A stretch of 53,934 nucleotides of DNA from Sciscionella sediminilitoris (GTDB lineage: Bacteria > Actinomycetota > Actinomycetes > Mycobacteriales > Pseudonocardiaceae), in contig NZ_JALM01000006.1 of the NCBI RefSeq assembly GCF_000737195.2, positions 1 through 53,934 on the forward strand. Direction: 5' to 3'. The translations under genes and the position numbers were made by a program. Positions 1 through 53,934 of the stretch are shown here, piece after piece (within the stretch, counting starts at the first letter, position 1; each line of letters begins with the position of its first letter). The notes below the pieces were generated by a model that saw nothing but the letters and a program-made list of their open reading frames with translations, made no database searches and had not been told where the DNA came from.

Positions 1-2
1 TG

Positions 3-809
3 GCCGTGGTGCTCGTGCCGTACGTGACCTATTTCCACTCGGCGACCGGGCGCTGGGGTTTGACGATCTCCTCGGGCAATGTGCTCTACGGGCGCGCGGC
101 GACCGTCGCGGACTGCCGGACCCTCAACCTGAAACCGGAACTGCGGGTGTTCTGCCCGAAGGAACCGCTCGACGACCGGCTCGGCGTCGACTGGTACACG
201 CACGCCGACGCGGACCCGAACTGGCCCGGCCCGCTGCCGCCCGGATCCGACCGGCTCGCGCTCGCCGGGCAGTTCGGCAAGCAGGTTCTTTTCCAGCAGC
301 CCTTCGATGTGCTCGGCAAGATCCTGATCGACATCGGGAAGAGCTTCTCCCCGATACGCAAGACCTTCGACAAGGATGTGGCGATCGAGCGCTGGCAGTT
401 CCAGTACGACTACCCGACCTATGGGGCGGAGTACCCGGCGCCCGACGACTACACCGAACGGTACGACGGGATGCAGCCGACGGTGCAGCCGCAACTGGCC
501 TGGTTCCTGCGTGCGTACCAGTTCCACGGCGGCTACACCCCGGGCCCGGCGCTCGCGGTCGCCGGGCTGCTCGGCGTGGTCGGCGTCTTCCGCAGGCGCG
601 GGCGGTTGCGCTCGGCCGCCCTGCTGGCGACCGGATCCGCGGTGCTGCTGCTCGTCGGCGCGGACGCCTTCGAGTTCTCCTGGCGTTACCAGCTACCCGG
701 TCTGGTGCTGTTCCCGGTCGCCGGGGCGATCGGGCTGACCGCCCTGCTGCGCGACCGTCGGGCGGGCGGCCGTCAGTCGAGCACCACCGGCAGCGATTCC
801 ACGCCGTAG
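3..809 (+). CDS. Membrane glycosyltransferase-like protein, C-terminal part (5' truncated)
   Basis: The reading frame is open to the window edge, so the real start lies upstream and only the last ~268 residues are present. The N-terminal ~170 residues visible are soluble, with Cys-containing motifs (ADCRTLNL, RVFCPKEP). They are followed by two or three hydrophobic segments (roughly residues 180-195, 205-220 and 230-250) and a basic tail. This arrangement, a long exported domain followed by C-terminal membrane helices, resembles actinobacterial phospholipid-carrier-dependent glycosyltransferases of the GT39/ArnT type, but the catalytic N-terminal half is missing here. The assignment is therefore from overall resemblance only. 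The 3' end overlaps the convergent P450 gene by 37 bases. Confidence 0.5.
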   Translation, partial: AVVLVPYVTYFHSATGRWGLTISSGNVLYGRAATVADCRTLNLKPELRVFCPKEPLDDRLGVDWYTHADADPNWPGPLPPGSDRLALAGQFGKQVLFQQPFDVLGKILIDIGKSFSPIRKTFDKDVAIERWQFQYDYPTYGAEYPAPDDYTERYDGMQPTVQPQLAWFLRAYQFHGGYTPGPALAVAGLLGVVGVFRRRGRLRSAALLATGSAVLLLVGADAFEFSWRYQLPGLVLFPVAGAIGLTALLRDRRAGGRQSSTTGSDSTP

Positions 810-2023
810 ACGATGGATGCCTTGCGGTAGGGCAGCTGTGTGCTGTCCTTCGCCAGGCGCATGTTCGGGAACCGGCGCACCAGTGCCGGATAGGCCGCGC
901 GCAGTTCCATCTTCGCCAGTTCCGCGCCCACGCAGCGGTGGATGCCGTAGCCGAAGGCCAGATGGGAGGTGCTGGGTCGGCGCGGGTCGAAGGTGTCCAG
1001 GCTCGTTTCGTCGGTGCGGCCCTCGGGCAGGATCGCGGGATCCCGGTCCGCGCCGGAAAGCGAGACGATCACGATGTCGTCCTTGGCGATCCGCTTCCCG
1101 CCGATCTCCATGTCCTCCAGGGCGAAGCGCAGGAACGCCGCCTGCACCACGGTGAGGTAGCGCAGCAGCTCCTCGACGAATCCGGGGACCACCTCGTCGT
1201 CGGTGCGGATGAGCTCGAAGGTGTCCCGGTCGCGCAGCAGCACGATGGCCCCGAGCGCGAGCATGCTCGTGGTGGTCTCCAGCCCACCGGTGAGCAACCC
1301 GTCGGCCAGGCCGGTGAGCTCCTCGTCGTCCACGTTGTCGCCGTGTTCGCGCACCAGCATGCCGAGCAGCCCCTCACCGGGGTTCTTGCGCTCCGCGCGC
1401 ACGGTCTCGCGCAGGTACTCCATCGCCTCGGACATGGCGCCGATCGATTCGGTCGCCCCGTTGAACAGGTCGAACCGCTCGGTGGACAGCCGCTGGAACT
1501 CCTCGCGCTGGTCATACGGCATGCCGAGCAGTTCGCAGATCGTCTTGGACGGGATCGGCAGCGCGAAGTGCTCCATCAGGTCGACCGGCTGGGCACTCGC
1601 GGCGATCTCGTCCAGCTGGTCGTTCACGATCTCGGTGATGCGCGGGGTCAGCCGGGAGAGCCTGCGCATGGTGAATTCGGGGGTGAGCATCTTGCGCATC
1701 CGGGTGTGCGCTGGCGGATCGGTGAACCCGAGCCCGCCCGGATCGTCGAAATCCAGCCCGATGCTGGACAGCCGGGTGAAGTCGTTGCTGAACTGCTTCG
1801 CCTTGCCGAGCACGGTCTTGGCTTCCTCGTACCCGGTGACCAGCCAGACGTTCACCCCGACGAAGGGCAGCGACACCTTGCTCACCGGTTCGCGTTCCCG
1901 GGTCGCGCCGAGCGCGGCGACCGGGTCGAGCTCATCGCGGTGCAGCGGCATCAGCTTGCGTGGCAGGTACTTGCGCACGGCCCACGCGGTGACGCGGGAT
2001 CGCAGGGTGGTCATGACCGACAC
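773..2023 (-). CDS. Cytochrome P450
   Basis: 416-residue soluble bacterial P450, a haem-thiolate monooxygenase fed by a ferredoxin/reductase pair that is not encoded nearby. Visible hallmarks are the C-helix HTRMRK (106-111), the I-helix oxygen-activation motif GGLETT (246-251), the K-helix ExxR (E285-R288) and the haem loop FGYGIHRCVG with axial Cys364. The acidic residue of the I-helix motif is Glu rather than the commoner Asp, which is tolerated in the family. The GTG at 2023 is preferred because AAGGA lies four to five bases upstream; an ATG at 2014 is possible. The substrate cannot be told. The neighbouring divergent methyltransferase, only 14 bases away, may act on the same small molecule, but that is speculation. 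Confidence 0.9.
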   Translation of the reverse strand: MSVMTTLRSRVTAWAVRKYLPRKLMPLHRDELDPVAALGATREREPVSKVSLPFVGVNVWLVTGYEEAKTVLGKAKQFSNDFTRLSSIGLDFDDPGGLGFTDPPAHTRMRKMLTPEFTMRRLSRLTPRITEIVNDQLDEIAASAQPVDLMEHFALPIPSKTICELLGMPYDQREEFQRLSTERFDLFNGATESIGAMSEAMEYLRETVRAERKNPGEGLLGMLVREHGDNVDDEELTGLADGLLTGGLETTTSMLALGAIVLLRDRDTFELIRTDDEVVPGFVEELLRYLTVVQAAFLRFALEDMEIGGKRIAKDDIVIVSLSGADRDPAILPEGRTDETSLDTFDPRRPSTSHLAFGYGIHRCVGAELAKMELRAAYPALVRRFPNMRLAKDSTQLPYRKASIVYGVESLPVVLD

Positions 2024-2025
2024 GA

Positions 2026-2031
2026 TATCCT
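2026..2031 (+). promoter_or_regulatory. -10 element TATCCT for a leaderless transcript
   Basis: TATCCT ends exactly six bases before the GTG at 2038, so transcription would begin at or next to the start codon. No Shine-Dalgarno sequence precedes that GTG. No good -35 is visible. Confidence 0.45.
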
Positions 2032-2037
2032 TCGCCC

Positions 2038-2733
2038 GTGGTAGCCGTGACCGGAGCCGAGATCCGCAGGCTCTACCCCGAATACGCCGAAGACCTGCAC
2101 CGAGTGCGTGCCGAGCAGCGGGAGTTCCTCGCCGCGAACGGGAAGGGATTCACCGCGCAGCTCGACGACATCGAGGCGGAGATCACCTACCTGCTGCTGC
2201 GGGCACGCCGCCCCGAGCTGGTGGTGGAGCTGGGCACGCTGCACGGCTGGTCCACCACCTGGATCCTGCGCGCGCTGCGGGACAACGGGACCGGGATGCT
2301 GCGCTCGCACGACATCGCCGAACGGGTGCGCGAGACGGTGCCCGCCGAGCTGCGCGGCAACTGGGAGTTCCGGCCGGGGGACGCGCGCGAGACGATGCCC
2401 GAACTCCCGGAGCGCACCGAGTACCTGTTCATCGACGCCGACCACGGGGCGCGGTTCGCTCGCTGGTATGTGCGCGCGCTGCTCGAACCGTGCTCCTGGC
2501 CGATGAACGTCAGCGTGCACGACGTGTTCCACTGGCGCTTCGCCAAACCGCTCTCCGAGGGCCGGGTCGTGCTCGACTGGCTGGACACCCGGCGCCAGCC
2601 CTGGTTCACCGCGGCGCGGGCCAAGGCGCGCGGCGAGTTCGACGCACTGTGCGCCCTGCGCGCCGAGCTCGGGTTCACCGAGGACATCAAGGCCAGCAAA
2701 GCCAATCCGATGCTCTACTTCGCGCTGAGCTGA
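2038..2733 (+). CDS. Class I SAM-dependent methyltransferase (Methyltransf_24-like)
   Basis: 231 residues with a Rossmann-type SAM-binding core: the glycine loop VVELGTLHGWS (62-72), an acidic strand end near 117 (GDARE), and LFIDADHG (130-137), whose Asp/His arrangement is typical of the Methyltransf_24 group that includes rhamnosyl O-methyltransferase-like and catechol-type enzymes. The acceptor substrate is unknown. The gene is divergent from the P450 with almost no intergenic space. A -10 hexamer sits six bases ahead of the GTG at 2038, which favours this start and a leaderless message. The 3' end overlaps the convergent DUF309 gene by 19 bases. Confidence 0.75.
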   Translation: MVAVTGAEIRRLYPEYAEDLHRVRAEQREFLAANGKGFTAQLDDIEAEITYLLLRARRPELVVELGTLHGWSTTWILRALRDNGTGMLRSHDIAERVRETVPAELRGNWEFRPGDARETMPELPERTEYLFIDADHGARFARWYVRALLEPCSWPMNVSVHDVFHWRFAKPLSEGRVVLDWLDTRRQPWFTAARAKARGEFDALCALRAELGFTEDIKASKANPMLYFALS

Positions 2734-3197
2734 GGGGCGATCGCCGCCGGATCCGGGGCGGGACGGTCCGGGGACAGCTGCCCGATGGTCAGCCGCGACC
2801 AGTCGATCAGCGAGCCGACCGCGATGCCGTGCGGCGCCGTGGTGGCGAACCCGGCGATGTTCTCCGCGCCCCGTTCGAGCAGCGAGCGGCCTCCGGTCTG
2901 ATTGCCGCGGGCCAGATGGGTGAGCCCGACCGCGAGCTGGGCCAGGCCGCGCCAGAGCTCGCGTTCGGCCGGTGGGCAGCTCTTCCACGCGTCCTCGAGG
3001 ACCTCGTGGGCGTGGAACGGCTTGCCCTCGTCGAGCAGGCGCTGCGCCAGCTCGAGCGATTCCGCCGGGCTGCGCACCGTTCCCTCCTCGAGACGTTCGA
3101 CGCCCTCCGCCCCGCGAGGCAGCGGCCTGCCGAGCCCGTCGCGGGGGCGGGAGTTGCGGGCGCGGCCCTCCTCATCGCGGTCCCGTTCGGTGTCCAT
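2715..3197 (-). CDS. DUF309 family protein
   Basis: 160 residues. The core FHAHEVLEDAW (about 61-71), followed by ELWRGLAQLAVGLTHLARGN, is the recognisable signature of the DUF309 helical family, small all-alpha proteins of unknown function. The N-terminal ~40 residues are charged and low-complexity and are probably disordered. A longer ORF begins at 3221, but a -10 hexamer (TACAGT on the minus strand) lies seven bases before the ATG at 3197, so the shorter form is chosen. The gene is divergent from a small membrane protein gene. Confidence 0.75.
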   Translation of the reverse strand: MDTERDRDEEGRARNSRPRDGLGRPLPRGAEGVERLEEGTVRSPAESLELAQRLLDEGKPFHAHEVLEDAWKSCPPAERELWRGLAQLAVGLTHLARGNQTGGRSLLERGAENIAGFATTAPHGIAVGSLIDWSRLTIGQLSPDRPAPDPAAIAPQLSAK

Positions 3198-3204
3198 GGC
3201 CGCG

Positions 3205-3210
3205 ACTGTA
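3205..3210 (-). promoter_or_regulatory. -10 element TACAGT, leaderless DUF309 promoter
   Basis: On the minus strand TACAGT is followed by seven bases and then the ATG at 3197. The spacing fits a leaderless actinobacterial transcript and decides the start. Confidence 0.45.
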
Positions 3211-3213
3211 CCG

Positions 3214-3241
3214 TTGCTCATCTACGTTTCCCGGGTATGCA
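3214..3241 (+). promoter_or_regulatory. Candidate sigma-70-type promoter for the membrane protein at 3259
   Basis: TTGCTC (3214-3219) and TATGCA (3236-3241) are separated by 16 bases. Predicted initiation near 3248 lies just upstream of the ATG at 3259. Confidence 0.3.
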
Positions 3242-3258
3242 AAGCAGTGCTGGCACGG

Positions 3259-3777
3259 ATGGTTCTGTTCGGGTTCGCCGCTTACACGATCGCCTGGGAC
3301 ACCCTGGTGCCGATGGCGAGCGGAACGGTGAACGCGCTGGTGGTTCCGGTGCTCGCGATCGTGTTGATGTGCGTGGTGGGGCGGTGGCAGCGGAACCAGG
3401 CCGTGCGCCCGCACACCAGCAATGGGTGGTTGTGGCCGTGGATCGGGCTCACCGTGGTGCTGAACGGGTTTCTCGGTCCGCGCCTGTTCGGTGACCGGCC
3501 GCTGGTGTGGCTGGCCTGCGGGGTGGTGACGGCGGTACCGGTGCTCATCGAGGCCGTGCGCGTGCTGCGGCGCTGCGGTGACCCATCCGCGGCACCGGCT
3601 CGACGAGCTGATCCACACCCCGGTGTGATGCCCTCATGTCGGCAAACGCCCGCGCACCTGGCTGGCGATCACCGAACAGGGCAGGGCGGCGTTCGAGGGG
3701 CACTACGCGACACTGCGCGCGATCGGAACCGGCGCGATCCCGGATACCGCGGAACGTATCGAATCCTGAGCGGATAG
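3259..3777 (+). CDS. Small integral membrane protein with a probably aberrant C-terminus
   Basis: The first ~105 residues contain about four hydrophobic helices (around 1-20, 24-42, 57-72 and 78-98). They end in a basic stretch VRVLRR, as expected for a small tetraspan membrane protein. No known family is recognised. After about position 3575 the frame runs, in a different phase, through the remains of a winged-helix regulator gene, so the last ~65 residues (Arg/Pro/Gly-rich) look like read-through of foreign coding sequence and not native protein. Membrane protein plus winged-helix regulator pairs are common in actinobacteria. The ATG at 3196 is an alternative start, but a plausible promoter favours 3259. 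Confidence 0.45.
   Translation: MVLFGFAAYTIAWDTLVPMASGTVNALVVPVLAIVLMCVVGRWQRNQAVRPHTSNGWLWPWIGLTVVLNGFLGPRLFGDRPLVWLACGVVTAVPVLIEAVRVLRRCGDPSAAPARRADPHPGVMPSCRQTPAHLAGDHRTGQGGVRGALRDTARDRNRRDPGYRGTYRILSG
3578..3769 (+). pseudogene. Remnant of a winged-helix transcriptional regulator (internal deletion plus stop)
   Basis: Reading from the GTG at 3578 gives VTHPRHRLDELIHTPV and then TGA (3626-3628). This is the characteristic N-terminus of MarR/ArsR-like winged-helix regulators. Nine bases after the start of that stop codon, in the same frame, HVGKRPRTWLAITEQGRAAF and a helical tail continue to a TGA at 3767-3769. This matches the normal C-terminal third of the same family, where KGHVGKRPRTWLALT follows the recognition helix and wing. 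The middle (~50 residues, including the DNA-recognition helix) is absent. The protein cannot be functional. The reading rests on family memory of the two flanking motifs. Confidence 0.65.
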
Positions 3778-3793
3778 GCTAACGTGCGTACTC

Positions 3794-4975
3794 GTGCGCA
3801 AGAAGCGGAAGAGAAGCAGACACCTGATCCTGACCGCCGTTCTGCTGCTGCTCGGCACCACGCTCGCAGCCTCGGAAGCGGGCGCCGCGCAGCGGAACGT
3901 GCTCTATGACAAGGCGAGCACCTATCCGCGGATCCTGCGGCTCGCGCACAACGGCTTCGCCAACGGGCGCATCCTGACCAGCATCGAGGGCTGGTCGGGC
4001 AAGGACGGCATCGGGATCATCCACCAGAGCACCGATGGGGGCCGGACCTTCCAGCGACTCTCGACGATCAAGGATCCCGAGGCGGCGAACGGCCGGGGGA
4101 TCTGCTGCGGCGCGTTCTACGAGCTGCCCCAGGATGTCGGTTCGCTGGAGGAGGGCACGCTGCTGTGGGCCGATACCGTCGGATTCAACGCCCCGGACGC
4201 GCAGCGCCGGACCCAGTTGCGGCTGTGGGCATCCGAGGACCGCGGCCGGTCCTGGTCCTTCGTTTCCACGATCGCGACCTCGCCGACCAGTGACCCGATC
4301 TGGGAACCCGAGCTGGAGGTGGCCAAGGACGGCAGCCTGGTCGCGTTCTACTCCGACGAGAGCGACAAGAGCCATCACGACCAGAAGCTGGTGCAGGTGC
4401 GGTCCACGGACGGGGTGCACTGGGGCGGCTACCGGGAAACCGTGGTGAACGAGCAATGGTCGGTGCGCCCGGGCATGGCGAGCTCGCTCCGGCTGCCCGA
4501 CGGCACTTATCTGCTCGCCTACGAGGTCTGCAACAACGATCCGGGGCACCTGTGCAGCGTGTACACCCGCACCTCGGCGGACGGCTGGAACTACGGTGAT
4601 CCGCACGATCTCGGCACCCTCGTGCGCACCCCGGACGGCAAGTACGCGCGGCACACCCCGACGATCAGCTGGAGTCCTGGCCCCGGGCAGCACGGCACCG
4701 TCCTGCTGATGAGCGAGATCCTGGTGAAAAAGGACGGCAGCTACGCCCCGGGCAACGGGAACACGGTGCTCGGCAACGACCACAGGGGCGCGGGGAACTG
4801 GTACGAGATGCCCGCCCCGGTGCCGGTCGACAAGCCGGACAACAAGCAGTGCAAGAACTTCAGCCCCTCGATCGTGGCCTCCCGGGACGGGCGCAGCGCC
4901 ACCGAGGTCACCACCGATCTCGACGGAAAGGTGTGCAAGACCTACTACGGAACCGGTCCGCTGACCCCGAGGTGA
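3794..4975 (+). CDS. Secreted sialidase-like (BNR/Asp-box) beta-propeller protein
   Basis: 393 residues with a classic Sec signal peptide: a basic N-terminus, a hydrophobic core at 11-26 and an AxA-type cleavage region near 29-32. Three Asp-box motifs are visible: STDGGRTF (79-86), SEDRGRSW (147-154) and STDGVHW (204-210). They indicate a six-bladed sialidase-fold propeller. An Arg in YPRILRL (44-50) sits where the first catalytic-triad arginine of sialidases lies. Cys pairs (104/105 and C-terminal) suggest disulfides outside the cell. It may be an exo-sialidase or another glycan hydrolase or binding protein. The start is the GTG at 3794, with TAGGCT at 3775-3780 a plausible -10. Confidence 0.75.
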   Translation: MRKKRKRSRHLILTAVLLLLGTTLAASEAGAAQRNVLYDKASTYPRILRLAHNGFANGRILTSIEGWSGKDGIGIIHQSTDGGRTFQRLSTIKDPEAANGRGICCGAFYELPQDVGSLEEGTLLWADTVGFNAPDAQRRTQLRLWASEDRGRSWSFVSTIATSPTSDPIWEPELEVAKDGSLVAFYSDESDKSHHDQKLVQVRSTDGVHWGGYRETVVNEQWSVRPGMASSLRLPDGTYLLAYEVCNNDPGHLCSVYTRTSADGWNYGDPHDLGTLVRTPDGKYARHTPTISWSPGPGQHGTVLLMSEILVKKDGSYAPGNGNTVLGNDHRGAGNWYEMPAPVPVDKPDNKQCKNFSPSIVASRDGRSATEVTTDLDGKVCKTYYGTGPLTPR

Positions 4976-5010
4976 TCCGCTCCGCCGTGCCCTGCCGGGG
5001 GAGAAAGGGG

Positions 5011-5038
5011 TGCACCCGGGTCCGTGCGGGTCTACCGT
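5011..5038 (+). promoter_or_regulatory. Promoter of the epoxide-hydrolase-like gene (leaderless)
   Basis: TGCACC (5011-5016), a 16-base spacer and TACCGT (5033-5038) precede the ATG at 5045 by six bases. This points to a leaderless message and supports the ATG over the upstream in-frame start. Confidence 0.45.
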
Positions 5039-5044
5039 CGCGGC

Positions 5045-5473
5045 ATGGCTGATGTGGACACCCCGGAGATCGCGACCGTGCGGGCCTTCCTCACCGCGCT
5101 CGAGGAATTCGACCTGGACACCGCGATCGGCCTCGGGGACGAGGACATGGTCTACCACAACGTGTCGCTGCCCGCCGCGCGCGGAATCGGCGCGGTGGAG
5201 AAGACTCTGCGCACCATGACGCGCTTCGGCACCGGCTTCCGCGCGGAGCTGGTGAACATCGCGGGCAACGGGCCGGTCGTGCTCACCGAGCGGATGGACA
5301 CCCTGATCGTGGGCCGCTGGCAGTCCCGGTTCTGGGTGTGCGGGACCTTCGAGGTGCGCGCGGGCCGTATCCAGCTCTGGCGGGACTATTTCGACTGGGC
5401 GAACGTGGCCGGGGCGAGCCTGGCCGGTGCGGCGCGGGCGATCGCCGGGTCGCTGCGCGGCGCGGCACGCTGA
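5045..5473 (+). CDS. Limonene-1,2-epoxide hydrolase family protein (EphG-like)
   Basis: 142 residues, matching the ~150-residue LEH fold (SnoaL/NTF2-like curved sheet). All polar active-site residues known from Rhodococcus limonene-1,2-epoxide hydrolase can be placed: Tyr37 and Asn39 in VYHNVS, the Arg83-x-Asp85 pair in TERMD, and Asp114 in WRDYFDW. These residues activate water and protonate the epoxide. It probably hydrolyses a small lipophilic epoxide such as a terpene, sterol or fatty-acid epoxide, in the cytosol. Mycobacterial homologue: EphG (Rv2740). The next gene downstream is an ABC ATPase 48 bases away. Confidence 0.85.
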   Translation: MADVDTPEIATVRAFLTALEEFDLDTAIGLGDEDMVYHNVSLPAARGIGAVEKTLRTMTRFGTGFRAELVNIAGNGPVVLTERMDTLIVGRWQSRFWVCGTFEVRAGRIQLWRDYFDWANVAGASLAGAARAIAGSLRGAAR

Positions 5474-5521
5474 CCCTGGGCGAGGCACCCGGCCGGTATC
5501 GGATGTCGCGCACCTACCAGA

Positions 5522-6349
5522 ATGGCGGCCGTGACCGCGCAGATGAGCCCGCAACCAGATGACCTCGTGCTGTCCCTTTCCGGTGTCGGTGTGCGAAGGG
5601 GGGAATCGGCACTGCTCGAGGGTCTCGACTGGGTGGTCGAGCCGGACGAGCGCTGGGTGATCCTCGGTCCCAACGGCGCGGGGAAGACCACCCTGCTGCG
5701 CATCGCGAGCGCCGAGCTGCACCCCACGACCGGGACGGTGGACCTGCTCGGTGAGCGGATCGGCGAGACCGACGTGTTCGAGCTCAAACCGCGGATCGGG
5801 TTCTGCTCGGCCGCGCTGGCCGCGCGGGTGCCCGCCGAGGAGACCGTCGCCGATCTGGTGGTCAGCGCCGGCTACGCGGTACTGGGCCGCTGGCGCGAGC
5901 AGTACGAGGGCATGGACACCGCGCGGGCCCGGGAACTGCTCGATTCGCTGGGCATCGCGCACCTGGCCGAGCGCACCTACGGAACCCTGTCCGAGGGTGA
6001 GCGCAAGCGCACGCTCATCGCCCGGGCGCTGATGACCGATCCGGAACTGCTGCTGCTCGACGAACCCGCGGCAGGGCTCGATCTCGGTGGCCGGGAGGAC
6101 CTCGTCGCGCGGCTCGCGGACCTCGCGAACGACGTGGACGCGCCGGCGATGGTGCTGGTCACCCACCACGTCGAGGAGGTTCCCCCGGGCTTCACCCATG
6201 CGCTGCTGCTGCGCGAGGGGGAGGCGGTCGCCGCGGGGCCGGTCGAGCAGGTGCTCACCGAGGACAACCTGTCCGCGACGTTCGGTCAGCCGCTCGCGCT
6301 CTGGCGGGACGGGGAACGCTACTTCGCGCGCCGACGTACTACCGGGTAG
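5522..6349 (+). CDS. Stand-alone ABC transporter ATP-binding protein (Rv3041c-like)
   Basis: 275 residues, a single nucleotide-binding domain with Walker A GPNGAGKTT (49-57), Walker B LLLLDEP (176-182) and H-loop THH (214-216). The signature is LSEGERKR (156-163) and not LSGGQ, as in the ModF/YlmA-like group of orphan ATPases. No permease gene is adjacent. M. tuberculosis Rv3041c lies in the same position relative to echA17 and Rv3038c, so orthology is likely. The transported substrate is unknown; the protein may instead be a non-transport ABC ATPase. The C-terminal ~35 residues contain an aromatic/basic extension. Confidence 0.85.
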   Translation: MAAVTAQMSPQPDDLVLSLSGVGVRRGESALLEGLDWVVEPDERWVILGPNGAGKTTLLRIASAELHPTTGTVDLLGERIGETDVFELKPRIGFCSAALAARVPAEETVADLVVSAGYAVLGRWREQYEGMDTARARELLDSLGIAHLAERTYGTLSEGERKRTLIARALMTDPELLLLDEPAAGLDLGGREDLVARLADLANDVDAPAMVLVTHHVEEVPPGFTHALLLREGEAVAAGPVEQVLTEDNLSATFGQPLALWRDGERYFARRRTTG

Positions 6350-6404
6350 CCTCCAGGGGACTCGAGTAACGGCAATCACCGAAGGGTGCAGGAGCGGAGG
6401 CGCT

Positions 6405-7184
6405 GTGGCGGAGTTCGTACGGCTTGAGGTTGAGGGAGCCATCGGCACCATTCGGTTGGACCGGCCACCGGTCAACGCGTTGAACCGGCAGATCCAGGAG
6501 GAGATCCGGGAGGCCGCGCAGGAGGCGAACGAGCGCGCCGATGTGCGCGCGGTGATCGTCTACGGTGGTCAGAAGGCCTTCGCGGCGGGTGCGGACATCA
6601 AGGAGTTCGCCCGGATGTCGCACGCCGAGATGGTCGCCCGCGCCGAAGGGCTGTCCAGCTCGATCGGCTCGGTCGCCGGGATCGCGAAACCTACCGTGGC
6701 CGCGCTGACCGGTCCGGCCCTCGGCGGCGGGTTCGAGCTCGCGCTCGCCTGCGACCGGCGCATCGCCGCGGACAACGTCAAGCTCGGCCAGCCGGAGATC
6801 CTGCTGGGCATCATCCCCGGTGCGGGCGGTACCCAGCGGCTGGCCCGGCTGGTGGGCCCGAGCAAGGCCAAGGACCTCGTCTACACCGGGCGCTTCGTGC
6901 TCGCCGATGAAGCGCGCGAACTGGGCATGATCGACGAGATCGTGGCACCGGACGACGTGTACGAGGCCGCCAAGCGCTGGGTCGGCCAGTTCGAGAACGG
7001 TCCGGCGCTGGCGCTCGGCGCGGCGAAGGCGGCTATCGACGGCGGACTGGACACCGACCTCGGCAACGGACTTCGCCTGGAGAGCCACCTGTTCGCCGGG
7101 TTGTTCGCCACCGAAGACCGTACGATCGGCATGGAATCGTTCATCGAGAACGGTCCGGGCAAAGCCACCTTCACCGGGAAGTGA
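6405..7184 (+). CDS. Enoyl-CoA hydratase/isomerase (EchA17-like)
   Basis: 259 residues of the crotonase fold. The oxyanion-hole strands are KAFAAGADIKEF (57-68) and GPALGGG (103-109). Both catalytic glutamates of true hydratases are present: Glu111 in GGGFELA and Glu131 in GQPEILLG, followed by the conserved IPGAGGTQRL. It should hydrate 2-trans-enoyl-CoA in beta-oxidation. The GTG start at 6405 follows GGAGG with five bases spacing. The 3' end overlaps the possible upstream GTG of the next gene, and the two are probably co-transcribed. Its position between Rv3041c-like and Rv3038c-like genes matches mycobacterial echA17 (Rv3039c). Confidence 0.92.
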   Translation: MAEFVRLEVEGAIGTIRLDRPPVNALNRQIQEEIREAAQEANERADVRAVIVYGGQKAFAAGADIKEFARMSHAEMVARAEGLSSSIGSVAGIAKPTVAALTGPALGGGFELALACDRRIAADNVKLGQPEILLGIIPGAGGTQRLARLVGPSKAKDLVYTGRFVLADEARELGMIDEIVAPDDVYEAAKRWVGQFENGPALALGAAKAAIDGGLDTDLGNGLRLESHLFAGLFATEDRTIGMESFIENGPGKATFTGK

Positions 7185-7192
7185 GGCGCGAT

Positions 7193-8170
7193 ATGACCGA
7201 GGTTCTCGATCCGGATCCGAACCCCAACGCCAGCGCCGAAGAGGTCAAGGCGGCCTACCAGGATCCCAAGCTCGCCAATGTGCTCTACCACGACTGGGAG
7301 GCGGGCACCTACGACGAGAAGTGGTCGATCTCCTACGACGAGCGCTGCATCGAGTACGCCACCGGGCGGTTCAAGCTCATCGGCGGGGAACACCACTGGC
7401 CCTACGGCCGCGCCCTGGAACTCGGCAGCGGCACCGGCTTCTTCCTGCTCAACCTCATGCAGGGCGGGGTGATCAGCAAGGGCTCGGTCACCGATCTGTC
7501 CCCGGGCATGGTGCAGGTCGCGCTGCGCAATGCCGAGCAGCTGGGCCTGGACGTGGACGGCAGGGTCGCCGACGCGGAACGGATCCCGTACGAGGACGAC
7601 ACCTTCGACCTCGTGGTCGGGCACGCCGTGCTGCACCACATCCCGGACCTGGACACCGCGATGTCCGAGATCATGCGGGTGCTCAAGCCGGGTGGGAAAT
7701 TCGTGTTCGCGGGGGAGCCGACCAAGATCGGCGATGCCTACGCGCGCCGGCTCGGCCAGTTCACCTGGTGGCTGACCACGAATGTGACCAAGTTCGGCCC
7801 GCTGCGCGAGTGGCGGCGTCCGCAGACCGAGCTCGACGAGTCCTCCCGGGCCGCGGCGCTCGAGGCCGTGGTGGACATTCACACCTTCGATCCCTCCGGG
7901 CTGGAACGGATCGCGCTCGCCGCGGGTGCGGTGGATGTCGAGGCGAAGACCGAGGAGTTCTCGGCCGCGTTCCTCGGCTGGCCGGTGCGCACCTTCGAGG
8001 CCGCGGTCCCCGAGTCGAAGCTCGGCGTCCGGTGGAAGTTCTTCGCCTACAAGGCATGGCAGCGGCTGTCCTGGCTGGACGAGAACGTGCTGCGCCGGGT
8101 GGTGCCGCGGGAGCTGTTCTACAACGCGCTGTTGACCGGCCGCAAACCCCAGCCGCCCGTGCGGATCTAG
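7193..8170 (+). CDS. Class I SAM-dependent methyltransferase (Rv3038c-like)
   Basis: 325 residues. The SAM-binding glycine loop ALELGSGTGFFLL is near residues 75-87, an acidic loop follows (SVTDLSPGM), then VADAERIPYEDDTFDLVVGHAVLHHIPD and VLKPGGKFVFAGEP, the classical Methyltransf_11/25 series. A C-terminal ~120-residue region rich in Trp/Phe/Arg could cap a lipid-like acceptor. The ATG at 7193 has GAGG six bases upstream and is preferred over the GTG at 7181. It follows the enoyl-CoA hydratase directly, and the order matches Rv3039c-Rv3038c. The acceptor is unknown. Confidence 0.8.
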   Translation: MTEVLDPDPNPNASAEEVKAAYQDPKLANVLYHDWEAGTYDEKWSISYDERCIEYATGRFKLIGGEHHWPYGRALELGSGTGFFLLNLMQGGVISKGSVTDLSPGMVQVALRNAEQLGLDVDGRVADAERIPYEDDTFDLVVGHAVLHHIPDLDTAMSEIMRVLKPGGKFVFAGEPTKIGDAYARRLGQFTWWLTTNVTKFGPLREWRRPQTELDESSRAAALEAVVDIHTFDPSGLERIALAAGAVDVEAKTEEFSAAFLGWPVRTFEAAVPESKLGVRWKFFAYKAWQRLSWLDENVLRRVVPRELFYNALLTGRKPQPPVRI

Positions 8171-9319
8171 TTGGCCTACGCATTCGGGCTCGCGGATGTC
8201 GCGTACCTGCGTTCGGCCGCCGGGCGGGATGCGGTCGCGGCATTGCGCGGGCTGGAACTGAGTGCGGCGAGCCGGATCGAGGACGCGGCAAGGGCACGGC
8301 GGATCGCCGGTGAGTACGCCGCCGCGGCCCTGGAAACCGTGCTGCTGCAACGGAAAGCGGCGGCCAAGTTCGCCGAGCCCCAGCAGTGGCTCTACACCGG
8401 GGACGCGCTGCAGCAGGCCACCGCCGCCCCGGTCGCCGCACACCGGGCGGCGCGGCTGGGTGACCGGCCGGTGCACGACGTGACCTGTTCGATCGGCGCC
8501 GACCTCGCCTCGTTCGCGCCCGGTTCGCTCGGCTCCGACCTGGACGAGGTGCGCCTGGCCATGGCGCGCGCCAACTGCCCGGAAATCCCGCTGCTGCGCG
8601 CCGATGCGCTCGCCCCGGCCAGCCGCGGCCTCGCGGTGTTCGCGGATCCGGCGCGCCGGGACGGGGCCGGTAAACGGACCTGGCGGCCCGAGGATCTGCG
8701 GCCCCCGCTCGACGAGCTCTTCGCCGCCTATCCGGACCGGGATCTGGTGGTGAAATGCGCCCCGGGACTGGACTTCGACGCGATCGGGCCGGACCGCGAG
8801 ATCGAGATCGTCTCGCTGGACCGGCAGGCCCGTGAGGCCTGCGTGTGGGGCGGTTCCCTTGCCACGCCCGGGGTCCGGCGCCGGGCGACGGTGCTCGACT
8901 CCGCCGGGGGAGCCGACCGGCTCACCGATGCCGACCCCGGGGACTGCCCGGTGAGCCCGGCGCGCGACTGGCTGATCGATCCGGATCCCGCCGTGGTGCG
9001 CGCCGGACTGGTGCGCCAGTACGCCTGCCGTCACGGGCTCGCTCAGCTGGACGAGCGGATCGCCTACCTGACCGGGGACAGTCCGCCAGGGGATGCGCGC
9101 GCCTTCCGGGTGCTCGAACAGTTGCCCTACAACGAGAAACGACTGCGTTCGGCGCTGCGTGCGCGCCGGATCGGCCGGGTGGAGATCCTCGCGCGCGGAG
9201 TGCGGGTCGATCCGGATGTGCTGCGCGGCAGGCTGAAACTGTCCGGAACGCAGGGCTGTTCGGTGATCGTCACCCGGATCGGGGCGAAGCCCATTGCCTA
9301 TCTGTGCCAGGCGCAATAG
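8171..9319 (+). CDS. THUMP-like / SAM-dependent methyltransferase family protein (Rv3037c-like)
   Basis: 382 residues beginning with TTG directly after the stop of the previous gene, a tight translational coupling. The central part has a methyltransferase-like core: DVTCSIGADLASF (SAM loop, ~103-115), an acidic GSDLDE turn, and VFADPARRDG in place of the NPPY-type catalytic motif. The last ~80 residues (EQLPYNEKRLRSALRARRIGRVEILARG) form a small THUMP-like RNA-binding module. Full-length family members are annotated as THUMP-domain or class I methyltransferases, presumably acting on RNA. The order matches Rv3037c after Rv3038c. The substrate is not known. Confidence 0.75.
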   Translation: MAYAFGLADVAYLRSAAGRDAVAALRGLELSAASRIEDAARARRIAGEYAAAALETVLLQRKAAAKFAEPQQWLYTGDALQQATAAPVAAHRAARLGDRPVHDVTCSIGADLASFAPGSLGSDLDEVRLAMARANCPEIPLLRADALAPASRGLAVFADPARRDGAGKRTWRPEDLRPPLDELFAAYPDRDLVVKCAPGLDFDAIGPDREIEIVSLDRQAREACVWGGSLATPGVRRRATVLDSAGGADRLTDADPGDCPVSPARDWLIDPDPAVVRAGLVRQYACRHGLAQLDERIAYLTGDSPPGDARAFRVLEQLPYNEKRLRSALRARRIGRVEILARGVRVDPDVLRGRLKLSGTQGCSVIVTRIGAKPIAYLCQAQ

Positions 9320-9322
9320 CGT
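9317..9322 (+). promoter_or_regulatory. -10 element TAGCGT (leaderless)
   Basis: TAGCGT overlaps the stop codon of the preceding gene and lies seven bases before the GTG at 9330. It would give a leaderless message. Confidence 0.4.
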
Positions 9323-9329
9323 CACGGGT

Positions 9330-10172
9330 GTGGACTCGAACGAGGAACTCGCGAGCGTAGCGCGGGACTGCTGGCAACTCCTGGAACTACTGCACATTCC
9401 GGTGTATTTCGCTCCGGAGGCGGCCGAAGAGTTCGGGAAACTGGGACTCGAACCGCGGGCCGGTTATTTCGCCTCCCGGGCGGGTGGTTTCGGCGCGGTC
9501 GGGGCGCCGGTGATCGCCGCGACCTTCTACACCTTCTCGACCGAGGTGATCGAGGCGGCCATTCCCGCGGCCTGGCGCATCGTGAGCCCGGAGCAGGTGC
9601 TCGCCGCCCGTTATCGTGGGGTCGGGGCCAGTCTGCGCCGGGTGTTCACCGATGAACAGGTGCGCGAGGCGGCCGGACTGGTGCGGGAACTCGCCGCGGG
9701 ACTGAATCCCCGTGGCCGGGCGCTGTTCGGTGCGCACGCCGGGCTCGACTGGCCCGAGGATCCGGTGCTCGCCCTCTGGCACGGTGCGACCCTGGTGCGC
9801 GAACACCGCGGTGACGGGCACATCGCGGCCCTGCTCGCGAACGGGGTCTCCCCGGTGGACGCGTGCATCACCGCGGCCGTGCACAAGGGACAGTCGCTGA
9901 ACTTCCACCAGAAACTGCACGGCTGGCCCGAGGAAGAATGGCAGGCGGGGCTCCAGGGGCTGATCGGCAGCGGCCTGCTCGCCTCGGAGTCCGAGCTCAC
10001 CGAGCGCGGGACCGCGCTGCGCGAATCCCTCGAACAGCGCACCGACGAACTCGCCACCGAGGGCTGGGAAGGCTTCGGTGCCGAGTCCGGGCGGCGGCTG
10101 CGCGGGCTGCTCGAACCGCTTGTCGCGGAGCTGCGCGCCTCGGAGGTGCTACCGAAGGCGTTCCGCGGCTGA
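9330..10172 (+). CDS. SCO6745-family (SalK-like) protein
   Basis: 280 residues, cytosolic, no signal peptide. The alternating Ala/Arg/Glu helices, motifs such as HIPVYFAPEA near the N-terminus and FGAVGAPVIAATFYTFS, and the repeated LWHGATLVREHRGDGHIAAL segment are typical of the SCO6745/SalK group, helical proteins that are often annotated as helix-turn-helix but have no proven function. The C-terminal ~80 residues form a winged-helix-like region (WQAGLQGLIGSGLL, ELTERGTALRESLE). A -10 hexamer seven bases ahead supports the GTG at 9330. The 3' end overlaps the convergent kinase gene by 24 bases. Confidence 0.65.
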   Translation: MDSNEELASVARDCWQLLELLHIPVYFAPEAAEEFGKLGLEPRAGYFASRAGGFGAVGAPVIAATFYTFSTEVIEAAIPAAWRIVSPEQVLAARYRGVGASLRRVFTDEQVREAAGLVRELAAGLNPRGRALFGAHAGLDWPEDPVLALWHGATLVREHRGDGHIAALLANGVSPVDACITAAVHKGQSLNFHQKLHGWPEEEWQAGLQGLIGSGLLASESELTERGTALRESLEQRTDELATEGWEGFGAESGRRLRGLLEPLVAELRASEVLPKAFRG

Positions 10173-11651
10173 ACCGGCGGGCAGTCGGACGGTGAACTCG
10201 GTGGCTCCCGGTACGCTGCGCGCCTCGACACTGCCGCCGTGTGCCGTGCTCACCGCCGAGACGATGGCCAGCCCGAGTCCGGTGCTGCCCATGGCCCGCG
10301 AGCGGGAGCCGTCCCCGCGGGCGAACCGTTCGAACACCGTGGGCAGCAGCTCGGCCGGAATCCCCGGACCGTCGTCCCGGACCACGAGCAGCGCCGTCTC
10401 GTCCACGGTGGACAGTTCCACGGTGACCGCGGTTCCCTCGGGCGTGTGGCTGCGCGCGTTCGCGAGGAGGTTGGCCAGCACCTGGTGCAGGCGCTGTTCG
10501 TCACCGATCACGAGGACCGGATCGTCCGGAAGGGACAGTCGCCAGTGGTGGCCGGGTCCGGCGATGTGCGCATCGTTGACGGTGTCCGCCACGAGCCTGC
10601 TCAGGTCCACCGGTTCGTGCCCCAGCGGGCGCCCGGAGTCGAGCCTGGCGAGCAGCAGCAGATCGTCGACGAGGCTCGCCATCCGGTTCGCCTCGGCTTC
10701 GACCCGCCCCATGGCATAACCGATGTCCGCGGGGACCGAATCGTGGCCGCGCCTGGTCAGTTCGGCGTAGCCGCGGATCGCGGTGAGCGGGGTGCGCAGC
10801 TCGTGGCTGGCGTCGGCGAGGAAGCGGCGCATCCTGGTCTCGCTCTCCTGTCTGGCGGAGAGTGCGGCGGAGACGTGCTCGAGCATCCGGTTGAGCGCGC
10901 TGCCGACCTGGCCGACCTCGGTCCGTGCGGTCGCCTGATCCTGGGGGACTCGCGCGACCAGCTCGACCTCGCCGCGGTCCAGCCGGGTCCCCGACACCTC
11001 GCGGGCGGTCCCGGCGACCCGGTCCAACGGGCGCAGGGTGCGGCGGATGACGAACCTGCCGGCGAGTGTGGCGATGAGCAGCCCGAGGAAAGCGACGACC
11101 GCGAACAGCCCGGCAAGGCGAGCCACCGTGTCCTCGACGGTACTCAGCGGTGTTCCGATCACCACTGTGCGGCCGTCGAAGGAGTGCACCGCGCGCAGCC
11201 GGTAGCCGCCGAGCTCACCGACGCTCATGCTGTGCGCGCGCCCGTCGATCGGGATCGTGGGGAGCACACCGGAGTCCGCCGCGGGCACCGGCTGCTGGTC
11301 ACCGATCGACGGGCCGAGCACCGCAGCCGCGGTGACCCGACCTCCGGTGATCGTGGCGCCGAGCGTACCCGGAGGGATCCCCGGCTGGCGGAGGAAATCC
11401 AGCGGCTGATGCCGCCAGTCCGGCGGCCTCAGGTTCTTCGGTGGTCCGTGCTCGATCCGATCCACGGCGGGGCGCAGCTGCTGGTCCAGCTCGCTGATGA
11501 GGAACTGCCGCAGGAACAGGCTCGCGACCACACCGATGATCGCGCACACCACCGCCAGGATCACGACCTGGCCGATGAGCAACCGGGTGCGCAATGACCA
11601 TCGCCGGGGATCCCGCCAGACCGGCCGTTCAGCCCGCGGGTTTGAGGACAT
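10149..11651 (-). CDS. Membrane sensor histidine kinase (TrcS/TcrY-like)
   Basis: 500 residues. There are two transmembrane helices (about 24-47 and 179-200) bracketing a ~130-residue extracytoplasmic sensor domain, then HAMP (about 200-265). The dimerisation/phosphoacceptor motif is FLADASHELRTPLTAIRGY with His283. The ATPase domain has an N-box (about 390-401), G1 DDGPGIP (426-432) and G2 GSTGLGLAIV (455-464). It autophosphorylates His283 and passes the phosphate to the response regulator encoded immediately upstream, with which it overlaps by 23 bases. The signal is unknown; the co-transcribed glycosyltransferases point to the cell envelope. Confidence 0.93.
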   Translation of the reverse strand: MSSNPRAERPVWRDPRRWSLRTRLLIGQVVILAVVCAIIGVVASLFLRQFLISELDQQLRPAVDRIEHGPPKNLRPPDWRHQPLDFLRQPGIPPGTLGATITGGRVTAAAVLGPSIGDQQPVPAADSGVLPTIPIDGRAHSMSVGELGGYRLRAVHSFDGRTVVIGTPLSTVEDTVARLAGLFAVVAFLGLLIATLAGRFVIRRTLRPLDRVAGTAREVSGTRLDRGEVELVARVPQDQATARTEVGQVGSALNRMLEHVSAALSARQESETRMRRFLADASHELRTPLTAIRGYAELTRRGHDSVPADIGYAMGRVEAEANRMASLVDDLLLLARLDSGRPLGHEPVDLSRLVADTVNDAHIAGPGHHWRLSLPDDPVLVIGDEQRLHQVLANLLANARSHTPEGTAVTVELSTVDETALLVVRDDGPGIPAELLPTVFERFARGDGSRSRAMGSTGLGLAIVSAVSTAHGGSVEARSVPGATEFTVRLPAGSAAERLR

Positions 11652-12366
11652 AGCCCGCCCCGCGCATGGTGTGGATCATCGGTTCCCGGCCCACGTCGAT
11701 CTTCTTGCGGAGATAGGAGACGTAGAGTTCGACGATATTGGCCTGGCCGCCGAAATCGTAGCTCCACACCCGGTCCAGGATCTGCGCTTTGCTCAGTACG
11801 CGTTTCGGATTCCGCATGAAGAACCGCAACAGCTCGAACTCCGTCGCGGTCAGCTGGATCGGCTCGCCGCCACGAGCGACCTCCCTGCTGTCCTCGTCCA
11901 GGCACAGATCGCCGACCACCAGCTGCGCCCCCGAGGTGAGCGCGGTGATCCCCGTCCTGCGCAGCAGCGCGCGCAGCCGGAGCACCACCTCCTCGAGGCT
12001 GAACGGTTTGGTCACGTAGTCGTCCCCGCCCGCGGTCAGCCCGGCGATCCGGTCCTCGACGGAGTCCTTCGCGGTCAGGAACAACACCGGCAGTCCCGCG
12101 GTGTCCGCGCGAAGCCTGCGCAGTACCTCGCGGCCGTCCAGGTCCGGCAGCATCACATCGAGCACCACGATGTCCGGCCCGAGCCGCCGCGCGAGCTGGA
12201 TGGCGGTCACTCCATCGGTCGCCGCATCCACCTGCCAGCCCTCGTAGCGCAGGGCCATGGCGACCAGTTCCGCGATGGCGGGTTCGTCGTCCACGACCAG
12301 CACCCGCACCGGCTGGCCGTCGGGGCGGCGCATCTGCCCCGCACGCTCCTGTTCCGCACCGGTCAT
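11629..12366 (-). CDS. OmpR/PhoB-family response regulator
   Basis: 245 residues: a receiver domain with the acidic pocket Asp26/Asp27, phospho-acceptor Asp70 (VLDVMLPDLDG), Thr98 and Lys120 (VTKPF), then a winged-helix DNA-binding domain (about 150-243) with the recognition region ILDRVWSYDFGGQANIVELYVSYLR. It partners the kinase encoded downstream. A set of three 11-base-spaced repeats (12400-12426) lies 34-60 bases upstream of its start and recurs before the GT2 gene, so autoregulation and control of the glycosyltransferase unit are likely. Confidence 0.94.
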   Translation of the reverse strand: MTGAEQERAGQMRRPDGQPVRVLVVDDEPAIAELVAMALRYEGWQVDAATDGVTAIQLARRLGPDIVVLDVMLPDLDGREVLRRLRADTAGLPVLFLTAKDSVEDRIAGLTAGGDDYVTKPFSLEEVVLRLRALLRRTGITALTSGAQLVVGDLCLDEDSREVARGGEPIQLTATEFELLRFFMRNPKRVLSKAQILDRVWSYDFGGQANIVELYVSYLRKKIDVGREPMIHTMRGAGYVLKPAG

Positions 12367-12399
12367 GTGTTCATCCTGGGCACCGATCCGGTGTGGTTG

Positions 12400-12426
12400 C
12401 TATGAGTTTCCTGTGCCCCGGCTGTG
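12400..12426 (-). promoter_or_regulatory. Direct-repeat operator upstream of the response regulator
   Basis: Plus-strand pentamers CTATG (12400), CTGTG (12411) and CTGTG (12422) recur at exactly 11-base intervals (CACAG-N6-CACAG-N6-CATAG on the minus strand). This period is typical of OmpR-family dimers binding along one helix face. A 15-base core is identical to the site at 15751-15765. Confidence 0.6.
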
Positions 12427-12432
12427 AACCTG

Positions 12433-14430
12433 TCACGATCTCAGGTCGTACACGGTCTGCTCACCGACCTTCTCGGCCGTGAAGTGCTGTTTCACCCAGG
12501 CCGTCAGCTGTTGCGCGCTCGCCGAGCGAGCCCCGGATCCGCCGGGATGCCGTTCCCCGGCTCCCGGCGGGCCACCGTGCCCGCCGCCCGGGCCGCCGCC
12601 TTCGACGAAGTAGGCGATCTCGCCGTCGCGGACGTAGGTCTTGAACTGTTCGAGGGTGGGAGAGTCATCGCTTCCGGTGAACCCGCCGATCGCCAGCACC
12701 GCCCTGCCCGTGGCGAGCTCCATGCTCGCGGCACCGTTGGCGCCGACGGTCGCCGCGGCCCAGCGGGTGTTCGTGGCGCCGAGAAGTTCCGTCATGGCTT
12801 TGCTCGTGGACATTCCCGGCATTCCACCGGGGCGTGCACCGTCCGGTCCACCGGGCCCCGCCCTCCCGGGACCTCTTGGCAGGTCTCCCATGTTCGGCTG
12901 CGCCGGGCCGGCGATCGGGATCCCACCGCTCTGTTTCGTCGTCGTGGTCTGCACGGCGTACGCGGCGCTTCCGGTCAGCGCGGTCAGTACGGCCATGGCC
13001 GCCAGTGCCACGGTGAACCGGCGTGCGCGGTGTGCGCCGGTCACGACCAGCGCGGCGAGCAGCAGCGAAAGCACCAGCACGATCCAGCGCAGTGCGGGCA
13101 GCCAGTCCGGAGCGCGGTTCAGCAGGACGAAACCCCAACCGCCGGTGGCGGCGAGCATCGCGGCGAGCACCCAGCGCGCGGCGAGTTTCTCCCTGCGGCG
13201 CACCAGTTCCCGGGCGCCGATACCGACCAGGGCGGCGACCGCCGGGGCGAGGGCGACGGTGTAGTATGGATGGACGGTGCCCGCCATGAAGCTGAACACC
13301 AGCCCGGTCACCACCAGCCAGCCGCCCCACAGCAGCAGCGCCGCGCGCGTACGGTCGGTGCGCGGGCCGCGCCTGGTGAACCAGAGCCCCGCGGCGAGGC
13401 CGAGCAGCGCGGCGGGCAGCAGCCAGGAAATCTGGGTGCCCATACTGTCCCCGAACAACCGGCCGATTCCGGTGCTGCCGCCGAACATCGCGTTCGCCGC
13501 GCCACCCGGACCACCGCCTGGACCACCACTTGGGCCGCCGCCACCCGAGCCGCCGCCGGAGTTGCCCTCGCCGCCGAAGATCCGGCCGAAACCGTTGTAG
13601 CCCAAGGCCAACTCCAGCAGGCTGTTGTCGGTCGACCCGCCGATGAACGGCCGCGTGGCGGACGGCCAGAGTTCGACGAGCGCCACATACCAGCCCGCCG
13701 AGACCACGATCGCCAGCCCGGCTGTGAGCAGGTGACCGATCCTGCGCCCGAGCCCGGCGGGCGAGGCCACCAGATAGACCAGCGCGAATCCGGGCACCAC
13801 GAGGAATGCCTGGATCATCTTGGTGAGAAAGCCGAATCCGATCAGGACCCCGGCCGCGAGCAGCCAACCCGGCCGCGCCTGTTCGGTGGCGCGCACCGTG
13901 CAGTAGGCAGCGGCGACCAGCAACAGAACCAGCAATGCGTCCGGATTGTCGAACCGGAACATCAGCGTGGCGACCGGGGTCGCCGCCAGCACCAGACCCG
14001 CCAGCAGTCCAGCGCCCGGTCCGGACCAGCGCCGGACCGTCGCATACAGCAGGCCGACCGCGGCAACCCCCGCGAGCGCCTGCGGGAGAAGCAGGCTCAG
14101 ACTGGAAAACCCGAGGATCCGCGCGGAAAGCACCATCAGCCACAGTGCGGCGGGCGGTTTGTCCACGGTGATCGCGTTCGCGGGATCGAGCGAACCGAAC
14201 AGCCACGCTTTCCAGTCCTGGGCGCCTGCCTGCACGGCGGCAGCGTAGAACTCGTTCGCATAGCCGTTCACACTGAGATTCACCGTGTAGAGCAACGCCG
14301 TGAGGCACAGCAGCGCGAGCACCGCGGGCCGTACCCAAACGGCTTGTGTCTCCGGGCCGAGCAGGAGCCGGGAAAGCCGGGTGCGGGTCCGTGGTTCGGG
14401 GTTCATGGTTTCGGTGACCGTGGTGGTCAT
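12433..14430 (-). CDS. GT39-family membrane glycosyltransferase (ArnT/PMT-like)
   Basis: 665 residues, polytopic with about 11-13 helices. The first extracytoplasmic loop carries NGYANEFYAAAVQ (55-67), where the Glu occupies the catalytic acidic site of GT-C enzymes, and VDKPPAALW (89-97). A glycine-rich extracytoplasmic insert lies around 295-320. A C-terminal soluble domain of ~150 residues is also Gly/Pro-rich and ends VYDLRS. The enzyme should take a sugar from a polyprenyl-phosphate donor and attach it to an acceptor outside the membrane. The start at 14430 has AAAGG upstream; the ORF extends further without support. It lies 25 bases after the GT2-GtrA gene, likely its donor-making partner. 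Confidence 0.88.
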   Translation of the reverse strand: MTTTVTETMNPEPRTRTRLSRLLLGPETQAVWVRPAVLALLCLTALLYTVNLSVNGYANEFYAAAVQAGAQDWKAWLFGSLDPANAITVDKPPAALWLMVLSARILGFSSLSLLLPQALAGVAAVGLLYATVRRWSGPGAGLLAGLVLAATPVATLMFRFDNPDALLVLLLVAAAYCTVRATEQARPGWLLAAGVLIGFGFLTKMIQAFLVVPGFALVYLVASPAGLGRRIGHLLTAGLAIVVSAGWYVALVELWPSATRPFIGGSTDNSLLELALGYNGFGRIFGGEGNSGGGSGGGGPSGGPGGGPGGAANAMFGGSTGIGRLFGDSMGTQISWLLPAALLGLAAGLWFTRRGPRTDRTRAALLLWGGWLVVTGLVFSFMAGTVHPYYTVALAPAVAALVGIGARELVRRREKLAARWVLAAMLAATGGWGFVLLNRAPDWLPALRWIVLVLSLLLAALVVTGAHRARRFTVALAAMAVLTALTGSAAYAVQTTTTKQSGGIPIAGPAQPNMGDLPRGPGRAGPGGPDGARPGGMPGMSTSKAMTELLGATNTRWAAATVGANGAASMELATGRAVLAIGGFTGSDDSPTLEQFKTYVRDGEIAYFVEGGGPGGGHGGPPGAGERHPGGSGARSASAQQLTAWVKQHFTAEKVGEQTVYDLRS

Positions 14431-14455
14431 TTCTGCCTTTCGGTCGGGGCGCCGA

Positions 14456-15715
14456 TCATGTCTTGGGCTGTCGTCGTGGATGGAACACCCAGCCACGCAA
14501 CAGGATGAAGCGCAGTACCGAGGCGGCCAGGTTTGCCAGCACCAGCACGAGGAGCTCACCGCCCTTGCCCGCGCCGGGATAGTGGTGCAGTGCCCACAGG
14601 GAGCCACTGGTGAGACCGAAACCGAGCGCGAAGACGATCAGCCCCTCGAACTGATGCCTGCCGACATGCGCCTTGCCGCGTATCCGGAAGGTGAGCCGCC
14701 GATTGGCCGCGGTATTGGCGAGCGCGGTCAGCAGCAGGGCCGCGAAATTGGCGAGCTGCGCGTTCATCCCGGTCCGGAAGAGCAGGTACAGCACCAGATA
14801 CGCGGCCGTGGACAGCACACCGATGCAGGAGAACCGCACCAGCTGGCGCAGCAGGCTCGGCGATTGCGCGGCATCGGCCGGTCGTCTGCCGAATCGGCCG
14901 GTGATCGGATCGAGGGGCAGCCGCCCGGCGGCGAAGGAACGCGCCAGGCGCCACATTCCCTTCAGATCGGCGAGCGCGGTGGCCACGATGTCCACTGTGG
15001 ACTCGGGATCGTCCTCCCAGTCGACAGGGACCTCGTGGATGCGCAGCCCGCTGCGTTCGGCGAGGACCAGCAGCTCGGTGTCGAAGAACCAGCCGGTATC
15101 GGACACCAGCGGCAGCAGCGGGCGGGCCACATCCGCGCGGATCGCCTTGAAGCCGCACTGTGCGTCCGAGAACCGGGCCGCGAGTGTCCCGCGCAGCAAC
15201 AGGTTGTAGCACCGCGAGATGAACTCGCGTTTCGGCCCGCGCACCACATTGGCACCGTGGGAAAGCCGGGTTCCCACGGCCAGATCCGAATGCCCGGAGA
15301 TCAGCGGCGCGACCAGTGGGGCGAGCGCGTCCAGATCCGTGGAGAGGTCCACGTCCAGATAGGCGAGAACCGGGGCATCGGAGGCCGACCAGACCGCATG
15401 CAGCGCCCGGCCCCGGCCCTTCTGCTCCAGGCGGTGCCAGCGCACCTCGGTGAATTCCGCGGCGAGCCGCTGTGCGATCCGGGGTGTCGCGTCCGCGCTC
15501 GCGTTGTCCGCGATGATGATCCGGTAGTGATAGGGGAAGGTCCGGGACAGATAGGCGTGCAGCCTGCGGATGGAGGCTTCGAGAGCGGTCTCCTCGTTGT
15601 ACACCGGTACGACGAGGTCGAGGACCGGAACGCCCTCGCGCAGCGCGAGCTCCGCGAGATCGGCACGCGGCCGCGGCCTCCCGGTGCTGGGGAACGTGGA
15701 TTCGGCGGGCGTCAT
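14456..15715 (-). CDS. GT2 glycosyltransferase fused to a GtrA-like membrane domain
   Basis: About 419 residues from the ATG at 15715 (an alternative ATG at 15751 adds 12). The N-terminal GT-A domain carries LVVPVYNEE, the nucleotide-binding IADNASAD and the DVDLSTD metal/substrate loop, as in dolichol-phosphate-sugar synthases. The C-terminal ~130 residues form a four-helix GtrA-like domain (about 290-410). The fusion would both load a sugar on polyprenyl phosphate and help flip it across the membrane. The start at 15715 is chosen because the repeat operator and a likely -10 (TACAAC) lie between the two ATGs, with the same distance as at the regulator gene. First gene of the minus-strand unit. 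Confidence 0.88.
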   Translation of the reverse strand: MTPAESTFPSTGRPRPRADLAELALREGVPVLDLVVPVYNEETALEASIRRLHAYLSRTFPYHYRIIIADNASADATPRIAQRLAAEFTEVRWHRLEQKGRGRALHAVWSASDAPVLAYLDVDLSTDLDALAPLVAPLISGHSDLAVGTRLSHGANVVRGPKREFISRCYNLLLRGTLAARFSDAQCGFKAIRADVARPLLPLVSDTGWFFDTELLVLAERSGLRIHEVPVDWEDDPESTVDIVATALADLKGMWRLARSFAAGRLPLDPITGRFGRRPADAAQSPSLLRQLVRFSCIGVLSTAAYLVLYLLFRTGMNAQLANFAALLLTALANTAANRRLTFRIRGKAHVGRHQFEGLIVFALGFGLTSGSLWALHHYPGAGKGGELLVLVLANLAASVLRFILLRGWVFHPRRQPKT

Positions 15716-15749
15716 ACCGGGAAATCTGCCCGTCCGAGTTGTACTCGCC

Positions 15750-15776
15750 ATGTGCCCCGGCTGTGCGTGAGCTGTG
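15750..15776 (-). promoter_or_regulatory. Direct-repeat operator upstream of GT2-GtrA
   Basis: Plus-strand pentamers ATGTG (15750), CTGTG (15761) and CTGTG (15772) are spaced by 11 bases. They lie 35-61 bases upstream of the ATG at 15715, the same geometry as the regulator-gene site. Likely target of the adjacent OmpR-type regulator. Confidence 0.6.
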
Positions 15777-15848
15777 CGTGCGGGCCTGGCGCCGCAGGGC
15801 GATGATCTCTAGGCTGCGCTCGACAGGAATTCGCTGAAGGGAGCGTTC

Positions 15849-16628
15849 ATGCTGGGGTCGACGAAGAAACGCGGGAGAGTCCTCGCGGCTGCGGCCGCCG
15901 CGGTGGCGGTGGCGGCGAGCGGCTGGGGGATCGGCACGGCGACCGCGGGCGCCCCGCGTGTCTCCGCGGCCGCCGGTTCCGAACCGGCGAACATCGACCA
16001 GGTCAAAACGGATGTGAAGAACTACTACGGGGACTACCTGGACGCTGCGGGGCATCACCACGCTTCGCCGGACAGCAGGTGGGCCAAGGACACCGGGGCG
16101 CAGATCGCGAAGGCGAAGAAGTTCCTCACCGAACAGCTGGCGAACGGGGTGCGGAATCCGGCGATGGTGCTGGACATCGACGACACCTCGATGCTGACCT
16201 ACGGCTGGGAGGCGGACGTGAATTTCGCCTATGACGCCAAGAAAGCCGAGGAACAGATCGACAAGGGGAATTTCACCCCGATCAAGCCGACCCTGGAACT
16301 CACCAAATGGGCCACCGCCCGCGGGGTGAAGCTGTACTTCGTCACCGGCCGCCCGGAACACCAGCGCGCGGCGACCGAGCGCAATCTCGCCGCCAAGGGA
16401 TACCCGGATCCGTCCGGGGTTTTCCTCAAGCAGGAGAAGGCTCCGTCGCCGTGGCTGCCGTGCGGGCTCGACTGCGACACCGTGCAGTACAAGTCCGGAA
16501 CCCGCGAGCACATCGAGAAACTGGGCAACACCATCGTGCTGAACATCGGTGACCAGAACTCCGATCTGCAGGGCGGGCACGCGGGCCTCGGGGTGAAGCT
16601 GCCGAACCCGATGTACTACCTGCCCTGA
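15849..16628 (+). CDS. Secreted class B (HAD IIIB) acid phosphatase
   Basis: 259 residues. The N-terminal signal peptide has a Lys/Arg patch and an Ala/Val-rich core at 11-25; it lacks a twin-arginine pair, so Sec export is expected. HAD motifs: DIDDT with nucleophile Asp109 and acid/base Asp111, VTGR (165-168), the Lys in the QEKAPS region (194-199), and GDQNSDL (234-240). It should remove phosphate from nucleotides or other phosphomonoesters outside the membrane. AAGGGA precedes the ATG. The 3' end overlaps by 13 bases a convergent nucleoside hydrolase gene, which may use the nucleosides released. Confidence 0.9.
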   Translation: MLGSTKKRGRVLAAAAAAVAVAASGWGIGTATAGAPRVSAAAGSEPANIDQVKTDVKNYYGDYLDAAGHHHASPDSRWAKDTGAQIAKAKKFLTEQLANGVRNPAMVLDIDDTSMLTYGWEADVNFAYDAKKAEEQIDKGNFTPIKPTLELTKWATARGVKLYFVTGRPEHQRAATERNLAAKGYPDPSGVFLKQEKAPSPWLPCGLDCDTVQYKSGTREHIEKLGNTIVLNIGDQNSDLQGGHAGLGVKLPNPMYYLP

Positions 16629-17554
16629 GTCAGGGTACGGCGCAACAGCTCGCGCAGCGCCGGGACATCCGCTTCGGTGGCGACCTCGGTCAGGTGCGCG
16701 CCGGAGGCGCTGGGGCGGCGGTCGGCGATCGTCGCCCCGCGTCCCGGCCCGAACGTGGTGTCGACCTGGACGGGCAGCTCCTCGGTGCGCACGATGCCCG
16801 GCCGGATCGCCTCGGCAACGGCGAGGGAATCGTGCATCAGGATGGCCTCCTCGCCGAGCGCGCTGCTGTAGTGCGCGAGATAGTCGTCCACCAGCCCGGA
16901 AAGCGCGGCACCGAGCGCTCCCGATTCGCCGAGCGAGCGCAGCCAGGCACCGTCCACGGTGGTTCGGCTGGTGACGTTGAGCCCGACGAGCACCCGGTGC
17001 AGGCCGTCCTCGCTGAACACGCGCGCCGCGGCCTCCGGATCACAGGCGATGTTGAACTCCGCGGACGGGGTGACGTTGCCGCCCTCGGTCCCGCCGCCCA
17101 TCAGCACGATCCGGTCGATCTTCGCCTTCGCCCACGGGTGCGCGGCGAGCAGCGTGGCGATGTTGGTCAGCGGCCCGATCGGGGCGATGGTGACCGGTTC
17201 GGTGGCCGCGTGCAGCAGGTCGGCGAGCAGGGTGACCGCGTGCCGCTCGTCCAGCCCGCGCGGGTGCTCGGGAAGCGTGTGCGAACGGCCGGAGAGTCCG
17301 TCGGCGCCGTGCACGGTCTCCTCGGGCGGCATTCCGGGGTGCACCAGCGGACGCCCCGCTCCCGCCGCGACCGGGATCTCGGCGCGCTCGCACAGGCTCA
17401 GCAGCCGCAGCGCGTTGCGCGTGGTGTGCTCGAGCGGGACATTGCCGAACACCGTGGTCACCCCGAGCAGCTCGACCTCGGGATCACGTGCGGCGAGGGC
17501 GATGGCGAAGGCGTCGTCCACGCCGGGGTCCGTGTCGATGATGAGTTTGCCCAT
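16616..17554 (-). CDS. Inosine-uridine-type nucleoside hydrolase
   Basis: 312 residues. The N-terminal DTDPGVDDA (7-15) supplies the four-Asp calcium cluster that defines the family. VLMGGG, EFNIACDPEAA and the C-terminal MHDSLAVA with the final metal-binding Asp are also present. It hydrolyses the N-glycosidic bond of ribonucleosides to free base and ribose in the cytosol. Base preference cannot be set from sequence alone. Divergent from the acyltransferase gene with a 43-base gap; GAGGATAG precedes the ATG. Confidence 0.93.
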   Translation of the reverse strand: MGKLIIDTDPGVDDAFAIALAARDPEVELLGVTTVFGNVPLEHTTRNALRLLSLCERAEIPVAAGAGRPLVHPGMPPEETVHGADGLSGRSHTLPEHPRGLDERHAVTLLADLLHAATEPVTIAPIGPLTNIATLLAAHPWAKAKIDRIVLMGGGTEGGNVTPSAEFNIACDPEAAARVFSEDGLHRVLVGLNVTSRTTVDGAWLRSLGESGALGAALSGLVDDYLAHYSSALGEEAILMHDSLAVAEAIRPGIVRTEELPVQVDTTFGPGRGATIADRRPSASGAHLTEVATEADVPALRELLRRTLTQGR

Positions 17555-17585
17555 GCCCCTATCCTCGCGGAACCCTTCGACGCGT

Positions 17586-17591
17586 TAATGT
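17586..17591 (+). promoter_or_regulatory. -10 element TAATGT (leaderless)
   Basis: TAATGT is followed by six bases and the ATG at 17598, fitting a leaderless transcript. Confidence 0.45.
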
Positions 17592-17597
17592 CCGACC

Positions 17598-18398
17598 ATG
17601 ACTTCGATGTGGGGCGCCTCGGTCGCTTCGCGGCTGGCCGCGGTACGCAGGTCCGGGCGGGATCCGGATCAGGCCAGGTTCCTGACCCTGGACACGCTGC
17701 GCTGGATCCGGCGCAACCGCGCCTACACGCCCTGGTACCTGGTGCGCTACTGGCGGCTGCTGCGGTTCCGGCTGGCCAATCCGCACGTGGTGCTGCGCGG
17801 CATGGTGTTCCTCGGCAAGCACGTGGACCTGCACTGCCGCCCCGGTTTCGGCAGGCTGGAGATCGGCCGCTGGGTGCACATCGGGGACGGCAACTCGATC
17901 CGGTGCCACGAGGGCTCGCTGCGGATCGGGGACAAGGTCGTGTTCGGCAAGGACAACACGGTCAACTGCTACCTGGACGTGGAGATCGGGGCGACCTCGA
18001 TCATCGCGGACTGGGTGTACATCTGCGATTTCGACCACGTGACCTCGGATGTGCACGTGCCGATCAAGGATCAGGGCATCGTGAAGTCCCCGGTCCGGAT
18101 CGGCGAGGACACCTGGGTCGGAGTGAAGGTCTCGGTACTGCGCGGCAGCCGGATCGGCAAGGGGAGCGTGCTCGGCTCGCATGCCGTGGTGCGCGGGGAC
18201 ATCCCGGAGTACTCTATCGCGGTCGGCACCCCGGCGCGGGTGGTCCGCAACCGGGTCGAGGACTACGAGGCGGACGCCGAACGGCGCGCCGCGGTCGCGG
18301 ACATGTCCCGCAAGGCCGCGGAGGCGCTGACCGAGACACTGCGGCACTCGGAAAGGCACTCGGAAAACGGCACGGCCGGGAGCGGGGACTCAGCGTAG
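17598..18398 (+). CDS. Hexapeptide-repeat acyltransferase (Rv3034c-like)
   Basis: 266 residues. A left-handed beta-helix made of hexapeptide turns (for example LEIGRWVHIGDGNSI, LRIGDKVVFGKDN, VEIGATSIIADWVYI) spans about 90-215. A conserved His occurs in CDFDH, and IAVGTPARVV closes the helix, as in CysE/NodL/maltose O-acetyltransferase relatives. Soluble or membrane-associated through the basic N-terminus. The M. tuberculosis homologue Rv3034c lies next to the methylglucose-lipopolysaccharide genes, and acylation of that polysaccharide is a reasonable but unproven role. The tail is low-complexity with a short duplicated HSE stretch. Overlaps the convergent GT4 gene by nine bases. Confidence 0.82.
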   Translation: MTSMWGASVASRLAAVRRSGRDPDQARFLTLDTLRWIRRNRAYTPWYLVRYWRLLRFRLANPHVVLRGMVFLGKHVDLHCRPGFGRLEIGRWVHIGDGNSIRCHEGSLRIGDKVVFGKDNTVNCYLDVEIGATSIIADWVYICDFDHVTSDVHVPIKDQGIVKSPVRIGEDTWVGVKVSVLRGSRIGKGSVLGSHAVVRGDIPEYSIAVGTPARVVRNRVEDYEADAERRAAVADMSRKAAEALTETLRHSERHSENGTAGSGDSA

Positions 18399-19643
18399 GA
18401 AGGCGTTCCCGCTGGCGATCTTGGGGCGGCCGAGCTCGCCGTGCGCGAGGATCCGCGCGTTCGCGTACACCCCCGCGGTCTGCTCGGCGATCCTGGACCA
18501 GTCGAACTGGGAACCGAGCCTCGCCCGGGCCGCGCGGGCCCGTTTGGCCGCGGCGGCCGGGGCGTGCAGCACCGTGGAGACGGCCCCGGCCAGCTCGGAA
18601 ACATCCCCCGGGGTGAAGGAACAGCCGGTCACCCCGTCCACGACGACCTCGCCCAGCCCGCCGGCCCTGGAGGCCACCAGCGGGGCACCGGCCGCCGCCG
18701 ATTCCAGGGCGGCGATGCCGAACGGTTCGTAGCGCGAGGGAAGCACCACGACCGAGGCGGCCCCGATCGCGGCGACGAGCGCGCGGTCGGCGAGGTGCCC
18801 GACGAAATCCACGGCCCTGCGCACCCGGAGTTTGCGGGCCTGCTCGATCAGGATGGGCAGATGCCGCCCCTCTCCGGCGATCACCAGCCGGGTGCCGGGG
18901 TGCTCGCGGCGGATCTTGGGCAGCGCGGCGAGCAGGTCCTGCGCACCCTTCTCGTACTCCAGCCTGCCGAAGAACAGCAGCAGCGGGGCGCCGTCCGGGG
19001 CGTACTGCTCCCGTGCGGCGGCGATCCTGCGGGTGCTGGTGCGCCAGCCACGCGGCTCGATCCCGTTGTGGATCACGGTGATCTCGTCCTCCTCGCGTTC
19101 GAAGAGGTGCGCGATCTCCGTGCGCATGGCCGTGGAACAGGCGATCAGCGCGTCCGCGCGGTTGGCGAGCCACCACTCGACCGAGTGCACCTGCTGGTTG
19201 AGCGGATGCGAGAGCCAGCCCGCGTGCCGCCCCGCCTCGGTGGCGTGGATGGTGCCCACCAGCGGGATCCCGCACTGTTCGGACAGCGCGATCGCCGGAT
19301 GGGTGACCAGCCAGTCGTGCGCGTGCACCACATCCGGGCGCCAGTCGCGCAGCAGCCGGTTGCCCGCGCGCACCATCGCGTGCCCCATCGCCAGGGTCCA
19401 CGCGACCAGGTCGTCCTCGAAGGCCAGGTGCGGCGGGTCCTCGGCGACACTGACCACCCGCACCCCCTGGGCGACCTCATCGGTGCTCGGATGCGTGGTG
19501 GCGTCCGTGCCCGCCTCGCGGCGGCAGAGCACCACCACCTCGTGCCCCTGCTCGACGAGGCGCGTGGCCAGCGCGTGCACATGCCTGCCCAGCCCGCCGA
19601 CGACGACGGGTGGATACTCCCAGGACAGCATCAGCACGCGCAT
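18390..19643 (-). CDS. GT4 alpha-glucosyltransferase (Rv3032-like)
   Basis: 417 residues with a GT-B fold. The N-terminal acceptor domain starts MRVLMLSWEYPPVVVGGLGRH, the typical glycogen-synthase-like opening. The C-terminal GT4 donor domain carries FFGRLEYEKG and SRYEPFGIAALES, the E-x7-E region that binds the nucleotide-sugar. Mycobacterial Rv3032 elongates alpha-1,4-glucan chains of methylglucose lipopolysaccharide and glycogen, and the same role is expected here. The start at 19643 is chosen because the family begins MRVLMLSWEYPP; the longer ORF has no support. It lies eight bases after the GH57 branching-enzyme gene, in one operon. Confidence 0.9.
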   Translation of the reverse strand: MRVLMLSWEYPPVVVGGLGRHVHALATRLVEQGHEVVVLCRREAGTDATTHPSTDEVAQGVRVVSVAEDPPHLAFEDDLVAWTLAMGHAMVRAGNRLLRDWRPDVVHAHDWLVTHPAIALSEQCGIPLVGTIHATEAGRHAGWLSHPLNQQVHSVEWWLANRADALIACSTAMRTEIAHLFEREEDEITVIHNGIEPRGWRTSTRRIAAAREQYAPDGAPLLLFFGRLEYEKGAQDLLAALPKIRREHPGTRLVIAGEGRHLPILIEQARKLRVRRAVDFVGHLADRALVAAIGAASVVVLPSRYEPFGIAALESAAAGAPLVASRAGGLGEVVVDGVTGCSFTPGDVSELAGAVSTVLHAPAAAAKRARAARARLGSQFDWSRIAEQTAGVYANARILAHGELGRPKIASGNAFLR

Positions 19644-19651
19644 CGTGTTCC

Positions 19652-21133
19652 TCAACCTCCCGTCCGGGCGAGTTCTCGGGCATCGAGATGGCCGAAGACC
19701 GTGTCGGTATGTGGATCGGCACCGGCCGCGAGCGCGTAGCACCGTTCGGTGTGCACCGCGGCGCGTCGCTGTGCGTAGTCGACGGCCGAGTCCTTGCTGA
19801 CCATGAACGCCCAATCGCTCGCGAGCGCGAGCATCGCCTCCGAGGCGAGCCGGTCCAGCCGCGGATCGCGGAACTCGCCCGATTGATCATCTACCGCCGA
19901 TAGTAGAACATGTTGCAGTTTTTCGTTAGCCTCGACGATGTCCGCGACCTTGCCGCCCTCCCAGACCCGCCAGTCCTTCCCGGATCCCCAGGAGGAGGCG
20001 GGCAGCTCGACCGGGGCGCCGACGTGCCCGGACTCGGCTGCCCCGCGCAGCGTGGTCACCTCGATGCCCGCCTCGGGCAGCGCCCGCAGCACACCCTCCA
20101 GCCAGGCGGGACCCTCGTGCCACCAGTGCCCGTAAAGCTCGGTGTCGTAGGCGGCGACAACCAGTGAGGGCTTGCCGTGCCGCTCGCGCAGCTCGGTGAG
20201 CCGGGAGCGGACCAGGTCCACGAAATCGGCCACGTGCTTGTCCACGGCCCGCGCGGCCCGCTGTGGCTCGTAGGGCTTCTTCTCCCCGGGCGGCACCGTC
20301 TTCCCGGTCACCCGCGAGGGTTTGAGTCCGGAAGGGTGATCGAAGGTGTGGAAATCCCGGTAGGCCGGGTCGCCCGGATAACCGGACTTCGGTGACCACA
20401 CCCGGTAGGCGACCTCGAGATCCCGGCCGAAACAGAGCACATCCGAGTCACCGACCGGGCGCGCGGCCGCGGTGTCCCCGTGCAGCGCGGGACCGTCCAC
20501 CAGGAAGCGGCGCACCCCGGCGGCCGCGTATCCCGCCTCCATACCGGGGGAGTAGCCGCACTCCGGGGCCCAGATCCCCTCCGGCGTGGAACCGAGCCGC
20601 AGCGTGGTGTCCGCGAGCCCGCTGCGCAGCGCGAACTCCCGCAGCCGCGGATCGAGCAGCGGCTGGAAGGGATGGGTGACCGGACCGCCGAGCAGTTCCA
20701 CCGCGCGGGCGTCCACCAGGCGGCGCAGCAGCGGGGAGAACCCGTGCCGCCAGCGCGTCTCGAAGTCCTCCAGCGCGTGCTCGGCATCCCGGTACTCCGC
20801 CGCGGCCACCTCGCGCAGCAGCGGATCGGCCGAACGCCAGCGGTTCGCCGCGTACTGCGCGCGCACCGACCAGTTGCCCAGCCAGTCGTGCGCCCCGCGC
20901 AGGCTGTACGGATCGTCCAGCTGCGCCGCGAGCACCGGGGTCACGCCGAGGGTCAGCACGTCCTCGCGCCCTTCGGCGGCGAACCGTTCGAGCATCCGGA
21001 CCAGCGGCAGATAGGAGTGCGCCCAGGCCTGGTAGAGCCATTCCTCGCCGACCGGCCAGGTGCCGTGCCCGGCCAGCCAGGGCAGGTGACTGTGCAGCAC
21101 CATGCAGAAGGTGCCCAGTTTCTGCCCGGTCAT
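19652..21133 (-). CDS. GH57 1,4-alpha-glucan branching enzyme (Rv3031-like)
   Basis: 493 residues. The N-terminal HSHLPW (14-19) is the first GH57 motif. The nucleophile region GIWAPECGY places catalytic Glu191, and AAYDTELYGHWWHEG places the acid/base Asp330. The C-terminal helical domain of ~120 residues is that of the TT1467-type branching enzymes. It would introduce alpha-1,6 branches into the glucan made by the neighbouring GT4. M. tuberculosis Rv3031 has the same position next to Rv3032 and Rv3030. The start overlaps the end of the methyltransferase gene by four bases, ATGA on the minus strand. Confidence 0.92.
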   Translation of the reverse strand: MTGQKLGTFCMVLHSHLPWLAGHGTWPVGEEWLYQAWAHSYLPLVRMLERFAAEGREDVLTLGVTPVLAAQLDDPYSLRGAHDWLGNWSVRAQYAANRWRSADPLLREVAAAEYRDAEHALEDFETRWRHGFSPLLRRLVDARAVELLGGPVTHPFQPLLDPRLREFALRSGLADTTLRLGSTPEGIWAPECGYSPGMEAGYAAAGVRRFLVDGPALHGDTAAARPVGDSDVLCFGRDLEVAYRVWSPKSGYPGDPAYRDFHTFDHPSGLKPSRVTGKTVPPGEKKPYEPQRAARAVDKHVADFVDLVRSRLTELRERHGKPSLVVAAYDTELYGHWWHEGPAWLEGVLRALPEAGIEVTTLRGAAESGHVGAPVELPASSWGSGKDWRVWEGGKVADIVEANEKLQHVLLSAVDDQSGEFRDPRLDRLASEAMLALASDWAFMVSKDSAVDYAQRRAAVHTERCYALAAGADPHTDTVFGHLDARELARTGG

Positions 21134-21891
21134 GGGCGCACCGCCACGGCGACCAGGTCCAGGCTCTCCTCGAGCGCTTCGGCGTGCAGCGCGAAGTCCT
21201 CCGCGCGGATCGCGGTCACATCGGCGAGCAGCCCGGACGGCCAGCTCGCCTGTCCGGGGAGGGAATGCAGCACGACCTCGAGCTGCGCGTCGATGATCGA
21301 ACCTCCGTAACGGGCGTCGAGTTCACGCAGGCCGGGCCCGTGATGGACCCCGAGCAGTTCGCGCACCTCGAAACCGGCCGCGCTCAGCAGCCCGGCGAGC
21401 TCGGCAGGTGCGAGTTCCCTCGTATGGTACGGGTTCAGCGGGGTGTCCTGGCCCGGTGAGAAGGTCAGCCGATTGGGTGTGGTCACCAGCAGGATTCCGC
21501 CCGGGCGGAGCACCCGGTGGCAGTCGGCGAGAAAACCCTCCTGATCGGGGAGGTGTTCGAGCACCTGGGAGTGCATGATCACCTCGATCGCGCCGGTGCG
21601 GACCGGGATCCTGCCCAGGTCCGCCTGCACCGCGGGGACGCCGTACTCGGCGCGCACATGGCGCACCGCGTCCAGGTCGTAGTCCAGCGCGAGCACCGAG
21701 GCGGCGCGCTCGGCGATCATCGCGGCGCCGTAGCCCTCACCGCAGCCCGCCTCGAGCACCGCCCGGCCCGCGCAGTGCGGCAGCAGCTCCTGATAGGCGA
21801 TCTCGTGGCGGCGGAACCAGTAGTTCTCCTCGGCGACGCCGGGTACCGTGCGTTCCCCGGCCAGGTGCAGCGTCGTCTGCGGGTCGGTCAC
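21130..21891 (-). CDS. SAM-dependent methyltransferase (Rv3030-like)
   Basis: 253 residues. SAM loop VLEAGCGEGYGAAMIAE (about 45-61), acidic strand end LALDYD, IEVIMHSQVLEHLPDQ and VLRPGGILLVTTPN form a standard Methyltransf_11 core, with a ~80-residue C-terminal helical extension. In mycobacteria the orthologous position (Rv3030) is linked to O-methylation of methylglucose lipopolysaccharide; the specific position methylated is not settled. First gene of a three-gene operon with the branching enzyme and GT4. GTG start at 21891; a -10-like TACCAT lies about 28 bases upstream (plus 21919-21924). Confidence 0.85.
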   Translation of the reverse strand: MTDPQTTLHLAGERTVPGVAEENYWFRRHEIAYQELLPHCAGRAVLEAGCGEGYGAAMIAERAASVLALDYDLDAVRHVRAEYGVPAVQADLGRIPVRTGAIEVIMHSQVLEHLPDQEGFLADCHRVLRPGGILLVTTPNRLTFSPGQDTPLNPYHTRELAPAELAGLLSAAGFEVRELLGVHHGPGLRELDARYGGSIIDAQLEVVLHSLPGQASWPSGLLADVTAIRAEDFALHAEALEESLDLVAVAVRP

Positions 21892-21994
21892 CCTTGCCCC
21901 ATTCGCTTCGGTTACCGGATGGTAGGTGCACGGTACCCAAAACGGGCGCGACTCGGCAGGGCAGCCCCGTGCGGGCGGTTCCGGCCCGGCCCGG

Positions 21995-22420
21995 TTACGG
22001 CGTGCCCGTGGGGTCCAGGTGGTACAGCTCGGGCAGCGAGACCTTGATCGGTTCCTGGGTGGTCCGGGCGATCACCACGATCACGGGTTCGTGTGGATCG
22101 GGGTTCTCTTCCCGGTGCGGGACGAATGGCGGTACGAGGAGGAAGTCGCCGGGGGCCGCGGTGAGCCGGACCTCCTTCGTGCCGTCGTGGTAGGTGAACA
22201 CCGGATGCCCGCTGACGACGTAGATGCCGGCTTCCGAGTCGCCGTGATGGTGGTTGTCCGTCGCGCTCGACGGCGGATTCTCCACCAGCCCCATCCAGAG
22301 TTTCCGCGAGCCGACGGTGCCGCCGCTCAGCGCGGTGAAACCGTCCAGCTCGCCGGATCGCACGAGATGGACGCGGTCGCCTTGCGGGGGAATGGATCGG
22401 GGGTCGTTGCCGGTGTTCAT
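21995..22420 (-). CDS. Cupin-domain protein
   Basis: 141 residues, a single small cupin barrel. Metal-ligand candidates are NHHHGDSEAG (first cupin motif) and HREEN (second motif), with PGDFLLVPPFVPHREE the usual PG-D-x-F-x-VP turn. Small cupins of this sort are enzymes (dioxygenases, isomerases) or sugar/amine-binding sensors; the substrate is not evident. The ATG at 22420 follows AAAGG and is preferred to the upstream in-frame start. The gene lies downstream of the ethanolamine-type permease on the same strand but is separated from it by a hairpin. Confidence 0.75.
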   Translation of the reverse strand: MNTGNDPRSIPPQGDRVHLVRSGELDGFTALSGGTVGSRKLWMGLVENPPSSATDNHHHGDSEAGIYVVSGHPVFTYHDGTKEVRLTAAPGDFLLVPPFVPHREENPDPHEPVIVVIARTTQEPIKVSLPELYHLDPTGTP

Positions 22421-22500
22421 GGCGGGTGCCTTTCCGGTGCGGCCGACAGGTTTGCGTTCGGGACGCCATCCTGCGGCGACCACCGAGAATCCGGCAACGT

Positions 22501-22521
22501 TCTTTGCCGTATCGGCAAAGA
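22501..22521 (-). terminator. Hairpin between the permease and cupin genes
   Basis: A perfect nine-base inverted repeat (TCTTTGCCG / CGGCAAAGA) has a three-base loop. It begins 15 bases after the permease stop. There is no long T tract, as is usual in this GC-rich background. It could alternatively be an operator for the cupin gene. Confidence 0.5.
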
Positions 22522-22535
22522 GCGCGGGCGACCGG

Positions 22536-23978
22536 TCAGGACAGTTCGGCCTCCGCGGCGGCGAGGGTGGCGAACTCCTCCTCGGGGGCGTTCGCCACCA
22601 GGTGATGCCGGCTGTAGAACCAGAAGTAGGCGATCAGCACGAGCAGGATGCCCGCGGTGATGAGTGCGGCGAGGATGTCCACCAGGAAGGTCGCCACGAC
22701 CGCGGCGACGGCGAGCACCATGGACACCGAGGTGGTCACCGCGCCTCCCGGGGTGCGGTACGGGCGGGCTAGCCCGGGTTCCTTACGGCGCAGCACGATG
22801 TGCGAGAGGTTGAGCAGCACATAGGACACGGTGGCGCCGAACACCGCGATGTTGATCAGCTTGGCGCCGTCCTGGGTGAGCGCGGCGAGCAGGAAACCCA
22901 CCGTTCCGGGCACGATCAGCGCCAGATACGGGGTCTTGCGCTTACCGGTGACCGAGAGCCAGCGCGGTAGGTATCCGGCGCGGGAGAGCGCGAACAGCTG
23001 GCGAGAGTAGGCGTAGATCGCGGAGAAGAAGCTGGCGACGAGCCCGGCCAGGCCCACGTAGTTGACCGTGGTGGCCAGCCAGCCGTCCCCGGCGGCGGCG
23101 CGCGCGGCCGCGGGGAGGGGATTGTCGCCGTGCCCGACGACGCTGGCCCCGCCACCGCCGGCGGTGGTGAACAGCACGGCGAACCCGAGCACGAGCAGCA
23201 CCCCCATGGCGAGCTTGATGCCGCGTGGCATGTCCCTGCGCGGATCGCGGGCCTCCTCGGCGGCCAGCGGCAGCCCTTCGACGGCGAGGAAGAACCAGAT
23301 GCCGTAGACCAGTGCGGCCAGGATTCCGGTGACCCCGAACGGGAGGAACCAGCTCGAACCGAAGGATCCGTTCGGCGGGATGTCGAACAGCCTCGCCGTG
23401 GAGAAGTGCGGGATCATGCCCGCCGCGAAGACCACGAGCCCGAGAATGGCGAGCACGGTGATCGCCAGCAGCAGCCGCAGTGCCTCGCCGACCCCGCGCA
23501 GGTGCACCCCCACGAAGATCGCGTAACAGACCAGGTACACCGGCCAGCCGTTGGTGATGCCGAACAGGTGCAGGGATTCCACGTAGCCGCCGATGAACAC
23601 CGAGATCGCCGCGGGCACGATCGCGTACTCGATCAGGATCGCCGCCCCGGTGGTGAAACCGCCGAGCGGGCCCAGCGCGCGGCGGGCGAACCCGTAACCG
23701 GCGCCCGCGACCGGGAGCGCGGAGGACAGTTCGGCGAGCCCGAGGGTCATCGTGGTGTACATGACGGCCATCAGCGCGGTGGCGATCAGCAGCCCGCCCC
23801 AGCCGCCGAGGGCGAGCCCGAACTGCCAGCCGGAATAGTTTCCGCTGATCACGTACGCGATGCCGAGACCGGCGAGCAGCACCCAGCCCGCCTGGCCGGT
23901 GCGCAGGCTCCGCGCTCGCAGGTAGTCCTTGCCGGCCACCTGGAAATCGGCGCCGGAGCGGTGCTGTGGTCCGTCCAT
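22536..23978 (-). CDS. APC-superfamily permease, ethanolamine type
   Basis: 480 residues with about 12 transmembrane helices. The first helices carry GIAYVISGNYSGWQFGLALGG and LAELSSALPVAGAGYGFARRALGP. This is the ethanolamine-permease (EAT) version of the amino-acid/polyamine/organocation family, in which a G-D/N-Y-x-G-W motif follows helix 1. It would import ethanolamine or a related small amine by cation symport. The start at 23978 has a strong GAGGAGG; the ORF extends further without a ribosome site. It is divergent from glnA4, with a 111-base promoter region holding an inverted repeat. Together they suggest uptake coupled to gamma-glutamylation. Confidence 0.82.
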   Translation of the reverse strand: MDGPQHRSGADFQVAGKDYLRARSLRTGQAGWVLLAGLGIAYVISGNYSGWQFGLALGGWGGLLIATALMAVMYTTMTLGLAELSSALPVAGAGYGFARRALGPLGGFTTGAAILIEYAIVPAAISVFIGGYVESLHLFGITNGWPVYLVCYAIFVGVHLRGVGEALRLLLAITVLAILGLVVFAAGMIPHFSTARLFDIPPNGSFGSSWFLPFGVTGILAALVYGIWFFLAVEGLPLAAEEARDPRRDMPRGIKLAMGVLLVLGFAVLFTTAGGGGASVVGHGDNPLPAAARAAAGDGWLATTVNYVGLAGLVASFFSAIYAYSRQLFALSRAGYLPRWLSVTGKRKTPYLALIVPGTVGFLLAALTQDGAKLINIAVFGATVSYVLLNLSHIVLRRKEPGLARPYRTPGGAVTTSVSMVLAVAAVVATFLVDILAALITAGILLVLIAYFWFYSRHHLVANAPEEEFATLAAAEAELS

Positions 23979-24005
23979 GCGAACCTCCTCACGCCATCGG
24001 GATGG

Positions 24006-24035
24006 TTGACACGAACTCACCCGGTTCTGTTTGAT
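24006..24035 (+). promoter_or_regulatory. Promoter of the glnA4 operon
   Basis: TTGACA (24006-24011), an 18-base spacer and TTTGAT (24030-24035) form the best -35/-10 pair in the window. Predicted initiation is near 24042. Confidence 0.55.
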
Positions 24036-24039
24036 GAAC

Positions 24040-24065
24040 TCAATGGGTCACTGTAGATCCATTGA
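24040..24065. promoter_or_regulatory. Inverted-repeat operator candidate between permease and glnA4
   Basis: TCAATGG (24040-24046) and CCATTGA (24059-24065) form perfect seven-base arms around a 12-base spacer. The site covers the predicted transcription start of the glnA4 operon and could also influence the divergent permease. A repressor such as the FadR-type protein at 32813 is one candidate ligand, but this is a guess. Confidence 0.5.
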
Positions 24066-24089
24066 CTCTTCAGCGGAAGGACCAAACGG

Positions 24090-25448
24090 ATGGCCGAACG
24101 CAGCGGGATGCTCGATCTCGCCGGGCTGCGCGCACTGGTGGACGCCGGAACGGTGGACACCGTCGTCGTCGCGATGACCGATATGCAGGGCAGGCTGGTC
24201 GGCAAACGGTGCTCGGCGCGGTTCTTCCTGGAGGAGGTGGCCGAACACGCGACCGAGGCGTGCAACTACCTGCTCGGCGTGGACGTCGAGATGGCCACGG
24301 TCGGCGGCTACGAGATCACCTCCTGGGAACGCGGCTACGGGGATTTCGTGCTGCGCCCGGATTTCGCCACGCTGCGCCTGCTTCCCTGGCAGCCGGGGAC
24401 CGCCCTGGTGCTCGCCGATGTGGAATGGCTGGACGGCGCCCCGGTCCCGGTCTCTCCGCGGCAGGTGCTGCGCGCCCAGCTGGACCGGCTCGCGGAGCGT
24501 GGGCTCGAAGCCTTCGTCGGCACCGAGCTGGAGTTCATGGTGTTCGAGGACAGCTTCGAATCCGCGTGGGACAACGGATATCGCGAGCTCACCCCGGCGA
24601 ACCGGTACAACGTCGACTACTCGATTCTCGGCGGCAGCAGGGTGGAACCGCTGCTGCGGGACATCCGCACCGCCATGGACGGTGCGGGGATGTACGTGGA
24701 ATCCGCGAAAGGGGAGTGTTTTCCCGGTCAGCACGAGATCGCGTTCCGGTACGGTCCCGCGCTTTCCAGCTGTGACAACCACACCATCTACAAGACCGGC
24801 GCGAAGGACATCGCGGCCGCGCACGGGAACAGCCTCACGTTCATGGCGAAATACGATGAGCGCGAGGGAAATTCCTGTCATATCCACATCAGCCTCCGGG
24901 ATCGTTCGGGTGGCCCGGTGTTCGCGGGCGGGAACGGAATGTCGCCGCTGATGAAGCATTTCCTCGCCGGACAGCTGGCGGGTCTGCGGGATCTCACCTA
25001 TTTCTTCGCGCCCAATATCAATTCCTACAAGCGCTACGCCCCGGGAAGTTTCGCGCCGACCGCGGTGGCCTGGGGGACCGACAACCGGACCTGCGCGCTG
25101 CGCGTGGTCGGGCACGGGCACTCGCTGCGCGTGGAGAACCGGGTGCCCGGCGGGGATGCGAACCCCTATCTCGCGGTTGCCGCCCTGATCGCGGCCGGGC
25201 TGCACGGGATCGAGAACGAGCTGCCCCTGGAGCCCGAACTCGCCGGGAACGCCTACACCGCGGACAAGCCTTCGGTGCCCGCCACCCTGCAGGAGGCCGC
25301 GGATGCCTTGGCGCACAGCGAGATCGCGCGCACCGCCTTCGGCGCGGATGTCGTGGCGCACTACCTCAACGCCGCGCGGGTCGAACTGACCGCGTTCGGC
25401 TCGACGGTCACCGATTGGGAGCGGACTCGTGGTTTCGAACGGTTCTAG
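24090..25448 (+). CDS. glnA4: Glutamine-synthetase-like gamma-glutamyl ligase (GlnA4 type)
   Basis: 452 residues of the glutamine synthetase fold. The N-terminal beta-grasp region is followed by the catalytic domain with metal ligands in GTELEFMVF, ESAKGECFPGQHE, NSCHIHIS, the ATP loop NSYKRYAPGSFAPTAVAWG and RVENRVPGGDANPYL. It is an ATP-dependent ligase joining glutamate to an amine, not a canonical GlnA. The neighbours match the M. tuberculosis order Rv2860c (glnA4)-Rv2859c-Rv2858c-Rv2857c, and Streptomyces coelicolor GlnA4 makes gamma-glutamylethanolamide. The adjacent ethanolamine-type permease supports that substrate; a polyamine remains possible. GGAAGG lies nine bases before the ATG. 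Confidence 0.88.
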   Translation: MAERSGMLDLAGLRALVDAGTVDTVVVAMTDMQGRLVGKRCSARFFLEEVAEHATEACNYLLGVDVEMATVGGYEITSWERGYGDFVLRPDFATLRLLPWQPGTALVLADVEWLDGAPVPVSPRQVLRAQLDRLAERGLEAFVGTELEFMVFEDSFESAWDNGYRELTPANRYNVDYSILGGSRVEPLLRDIRTAMDGAGMYVESAKGECFPGQHEIAFRYGPALSSCDNHTIYKTGAKDIAAAHGNSLTFMAKYDEREGNSCHIHISLRDRSGGPVFAGGNGMSPLMKHFLAGQLAGLRDLTYFFAPNINSYKRYAPGSFAPTAVAWGTDNRTCALRVVGHGHSLRVENRVPGGDANPYLAVAALIAAGLHGIENELPLEPELAGNAYTADKPSVPATLQEAADALAHSEIARTAFGADVVAHYLNAARVELTAFGSTVTDWERTRGFERF

Positions 25449-26145
25449 CGGTTCTCGGGCACCGGTCATCGGGCTCACCGCGTACGCCCAGCGCGCGCGG
25501 TTCGGCGTGTGGGACACCGAAAGTGTTGTGCTGCACCGGAACTACGTGGACGCGGTGAGCCGGGCCGGTGGAGTGGCCGTACTGCTTCCCCCGGTGCCCG
25601 GGACGGCGGAAGCCGTGGTGCGCGCGGTGGACGGGATCGTGCTCTCCGGTGGGCCGGATGTGGAACCCGCCCGCTACGGTGCCGCGCGTGCCGCCGAGAC
25701 CGGACCGCCCGCCGAGGACCGCGACGGGTTCGAACTGGAACTCGCGCGGGCGGCACTGGATCGCGGGCTGCCGATTCTGGGCGTGTGCCGGGGATTGCAG
25801 ATCCTCAACACCGGGCTCGGTGGCACCCTCGAACAGCACATCGAGGATCCGAGGGCGCCGACCCATCAACCGGCTCCCGGGGAGTTCGGCGCGCACGAAG
25901 TGACCGTCGCCCCGGGCTCACGGCTCTCCGGGGTGCTCGGCGAGCGGGCCGGGGCGCGCTGTCATCACCATCAGGCGATCGGGCGGCTCGCCGAAGGATT
26001 GCGCGCGGTGGCGCACGCCGGAGACGGCACGATCGAGGGCGTGGAGCTGCCCGGGGAATCGTTCGTGCTCGCGGTGCAGTGGCATCCCGAGGCCGCGCGG
26101 GGAGACGACAGATTGTTCGAAGCACTGGTACGGGAGTGTGTATGA
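25429..26145 (+). CDS. Class I glutamine-amidotransferase-like gamma-glutamyl hydrolase (PuuD/Rv2859c type)
   Basis: 238 residues of the class I GATase fold. Nucleophile Cys120 is in GVCRGLQILN, catalytic His219 and Glu221 are in VQWHPEA, and the oxyanion loop SGGPDVEP is at 73-80. PuuD in E. coli hydrolyses gamma-glutamyl-GABA; the context here suggests cleavage of an oxidised gamma-glutamyl intermediate such as gamma-glutamylglycine to glutamate plus the free amino acid. The start overlaps glnA4 by 20 bases and the end overlaps the dehydrogenase start (ATGA), so the three are translationally coupled. Confidence 0.88.
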   Translation: MVSNGSSGSRAPVIGLTAYAQRARFGVWDTESVVLHRNYVDAVSRAGGVAVLLPPVPGTAEAVVRAVDGIVLSGGPDVEPARYGAARAAETGPPAEDRDGFELELARAALDRGLPILGVCRGLQILNTGLGGTLEQHIEDPRAPTHQPAPGEFGAHEVTVAPGSRLSGVLGERAGARCHHHQAIGRLAEGLRAVAHAGDGTIEGVELPGESFVLAVQWHPEAARGDDRLFEALVRECV

Positions 26146-27500
26146 GTTTCGCCGTTGTCAATCCGTCGACCGAGCAGGTGATCCGCTCGATCGAGCTGGC
26201 GAGCGCGGAGGAGGCCGACGCCGCCATCGCGAAGGCGCATGAGGCCTGGCCCGCCTGGCGCGAGCTCGCCCCCGGGCGGCGCGCGGAACTCCTGCGCGCC
26301 TTCGCCGATGAGGTCGACGCGGACCTGGAGAATCTCGCCAGGCTCGAGGTGGCCAATTCCGGGCACACGATCGGGAACGCGCGCGGCGAGGCGGGCAATG
26401 TCCGGGATGTGCTGCGGTACTACGCGGCTGCTCCGGAACGGTTGTGCGGCAAGCAGATCCCGGTCGCGGGCGGACTGGACGTGACCTTCCATGAACCGCT
26501 CGGCGTGGTCGGGGTGATCGTGCCGTGGAACTTCCCGATGCCGGTCGCCGGCTGGGGTTTCGCGCCCGCGCTCGCCGCGGGGAACACGGTGGTGCTCAAA
26601 CCCGCGGAGAACACTCCGCTCACCGCACTGCGGCTGGCCGAGCTCGCCGAACGCGCCGGGATCCCCAGCGGGGTGTTCACCGTGCTTCCGGGGCTCGGAG
26701 ACGTTGTGGGGCAACGGTTCGTGGACAATCCGGTGGTGCGCAAGGTGGTGTTCACCGGGTCCACGCGCACCGGGAAACGCGTGATGGCCGGTGCGGCGAA
26801 CTCGATCAAACGGGTCACCCTCGAACTCGGCGGGAAGAACTCGAACATCGTGTTCGCCGACGCGGATCTGGACCGCGCCGCGGCCGCGGCCCCCTACGGC
26901 GTGTTCGACAACGCGGGCCAGGACTGCTGTGCCCGCTCGAACATTCTCGTCGAGCGCCCGGTTTACGAGCGGTTCCTGGAACGCATGGAACCGGTGGTGC
27001 GCGGGTTCGCCGTCGGGGACCCGGCCCGGGAGAGCACCGAGATGGGACCGCTGATCTCGGCTGCACACCGGGAGAAGGTGCGTGGCTACGTGGACGGCGC
27101 ACCGGTCGCGTACACCGGTTCCGCGCCGCAGGGACCCGGTTTCTGGTTCCCGCCGACCGTGCTCGCCCCGATCGCCGCGGACCACCCCGCGGTCACCGAG
27201 GAGGTGTTCGGCCCGGTGGTCTCGGTGCTGCCCTTCGACACCGAGGCCGAGGCGGTCGGGCTGGCCAACAACACCGAGTACGGGCTCTCCGGTTCCATCT
27301 GGACCCGTGATCTGGCCAGGGGGATCCGCGTCTCCCGCGGGGTGCGGGCCGGGAATCTCTCGGTCAATTCGCATTCCGCGGTGCGGTACCACACCCCGTT
27401 CGGCGGTTTCGGGCAGTCCGGGATCGGCAGGGAGCTCGGCCCGGACGCGGCCGAGGAGTTCACCGAGACCAAGAACGTATTCATCAGCACGGAGGAATAG
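26142..27500 (+). CDS. NAD(P)-dependent aldehyde dehydrogenase (AldC/PuuC type)
   Basis: 452 residues. Cofactor-binding PWNFP (128-132) and KPAENTP (153-159), FTGSTRTG (204-211), general-base Glu228 in LELGGK and nucleophile Cys262 in NAGQDC are all present. It oxidises an aldehyde to the acid in the cytosol. In this operon the likely substrate is the gamma-glutamyl aldehyde produced after ligation of the amine and oxidation of the alcohol or amine end. The ATG overlaps the previous stop, so co-translation is expected. The length is slightly shorter than typical 480-500 residue members, but all motifs are complete. Confidence 0.92.
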   Translation: MSFAVVNPSTEQVIRSIELASAEEADAAIAKAHEAWPAWRELAPGRRAELLRAFADEVDADLENLARLEVANSGHTIGNARGEAGNVRDVLRYYAAAPERLCGKQIPVAGGLDVTFHEPLGVVGVIVPWNFPMPVAGWGFAPALAAGNTVVLKPAENTPLTALRLAELAERAGIPSGVFTVLPGLGDVVGQRFVDNPVVRKVVFTGSTRTGKRVMAGAANSIKRVTLELGGKNSNIVFADADLDRAAAAAPYGVFDNAGQDCCARSNILVERPVYERFLERMEPVVRGFAVGDPARESTEMGPLISAAHREKVRGYVDGAPVAYTGSAPQGPGFWFPPTVLAPIAADHPAVTEEVFGPVVSVLPFDTEAEAVGLANNTEYGLSGSIWTRDLARGIRVSRGVRAGNLSVNSHSAVRYHTPFGGFGQSGIGRELGPDAAEEFTETKNVFISTEE

Positions 27501-27504
27501 GGAT

Positions 27505-28269
27505 ATGCAACGGTTCGAGGGCAAGAGCGTGGTCATCACCGGGGGAGCGAGCGGGATCGGCCTGGCCGCGGCGCGCCGCTTCGCCGAAGAAGGGGCCACC
27601 GTGGTGATCGGCGACCTGGACGAGGAGAACGGCCCCCGGTACGCGGCCGAACTCGGCGGGCACTTCGTCCGGGCCGACGTGGCCGAGCGGGATCAGGTGG
27701 AGAACCTGTTCGCCGAGACGAAACGGCGCTGCGGCAGCGTGGATGTCGCCTTCAACAACGCGGGAATCTCCCCGAACGACGACGGTTCCATTCTGGAGAC
27801 CGGGATCGAGGCCTGGGAGCGGGTGCAGCGGATCAATCTGACCAGCGTCTACCACTGCTGCAAGGCGGCCATCCCGTACATGCGCGAGCAGGGCAAGGGC
27901 TCGATCGTGAACACCGCGTCGTTCGTCGCGGTCATGGGCGCGGCGACCAGCCAGATCTCCTACACCGCCTCCAAGGGCGGAGTGCTGGCCATGACCCGCG
28001 AGCTCGGTGTGGAGTTCGCCCGCGAGGGGATCCGGGTGAACGCGCTGTGCCCCGGACCGGTGAACACCCCGCTGCTCAAGGAACTGTTCGCGAAGGACCC
28101 GGAGCGTGCCCAGCGGCGGCTGGTGCACGTGCCGGTCGGGCGGTTCGCCGAGCCGGAGGAGATCGCCGCGGCCACCGCGTTCCTCGCCAGTGACGACGCC
28201 TCGTTCATCACCGCATCGGAATTCCTCGTGGACGGCGGCATCTCCGGCGCCTACGTCACCGCGATCTGA
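27505..28269 (+). CDS. Short-chain dehydrogenase/reductase (Rv2857c-like)
   Basis: 254 residues of the classical SDR fold. TGGASGIG (12-19) binds the cofactor, NNAG (84-87) stabilises the sheet, and the catalytic tetrad is Asn111, Ser139, Tyr153 and Lys157. Asp at the end of strand 2 (IGDLDEEN, ~37) favours NAD over NADP. It is often annotated as 3-oxoacyl-ACP reductase, but its place in the glnA4 operon points to oxidation of an alcohol, for instance gamma-glutamylethanolamide to the aldehyde used by the upstream dehydrogenase. Four bases separate it from that gene. A strong terminator follows. Confidence 0.9.
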   Translation: MQRFEGKSVVITGGASGIGLAAARRFAEEGATVVIGDLDEENGPRYAAELGGHFVRADVAERDQVENLFAETKRRCGSVDVAFNNAGISPNDDGSILETGIEAWERVQRINLTSVYHCCKAAIPYMREQGKGSIVNTASFVAVMGAATSQISYTASKGGVLAMTRELGVEFAREGIRVNALCPGPVNTPLLKELFAKDPERAQRRLVHVPVGRFAEPEEIAAATAFLASDDASFITASEFLVDGGISGAYVTAI

Positions 28270-28275
28270 GACCGT

Positions 28276-28312
28276 CCTGGTCACACCGGGTCGATCACTC
28301 GGTGTGACCAGG
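28276..28312 (+). terminator. Intrinsic terminator after the glnA4 operon
   Basis: A perfect 13-base inverted repeat (28276-28288 with 28300-28312) encloses an 11-base loop. It starts six bases after the SDR stop. No T run follows. It separates the glnA4 operon from the riboswitch-controlled operon. Confidence 0.75.
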
Positions 28313-28357
28313 GTGTCCACTCCTTGGTGACGGGTTTCCGGCGCCCGGCGCAGCCGC

Positions 28358-28363
28358 TACACT
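28358..28363 (+). promoter_or_regulatory. -10 element TACACT of the glycine-riboswitch operon
   Basis: TACACT lies about 40 bases upstream of the first aptamer core, predicting initiation near 28370. The -35 is weak (GTTTCC or TTTCCG region near 28335). Confidence 0.45.
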
Positions 28364-28395
28364 GCCGGGCGACAACAAGATACGGGCCGCTACGG

Positions 28396-28575
28396 CGCGG
28401 ACGGGAGAGCTCGCGGATGCGGGCACCGAAGGAGCAACCACCCCGGCAAACTCTCAGGTCCAGATACCGTCCATCGCCAGGCCACTCTGGAAAGCGGGCA
28501 TCCCGGATGCCCCACCAACGGTGCAAGTCGCCCCCGCGGCGGCGAAGCTCTCAGGTCCCATGACAGAGGGGGAGT
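28396..28575 (+). promoter_or_regulatory. Glycine riboswitch (tandem aptamers)
   Basis: Two aptamer-like halves are visible. The first has GGGAGAGC (28403-28410), CACCGAAGGAGCAACC (28444 region), AACTCTCAGGTCCAGATACCG (28449-28469) and a closing CTCTGGA (28495-28501). The second has CACCAACGGTGCAAGTC (28513-28529), GAAGCTCTCAGGTCCCATGAC (28544-28564) and AGAGGGGG. The repeated CTCTCAGGT and CACCxACGG/AAGG cores are the conserved glycine-binding elements. It lies directly upstream of gcvT, as expected for a switch that turns on glycine cleavage when glycine is abundant. Exact ends are approximate. Confidence 0.9.
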
Positions 28576-28578
28576 TCC

Positions 28579-28598
28579 CACGGGTGAGGCCACCCGTG
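28579..28598 (+). promoter_or_regulatory. Expression-platform hairpin downstream of the glycine aptamers
   Basis: CACGGGTG and CACCCGTG form a perfect eight-base stem with a four-base loop just after the second aptamer. It may act as a terminator or an RBS-sequestering structure controlled by glycine binding. No T tract follows. Confidence 0.5.
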
Positions 28599-28622
28599 AC
28601 GCCGGACCGAGAGGAGCTCCCG

Positions 28623-28664
28623 ATGGACCGAGAACCAGGCTGCGCCCGTAGGCTCGTGGGGTGA
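28623..28664 (+). CDS. Possible 13-codon leader peptide before gcvT
   Basis: GAGGAG lies six bases before an ATG that opens MDREPGCARRLVG and stops at a TGA (28662-28664) overlapping the GTG at 28661 of the gcvT frame. This ribosome site is stronger than anything ahead of gcvT. Translation could be coupled through the overlap. It may equally be chance; conservation in relatives would decide. Confidence 0.3.
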   Translation: MDREPGCARRLVG

Positions 28665-29743
28665 CCATGAGCACAAGCCCCTTACAGGACGTACACGCCG
28701 AACTCGGCGCCAACTTCACCGATTTCGCGGGCTGGCAGATGCCGCTGCGCTACGGCAGCGAGCTCGCCGAACACAAGGCCGTGCGGGAGTCGGCGGGCCT
28801 GTTCGACCTCTCGCACATGGCCGAGATCGCGGTGACCGGCCCGGGCGCGCTCGCCGCGCTGAACTACGCCTTCGTCGGCAACATCGGCACCGTGAAACCG
28901 GGCCGCGCCAGGTACACGATGCTCTGCGACGCGAACGGCGGAGTGCTCGACGACCTGGTCGTGTACCACACCGGGGAGAACGAATACCTGGTCGTGGCGA
29001 ACGCGGCCAACCACGATGTGGTGCTCGCGGAGCTGACCGAACGCGCGGGCGGCTTCGACGCCGAGGTGACCGACCGGACCTTCGAGACCGCGCTCATCGC
29101 GCTGCAGGGCCCGGAATCGGCGGCCATCATCGCCGAGCACAGCGATACCGAGCTCGACACGCTCAAGTACTACGCGGCCCGCCCGGCCACCGTCGCCGGG
29201 CTCGAGGTGTTGCTCGCCCGCACCGGATACACCGGGGAGGACGGGTTCGAGCTCTACCTGCCGAACGCACAGGCCCCCGAACTCTGGCGGGTGCTCGCCG
29301 CGCACGAAGAGGTCCTGCCCTGCGGGCTCGCCAGCCGGGACACGCTGCGCCTGGAAGCGGGAATGCCGTTGTACGGCAACGAACTCGGCACCGGGACCAC
29401 GCCCGCGGACGCCGGGCTCGGGCGTGTGGTGCGGTTCGACAAGGAGGGGGACTTCGTCGGCAGGCAGGCGCTCGCCGATGCCGAACAGACCCGCAAGCTC
29501 GTGGCGCTGCGCGGTACCGGGCGCCGCGCCCCGCGTACCGGCTACCCGGTGCTCGCGAACGGAGCACCGATCGGGGAGATCACGTCCGGCGCGCTGTCAC
29601 CCACGCTTGGTTACCCCATCGCGCTCGCCTATGTTGAGCTCGGAAATGCCGAGGAGGGCACCGAGCTCGCGGTCGACATCCGCGGCCGCTCGACCGAGCC
29701 GGTGACCGTCGTCGCACTGCCTTTCTACCGTCGAGGAGAGTAA
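28661..29743 (+). CDS. gcvT: Aminomethyltransferase, T protein of the glycine cleavage system
   Basis: 360 residues from the GTG at 28661, or 358 from the ATG at 28667. The folate-binding fold is recognisable from NFTDFAGWQMPLRYGS near the N-terminus, GLFDLSHMAE (47-55), the conserved Asp pair DDLVVY (97-102, one of which protonates tetrahydrofolate), ARTGYTGEDGFELY and LRLEAGMPLYGNEL. It transfers the methylene group from aminomethylated GcvH to tetrahydrofolate and releases ammonia. It is followed after three bases by gcvH. The P and L proteins of the system are not in this window. Confidence 0.95.
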   Translation: MTMSTSPLQDVHAELGANFTDFAGWQMPLRYGSELAEHKAVRESAGLFDLSHMAEIAVTGPGALAALNYAFVGNIGTVKPGRARYTMLCDANGGVLDDLVVYHTGENEYLVVANAANHDVVLAELTERAGGFDAEVTDRTFETALIALQGPESAAIIAEHSDTELDTLKYYAARPATVAGLEVLLARTGYTGEDGFELYLPNAQAPELWRVLAAHEEVLPCGLASRDTLRLEAGMPLYGNELGTGTTPADAGLGRVVRFDKEGDFVGRQALADAEQTRKLVALRGTGRRAPRTGYPVLANGAPIGEITSGALSPTLGYPIALAYVELGNAEEGTELAVDIRGRSTEPVTVVALPFYRRGE

Positions 29744-29746
29744 GAC

Positions 29747-30130
29747 ATGACCATCCCGAACGAGCTTCGCTACAGCAAAGAGCACGAATGGATCGCCGTG
29801 GACGGGGATGTCGCCACGGTCGGGATCACCGCCTTCGCCGCCGAGGCGCTCGGCGACGTGGTCTTCGTGCAGCTGCCGGCGGTCGGGGAGAACATCGGCA
29901 AGGGCGATGCGATCGGTGAGGTGGAGTCCACCAAGTCGGTCAGCGATGTCTACTCGCCGCTCTCCGGGGAGATCACCGAGGTCAACGGGGCCACCGAGAC
30001 CAACCCGGAGACGGTCAACGAAGCCCCCTACGAGTCCGGCTGGCTGTTCAAACTGCGGCTCTCCGACACCGGTGAGCTCGATGCGCTGCTCGACGCGGGC
30101 GCGTACGCGGAACTGATCAAGGAGGCATGA
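29747..30130 (+). CDS. gcvH: Glycine cleavage system H protein
   Basis: 127 residues, the normal length. The lipoyl-carrying Lys63 sits in [14 protein letters not shown], with the surrounding beta-hairpin and conserved GEVTEVN-type and [13 protein letters not shown] segments. It shuttles the aminomethyl group between the P, T and L proteins. GAGGAGAG precedes the ATG. The end lies next to the glyA start, and the ATGA at 30127 gives a second possible coupled start for that gene. Confidence 0.96.
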
Positions 30131-30135
30131 TTTCC

Positions 30136-31395
30136 ATGAGCACCTTCGAACAGGCACTCGCCGAGGTCGACCCCGAGGTCGCCAAATCGGTGAACGCGGA
30201 GCTGCACCGCCAGCAGCAGACCCTGGAGATGATCGCCTCGGAGAACTTCGCTCCGGTCGGTGTGCTCGAGGCGCAGGGTTCGGTGCTGACCAACAAGTAC
30301 GCCGAGGGCCTGCCCGGGCGGCGCTACTACGGCGGCTGCGAATTCGTGGACGAGGTGGAGAACCTCGCCCGGGACCGGGTGAAGTCGCTGTTCGGCGCCA
30401 AGTACGCGAACGTGCAGCCGCACTCCGGGGCGCAGGCGAACGCCGCCGCGATGTTCGCGATGCTCAAGCCCGGTGACACCATCCTCGGTCTCGACCTCGC
30501 ACACGGCGGGCACCTGACCCATGGGATGAAGATCAACTTCTCCGGCAAGCTCTACAACGTGGTGCCCTACCACGTGGACGACACCGGCCGGATCGACATG
30601 GGCGAGGTGGAAAAGCTCGCCAGGCAGAACCAGCCGAAGCTGATCGTGGCCGGCTGGTCGGCGTACCCGCGCCAGCTCGACTTCGCCGAGTTCCGCAGGA
30701 TCGCCGACGAGGTCGGTGCGCTGCTGCTGGTGGACATGGCGCACTTCGCCGGACTGGTCGCCGCCGGGCTGCACCCGAACCCGGTGGAGCACGCGCACAT
30801 CGTGACCACCACGACGCACAAGACCCTCGGCGGGCCGCGCGGCGGAGTGATCCTCACCAACGACCCCGAGCTGTCCAAGAAGATCAATTCCGCGGTCTTC
30901 CCCGGACAGCAGGGCGGTCCGCTGGAGCACGTGATCGCGGCCAAGGCGGTGGCGTTCAAGGTCGCCGCTTCCGAGGAGTTCGCCGACCGGCAGCGGCGTA
31001 CCGTGGAAGGTGCGCGGATCCTCGCCGAGCGGCTCGCCGCCAAGGACTGCGCCGAGGCCGGGGTCAAACTGCTCACCGGGGGCACGGATGTGCACCTGGT
31101 GCTCGTCGACCTCGTGGAGTCCACTTTGGACGGTCAGCAGGCGGAGGACCGCCTGCACCAGATCGGGATCACGGTCAACCGCAACGCGGTGCCGAACGAT
31201 CCGCGTCCGCCGATGGTGACCTCCGGGCTGCGGATCGGCACCCCGGCACTGGCCACCCGTGGTTTCGGCACCGAGGACTTCACCGAGGTCGCCGAGATCA
31301 TCGCGGCTGCGCTGAAACCCGAGTGCGATGAGGCGGCGCTGCGTGAGCGGGTGGCCGCACTGGTCGCCAAACATCCGTTGTACCCGGCGCTGTAG
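30136..31395 (+). CDS. glyA: Serine hydroxymethyltransferase
   Basis: 419 residues. The PLP lysine is Lys229 in [14 protein letters not shown]. The family motifs [37 protein letters not shown] and [10 protein letters not shown] are all intact. It interconverts glycine plus methylene-tetrahydrofolate and serine, and uses the one-carbon unit formed by GcvT. GGAGG is ten bases before the ATG at 30136 but only one base before the ATG at 30127, so the later start is preferred. A second glyA may exist elsewhere, since many actinomycetes carry a separate housekeeping copy. Confidence 0.95.
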
Positions 31396-31420
31396 CCGGC
31401 CTCGTCGAAGGAGCGCGCGC

Positions 31421-32794
31421 ATGGCCATCAGCGTGTTCGACCTGTTCTCCATCGGTATCGGACCGTCCAGCTCCCACACCGTCGGCCCCATGCGCGCGGC
31501 ACGCATGTTCGTCGCGGGACTCGCCTCGGATGGTGAGCTTCCCGCGACGAAACGCGTCGCGGCCGAGCTCTACGGATCGCTGGGCGCCACCGGTTTCGGG
31601 CACGGCAGCGACAAGGCCGTGCTGCTCGGACTCGAGGGTGAGGACCCGGAGACCGTGGACACGGCCACCGTCGCCGAGCGGGTCGAGCGGATCCGCGCGG
31701 TCGGCCAGCTGTGGCTGGACGGTAAGTGGGAGATCGATTTCGTCGAGGACACCGATCTGGTGCTGCACCGCAGGAAATCCCTGCCACAGCACCCGAACGG
31801 GATGATCTTCCGGGCCTTCGACGCGGCGGGGAACCCGCTGCGCGAACGGACCTATTACTCGGTCGGCGGCGGTTTCGTGGTGGACGAGCGGGCCGCGGGC
31901 GCGGACCGGATCACCCCGGACACCACCCCGGTCGCCCACCCGTTCCATTCCGGGCGGGAACTGATCGAGGCGGCGAACGAGGCCGGGCTGCCCATTTCCG
32001 GGGTGATGCTGGAGAACGAGCAGTCCTGGCGGGCCGCCGAGGACATCCGCTCCGGGCTGCTGCGCATCTGGCGGGTCATGCGCGAATGCGTGGACAGCGG
32101 CTGCGCCACCGAGGGCACCCTGCCCGGCGGGCTCAAGGTCAAACGGCGCGCCCCGGAGCTCTACCGCAAGCTCTCCGGTGAGCCGTTCTCCACCGACCCG
32201 CTGCGCGTCATGGACTGGGTGACCCTGTTCGCCCTCGCGGTGAACGAGGAGAACGCCGCCGGCGGGCGGATCGTGACCGCGCCGACCAACGGCGCCGCCG
32301 GGATCGTGCCCGCCGTGCTGCACTACTACTGGCGGTTCGTGCCGGGGGCGAACGAGGACGGCGTGGTGCGGTTCCTGCTCACCGCGGGCGCGATCGGCGT
32401 GCTGTACAAGGAGAACGCCTCCATCTCCGGCGCCGAGGTCGGTTGCCAGGGCGAGGTGGGCTCGGCGTGCTCGATGGCGGCCGGGGCACTGTGCGAAGTG
32501 CTCGGGGGCACCCCGAAACAGGTGGAGAACGCCGCCGAGATCGCCGTGGAGCACAACCTCGGGCTCACCTGCGATCCGGTCGGCGGACTGGTGCAGATCC
32601 CGTGCATCGAGCGCAATGCGGTCGCCTCGGTCAAGGCGATCACCGCGGCACGGATGGCCATCCGGGGCGGCGGGGAGCACTACGTCTCGCTGGACAAGGC
32701 GATCAAGACGATGCGCGAGACCGGTGCGGACATGAAGCGCAAGTACAAGGAGACCGCGCGCGGCGGGCTCGCGGTCAACGTCATCGAGTGCTGA
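31421..32794 (+). CDS. sdaA: Iron-sulfur L-serine ammonia-lyase
   Basis: 457 residues, single-chain type II serine dehydratase with the beta domain ([20 protein letters not shown]) at the front and the alpha domain after about residue 190. Cluster ligands are Cys342 and Cys350 ([11 protein letters not shown]) and Cys384 (LTCDPVGG). [14 protein letters not shown] is also diagnostic. It converts serine to pyruvate and ammonia using a [4Fe-4S] cluster. AAGGAGC precedes the ATG. Its position after glyA completes a route from glycine to pyruvate within one transcript. Confidence 0.95.
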
Positions 32795-32800
32795 GGGCAC

Positions 32801-32806
32801 TAGTGT
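32801..32806 (+). promoter_or_regulatory. -10 element TAGTGT (leaderless)
   Basis: TAGTGT lies six bases ahead of the GTG at 32813, so the regulator can be transcribed separately from sdaA. Confidence 0.4.
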
Positions 32807-32812
32807 GGTGGC

Positions 32813-33541
32813 GTGACTGAGCACCTCGAGGTTCCCATCGCCGGGGCGGCGCTGCTGCGCCCGGTCCGCGCGGGCAACGCCTTCGAGGAGACCGTGGAGC
32901 GGGTGCTCCAGGCGATCCGGCTCGGGGTGCTGGGCCCGGGGGACCGGCTGCCCGCCGAACGGGAACTGGCCGCGCGCCTCGCGGTCTCCCGGGCGACGCT
33001 GCGGGAAGCGCTGCACGCGCTCGCCGAGGCCGGATACGTGGAATCGCGCCGCGGCCGTTATGGCGGCACCTTCGTCACCGGGACCGAACCGGAAACGGGG
33101 GCGGCGGAGCAGCAGGGCACCGAGGACTCCGTGGAGGACGTGCTGGTGCTGCGCGGGGTACTGGAACCGGGTGCGGCCGCGGCAGCCGCGGAGACGGAGC
33201 TCACCGAGCAGGCGCGGGAACACCTGCGGTCCCAGCTGAGCGCGAGTTCGGGAAGCGCCCTCGAGGAGTACCGCCGCAAGGATTCCCGGCTGCATCTGGC
33301 GATCGCCGAGGTCACCGGTTCGGCCTCGCTGACCGCCGCGGTCGCGGATGTGCGGTCCCGGGTCAACGGGTTGCTCGACCGGATCCCGTTGCTCGAGCCG
33401 AATCTGGCGCACTCCGATGAGCAGCACGAGCGGGTCGTCGGCGCGATCCTGGACGGTGATCCGGAGGCCGCGCGGGTGGCGATGGCCGAGCATCTCGCGG
33501 GCACCGCGGCGCTGCTGCGCGGCTTCCTCTCCGGTACCTGA
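32813..33541 (+). CDS. FadR-family (GntR superfamily) transcriptional regulator
   Basis: 242 residues. The N-terminal winged helix contains GDRLPAERELAARLAVSRATLREALHAL, the GntR signature, and the wing RRGRYGGTFV. The C-terminal FCD ligand domain has the His/Asp set that usually binds a metal: DSRLHLAI, HSDEQHERV and AMAEHL. It probably represses an amine or amino-acid catabolic operon and is released by a small acid. It sits directly after sdaA, so it is a candidate controller of the glnA4 or permease promoter. No operator match can be proven from sequence alone. Confidence 0.88.
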   Translation: MTEHLEVPIAGAALLRPVRAGNAFEETVERVLQAIRLGVLGPGDRLPAERELAARLAVSRATLREALHALAEAGYVESRRGRYGGTFVTGTEPETGAAEQQGTEDSVEDVLVLRGVLEPGAAAAAAETELTEQAREHLRSQLSASSGSALEEYRRKDSRLHLAIAEVTGSASLTAAVADVRSRVNGLLDRIPLLEPNLAHSDEQHERVVGAILDGDPEAARVAMAEHLAGTAALLRGFLSGT

Positions 33542-33575
33542 TTGGGGCGAATCCGGCCCGCTACTTCACGGCCCC

Positions 33576-33581
33576 TACACT
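33576..33581 (+). promoter_or_regulatory. -10 element TACACT upstream of the PpgS-like gene
   Basis: TACACT lies 65 bases before the GTG at 33647; no clear -35. The leader contains GGAGGA ahead of the start. Confidence 0.35.
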
Positions 33582-33646
33582 GTGTCATCGGCTCGCGGGG
33601 TGCGTTCCGTGACAGGCCAGCCTTGAGATGACCGGAGGACAGACGG

Positions 33647-34342
33647 GTGAGTGAACGGGCGGATGTCTGGATGGTCATCCCGGTGTTCAATGAGGGTCAG
33701 GTCATCGCCGAGGTGGTCCGCGAGGCCAGGCGCACCTTCCCCAACATCGTCTGCGTGGACGACGGCAGCCGGGACAACTCGGCGAGCGAGATCCACGCGG
33801 CCGGGGCACACCTGGTGCGCCATCCGGTGAACCTCGGCCAGGGCGCCGCGCTGCAGACCGGCATCGAGTACGCCCGGGCCCAGCCGGGCGCCGAATACTT
33901 CGTCACCTTCGACGCGGACGGCCAGCACCAGGTCGAGGATGTGCTCCGGATGCTGCACCGGCTGCGCACCGAGGAGATCGACATCGTGGTGGGCACCCGC
34001 TTCGGCAAATCGGCCGACACCAGCCACATTCCCTGGCTCAAGCGATTCGTGCTGCGCACCGTGGTGCTGCTGTCCCCGCGTACCCGCAGGCTCGGGCTCT
34101 CCGACGCGCACAACGGGCTGCGTGCCTTCAACCGCAAGGTCGCCTGGGACATCAACATCCGGCTCAACGGCATGGGGCACGCCTCCGAACTCGTGCACAT
34201 GATGGATGTGCACCGCTGGCGGGTCGCCGAGGAACCCGTGACCATCCTCTACACGGCGTACTCCATGTCGAAGGGCCAGTCCCTGTTCAACGGGGTCAAC
34301 ATCGTGTGGGATAGCGTGCTCAAGACCGGACCTAGGCGGTGA
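33647..34342 (+). CDS. GT2 polyprenyl-phosphate sugar synthase (PpgS/Rv3631-like)
   Basis: 231 residues, a compact GT-A domain. DDGS (38-41) binds the nucleotide and FDADGQHQ (88-95) the metal and sugar. It lacks membrane helices. M. tuberculosis Rv3631 (PpgS) makes polyprenyl-phosphate N-acetylgalactosamine for galactosamine decoration of arabinogalactan, with the membrane protein Rv3632 as partner, and the gene pair here is the same. The donor sugar is therefore probably UDP-GalNAc, but other hexosamines are possible. The GTG start follows GGAGGA. It overlaps the next gene by four bases. Confidence 0.85.
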   Translation: MSERADVWMVIPVFNEGQVIAEVVREARRTFPNIVCVDDGSRDNSASEIHAAGAHLVRHPVNLGQGAALQTGIEYARAQPGAEYFVTFDADGQHQVEDVLRMLHRLRTEEIDIVVGTRFGKSADTSHIPWLKRFVLRTVVLLSPRTRRLGLSDAHNGLRAFNRKVAWDINIRLNGMGHASELVHMMDVHRWRVAEEPVTILYTAYSMSKGQSLFNGVNIVWDSVLKTGPRR

Positions 34343-34722
34343 AACCGACCATGATCGTGATTCAGATCCTGCTCATCCTCGCGGTGCTCCTCGGCCTGTT
34401 GCTCTTCCTGCGCCACCACGGCAAGAGCAAGACGGCGGCAAGCGTGAAGGTCGGCTTCGCACTGTTCCTGATCTTCGCGGTGATCGCGGTGCTCGACCCG
34501 AACCTGCTCACCGATGTGGCGCACTTCGTCGGCGTCGGCCGGGGCACCGACCTGGTGCTCTACGCGTTCATCGTGGCGTTCGGATTCGCGACCATCAACA
34601 CCTATCTGCGGTTCAAGGAACTGGAGTTCCGCTACGCCAAACTGGTGCGCGCGGTGGCCATCCAGAACCGCCAGCTGCCCGAGGACGGCGAGGGAGAACC
34701 GGAGCCGGAGCAGCGCTCCTGA
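34339..34722 (+). CDS. DUF2304 membrane protein (Rv3632-like), partner of the PpgS-like enzyme
   Basis: 127 residues. About three hydrophobic segments (6-24, 34-52 and 70-86) are followed by a cytoplasmic helix with RFKELEFRYAKLVRAVAIQNRQ and an acidic tail. This is the DUF2304 pattern. In mycobacteria the equivalent protein raises the activity of PpgS, presumably by anchoring it at the membrane. Start GTG at 34339, overlapping the stop of the upstream gene. Confidence 0.85.
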   Translation: MKPTMIVIQILLILAVLLGLLLFLRHHGKSKTAASVKVGFALFLIFAVIAVLDPNLLTDVAHFVGVGRGTDLVLYAFIVAFGFATINTYLRFKELEFRYAKLVRAVAIQNRQLPEDGEGEPEPEQRS

Positions 34723-34739
34723 CCCCGGTCGCCGCACGC

Positions 34740-35690
<951 letters not shown>

Positions 35691-35730
35691 TCAGAGAGCA
35701 CGCCTGGGAACCCGTGCCCTGCTGCGCTGC

Positions 35731-35776
35731 GACATTGGCGAAGTACCTTCGCGGACATCGGCGAAGTACCTTCGCG
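35731..35776. repeat. Tandem 23-base repeat with hairpin-forming cores
   Basis: Two copies (35731-35753 and 35754-35776) differ by a single T/C. Each contains the inverted repeat GCGAAG-TAC-CTTCGC. They lie in the 258-base intergenic region between the epimerase and GT2 genes. The pattern resembles short dispersed palindromic elements or a dimer-binding operator; nothing else of note was seen in this gap. Confidence 0.7.
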
Positions 35777-35930
35777 AGCCTGCGGGGCGATCCGCGGCGA
35801 AGGCGCGCAATCACCGCGGAACCCACTGCGGCACAATCCTCCGCCGTTGCCTCGGGCGCGGGGGTCCCGCGGGATGCCGAATCCACGCCGACTCCCGCTC
35901 GCGACGGGCGATGGCTCCCGGACGCGCTCC

Positions 35931-36845
35931 TCAGCGGTTCGTGACCGCGTGCCGCAGCAGCGTGCCGAGCACCGCGCGGTCCTTGCCGAGTGCCGCACCG
36001 GGTACCTGGGTGAGGGCGTGCAACCGGGAGCCGGAGTGCACCCGGGCCGCGCGGGCCGCCTTGCGCCAGCCGAGCGCGCCGAACCGCCGCGCGGTCTCCT
36101 GGAACAGCGCCCGCTCCTCGCGGAAGCGGTCCCCGTCGGTGGCCATCGTCGAGGACACGCTCGCCCCGTGTCTGCGGTACTTGAAACACGCCTCGGTCAG
36201 CACGAGCAGCCGCTCGCCCCGTTCGATCAGGTCCAGCTCGAGCGCGAGATCCTGGGTGGTGCGCAGATCGGAGCGGAACCCGATCGCCGTGATCGCCTCG
36301 GTGCGCCAGCTCAGCGAGGGGAAGTACAGCCAGTTCCCGCGCAGCAGGCTGGCCGCGAGCGGTTCCCCGCCGAGTACCAGTTCCTCGCGTACCCGCGGCG
36401 CGTAGATCCGGTGTTTGACCGCGTCGGCGAGCCCGGTCGCCGGTTCGCCGTGTTCGTCGATGACCTCGACGCCCGGCTGGATCATCCCGATGCCCTCGTG
36501 CCTCGCCGCCGCGGCGCGCACGGTGCGCACGTAGTTCGGCGCGAGCAGGTCGTCGGTGCCGAGCAGGGTCACCCGTTCGTACTCGGCCAGTTCGAGACAG
36601 CGCTGGAAGTTTCCGGTGACCCCCAGATTGCGCGGGTTGCGGAAGTAGCGGACCCGCTCATCGGCGAGCGAGTCGAACCACTCGGGAACCCCTTCGGCGT
36701 CCCCGTCGTCGACCACGGTCAGCCGCCAGCCGCCGGTGTCCTGGGCGAGCACGCTGTGCACCGCCTCGCGCATCAGGGCGACGTCGCCGTAGAACGGCAA
36801 CAGGATGTCGATCTCGGGTTGGTTCTCGCTCGTAAGCTCGCTCAT
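35931..36845 (-). CDS. GT2 family glycosyltransferase
   Basis: 304 residues (an ATG at 36854 adds three). LLPFYGDVALMREAVHSVLAQ opens the GT-A fold, VVDDGD and LLGTDDLL supply nucleotide and metal ligands, and YFRNPRNLGVTGNFQRCLELA is typical of cell-surface glycan transferases. The C-terminal third is basic and helical. Soluble or peripherally attached, using a nucleotide-sugar to extend an envelope glycan or glycolipid; acceptor and sugar unknown. The gene is divergent from etfBA. Two inverted repeats lie in its upstream region: a seven-base one (36861-36867 / 36883-36889) and TACCTG/CAGGTA (36892-36913). Confidence 0.82.
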   Translation of the reverse strand: MSELTSENQPEIDILLPFYGDVALMREAVHSVLAQDTGGWRLTVVDDGDAEGVPEWFDSLADERVRYFRNPRNLGVTGNFQRCLELAEYERVTLLGTDDLLAPNYVRTVRAAAARHEGIGMIQPGVEVIDEHGEPATGLADAVKHRIYAPRVREELVLGGEPLAASLLRGNWLYFPSLSWRTEAITAIGFRSDLRTTQDLALELDLIERGERLLVLTEACFKYRRHGASVSSTMATDGDRFREERALFQETARRFGALGWRKAARAARVHSGSRLHALTQVPGAALGKDRAVLGTLLRHAVTNR

Positions 36846-36891
36846 CGTGCCCATCCTGGCACCTCGCCGTATCGGTTCCGAAGCGAGGTAG

Positions 36892-36913
36892 TACCTGGAC
36901 GATGGTACAGGTA
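36892..36913. promoter_or_regulatory. Inverted repeat TACCTG...CAGGTA upstream of the GT2 gene
   Basis: Six-base arms (36892-36897 and 36908-36913) surround a 10-base spacer. The -10-like TACCAT of the minus strand (plus 36902-36907) lies between the arms, so a bound protein would block the GT2 promoter. Confidence 0.35.
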
Positions 36914-36966
36914 GTGTGGTGAGAACCATCACGGGATTCACGCGCCTGTGCTGGTTGCGCCGCCGC

Positions 36967-36980
36967 TACCGATAAGTAAC
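36967..36980. promoter_or_regulatory. Imperfect palindrome in the etfB leader region
   Basis: TACCGATAAGTAAC is roughly symmetric (TAC-N6-GTA core) and sits 109 bases upstream of the etfB start. TetR-type lipid regulators of actinobacteria often bind sites of this general shape. Weak evidence. Confidence 0.25.
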
Positions 36981-37088
36981 ATCAGCCTCGACCTGTGCAA
37001 ATCCGCATGTCATGGCAAGGTTTGCGCAATCGGGAAAGCAGCAAGAAACCAGCTAGGCCCATTTACACGAGGAGGTCGAGGCAGACCG

Positions 37089-37871
37089 ATGAACATCGTC
37101 GTCCTTGTCAAGCAGGTGCCGGACACCTATTCGGAGCGCAAACTCAGCGATGCCGACAGCACGCTCGACCGCGACTCCGCCGACGCCGTGCTCGACGAGA
37201 TCAATGAGAAGGCCGTCGAGCAGGCGCTGCAGATCAAGGAAGCCGGAGAGGGCGAGGTGACCGTGGTCTGCGTCGGCCCCGACCGGGCGACCGACGCGAT
37301 CCGCAAGGCGCTCTCCATGGGCGCGGACAAGGCCGTGCACGTCTGCGACGACGCCCTGCACGGTTCCGACGTGCTCGCCACGGCCAAGGTGATCGCCGCG
37401 GCGATCGGCAAGGGCGACGCGCCCGACCTGGTGCTGGCGGGCAACGAGGCGACCGACGGCGGTGGCGGGGCGATCCCGGCCATCCTGTCCGAGCTGCTCG
37501 GCCTTCCGCAGCTGACGCACGCCCGCGAGGTCAGCATCGAGGGCCAGACGGTCAAGGCCACCCGGGAGACCGACGAGGGCCTGACCTACCTCGAGGCGAA
37601 CCTGCCCGCGATCGTCTCGGTCGCGGAGAAGATCAACGAGCCGCGGTACCCCTCCTTCAAGGGCATCATGGCCGCGAAGAAGAAGCCGGTCGAGACGCTC
37701 ACCGTGGCCGACCTCGGGGTCGACGCCGGTGAGGTCGGCCTGGGCAACGCCTGGTCCACGGTCACCGAGGCCGCGCCGAAGCCCCCGCGCGCCGCGGGGC
37801 AGAAGGCCGAGGACGAGGGCGACGGCGGCACCAAGATCGCCGAGTACCTGGTCGCGCAGAAGCTGATCTGA
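37089..37871 (+). CDS. etfB: Electron transfer flavoprotein beta subunit (FixA)
   Basis: 260 residues. The ETF-beta domain opens with NIVVLVKQVPDTYSERK, has the AMP-binding loop VLAGNEATDGGGGAIPAILSE (about 118-138) and ends with a basic/acidic tail leading to KIAEYLVAQKLI, the arm that wraps around the alpha subunit. With EtfA it accepts electrons from acyl-CoA dehydrogenases and passes them to an ETF:quinone oxidoreductase. Start at 37089 is marked by GAGG elements; a longer ORF upstream lacks support. The pair corresponds to M. tuberculosis Rv3029c/Rv3028c. Confidence 0.95.
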   Translation: MNIVVLVKQVPDTYSERKLSDADSTLDRDSADAVLDEINEKAVEQALQIKEAGEGEVTVVCVGPDRATDAIRKALSMGADKAVHVCDDALHGSDVLATAKVIAAAIGKGDAPDLVLAGNEATDGGGGAIPAILSELLGLPQLTHAREVSIEGQTVKATRETDEGLTYLEANLPAIVSVAEKINEPRYPSFKGIMAAKKKPVETLTVADLGVDAGEVGLGNAWSTVTEAAPKPPRAAGQKAEDEGDGGTKIAEYLVAQKLI

Positions 37872-37905
37872 GCAACCCCGACGAGACGGAAGAAAGAGGA
37901 GAACA

Positions 37906-38865
37906 ATGGCAGAAGTACTTGTGCTCGTCGACCACCTCGACGGGGAAGCCAAGAAGTCGACCTTTGAACTGCTCACCGCCGCACGCCGGATCGGGGAGCC
38001 CTCCGCGGTCGTGGTCGGCGCCGCGGGTTCGGCGGCCAAGCTGAAGGACTCGCTCGCCGGATACGGAGCCGCCAAGGTGTACGCGGCCGAGTCCGAGGAC
38101 GCGGGCACCTACCTGGTCACCCCCGAGGTGAACGCCCTGGTCGCGGTGGCCGAGCAGGCCTCGCCCGCAGCGGTGCTCGTGCCCGCCACGGCGCGCGGCA
38201 AGGAGATCGCCGCCCGGGTCGCGGTGCGGCTGGGCTCCGGTCTGCTCGTGGACGCGGTCGACGTCGCCGAGGACGGCAGCGTCACCCAGTCCATCTTCGG
38301 TGGCGGCTTCATCGTCAAGTCCAAGGCGAGCAAGGGTGCCCCGGTGATCAGCCTGCGCGCGGGCTCGGTCGAGCCGGAGCAGGCCAGCGGTGCCGCGGCG
38401 GAGGAGACCGTCTCGGCGCCCGCGGTGGACGCCGCGAAGTCGGCCAAGATCACCGGTAACGAGCCGATCGTCGGCGGGGACCGCCCGGAGCTCACCGAGG
38501 CCTCGGTCGTGGTCTCCGGTGGCCGCGGTGTCGGCTCCGCCGAGCAGTTCGAGGTCGTCGAGAAGCTGGCCGACTCGCTCGGCGCGGCCGTCGGTGCCTC
38601 CCGTGCCGCGGTCGACTCCGGTTACTACCCGCAACAGTTCCAGGTGGGCCAGACCGGGAAGACCGTGTCCCCGCAGCTGTACATCGCGCTCGGTATCTCC
38701 GGGGCGATCCAGCACCGGGCCGGGATGCAGACCTCGAAGACGATCGTCGCGGTCAACAAGGACCCGGAGGCACCGATCTTCGAGATCACCGACTACGGCA
38801 TCGTCGGGGACCTGTTCAACGTGGCCCCGCAGCTCACCTCCGAGGTGCAGGGCCGCAAGGGCTGA
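37906..38865 (+). CDS. etfA: Electron transfer flavoprotein alpha subunit (FixB)
   Basis: 319 residues. The C-terminal FAD domain is clear: [61 protein letters not shown] and [24 protein letters not shown] bound here carries electrons from dehydrogenases. AGAGGAGAAC precedes the ATG, 34 bases after etfB. A 21-base-pair hairpin terminates transcription 26 bases downstream. Confidence 0.96.
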
Positions 38866-38891
38866 TCATTCAGGGGTAGCCCAGAGGACTG

Positions 38892-38938
38892 AAACATCGC
38901 GGGCCCGGTGCGTATTTCGCACCGGGCCCGCGATGTTT
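38892..38938 (+). terminator. Very strong intrinsic terminator after etfBA
   Basis: A perfect 21-base stem (38892-38912 with 38918-38938) has a five-base TATTT loop. The right arm ends in GTTT followed by GT. The stem is long for an intrinsic terminator and essentially symmetric, so it could work in both directions. Confidence 0.85.
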
Positions 38939-39077
38939 GTGGGAAGGTTCACCACCCCAGTGGAACAGGTCATACTGCGCCCGGGTTCCCCATGGATACC
39001 AAGAGTTTCCTGTATGTTTGCGTGTGAGGTCACGGTAAAGCGTGGCGTCGGAAAATGGCATCGAGTAGACAGAGCTT

Positions 39078-39860
39078 ATGACTTCCTCAGAACTGTTGGC
39101 GAGCACGCCCGCGAGCGCGGCGAGCGGCCAGTACTCACTGTTGGTGACGAGGGACCCGGACGAGGTACGTGCGGCACAGCGGCTGCGCTACGACGTTTTC
39201 GCGGGGGAAATGGGGGCGACTCTTCCTACCGAGGAACCCGGCATCGATATCGATCCGTTCGACGAATTCTGCGACCACATCGTGGCGCGGGACGATTCGA
39301 CCGGCGCGATCGTCGGCACCTACCGGATGCTCTCACCCGCGCGGGCCCGCGAGGCCGGGAAACTGTACTCGGACACCGAATTCGACCTGAGCAACCTGGA
39401 CGCGCTCCGCGACGAGATGGTGGAGGTCGGCCGGTCCTGCGTCGCGCCTGGTCATCGCAACGGGGCCGTGATGAGCCTGGTCTGGGCCGGGATCGCCAAG
39501 TACCTGCTCAGCGCGGGCGGGAAATACCTCGTCGGCTGCAGCTCGGTGCCGGTCGCCGACGGTGGCGCGGAAGCGGCGGGCGTCTGGGACATCGTCTCGG
39601 CCAAGCACTACGCGCCCGAGCCCTACCGGGTTCAACCGCTGCACCCGTTCGATGTGGACAACGCGCCCCGGCCGACAAGGGGGCGGATTCCCCCGCTGCT
39701 TCGCGGATATCTCCGGCTCGGCGCCTGGGTCTGCGGGCCGCCGATGCTCGACGCGGAATTCGGCGTCGCCGATTTCTTCATCCTGTTCTCGATGGACAAC
39801 GTCGACCATCGCTATGTCCGGTTCTTCCTCGGTGATCAGCTTGGGGACCAGAGCGCATGA
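39078..39860 (+). CDS. GNAT/OlsB-like N-acyltransferase (Rv3027c-like)
   Basis: 260 residues. The Acetyltransf_5 type of GNAT fold (hemolysin/OlsB-like) is shown by AAQRLRYDVFAGEMGA (32-47), FDEFCDHIVARD, IVGTYRMLS and EVGRSCVAPGHRNGAVMSLVWAGIAKYLL, with GCSSVP near 154. OlsB adds a fatty acyl chain to ornithine in ornithine-lipid synthesis, and OlsA, an acyltransferase like the next gene product, adds the second chain. The adjacent PlsC-type gene overlaps by four bases, so an ornithine-lipid or similar acyl-amino-acid lipid is plausible though unproven. M. tuberculosis has Rv3027c here. Confidence 0.82.
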   Translation: MTSSELLASTPASAASGQYSLLVTRDPDEVRAAQRLRYDVFAGEMGATLPTEEPGIDIDPFDEFCDHIVARDDSTGAIVGTYRMLSPARAREAGKLYSDTEFDLSNLDALRDEMVEVGRSCVAPGHRNGAVMSLVWAGIAKYLLSAGGKYLVGCSSVPVADGGAEAAGVWDIVSAKHYAPEPYRVQPLHPFDVDNAPRPTRGRIPPLLRGYLRLGAWVCGPPMLDAEFGVADFFILFSMDNVDHRYVRFFLGDQLGDQSA

Positions 39861-40771
39861 TCAACCCATACCTGCCTGTCGCGCCGTGCGGCTCCGGGTG
39901 TGTCGCGGGTAAACCGGCAACCGTTTCCTGGTTGCGGGTGACCGCCCGGTTCATCGTCGTCATCGGCATGCTCCTGCTCGCGCTCTGCACCTCGCCGGTG
40001 CTGTTCGTGCTGCGTGGGCGCCCGCGGCAGCGCTACGTGAAATGGCTCTTCGGCAGGCTCATCTCCGCGTTCGGCGCGCGTCTGGAGGTCCACGGCGCCA
40101 CGGCCTTCGGTTCCGACTTCGGCGCGAACCCCGGCCAGGGCGAGCGGGACGACGCCAGCTACGAGAAGCGCGGCGCCCTCGTGGTCAACAACCACGTCTC
40201 CTGGCTGGACGTCGTCGCGGTCAACGCGGTGCACCCGATGCGCGCGCTCGGCAAGAGCGAGATCGCCCGCTGGCCGGTGATCGGCTGGCTGGCGAAGGTC
40301 GCCGGCACCATCTTCCTGCGCCGGGACGAACTGTCGACGCTGCCGGGCACCATCGCCGAGGTCACGAAGGCACTCCGGGCCGGATCGCTGATCAGCGTCA
40401 CCCCCGAGGCGACGACCTGGTGCGGGCTCGCCTCCGGGCACTTCCGCCCGGCGACCTTCCAGGCCGCCATCGACGGCGGGGTTCCGGTACTGCCGATCGC
40501 CATCCGTTACCGGCTCGAGGACGGCACCCCCACCACCTGGCCCGCGTTCATCGGGGACGACACGCTGCTCGACTCCATGCTGCGCACCGGGCGGCTGCGC
40601 GGGCTCGTCGTGGAACTGCACGTGCTGGACGAGATCGCCCCCGGCCGCGCCGCCGATCGGCGCGAGCTCGCCGCGATCACCGAGCGGGCCATGCGCGCGG
40701 TGCTGGACGACGGCCGCGCGGAGATCCCGATGGCCAGGCAGCACCCCGTCAAGGAGCTCCGCCCGGAGTAA
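39857..40771 (+). CDS. 1-acyl-glycerol-phosphate acyltransferase-type protein (PlsC/OlsA-like, Rv3026c)
   Basis: 304 residues. One hydrophobic segment near 32-52 anchors it to the membrane. The catalytic HX4D box is NNHVSWLDVVAVN (about 111-123), the second motif includes GTIFLRRDELSTL, and the third, VTPEATTW (about 178-185), stands for the usual FPEGT. It transfers an acyl group from acyl-CoA or acyl-ACP to a lyso-lipid. With the GNAT protein upstream (ATGA overlap) it could make a diacylated amino-acid lipid. The ortholog Rv3026c has the same neighbours. Confidence 0.88.
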   Translation: MINPYLPVAPCGSGCVAGKPATVSWLRVTARFIVVIGMLLLALCTSPVLFVLRGRPRQRYVKWLFGRLISAFGARLEVHGATAFGSDFGANPGQGERDDASYEKRGALVVNNHVSWLDVVAVNAVHPMRALGKSEIARWPVIGWLAKVAGTIFLRRDELSTLPGTIAEVTKALRAGSLISVTPEATTWCGLASGHFRPATFQAAIDGGVPVLPIAIRYRLEDGTPTTWPAFIGDDTLLDSMLRTGRLRGLVVELHVLDEIAPGRAADRRELAAITERAMRAVLDDGRAEIPMARQHPVKELRPE

Positions 40772-40817
40772 TCCCGGACTGGACCTCCAGCGCTGTCGAG
40801 GTCGCAAGGTGGGTGCC

Positions 40818-42164
40818 ATGACATCCACCTCGGAGCGCGCGGAGTCGTTGTGGTCCCGGCATTACCGCTCCACGGCCCTCGGCGCGGTCCTGCTGATCAC
40901 CCTGGTCGCCTTCGAGGCGATGGGGGTGGCCACCGCGATGCCGACGATGGTGGCCGCGCTGCACGGTGGCGCGCTCTACGCCTGGCCGTTCGTGGCCTAC
41001 CTCGCCGCGAGCATGGGCACCACGGTGCTCGGCGGCGCGTGGTGCGACAACCGTGGCCCGCGGTTCCCGCTGCTGACCGGGCTCGCGGTGTTCTGCGCCG
41101 GACTGGTGCTCGCCGGATGCGCGCCGACGATGCCGCTACTGCTGCTCGGGCGCACCGTGCAGGGCCTCGGCGCCGGTCTGCAGGCGGTCGCACTGCAGGT
41201 GCTGATCGCGGCGGTGTTCCCGGACCGGTTGCGGCCCAAGGTCTACGGGCTCACCGCGGCGGCCTGGGTGCTTCCGGCGGTGCTGGGTATGCCGCTGGCC
41301 GGGCTCGCCGCGCAGTACGCCTCCTGGCGGCTGGTCTTCCTCGCCCTGGTTCCCTTGGTGCTGCTCGGTTTCCTGCTGCTGGTGCCCGCGGTACGGGGAC
41401 TGGGCGGACCTGATTCCGGAGCCCGCCCCGGGCCGGGGCGGCTGTTCGCCGCGCTCGGGGTGACCGTGGGCATCGCCGGGGTGAGCTGGGCCGGCCAGCA
41501 TCCGGGGCCGGCCGCGCTCGGCTACGGCCTGCCCGCGCTGCTGGTGCTCGCCCTCGCGCTGCACCGGCTCCTGCCGCGCGGCACGCTGCGGGCGCGCCGC
41601 GGGCTGCCGGTGGTGGTGCTCGCCCGCGGGCTGATGGCCGGGGCCACCGATGCGGTCGAGGCCTTCCTGCCCCTGGTGCTGACGGTCGTGCACGGGTACT
41701 CGCCGGTGCTCGCCGGGATACCGCTCACGATGATGGCGCTGGGCTGGTCGGCCGCGTCCTACTGGCAGGGCAGGCACCCCGGACTGGCCAGGGAACGCCT
41801 GCTGGGCACCGGATTCGTCTTCCTGGCCCTCGGCCTGGCCTGCGTGCTCGCGGTGACCGCGCCGTTCGTGCCCGGCTGGCTGGCGCTGATCGGCTGGCCC
41901 CTGGTCGGTTTCGGCAACGGCATCGGGATGCCCAGCATGAACGTGCTGCTGTTCCGGCTGTCCCCGGAGCGGGAGCGCGGCCTGAACGTCTCGGCGATGC
42001 AGCTCGCCGACCGGGGCTCGGCCACCCTGTTCATCGGGCTCGGCGGGGCGCTGCTCGCCGGGCTCGGTGGCGCGGGGGAGCCCGGCCCCGGGGTGGCGGT
42101 GCTCGTGTGCGGAATGCTCCTGCTGTGCGCCGTGGGTGCGGTCGTCTCGCGAAGGGCCAGGTGA
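40818..42164 (+). CDS. MFS transporter (drug-efflux type)
   Basis: 448 residues, 12-14 hydrophobic helices. The first helix carries AFEAMGVATAMPTM, typical of the DHA2/EmrB-like actinobacterial MFS proteins, and GRTVQGLGAGLQAVALQV matches the motif after helix 4. Proton-driven export of a small hydrophobic compound is most likely; the substrate is unknown. AAGG sits eight bases before the ATG at 40818, preferred over the GTG at 40809. In M. tuberculosis no gene separates the plsC and cysteine-desulfurase orthologs, so this one is an insertion relative to that order. Confidence 0.82.
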   Translation: MTSTSERAESLWSRHYRSTALGAVLLITLVAFEAMGVATAMPTMVAALHGGALYAWPFVAYLAASMGTTVLGGAWCDNRGPRFPLLTGLAVFCAGLVLAGCAPTMPLLLLGRTVQGLGAGLQAVALQVLIAAVFPDRLRPKVYGLTAAAWVLPAVLGMPLAGLAAQYASWRLVFLALVPLVLLGFLLLVPAVRGLGGPDSGARPGPGRLFAALGVTVGIAGVSWAGQHPGPAALGYGLPALLVLALALHRLLPRGTLRARRGLPVVVLARGLMAGATDAVEAFLPLVLTVVHGYSPVLAGIPLTMMALGWSAASYWQGRHPGLARERLLGTGFVFLALGLACVLAVTAPFVPGWLALIGWPLVGFGNGIGMPSMNVLLFRLSPERERGLNVSAMQLADRGSATLFIGLGGALLAGLGGAGEPGPGVAVLVCGMLLLCAVGAVVSRRAR

Positions 42165-42187
42165 GCTCGCGTATCCTGGGGGACGTT

Positions 42188-43393
42188 ATGCCGTATCTCG
42201 ACCATGCCGCGACCACGCCGATGCGCCCCGAGGCGATCGCCGTGCTGACCGAGGCGCTCCGGGAGGCGGGCAACCCCTCCTCACTGCACGCCTCGGGACG
42301 GGCCGCGCGCAGGCGGGTCGAGGAGGCGCGCGAGTCCTGCGCGGCCCGCCTCGGTGCCCGCGCCTCCGAGGTGATCTTCACCGGGGGCGGCACGGAGGGG
42401 GACAACCTCGCGGTCAAGGGGATCTACTGGGCGCGCCGCGCGGAGGACCCGCGCAGGCGCCGGGTACTCGTCTCGGCGGTGGAGCACCACGCCGTGCTGG
42501 ACACCGCGGAATGGCTGCGCGACCACGAGGGGGCCGAGCTCGTGGTGCTCGGCGTGGACGCGAGCGGCAGGGTCGCGCCGGAGGAGTTGCGCGCCGCCAT
42601 CGGGGACGATCCGGACTCGGTGGCGCTGGTGAGCGTGATGCTGGCGAACAACGAGGTGGGGACCGTGAATCCGGTGCGCGAACTGGCCGCGATCGCCGCG
42701 GGGCACGGGATCCCGGTGCACACCGACGCCGTGCAGGCGGTCGGCGTGCTCGAGGTGGACTTCGCCGCGCTCGGCGTGGCCGCGCTGACCTGTAGCGCGC
42801 ACAAGATCGGCGGGCCGGTCGGGGCCGGGGCGCTGTTGCTGCGCAGGGACACCGCGTGCACCCCGGTGCTGCACGGCGGCGGACAGGAACGCGAGGTGCG
42901 CTCGGGAACCCTTGCCACCGCGGCGATCCTGGGTTTCGTGCGAGCCCTCGAGCTCGCGGTCGCCGAACGGGAAACGCATGCCGGGGAACTGGCCCGGCTG
43001 CGGGCGCTGCTGCTCACCGCCGTGCGTGCCGCGGTTCCCGATGCCGTCGTCAACGGGCCGGAACACGGTGGCCTGCCCGGGATCGCCCACGTGACCTTCC
43101 CCGGCTGCCGCGGTGACACGCTGCTGGCCGCACTGGACGCACGGGGGATCGAGTGCTCGACCGGATCGGCGTGCACCGCCGGGGTTTCCCGGCCGAGCCA
43201 CGTGCTGCTCGCCATGGGGGCGGATGCCGAGGCGGCACGCGGCTGCCTGCGGTTCTCCCTCGGGTACACCTCGACGGACGCGGATGTCACCGCGCTCGGT
43301 GCGGTGCTCGGGGAAGCCGTGACCGGGGCGCGCGGGCGTGGGGTGCCCTCGCTGCGCCGGAGGAAGACCGACCGAGTGAAGGAGATGTCATGA
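42188..43393 (+). CDS. Cysteine desulfurase (IscS/NifS family)
   Basis: 401 residues. [10 protein letters not shown] opens the fold, VEHHAVLDT holds the catalytic His near 100, Lys206 in CSAHKIGGP binds PLP, and Cys329 in [10 protein letters not shown] accepts the sulfur. It removes sulfur from cysteine as a persulfide for tRNA thiolation and other sulfur products. The next gene, mnmA, overlaps by four bases, which makes supply of sulfur for s2U34 the likely main task. The order matches Rv3025c-Rv3024c. The ATG at 42188 follows GGGGGAC. Confidence 0.94.
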
Positions 43394-44478
43394 AGGTCCT
43401 CGCCGCGATGAGCGGTGGTGTCGACTCGGCGGTCGCCGCCGCGCGCGCCGTCGAGGCGGGCCACGAGGTGACCGGGGTGCACATGGCGCTCTCGGCGAAA
43501 CCGGGCACCCTGCGTACCGGGTCCCGTGGCTGCTGCACCATCGAGGACGCCGGTGATGCGCGCCGCGCCGCGGACATGCTCGGGATTCCGTTCTATGTCT
43601 GGGATTTCTCCGAGGAGTTCACCGAGGAAGTGGTCGCCGACTTCCTCGCCGAATACGAGCGGGGCCGGACCCCGAACCCGTGCGTGCGGTGCAATGAGCG
43701 GATCAAGTTCGCCGCGCTGCTCGAACGCGCGATGGGGCTCGGGTTCGACGCGGTGTGCACCGGGCACTACGCCCGACTGTCCACTGTGGATGATGCGCCG
43801 GAGTTGCGCCGCAGTGTGGACGAGGGCAAGGACCAGTCCTATGTGCTGGCCTCGCTCACCGCGGAGCAGCTGCGGCATTCCCTGTTCCCGCTCGGTGGCA
43901 GCCGCAAGTCCGAGGTGCGCGCGGAGGCCGAGCGGCGTGGCCTCTTCGTGGCGCGCAAACCGGATTCGCACGACATCTGCTTCATCGCGGACGGGGACAC
44001 CCGCGGATTCGTGGAGTCCAGGCTCGGCACCCGGCCGGGCAACATCGTGGACGACGAGACCGGCGAGGTGCTGGCCGAGCACGCTGGTGTGCACGGCTTC
44101 ACCGTCGGCCAGCGCAAGGGGATCGGTGTCGAGGCACCCGCGGCGGACGGGCGTCCGCGTTACGTGCTCTCCCTGGAGCCGGTGACCGCCACCGTGCGGG
44201 TGGGTTCCCGGGACCGGCTGACCGTGGACGAGATCCAGTGCTCCGAGGTGATCTACCCGGGCGGGCAGCAGCTCGCCGGGCCGACCGAGGTCACCGTGCA
44301 GATCCGGGCACACGGCGGGGTCGCGCCCGCGGTGGTGACCCCGGTCGAGGACGGGGTGACGGTGCACCTGCGCGAGTCCATCAGCGGGGTCGCGCCCGGT
44401 CAGAAACTGGTCGCCTACAGCGAATCCGCGGACGGCGACCTGGCACTGCTGGCCGCCACCATCGACGGGACCGCGTAG
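43390..44478 (+). CDS. mnmA: tRNA-specific 2-thiouridylase
   Basis: 362 residues, the usual length. The ATP-pyrophosphatase P-loop SGGVDS (8-13) is near the N-terminus, followed by NPCVRCN with Cys98/Cys101 and the persulfide Cys197 in HDICFIA. It activates U34 of Lys, Glu and Gln tRNAs with ATP and inserts sulfur. It depends on the cysteine desulfurase encoded just before it. A strong terminator follows at 44491. Confidence 0.97.
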
Positions 44479-44490
44479 TATTCGAGTAAG

Positions 44491-44560
44491 AATCGGCGCC
44501 GAGCTCACCCGCGTGCGGTATTTGCGGAGGATGCTTTCCGGCGCCGATTTTTTCTGTTTT
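44491..44560 (+). terminator. Intrinsic terminator after mnmA
   Basis: AATCGGCGCCG (44491-44501) and CGGCGCCGATT (44539-44549) are perfect 11-base arms with a 37-base loop. The sequence that follows has a T-rich run TTTTCTGTTTT (44550-44560). Confidence 0.85.
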
Positions 44561-44826
44561 CTTGACGCCGGGCCGTCGTTTTTCTGATGTTGTTCGCTTC
44601 TCGTTCATCTGACGCCGCCGGTTGATAAAAGCTTCTTAAAACCACGGTAATCACCCGGGATTCCCTCTTACGCCCGGTGAGTCATGTCACTGTTTGTGCC
44701 TTGGTGATACCTGGGCGTAACGTCATCGACACGAATTTCGCATCGGCCTAAGGCAGCCCGTTCGCCATTCGAAATCGCGTGGACCAATCAAATCGGTTTC
44801 CGAGTAATAACTAGGGAGGGTTCGCC
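44561..44826. other. AT-rich upstream region of the decarboxylase operon
   Basis: This ~266-base stretch is clearly lower in GC than its surroundings and holds no convincing ORF. A -35/-10-like pair TTGATA (44622) and GGTAAT (44646), 18 bases apart, could drive the decarboxylase operon. A long inverted repeat follows at 44668-44720. AGGGAGGG (44813-44820) is the ribosome site of the next gene. No RNA family is recognised. Confidence 0.5.
44668..44720 (+). promoter_or_regulatory. Structured leader or operator upstream of the decarboxylase
   Basis: TTACGCCC (44668-44675) pairs with GGGCGTAA (44713-44720), and the stem extends inward by GGT/ACC with one bulge. It encloses TCAC and GTGA elements. 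It could be a riboswitch-like leader structure or an Lrp-type binding region. The family is unknown. Confidence 0.4.
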
Positions 44827-46311
44827 ATGGATGTCGCATTCGCGGGCGGCGTGCACGGTCCAACGGCACTCGAATCGTTTCTCGGTATCACCTTGGACGC
44901 GCTCGCCGAGGGTGCCAAGGACAGGGAGGGCCCGATCCCCGCGGGCGATCCGGCCACGCTCGCCCGGCGGTGGCGCACCGAACTGGGCGAACTGCTGCCG
45001 GAGACCGGATCCGAACCGGGCGAGGTGCTCGCCGGGCTTGTCCGTCAGCTCGCCGCGGGTGCGGCAGATCCCTCGGATCCCGCCTGCGCAGCGCACCTGC
45101 TCTGCCCGCCGCTGGCGCTGGCGGTGGCCGCCGATACCGCGGCTGGCTCGGTGAACGCTTCGCTCGATTCCTGGGACCAGGCCCCGCTGGCTAGTGTGCT
45201 CGAGGAGCAGCTGGTGGAGGCGTTCTCCCGGCTGGTCGGGTTCCCGGACAGCTCTGCCGGGGTGCTCACCTCGGGCGGGACCGAGTCGAACCTGATGGGC
45301 CTGCTTCTCGCGCGGGACAACGTGATCCGGCGTCGTCGCGGGGTCGAGGTGGCCCGCAGCGGGCTCGCGGGTACCGGGGACACGTTCCGGATCCTGTGCT
45401 CGGAGGCCGCGCACTTCTCGATCGCCCGGTGCGCCGGTTTCCTCGGTCTCGGCGAGGACGCGGTGCTTCCGGTTCCCGTCGACGAGGCGCACCGGATGCG
45501 GCCCGAGGAGCTGACCCGCAGCCTGGAGATGGTGCGCTGCCGTGGCCGGGTGCCGCTCGCGGTCGTCGCCACGGCGGGCACCACGGACCTCGGCGGGATC
45601 GACCCGATCGCCGAGCTCGAGCCGATCGCCCGCGAATACGGCGCCTGGTTGCACGTGGACGCCGCCTACGGTGGGGGAGCCCTGTTCTCCGCCAGGCTGG
45701 TCCGGTTGCTCGAAGGGATCGAGCGCGCCGATTCGGTGAGCCTTGATCTGCACAAGTTCGGCTGGCAGCCCGTCGCCGCGGGCGCGTTCCTGACCCGTGC
45801 CGCGGACAGCTTCGCCCCGCTGGACCGTACGGTCGCCTATCTCAACAGCGAGGACGATGAGCGCGCCGGATACACCAGCAGGCTCGGGCATTCCCTGCGC
45901 ACCACCCGGCGCGCCGACGCCTTCAAGGTCGCGGTCACCCTGCGCAGCTTCGGCAAGGCCGGGCTCGGTGAACTCGTCGACCGCTGCCATGCGCTCGCCG
46001 AGGACGCCGCCGAGTTCGTCCGGGAGCACCCGAAGCTGGAGCTGCGTGCCGATCCGGTGCTGAGCACCGTGGTTTTCCGTTACCTGCCAAGCGATCCGGC
46101 GCACGGCGCAGCGGTGAACGCGGAGATCCGCCGGTCGCTGCTCGCGGAAGGGCTGGCCGTGATCGGCCGGACCAGCATGCTCGATTCCTCCGGCGCCGAG
46201 GCGATCTACCTGAAGCTGACCTTGCTGAACCCGAACACCACGCCGGCGCAGGTGCAGGAATTGTTGCGACACATTCTCGCGAAGGGTGAGAGTGCGGAGG
46301 CCGCGCAGTGA
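44827..46311 (+). CDS. PLP-dependent L-2,4-diaminobutyrate/aromatic-amino-acid type decarboxylase
   Basis: 494 residues of the group II decarboxylases. GVLTSGGTESNLMGLL (145-160), His196 in EAAHFSI (stacks on PLP), Asp278 in HVDAAYGG and Lys310 in DLHKFGWQP (Schiff base) are present. The overall pattern is that of L-2,4-diaminobutyrate decarboxylases (giving 1,3-diaminopropane), though tyrosine or another amino acid remains possible. These enzymes often feed siderophore synthesis, but no NIS or NRPS genes are nearby. The operon continues with an EamA exporter and an Lrp-type regulator, suggesting amino-acid-induced amine production and export. Confidence 0.85.
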   Translation: MDVAFAGGVHGPTALESFLGITLDALAEGAKDREGPIPAGDPATLARRWRTELGELLPETGSEPGEVLAGLVRQLAAGAADPSDPACAAHLLCPPLALAVAADTAAGSVNASLDSWDQAPLASVLEEQLVEAFSRLVGFPDSSAGVLTSGGTESNLMGLLLARDNVIRRRRGVEVARSGLAGTGDTFRILCSEAAHFSIARCAGFLGLGEDAVLPVPVDEAHRMRPEELTRSLEMVRCRGRVPLAVVATAGTTDLGGIDPIAELEPIAREYGAWLHVDAAYGGGALFSARLVRLLEGIERADSVSLDLHKFGWQPVAAGAFLTRAADSFAPLDRTVAYLNSEDDERAGYTSRLGHSLRTTRRADAFKVAVTLRSFGKAGLGELVDRCHALAEDAAEFVREHPKLELRADPVLSTVVFRYLPSDPAHGAAVNAEIRRSLLAEGLAVIGRTSMLDSSGAEAIYLKLTLLNPNTTPAQVQELLRHILAKGESAEAAQ

Positions 46312-47228
46312 GGCCACGCGGGCCCTATCTGCTCCTCGTTCTCGCCGCGCTGTGCTGGGGAACGCAGGCCACTGCCGCGAAGTACGCGCTCGGCGGGCTC
46401 GGCCCGGCTGCCGTGCTGCTGGCCGGTCTGCTCGGCGCGAACCTCGTGCTGTGGCCGCTGGCGCTGCTGCGCGGGCTGCGTCCCCCGGAACGGATCGGCC
46501 GGTATTTCCTGCTCGGCCTGCTCGAACCCGGACTGGCCTACGGACTGCTCACCGTCGGGCTCGGCTACACGACGGCCACGAACGCATCCCTGCTCAACGC
46601 CACCGAATCCTGTTTCGTGGTGCTGCTCTCCGCGATATTCCTCGGCGAACGGCTCGGCATCCGCGCGGTGGCCGGGCTGCTCCTGTCCTGTGCCGGAGTG
46701 CTTGCGCTGCAGGGGATCGGGGCGAACGTGCACGGCAACCTCGGGGATGTGCTCGTGGTGCTCGGTGCGCTGAGCGCCGCGCTCTACTCGCTGCCCGCCC
46801 GCGGGGCCGCCCGCACCACCGACGCCCTGTCCATGACCACCTACCAGTTCACCGCTGCGCTGATCCTGGCCATCCCGGTTTCCGTGCTGGCCTGGTCGAC
46901 CGGGGCGGAGGCGCTGCCGCTGCACGCCGCGCCCCGGTTCTGGATCGCCGCGGTGATCATGGGAACCATCGGCTACGCCGCGAGTTTCCTGCTTTACAAC
47001 CGGGCGATCGCCACGGTCCCGGTCGGTGCGGCGGGTATGGTGCTCAACCTCATCCCGGTGTTCGGCGTGGCGCTCGCGGTGGCCTTCCTCGGCGAACGGC
47101 TGCTGGTGTGGCATGCGGTCGGCGCCGTGCTCATCGGGGCCGGGATCGCCCTGTTCCCGACCCATCGCACCCAGGGAGGTGAGCAGAATGCCGGCCACCC
47201 AAGTAAAATCGGCGAATACGCTCCTTGA
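46308..47228 (+). CDS. EamA/DMT-family exporter
   Basis: 306 residues, about ten helices in two EamA halves (first around 5-140, second around 150-285). The N-terminal CWGTQATAAKYALGG is typical of drug/metabolite transporters, and the Gly/Ala-rich AAAPVGAAGMVLNLIPVFG appears in the second half. It overlaps the decarboxylase by four bases. It is likely to export the amine or a related metabolite made by that enzyme, or to relieve amino-acid excess. Substrate unproven. Confidence 0.88.
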   Translation: MRPRGPYLLLVLAALCWGTQATAAKYALGGLGPAAVLLAGLLGANLVLWPLALLRGLRPPERIGRYFLLGLLEPGLAYGLLTVGLGYTTATNASLLNATESCFVVLLSAIFLGERLGIRAVAGLLLSCAGVLALQGIGANVHGNLGDVLVVLGALSAALYSLPARGAARTTDALSMTTYQFTAALILAIPVSVLAWSTGAEALPLHAAPRFWIAAVIMGTIGYAASFLLYNRAIATVPVGAAGMVLNLIPVFGVALAVAFLGERLLVWHAVGAVLIGAGIALFPTHRTQGGEQNAGHPSKIGEYAP

Positions 47229-47664
47229 CGAGACCACCCGGCACATCATCGAGCAGCTGCAGGAGGACGGGCGCCGATCCTATGTGACGATCGGGAAGGC
47301 GGTCGGTCTCTCGGAAGGAGCAGTGCGCCAACGGGTGCAGCGTCTCGCCGATGCCGGGGTGATCGAGATCTTCGCGGTCTCCGATCCGCGCCTCGCCGGG
47401 CTCGCGCGCCAGGCACTCGTCGCGGTGACCGTGGCGGGACCGCTCGATCCGGTCGCCGACGCGCTCGCCGAGTTCGACGAGGTGGAGCAGCTGACGATCT
47501 GCGCCGGGCGGTTCGACATCCTCTGCGAGGTCGTGTGCGCCGACGATGCGGACCTCGCGCTGCTGCTCTCCCAGCGGATCCGCACCGTTCCCGGGGTGCG
47601 CGGAGCGGAGACGCTCATCCATCTCGAGGTGCGCAAACGCCGCCACCGCTGGACCACGTGCTGA
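47188..47664 (+). CDS. Lrp/AsnC family transcriptional regulator
   Basis: 158 residues. The N-terminal HTH is LLDETTRHIIEQLQEDGRRSYVTIGKAVGLSEGAVRQRVQRL, followed by the RAM amino-acid-binding beta domain (about 75-150). It starts with a strong GGGAGGTGAG at a suitable distance and overlaps the exporter gene by 41 bases. The probable role is local control of the decarboxylase-exporter operon in response to an amino acid. The leader region at 44561-44826 is the natural target. The C-terminus is unusually Arg/His-rich (RKRRHRWTTC). Confidence 0.92.
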   Translation: MPATQVKSANTLLDETTRHIIEQLQEDGRRSYVTIGKAVGLSEGAVRQRVQRLADAGVIEIFAVSDPRLAGLARQALVAVTVAGPLDPVADALAEFDEVEQLTICAGRFDILCEVVCADDADLALLLSQRIRTVPGVRGAETLIHLEVRKRRHRWTTC

Positions 47665-47671
47665 GCACCGG

Positions 47672-48862
47672 TCACAGCGGAACGCGTTCCGGGCGGCAGG
47701 CGAGCAGGCCGACCACGAGTTCCACGAGCAGCACCGCGAGCAGCGCGAACACCGGGGCTTCCCAGGCCCCGGTCGCTGTGTGCAGCAGGCCGAACAGCAG
47801 CGGGCCGAATCCGGCGAGCAGATAACCGACGCCCTGGCTCATTCCGGAAAGGGCGGCCGCCCCGGCGGGTGTCTCGGTGCGCGCGATCGTCAGGTACAGC
47901 GCGAGCGGCTGGGCCGCGCCCGCTCCGAGGCCGATCAGGATCACCCAGACCGCGGCGGTCGAGACCGGGGCGTAGAGACAGCCGAGGATCCCGGCCGCGC
48001 AGCACACCACGATCGGCGCCATCATCGGACGCTGGTCGCCCAGTTTCTCGGCGAGCATCGGGGTGCCGAAGGAGACCACCAGACCACCGACCCCGACCAG
48101 TCCGGCGAGCAGGCCCGCTCCGTCCGCGGAAATACCGCGGTCGCGGAACATGCTCGGCAGGAACGAGGTCATGGCGTAGAAGAACACGCTCTGCGCGCCC
48201 GCATAACAGGTGACCTGCCAGGCGATCCGCTTGCGGTAGATCCCGATTCCCGCGGCAGCGGGAGCGCTTTCCCTTGTGCCGTAACGGAACTGGGGAATCC
48301 AGGCGAGCGCGGCGGCCGCGGCGGGCAGGGCCCAGAGCCCGGTCGCCAGTGGCAGGTTCGCCCCGAGTGCGTGATAGAGCGGGACCGCGAGCGTGGTGCT
48401 GGCCAGCACACAGAACCCGTAGCAGAGCATGTACCAGCCGAGCACCGCGCCCGAACGCCGCCCGGCCCGCCGTTTGATCACGCTGATGGTGAGCACATTG
48501 CAGAAGGCCAGCGCTCCCGCCGCGAACACGGTGCCGAGGAAAAGGGCGAACGGTCCGGCGAGCATGCGCAGCGCCTGGGTGAGGGTGAGCAGGATGAGCG
48601 CGATCCCGATCGGGCGTTCCTCTCCGAACCGCCGGGCCAGGGGCGGGGCGAAGAACGAGACCACGCCGAAGCAGAACACCGGCAGTGCGGCGAGCGCCGT
48701 GACCGCGGAACCGGTGAGGCCGAACCAGTGCGCGACCTCCGGGAACAACGGCGGAAGGCTGGTGATCGCCGGGCGCAGGTTCAGGGCGATGAGCAACACC
48801 CCGAGTACCAGGAGCAAGGGGGTCGCTGTCCGTTGTGGACGTTGGATAATTTCCGCACGCAT
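47672..48862 (-). CDS. MFS transporter (CynX/NimT type)
   Basis: 396 residues, 12 helices. LLIALNLRPAITSLPPLFPEV in the first helix is the recognised signature of the CynX/NimT family, with members that move cyanate, 2-nitroimidazole or other small anions. It is divergent from an AraC-type regulator with a 71-base gap to the preferred start of that gene, and the gap contains a palindrome. The regulator probably controls it. The gene ends seven bases from the convergent Lrp gene. Confidence 0.85.
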   Translation of the reverse strand: MRAEIIQRPQRTATPLLLVLGVLLIALNLRPAITSLPPLFPEVAHWFGLTGSAVTALAALPVFCFGVVSFFAPPLARRFGEERPIGIALILLTLTQALRMLAGPFALFLGTVFAAGALAFCNVLTISVIKRRAGRRSGAVLGWYMLCYGFCVLASTTLAVPLYHALGANLPLATGLWALPAAAAALAWIPQFRYGTRESAPAAAGIGIYRKRIAWQVTCYAGAQSVFFYAMTSFLPSMFRDRGISADGAGLLAGLVGVGGLVVSFGTPMLAEKLGDQRPMMAPIVVCCAAGILGCLYAPVSTAAVWVILIGLGAGAAQPLALYLTIARTETPAGAAALSGMSQGVGYLLAGFGPLLFGLLHTATGAWEAPVFALLAVLLVELVVGLLACRPERVPL

Positions 48863-48870
48863 GATGATCG

Positions 48871-48885
48871 ATCCTGGTACAGGAT
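48871..48885. promoter_or_regulatory. Palindrome between the divergent MFS and AraC genes
   Basis: ATCCTG-GTA-CAGGAT is a perfect inverted repeat with a three-base centre, eight bases upstream of the MFS start. It probably serves as an operator for one or both genes. Confidence 0.5.
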
Positions 48886-48921
48886 GATCCGGTGAAACAG
48901 GACTTCTCGACCGGGAACTTG

Positions 48922-48927
48922 TACAAT
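48922..48927 (+). promoter_or_regulatory. -10 element TACAAT, leaderless AraC promoter
   Basis: TACAAT is followed by six bases and the ATG at 48934. It decides the start in favour of 48934 over the GTG at 48892. Confidence 0.5.
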
Positions 48928-48933
48928 CCGATC

Positions 48934-49794
48934 ATGCACCGGATGCTGCGGGAGGACATCTTCGGTGCGGGAGGCATCGCGATCGCCGCGGAGGAGACCG
49001 AGCTCGGGGACCGCGGGATGGCCCCGCACAGCCACGACTTCATCGAGCTCGCGATCGTGCTCGCGGGCACGGCGCGGCACGCCTCCGCGGTCGGCCGGGT
49101 CCAGGTGCGCACCGGTTCGGTCGTCGCGCTGCGTCCCGGGGACTGGCACGCCTACGATCGCTGCGCGGGGCTGCGGCTGTGCAACGTCGGTCTCGGCACC
49201 GAGTTGCTGCATCGCGAATTGTCCTGGCTGCGTTCGGATCCGGTGCTGGGCAGCGTGCTGTGGCCGGTGGAACGGTCGAAATGGCCCGCGCGGCACCGGA
49301 TCGCCCGGCTCGATCCGGGCACCCTCGAGCGCATCGCCGAACCGCTGCACGCGATGGCCGCCGGTCCGGCGCGCCGGACGGGGGAGCGCACCAAACGGAT
49401 CGGGCAGCTGCTGTGCGTCATCGGTGAGCTCACCGCACACCGGGACACGGCCGTCCCGGTGACCCCGGAGGTGGTCGCCACGGCCGTGGGACTGCTGGAG
49501 GAGGAGCCCGCGCATCCGTGGTCGGTGCGCGAACTCGCCGCGGCGGCGGGGGTTTCGGCCTCACATCTGGCGCGGCTGTTCGGCGCGCACCTCGGCGCGG
49601 CTCCGATGGAATGCCTCGGCAGGTTGCGGGCCGAGCGTGCGGCGGCGCTGCTGATCGAGACCCGGTTGCCCGTCGCGGAAATCGGCCGCGAGGTCGGCTG
49701 GCCCGATCCGGCCTATGCGAGCAGGCGGTTCCGCGCGTTCTTCGGGGTCAGTCCGCGCACCTATCGCGCGCGCTATGCGAGCTCAGACCAGTAG
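48934..49794 (+). CDS. AraC-family transcriptional regulator with N-terminal cupin
   Basis: 286 residues. The N-terminal ~120 residues form a cupin sensor (MAPHSHDFIELAIVLAG, TGSVVALRPGDWHAYDRC). The C-terminal pair of HTHs includes WSVRELAAAAGVSASHLARLFGAHLG and VAEIGREVGWPDPAYASRRFRAFFG, the full AraC signature. It is likely an activator of the divergent MFS gene. The GTG at 48892 is an alternative start 14 codons upstream. The 3' end overlaps the convergent YdcF-family gene by 12 bases. Confidence 0.93.
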   Translation: MHRMLREDIFGAGGIAIAAEETELGDRGMAPHSHDFIELAIVLAGTARHASAVGRVQVRTGSVVALRPGDWHAYDRCAGLRLCNVGLGTELLHRELSWLRSDPVLGSVLWPVERSKWPARHRIARLDPGTLERIAEPLHAMAAGPARRTGERTKRIGQLLCVIGELTAHRDTAVPVTPEVVATAVGLLEEEPAHPWSVRELAAAAGVSASHLARLFGAHLGAAPMECLGRLRAERAAALLIETRLPVAEIGREVGWPDPAYASRRFRAFFGVSPRTYRARYASSDQ

Positions 49795-50781
49795 GCCGAT
49801 CGCGAGTACCCCGCCACCGAGCACTCCGCAGATGATCCCGTTGACCACGCGGTTCGCCAGCACGATCGCGACGAACTCCCGCAGGAACGCGCTCGGCAGG
49901 AAATAGAAGGCCGTCGGGGAACCGAGCACGTCGAGGCGTACCCCGATCCGCCGGGAGAGCAGTGCGGTGCGCAGCACGTGGAAATTGTTGGTCACCGCGG
50001 CGATCCGCTTCGGCCTCGGTTCCCGCGCGTCCAGGATCGCCCTGCTGTAGCGCAGATTCTCCTCCGTGGTGCGCGCCTGGTCCTCGAGTTCGATGTCCTT
50101 TTCCGGAATGCCCTTGGTGACCAGATACCCGGCCATGGCCTCGGCTTCGGAGACGGCCTCGTCACCGCCCTGCCCGCCGCTGACGACCAGGACCGGTGCG
50201 GTCTCGGCATGCTGGTAGATCCGGACCGCCTGGTCGAGCCTGCTGGCCAGCAGCGGGGGAACCCGTTCCCCGATCAGCCCGGAACCGAGCACCACGACCG
50301 CGTCGAACTTCCGCCTGCGCGCGGTGCGGCTGTAGACCACCGAGTACAGCAGGAAGGTGACGAACAGGAAGGCGAGATAGCAGGAGACCAGCACGATCGC
50401 GCCGAGCACCACACGGGGCCAGTCCACGTCGATCCGGGCGGTCAGCCAGAACGCGGCGTACAGCGCGAACATGCCGAGCCCGGCGAGCAGGGAGAGCAGG
50501 TTCGCGGGGCGCCGCCCCTCGCGACGCAGCATCGTGACGCCGTTGATCACCAGCGCGACCGGTAGCACGAGCACCAGCAGCAGCACGGCGCCGAAGAACG
50601 CGGTCACCAGTGCGAGCCCGATCCAGTGCACCTTCGCGGCGTTGGCGAACAGGAACAGCAGGAAGAAGATCAGCGTGATGCTGAGCCAGATCCCGTTGCT
50701 GTAGCGACGGCGGTCCCGCACCATGCCGATCGCGAAGAACAGCAAGGCGAGCGCCATCGCCACAAGAAAGAACGTGCCCAT
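49783..50781 (-). CDS. YdcF/SanA-family (DUF218) membrane protein
   Basis: 332 residues. About four to five N-terminal helices (up to ~155) precede the DUF218 domain: FDAVVVLGSGLIGERVPPLLASRLDQAV (about 163-190), LVVSGGQGGDEAVSEAEAMAGYL and TEENLRYSRAIL with NNFHVLRTALL. A final hydrophobic helix is present. The family (ElyC/SanA) acts in envelope polymer and peptidoglycan precursor homeostasis. The ATG at 50781 has GGGGAG with suitable spacing and is preferred over the GTG at 50787. Divergent from the amidohydrolase gene with 70 bases between the starts. Confidence 0.88.
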   Translation of the reverse strand: MGTFFLVAMALALLFFAIGMVRDRRRYSNGIWLSITLIFFLLFLFANAAKVHWIGLALVTAFFGAVLLLVLVLPVALVINGVTMLRREGRRPANLLSLLAGLGMFALYAAFWLTARIDVDWPRVVLGAIVLVSCYLAFLFVTFLLYSVVYSRTARRRKFDAVVVLGSGLIGERVPPLLASRLDQAVRIYQHAETAPVLVVSGGQGGDEAVSEAEAMAGYLVTKGIPEKDIELEDQARTTEENLRYSRAILDAREPRPKRIAAVTNNFHVLRTALLSRRIGVRLDVLGSPTAFYFLPSAFLREFVAIVLANRVVNGIICGVLGGGVLAIGLLV

Positions 50782-50851
50782 CCGCACTCCCCTCGAACAC
50801 GCTTGGTGACAACTCAGTGTGGCAGACTCGCCGGTGAGGAGTGATGCCGCA

Positions 50852-52105
50852 ATGTCAGAAACGTCCGCACCGTCCGCCGAACAGCTCGAGCGGTTGCACG
50901 CCTTCTACCGTGATCTGCACGAGCACCCCGAGCTGTCCTTCGCCGAGCACCGCACCGCGCGGTGCATCGCCGAACGGCTCGCCGGGCTGGACGCCGAGGT
51001 GACAACCGGGGTCGGTGGCACAGGCGTGGTCGCCGTGCTGCGCAACGGGGACGGTCCGCTGGTGATGCTGCGTGCGGACATCGACGCGCTGCCGGTCGCC
51101 GAGGCCACCGGGCTGCCGTACGCGAGCACCGCCACGGGGACCGGGCCCGACGGTGACGAGGTTCCGGTGATGCATGCCTGCGGGCACGATATGCACGCCA
51201 CCTGCCTGCTCGGCGCCCTCGAACAGCTCGATGCCCGCCGTACGGACTGGTCCGGCACGGTCCTCGGGGTGTTCCAGCCCGCGGAGGAACTCGCCAAGGG
51301 CGCCGAGGCGATGCTCGCCGATGGGCTCTTCGACCGGTTCGGTACCCCGGAGATCGTGCTCGGCCAGCATGTCGCGCCGCTTCCGGCCGGTGTACTCGGG
51401 CACGCCAGCGGCCCGACCATGGCCAGCAGTGACTCCGCACGGGTGCGGATCTTCGGCCGCGGCGGGCACGGTTCCCGCCCGGACACCACCGTGGACCCGG
51501 TGGTGCTCGCCTCCTCGATCGTGCTGCGGCTGCAGGGAATCGTGGCGCGCGAGGTGACACCGACCGAGACCGCCGTGGTCACCGTGGGCAAACTGGTCGC
51601 CGGGACCAAGGACAACATCATTCCCGAGCAGGCCGAGCTCGGGATCAATCTGCGCGCGTACTCGCCGGAGGTCCGGTCCCAGCTGCGTGCCGCCGTGGAA
51701 CGCATCGTGCGCGGGGAGTGCGAGATCAGCGGTGCGCCGAAGGAACCCGAGATCGAGTGGACGGTCAGCGCCCCGGTCACGATCAACGATCCGGAGGCTG
51801 CCGCGCGCACCGTGGCGGCGTTCACCGAGCGGTTCGGCGGCGAACGGGTCATGCCGATGCCGACCATCACCGCGAGCGAGGATGTCGGTGTGTTCGGCAC
51901 GGCCGCCTCGATCCCGACGGTTTTCTGGTTCTGGGGCGGGCTCGACCCGGAGCGGGTCATGACGGCCTTCGCGCAGGGACGGTTCGAAAAGGACATCCCG
52001 AGCAACCACTCCCCGGAATTCGCCCCGGTGCCCGAACCCACGATCGTCACCGGGGTGCAGGCCCTGACCACCGCGGCGCTCACCTGGCTCGGCGCCACGC
52101 GCTGA
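50852..52105 (+). CDS. M20-family amidohydrolase (IAA-amino-acid hydrolase/hippurate hydrolase type)
   Basis: 417 residues. The dinuclear-metal signature is MHACGHDMHA (His108, Asp113 and neighbours) with the Glu pair FQPAEELAKG (145/146), GQHVAP and SNHSPEF. The inserted dimerisation domain spans about 180-295. It cleaves an N-acyl-amino acid, small peptide or related amide in the cytosol. M20 enzymes also include allantoate amidohydrolase, but the MHACGHDMHA form belongs to the IAA/hippurate group. GAGGAG precedes the ATG at 50852. A small hairpin follows the stop. Confidence 0.88.
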   Translation: MSETSAPSAEQLERLHAFYRDLHEHPELSFAEHRTARCIAERLAGLDAEVTTGVGGTGVVAVLRNGDGPLVMLRADIDALPVAEATGLPYASTATGTGPDGDEVPVMHACGHDMHATCLLGALEQLDARRTDWSGTVLGVFQPAEELAKGAEAMLADGLFDRFGTPEIVLGQHVAPLPAGVLGHASGPTMASSDSARVRIFGRGGHGSRPDTTVDPVVLASSIVLRLQGIVAREVTPTETAVVTVGKLVAGTKDNIIPEQAELGINLRAYSPEVRSQLRAAVERIVRGECEISGAPKEPEIEWTVSAPVTINDPEAAARTVAAFTERFGGERVMPMPTITASEDVGVFGTAASIPTVFWFWGGLDPERVMTAFAQGRFEKDIPSNHSPEFAPVPEPTIVTGVQALTTAALTWLGATR

Positions 52106-52107
52106 GC

Positions 52108-52124
52108 AGTGGCGCTGCGCCACT
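52108..52124 (+). terminator. Hairpin after the M20 amidohydrolase gene
   Basis: AGTGGCG-CTG-CGCCACT is a perfect seven-base stem with a three-base loop, starting three bases after the stop. No T tract. Likely terminator of moderate strength. Confidence 0.5.
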
Positions 52125-52200
52125 CGTCCGCTACGTCACGGGGTCGGCCGTGCCGTGGGTGCGTGCCGCGGCGCGGGCTACCGTTGCCCATGCTCATCAC

Positions 52201-52213
52201 GCGGGTAACCCGC
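52201..52213. promoter_or_regulatory. Palindrome upstream of the NCS2 permease
   Basis: GCGGGT-A-ACCCGC has perfect six-base arms. It lies 36-48 bases before the GTG at 52249 and is a possible operator. Confidence 0.4.
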
Positions 52214-52248
52214 CGCCGCAGTGACCGTTCCGGCCCGGAGCGGCACGC

Positions 52249-53550
52249 GTGAGCGCCGTCCATCCGGTCGACCGGCGCCCGGGAGCGGGCGAGCTCCTGC
52301 TCGGTGCGCTGCAGCATGTCGGCGCGATGTACACCGGGGTGGTGGCTCCGCCACTGGTGATCGGCGCGGCCGTCGGGCTCGATCCCGCGAAGCTGAGCCT
52401 GCTCATCGGGGCCAGCCTGTTCACCTCCGGGATCGCCACCCTGTTGCAGACACTCGGCATCTGGCGGTTCGGCGCACGGCTGCCGCTGGTGAACGGGGTG
52501 ACCTTCGCTTCGGTCGCTCCGGTGCAGGCGATCGCCGAGGAACACGCGGGGCCTTCGGCGCTGGGCTACGTCTACGGCGCCACGCTCATCGGCGGTGCGC
52601 TGATGGTGCTGCTCGCTCCGGTGTTCTCCCGGCTACTCAAGTTCTTCCCGCCGGTGGTCACCGGAACGGTCATCACGCTGATCGGGGTGTCTCTGCTTCC
52701 GGTGACCGCGCAATGGGTCGCCGATCAGAAACCGTCAGCCGGCTGGCGTGATGTGCTGCTCGCCGGGTTCACCCTGCTGGCGGTTCTGGTGTGCAACCGG
52801 TTCCTGTCCGGGGTACTCGGCCGGATCGGGCTGTTGATCGGACTGGTCGCCGGAACCCTGCTCGCCTGGCCGCTCGGCGCGATCGACACGAGTTCGTTCA
52901 GCAAGGCGGAGGCGTTCGGGATCGCGAGCCCGTTCCATTTCGGTGCGCCCGCCTTCGACATCGCCGCGATCATCTCCATCGTCATCGCCGTGATCGTCAC
53001 GATGGCCGAGTCGACCGCGGACATGATCGCGCTCGGGGAGATCGTCGAACGCCCGACCGGGCAGCGCACCCTCGCCGACGGACTGCGTGCCGACGGCCTG
53101 GCCAGTGCGGTGAGCACGGTGTTCGGCGGTTTCCTGGCCACCGCGTTCGCACAGAACATCGGAGTGGTCGCGCTGACCAGGGTGCGCAGCCGCTATGTGG
53201 TCGCCGGATGCGGGGTGCTGCTCGTGCTGCTCGGCATGTTCCCCGTGGTGGGCGGGATCGTCGCGCTGGTGCCGCAACCGGTGCTCGGCGGTGCGGGGAT
53301 CGTGCTGTTCGGCAGTGTCGCCGTGGCCGGGATCCGCACCCTGACCCGGGCCGACCTGTCCCGGCCCGCGAACGTCGCGATCGTGGCCGCCTCGCTCGGC
53401 ATCGGGCTGCTTCCGGTCGTGGCGCCGGAGTTCTACGCGCATTTCCCGGCCGCGGTGCGCACCATCATGAATTCCGGGATCAGTGCGGGATGCATCGCAG
53501 CGGTGGTGCTGAACCTCGTGTTCCGGGAACGGTCCGCCCGGGAAGCTTGA
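52249..53550 (+). CDS. NCS2 nucleobase:cation symporter (uracil/xanthine permease family)
   Basis: 433 residues, 14 membrane segments in two inverted halves. QHVGAMYTGVVAPPLVIGAA marks helix 1, and the NCS2 signature region is seen around FGGFLATAFAQNIGVVALTRVRSRYVV (about 286-312), where QNIG and the nearby Glu in MAESTADM bind the base. It imports a purine or pyrimidine base; xanthine or urate fits with the xanthine dehydrogenase gene that begins to appear at the window end. The GTG at 52249 has CGGAG about nine bases upstream. Confidence 0.9.
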   Translation: MSAVHPVDRRPGAGELLLGALQHVGAMYTGVVAPPLVIGAAVGLDPAKLSLLIGASLFTSGIATLLQTLGIWRFGARLPLVNGVTFASVAPVQAIAEEHAGPSALGYVYGATLIGGALMVLLAPVFSRLLKFFPPVVTGTVITLIGVSLLPVTAQWVADQKPSAGWRDVLLAGFTLLAVLVCNRFLSGVLGRIGLLIGLVAGTLLAWPLGAIDTSSFSKAEAFGIASPFHFGAPAFDIAAIISIVIAVIVTMAESTADMIALGEIVERPTGQRTLADGLRADGLASAVSTVFGGFLATAFAQNIGVVALTRVRSRYVVAGCGVLLVLLGMFPVVGGIVALVPQPVLGGAGIVLFGSVAVAGIRTLTRADLSRPANVAIVAASLGIGLLPVVAPEFYAHFPAAVRTIMNSGISAGCIAAVVLNLVFRERSAREA

Positions 53551-53556
53551 TCCGGT

Positions 53557-53731
53557 TCAGGTGCCCTTGTCGTGCATACCGGTCGCGGTGCCTTGGCTGA
53601 CCGCTTCTCTCTGTTCGCAGGTCTCCCATCCCGGGCTGTTCCCGGGCGCCCGGAAGCTGTTCCTGGGCCAGGCGGGTGAGCTCGTCGAATCCTTCGGTTT
53701 CGGTCTGGGCGGTGATCACGCGCGCGAACAT
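53557..53731 (-). pseudogene. Decayed antibiotic-biosynthesis-monooxygenase (ABM) domain gene
   Basis: A well-placed AAGGAGGA and ATG (53731) begin MFARVITAQTETEGFDELTR and LAQEQLPGAREQPG, the usual opening of small ABM-fold proteins of ~100 residues. The frame then leaves the family pattern. In another frame GWETCEQREAVSQGTATG continues to a TGA at 53557-53559 and matches the expected C-terminal WET-x-E part. About 20 residues in the middle, including the typical GF-x-LTD segment, are missing and the frame is shifted. The gene is therefore truncated and frameshifted. This is read from family memory. Confidence 0.55.
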
Positions 53732-53758
53732 GGTCCTCCTTCGGCGGTTGTATCCGGG

Positions 53759-53934
53759 TCAGGGACGGAGGGCGATGTCCTCGGGGCGGATGGGAACCCG
53801 GCTCAGTGGTTTTCCCGTGGCCGCGCGGATCGCGGCGACGATGGCCGGGGTGGACGAGATCGTGGGCGGTTCGCCGACTCCGCGGACGCCGTACGGTGCG
53901 TGTGGATCGGGGTATTCGAGGATGTGGGTGTGCA
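53759..53934 (-). CDS. Xanthine dehydrogenase family molybdopterin-binding subunit, C-terminus (partial)
   Basis: Only the last 57 residues are in the window; the gene continues beyond the edge. The segment HAPYGVRGVGEPPTISSTPA and then IVAAIRAATG with a short C-terminal tail is the conserved end of XdhB/CoxL-type large subunits. There RGVGEPP carries the catalytic Glu (Glu-x-PP) that activates the hydroxylation at the molybdenum centre. The stop is at 53759-53761. The adjacent nucleobase permease supports purine oxidation. The ABM remnant lies 27 bases downstream. Confidence 0.8.
   Translation of the reverse strand, partial: HTHILEYPDPHAPYGVRGVGEPPTISSTPAIVAAIRAATGKPLSRVPIRPEDIALRP

Follow-up and report, generated by a model that had tools for sequence, protein, structure and literature searches.

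A glycine-riboswitch operon nested in the GlnA4-type ethanolamine cluster of Sciscionella sediminilitoris points to a probable two-sensor ethanolamine-glycine-pyruvate unit

The closest described system is the GlnA4/EpuRI ethanolamine utilization cluster of Streptomyces coelicolor, SCO1610-SCO1615 (Krysenko et al. 2019, PMC6529630). In the part of that paper on which we draw, the glycine end of the catabolism is a prediction for the steps after the first, and the last step is given to SCO1615, of the formylglutamate-amidohydrolase type. Phaeobacter MED193 has a TRAP-linked cluster for the gamma-glutamylation of ethanolamine, rising with phosphatidylethanolamine, according to the portion of PMC10132767 used here. 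A glycine-riboswitch operon, gcvT-gcvH-glyA-sdhA, is described for Streptomyces in the available text of PMC12452182.

The window, the whole stretch of 53,934 nucleotides analyzed here from Sciscionella sediminilitoris, contains both kinds of module (Table 1). By profile matches and gene content, 22536-28269 is a GlnA4-type ethanolamine-glutamylation cluster of the published kind. An SDR, an aldehyde dehydrogenase (ALDH), an amidotransferase-type hydrolase and an ethanolamine permease are all linked to glnA4, and this gene set agrees with the published Streptomyces ethanolamine cluster. The glycine-riboswitch operon gcvT-gcvH-glyA-sdaA occupies 28392-32794. Profile matches and open reading frames bore out the genes named in an earlier note on this DNA, and Rfam its glycine riboswitch before gcvT. 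As far as the consulted portion of PMC6529630 goes, the S. coelicolor cluster and the window have in common glnA4, the ALDH, the SDR, a glutamine amidotransferase-type gene and the repressor, as well as the reactions proposed, with glycine and glutamate as end products; the permease is present in other Streptomyces and in the window. The last enzyme is described as of the formylglutamate-amidohydrolase type for S. coelicolor but is a Peptidase_C26 protein in the window, a discrepancy that counts against the scheme proposed here. The regulator is divergent from glnA4 in S. coelicolor, whereas in the window it lies downstream, with the riboswitch operon between, and that portion of the paper mentions no glycine genes for the S. 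coelicolor cluster. Phaeobacter MED193 shares the ethanolamine gamma-glutamylase, the dehydrogenases and the gamma-glutamylglycine amidohydrolase with the scheme proposed here, but has a TRAP transporter and an RpiR regulator, and the portion of PMC10132767 used leaves riboswitch and gcv genes unmentioned.

Table 1. Positions of the genes and regulatory elements of both modules in the window
Feature	Position	Strand	Evidence or remark
Ethanolamine permease, APC family	22536..24020	-	divergent from glnA4; TIGR00908 481 bits, cut-off 381.75
CAATGG-N12-CCATTG palindrome, proposed EpuR operator	24041..24064		permease/glnA4 intergenic region
glnA4, gamma-glutamylethanolamide synthetase (putative function)	24090..25448	+	Gln-synt_C; 12/12 checked published residues present
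Gamma-glutamyl hydrolase, class I amidotransferase type; proposed gamma-glutamylglycine hydrolase	25429..26145	+	Peptidase_C26 6.2e-63
ALDH; proposed gamma-glutamylacetaldehyde oxidation	26142..27500	+	Aldedh 6.4e-157
SDR; proposed gamma-glutamylethanolamide dehydrogenase	27505..28269	+	PRK06057 478.4 bits, cut-off 404
Strong hairpin 3' of SDR gene, terminator-like, no U-run	28275..28313	+	17 bp
TACACT, -10-like element; proposed own promoter of riboswitch operon	28358..28363	+	
Glycine riboswitch aptamer 1	28392..28479	+	RF00504 56.4 bits, gathering threshold 32
Second glycine aptamer, diverged	28480..28575 (ends approximate)	+	core columns conserved, alignment of 7 sequences
gcvT	28661..29743	+	TIGR00528 above cut-off
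gcvH	29747..30130	+	TIGR00527 above cut-off
glyA, serine hydroxymethyltransferase	30127..31395	+	NF000586 above cut-off
sdaA, L-serine dehydratase	about 31421..32794	+	TIGR00720 above cut-off; start picked from sequence
epuR, FadR-type (GntR/FCD) regulator; EpuRI (SCO1614) counterpart	32813..33541	+	position, primer matches

Several lines of evidence bear on the substrate of the window GlnA4. All 12 published metal, glutamate, nucleotide and flap residues of GlnA4 that were checked are kept, at a best-fitting offset of 10 (the next best offset gives 3/12); the model-dependent residues D69 and D81 are N and V, and V189 is I. Identity to the Streptomyces-type loci is 64-68%. A polyamine as substrate, which the earlier note had named as fatal to its reading, appears unlikely and is disfavoured by these residues and by the gamma-glutamylputrescine synthetase model NF045547, in which the protein scores 199.3 bits, far under the cut-off of 650. 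The classical eut route through ethanolamine ammonia-lyase was rejected, EutB (PF06751) having no match in the genome, which is 96.87% complete (the E. coli control was positive). The class of GS-like enzymes is known for promiscuity, and the window GlnA4 falls under the cut-offs of all four NCBIfam GS-type models matched. Both points would suit a real glutamylation pathway that serves mainly some other amine or amino alcohol and takes ethanolamine only as a side substrate. We regard this as unlikely, since the permease exceeds the ethanolamine-permease cut-off, the 12 residues are kept, and the repeated recruitment of glycine genes described below agrees with a substrate that glutamylation and oxidation turn into gamma-glutamylglycine.

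In gene order and tandem riboswitch the glycine operon resembles the Streptomyces gcvT-gcvH-glyA-sdhA operon, to judge from the available text of PMC12452182. The latter is described without ethanolamine genes, and the word ethanolamine is absent from the main text. Another likeness to the Streptomyces arrangement is the location of gcvP, found elsewhere in the same genome (C137:12808-15693) behind a separate tandem riboswitch. The two operons alone, therefore, are not the complete ethanolamine-to-pyruvate route that had been suggested for them. That the window's own block has no gcvP also counts against a single unit. Two riboswitches of S. griseus were reportedly treated by Tezuka and Ohnishi in 2014. 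The second aptamer in the window is not reported by Rfam at E<=10, though it is conserved in the alignment. A TAnnnT element lies 42-52 nt 5' of the riboswitch core in 30 family loci (window included) in which the core was located. The hairpin behind the SDR gene reaches -36.3 kcal/mol over a 69-nt stretch (z -3.24); it lacks a U-run and is thus terminator-like only. Lying between the two halves in the window, this strong hairpin is a point against a single unit.

The glycine operon is nested, with the SDR gene on its 5' side and epuR on its 3' side. The earlier note had described two adjacent operons; its observation is confirmed and the modules are coupled, but by nesting, and its interpretation is partly supported. 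In the comparison of glnA4 neighbourhoods that it had proposed, 87 glnA4 loci from the window's family were mapped; nested linkage was present in 31 of them and in 11 of 30 glnA4-bearing genera, and within those 11 genera in every sampled genome carrying glnA4. An adjacency confined to this genome, which would have spoken against the note, is contradicted by this. Five of the 31 were assigned by hand: L049 (G020), because its gcvT-gcvH-glyA-FadR lies past a long insert, and L071, L074, L079 and L086, because the first query set was without GcvP (Pfam-confirmed in L079 only; L071 and L074 each show an equally long ORF of 967 aa, and the status of L086 is based on gcvT and the riboswitch core). 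RF00504 was found at the head of the linked glycine module in 20/20 linked loci given to Rfam, window excluded, which is what product sensing predicts. Our regular expression for the riboswitch core misses 5 of 35 loci (L167, L170, L171, L172 and L241), in all of which Rfam detects the riboswitch. The module content varies by clade: gcvTH-glyA-sdaA, gcvPTH-glyA, gcvPT-sdaA, gcvTH-sdaA, or glyA-sdaA alone, as in the Kibdelosporangium-type blocks, where the want of any cleavage-system gene is a further point against a single unit. Linkages of different make-up occur in Streptosporangiaceae and Rubrobacteraceae. Of 7 loci from another family, f31, 4 are linked and arranged as in Sphaerisporangium L241, and among Rubrobacteraceae the linked loci are L234 and L249; L249, scored as not nested in the tree, carries a riboswitch and, 9.5 kb downstream, gcvP genes. 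The block was absent in 36 of 40 loci outside the family, including six Streptomyces-type loci. The many loci without it show that the coupling is optional.

A single clade of nested family rows was rejected by the data (p_AU 0.00265), and on the tree the nested state takes 8 changes. By parsimony there were about six origins, a number made uncertain by weak nodes in the tree, and the pattern may instead go back to one early gain followed by many losses. Soil actinobacteria that seem to degrade ethanolamine to glycine have apparently placed glycine-burning genes and their riboswitch beside or inside the ethanolamine cluster several times. If the two operons were neighbours by chance or through regional conservation, without functional meaning, loci such as the 56 of 87 in the family for which no nesting was observed (L077 and L122, at the least, being too short to tell) would be expected, as would the Streptomyces-type and named Streptomyces loci, where the surroundings of glnA4 showed no glycine genes. 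This is nonetheless highly improbable and was rejected. The recurrence in 31 family loci is beyond chance, the same-strand linkage 3' of the ethanolamine operon extends over 11 family genera and two other families, and the contents of the modules differ, with a single clade rejected. Among the other sampled genomes, only the one from the same genus has the window's flanking genes U1-U3, D1 and D2 in the vicinity, so general regional synteny does not explain the linkage.

The FadR-type gene had been counted as part of the glycine operon. It lies 18 nt past sdaA by ORF, on the same strand, as a local regulator of that operon unrelated to ethanolamine might. Its distribution, however, makes such a role extremely improbable. 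The regulator is immediately 3' of the SDR gene in 44 of the 56 non-nested loci and upstream of glnA4 in 7 more; it keeps company with glnA4 even where gcvT is megabases off, and six stand-alone gcv stretches examined have no FadR homologue. It therefore belongs to the ethanolamine cluster. Its position and the primer matches identify it as the counterpart of EpuRI (SCO1614), described in the literature as the repressor of glnA4. In Streptomyces-type loci the homologous gene contains a match to an SCO1614 RT primer, with 0 mismatches in L162 and 1 each in L163 and L165. The primer support is that of the RT pair, the start-codon primers matching only with 2 mismatches; in the six Streptomyces-type loci, two of the SCO1614 primers or parts tried find no match when up to 2 mismatches are allowed. 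The window's epuR is 55-56% identical to the regulators in the EpuRI position of these six loci, the comparison being with them and not with SCO1614 itself. Together with the palindrome in front of glnA4, which has no counterpart at <=1 mismatch downstream of glnA4 in 127 loci, these results rule out the regulator as a member of the glycine operon, reassign it to the ethanolamine genes and supply a palindromic operator candidate.

This palindrome is the sole zero-mismatch copy in the 7.4-Mb genome, with four further sites at one mismatch; the control scan, with the pattern read backwards, gave 50 matches against these 5 sites. Among 127 glnA4 promoters, 81 have the form CAAWGG-N12-CCWTTG with <=1 mismatch (shuffle mean 0.08), a count made on the same promoters from which the palindrome was derived, so that the whole-genome scan is the less circular check. 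Regulator and palindrome are both present in 77 of the 127 loci, the regulator alone in 30, the palindrome alone in 4 and neither in 16; a close palindrome is thus missing in 30 of 107 regulator-bearing loci. An EpuR site 5' of the glycine operon was not found and was rejected, the other window matches having 3 mismatches (26 in total, at chance level).

Given the gene content, the recurrent nesting, the riboswitch, the homology and position of the regulator and the conserved palindrome, all directly observed, we consider it probable that two known modules form one two-sensor ethanolamine-glycine-pyruvate catabolic unit, for which we infer the substrate, the chemistry of the steps and the function of the operator. 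Ethanolamine would be imported and glutamylated by GlnA4 to gamma-glutamylethanolamide, which the SDR and the ALDH would oxidise to gamma-glutamylglycine; hydrolysis would then release glutamate and glycine. EpuR, acting at the palindrome 24041-24064, would repress this outer part as the substrate-side sensor. The inner gcvT-gcvH-glyA-sdaA genes, with GcvP encoded elsewhere, would convert glycine to serine and then to pyruvate and ammonia, and the riboswitch would be the product-side sensor, its glycine being presumably that derived from ethanolamine. The predicted result is a natural circuit with a protein repressor and a riboswitch at opposite ends of one pathway. The repeated recruitment of glycine-sensing and glycine-burning modules, seen across three actinobacterial families, supports the glycine product on independent, genomic grounds.

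In the window and most nested family loci epuR is the last gene behind the riboswitch, so glycine would raise EpuR. We tentatively propose, as somewhat doubtful, that glycine increases both the glycine-burning enzymes and the ethanolamine repressor, as end-product feedback, along with a glycine-gated read-through that responds to ethanolamine AND glycine. If true, a transcription factor whose level is governed by the riboswitch shuts off the very pathway that produces the riboswitch's ligand. There is about an even chance that the linkage is metabolic only, epuR being transcribed from its own promoter inside sdaA or through read-through, and the riboswitch not setting the level of the repressor. 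The f31 and Streptomyces-type loci, with the regulator upstream, divergent and outside the glycine block, agree with this, as do four nested loci where FadR gaps of 233-1427 nt leave room for a promoter; the short gap in the window argues against it, as do the 24 nested family loci with a measurable gap, 20 of which have <=142 nt. For the read-through, the riboswitch core starts about 32-47 nt past the SDR stop codon in nine related loci, so that ethanolamine-driven transcripts would enter the riboswitch.

The genes listed in the earlier note were all confirmed in the window. The permease upstream of glnA4 exceeds the curated cut-off of the ethanolamine permease model TIGR00908, and the glycine riboswitch was recovered as RF00504 (56.4 bits). 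Rfam reported no second aptamer after it; the core columns of a second aptamer are conserved across seven aligned loci. As for the terminator proposed after the SDR gene, the 17-bp hairpin is present and the U-run is absent.

Features with coordinates in the window and in related sequences
Feature	Sequence	Positions
Glucan-branching-type enzyme (minus strand) and neighbouring methyltransferase	window	19652-21891
Permease, glnA4, Peptidase_C26 hydrolase, ALDH, SDR	window	22536-28269
Palindrome CAAWGG-N12-CCWTTG	window	24041-24064
Glycine riboswitch	window	28392-28479
Riboswitch-gcvT-gcvH-glyA-sdaA	window	28392-32794
epuR, FadR-type regulator	window	32813-33541
PpgS-type synthase	window	33647-34342
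Electron-transfer flavoprotein beta subunit	window	36948-37871
gcvP (L128)	contig C137, same genome	12808-15693
Tandem glycine riboswitch	contig C137, same genome	15750-15956
tRNA genes	L046	6708-6966
tRNA genes	L188	14217-14289

In S. coelicolor, the cluster SCO1610-SCO1615 comprises glnA4, an ALDH gene, an SDR gene, a glutamine-amidotransferase-type gene and the repressor EpuRI, and in other Streptomyces a permease is added (Krysenko et al. 2019, PMC6529630). Glutamylation of ethanolamine by GlnA4 is demonstrated there, and the subsequent steps to glycine are put forward as a proposal. That proposal gives the last step to a protein of the formylglutamate-amidohydrolase type; in the window a Peptidase_C26 protein is found instead. 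With the best-fitting numbering offset, all 12 checked metal, glutamate, nucleotide and flap residues of PMC6529630 are kept in the window GlnA4; it carries N and V at the model-dependent D69 and D81, and I at V189. Against the gamma-glutamylputrescine synthetase model it scored 199.3 bits (cut-off 650). No EutB was found in the window's genome. A second glnA4-like gene, 59-61% identical to the window protein, occurs in six genomes (G016, G055, G066, G085, G107 and G124).

It had been suggested that the two operons could make up a complete route from ethanolamine to pyruvate. This does not hold, as gcvP is absent from both and is located on another contig. There it has its own tandem glycine riboswitch, and glycine cleavage is thus divided between two riboswitch operons in this genome.

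Co-occurrence of the two modules extends beyond this genome. Among 150 genomes sampled from the window's GTDB family, 87 (window included) have a glnA4 of at least 63% identity, and these loci were mapped in stretches of 4-20 kb. Glycine genes lie downstream of the SDR gene, on the same strand, in 31 of the 87 loci and 11 of 30 genera; of the remaining 56, L077 and L122 at least are too short to judge. In the nested loci the regulator follows the glycine genes wherever the contig is long enough and the regulator is retained, with a gap of at most 142 nt in 20 of 24 measured. A regular expression for the riboswitch core, which missed five loci of other families, found it in the 30 family loci scanned, with TAnnnT 42-52 nt upstream. 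Rfam detected the riboswitch in all 20 linked loci submitted, including those five.

The composition of the block varies. In the window and elsewhere in its genus it is gcvT-gcvH-glyA-sdaA, and in Prauserella L186 gcvP-gcvT-gcvH-glyA. Among Amycolatopsis loci it is either gcvP-gcvT-gcvH-glyA or gcvP-gcvT, with sdaA within reach in two. One block, that of L043, also includes a lipoyl-synthase-like gene. In Kibdelosporangium-type loci, glyA-sdaA stands behind a segment bearing tRNAs in L046 and L188; these tRNA genes, in a gap of several kb between SDR gene and riboswitch, suggest that a mobile element integrated inside the clusters. Locus L178, recorded as Rhodococcus rhodnii, is arranged like Kibdelosporangium L175 and L176, with similar identities to the window, and the assembly is possibly mislabelled. 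Four loci of one genus (L071, L074, L079 and L086) lack both regulator and palindrome but keep the ethanolamine genes, the riboswitch core and gcvT, with gcvP present where checked; in L071 and L086 no ALDH gene was seen.

In a quick tree built from 136 GlnA4 proteins, in which some nodes have low support, 8 changes of the linked state are required; we read them, unweighted, as roughly six gains plus two losses. A single clade of the 31 nested family loci was rejected (p_AU 0.00265). Among the matches listed, gcvT genes of at least 59% identity occur no more than once per genome, so the nested gcvT appears to be the main copy relocated there and not a spare.

Among 40 loci of other families, hand-picked for diversity, four are linked, all of them among the 7 loci of one family (f31); in these four, gcvT-gcvH-sdaA stands behind the hydrolase gene, an order unlike that of the window. 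This layout recurs in Sphaerisporangium fuscum L241, a member of the Streptosporangiaceae, from which we infer that f31 is that family. Two metagenome-assembled genomes of Rubrobacteraceae (L234 and L249) also carry a riboswitch and split gcvP genes, both downstream and in the same orientation. From 577 relatives, 80 named closest glnA4 loci were kept; 38 are Pseudonocardiaceae, which we take the window's family to be, and 20 of the 80 have linked glycine genes in the 10-kb flank.

The FadR-type regulator had been placed in the glycine operon, and its distribution argues against this. Of the 56 loci in which no nesting was seen, 44 have its homologue (57-70% identity outside the genus) directly after the SDR gene and 7 have it upstream of glnA4; the automatic rule called 5 absent, among them L084, which is actually compact (two matches touch). 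The homologue remains beside glnA4 where gcvT is megabases away, as in G021, and none was found in six stand-alone gcv stretches. Six loci follow the Streptomyces gene order; in them a regulator 55-56% identical to the window's is divergent from glnA4, which is the published position of EpuRI. One SCO1614 RT primer matches inside this gene (0 mismatches in L162, 1 in L163 and L165) and its partner has 2 mismatches in L162, L163 and L164; the glnA4 primers match L163 and L165 perfectly. Because of this position and these primer matches, we take the window regulator as a putative EpuRI orthologue.

The palindrome, a candidate operator, was discovered in the glnA4 promoters in which it was then counted; 81 of these 127 promoters contain it with no more than one mismatch (shuffle mean 0.08). 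The window site is the sole perfect copy in the genome, with one-mismatch copies at four other places. Of the 118 sites found across the 127 loci at up to one mismatch, 107 belong to the glnA4 promoter; the remaining 11 lie at other places upstream of that gene. Regulator and palindrome are both present in 77 loci and both absent in 16; 4 have the palindrome only and 30 the regulator only. Of the palindrome-only loci, three run into a contig end (L060, L075 and L077), and L049 has its regulator beyond an insert. A regulator is on another contig in the genomes of L060 and L075, and none was found in that of L077 (74% complete). The regulator-only loci are a real gap in the match; 14 have at least three palindrome mismatches. 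All 14 belong to other families, and their regulators share 50-64% identity with that of the window.

Most likely, EpuR would be the ethanolamine-side sensor, repressing at the candidate site, as suggested by the palindrome and by the effects of deletion in S. coelicolor, and the riboswitch would be the glycine sensor that switches the glycine operon on. Activation by a glycine riboswitch has reportedly been found in S. griseus. On a bolder reading, the riboswitch might control the amount of repressor as well, because epuR starts 18 nt after sdaA. Two ethanolamine would yield two glycine, which would in turn give one serine with release of one CO2 and ammonia, and the serine would give pyruvate; from glycine onwards this is the standard biochemistry of the glycine cleavage system, SHMT and serine dehydratase. 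The nested arrangement gives a sharp feedback prediction. Each module is already known; the novelty appears to lie in their repeated nesting, in the place now given to the regulator and in the candidate operator. No paper joining the modules was found among those listed from openly licensed PMC text, and subscription literature may differ. Glycine riboswitch contexts are treated in PMC6944388 and PMC12452182, the main texts of which do not mention glutamine synthetase, nor that of PMC12452182 ethanolamine.

Immediately 3' of epuR is a gene for a PpgS-type polyprenyl-phospho-N-acetylgalactosaminyl synthase (NF058614, 392.7 bits, cut-off 370). The glucan-branching-type enzyme, the methyltransferase and the flavoprotein subunit, all under curated cut-offs, resemble the mycobacterial Rv3031-Rv3030 / Rv3029c neighbourhood; here the ethanolamine-glycine unit separates the first two from the third.
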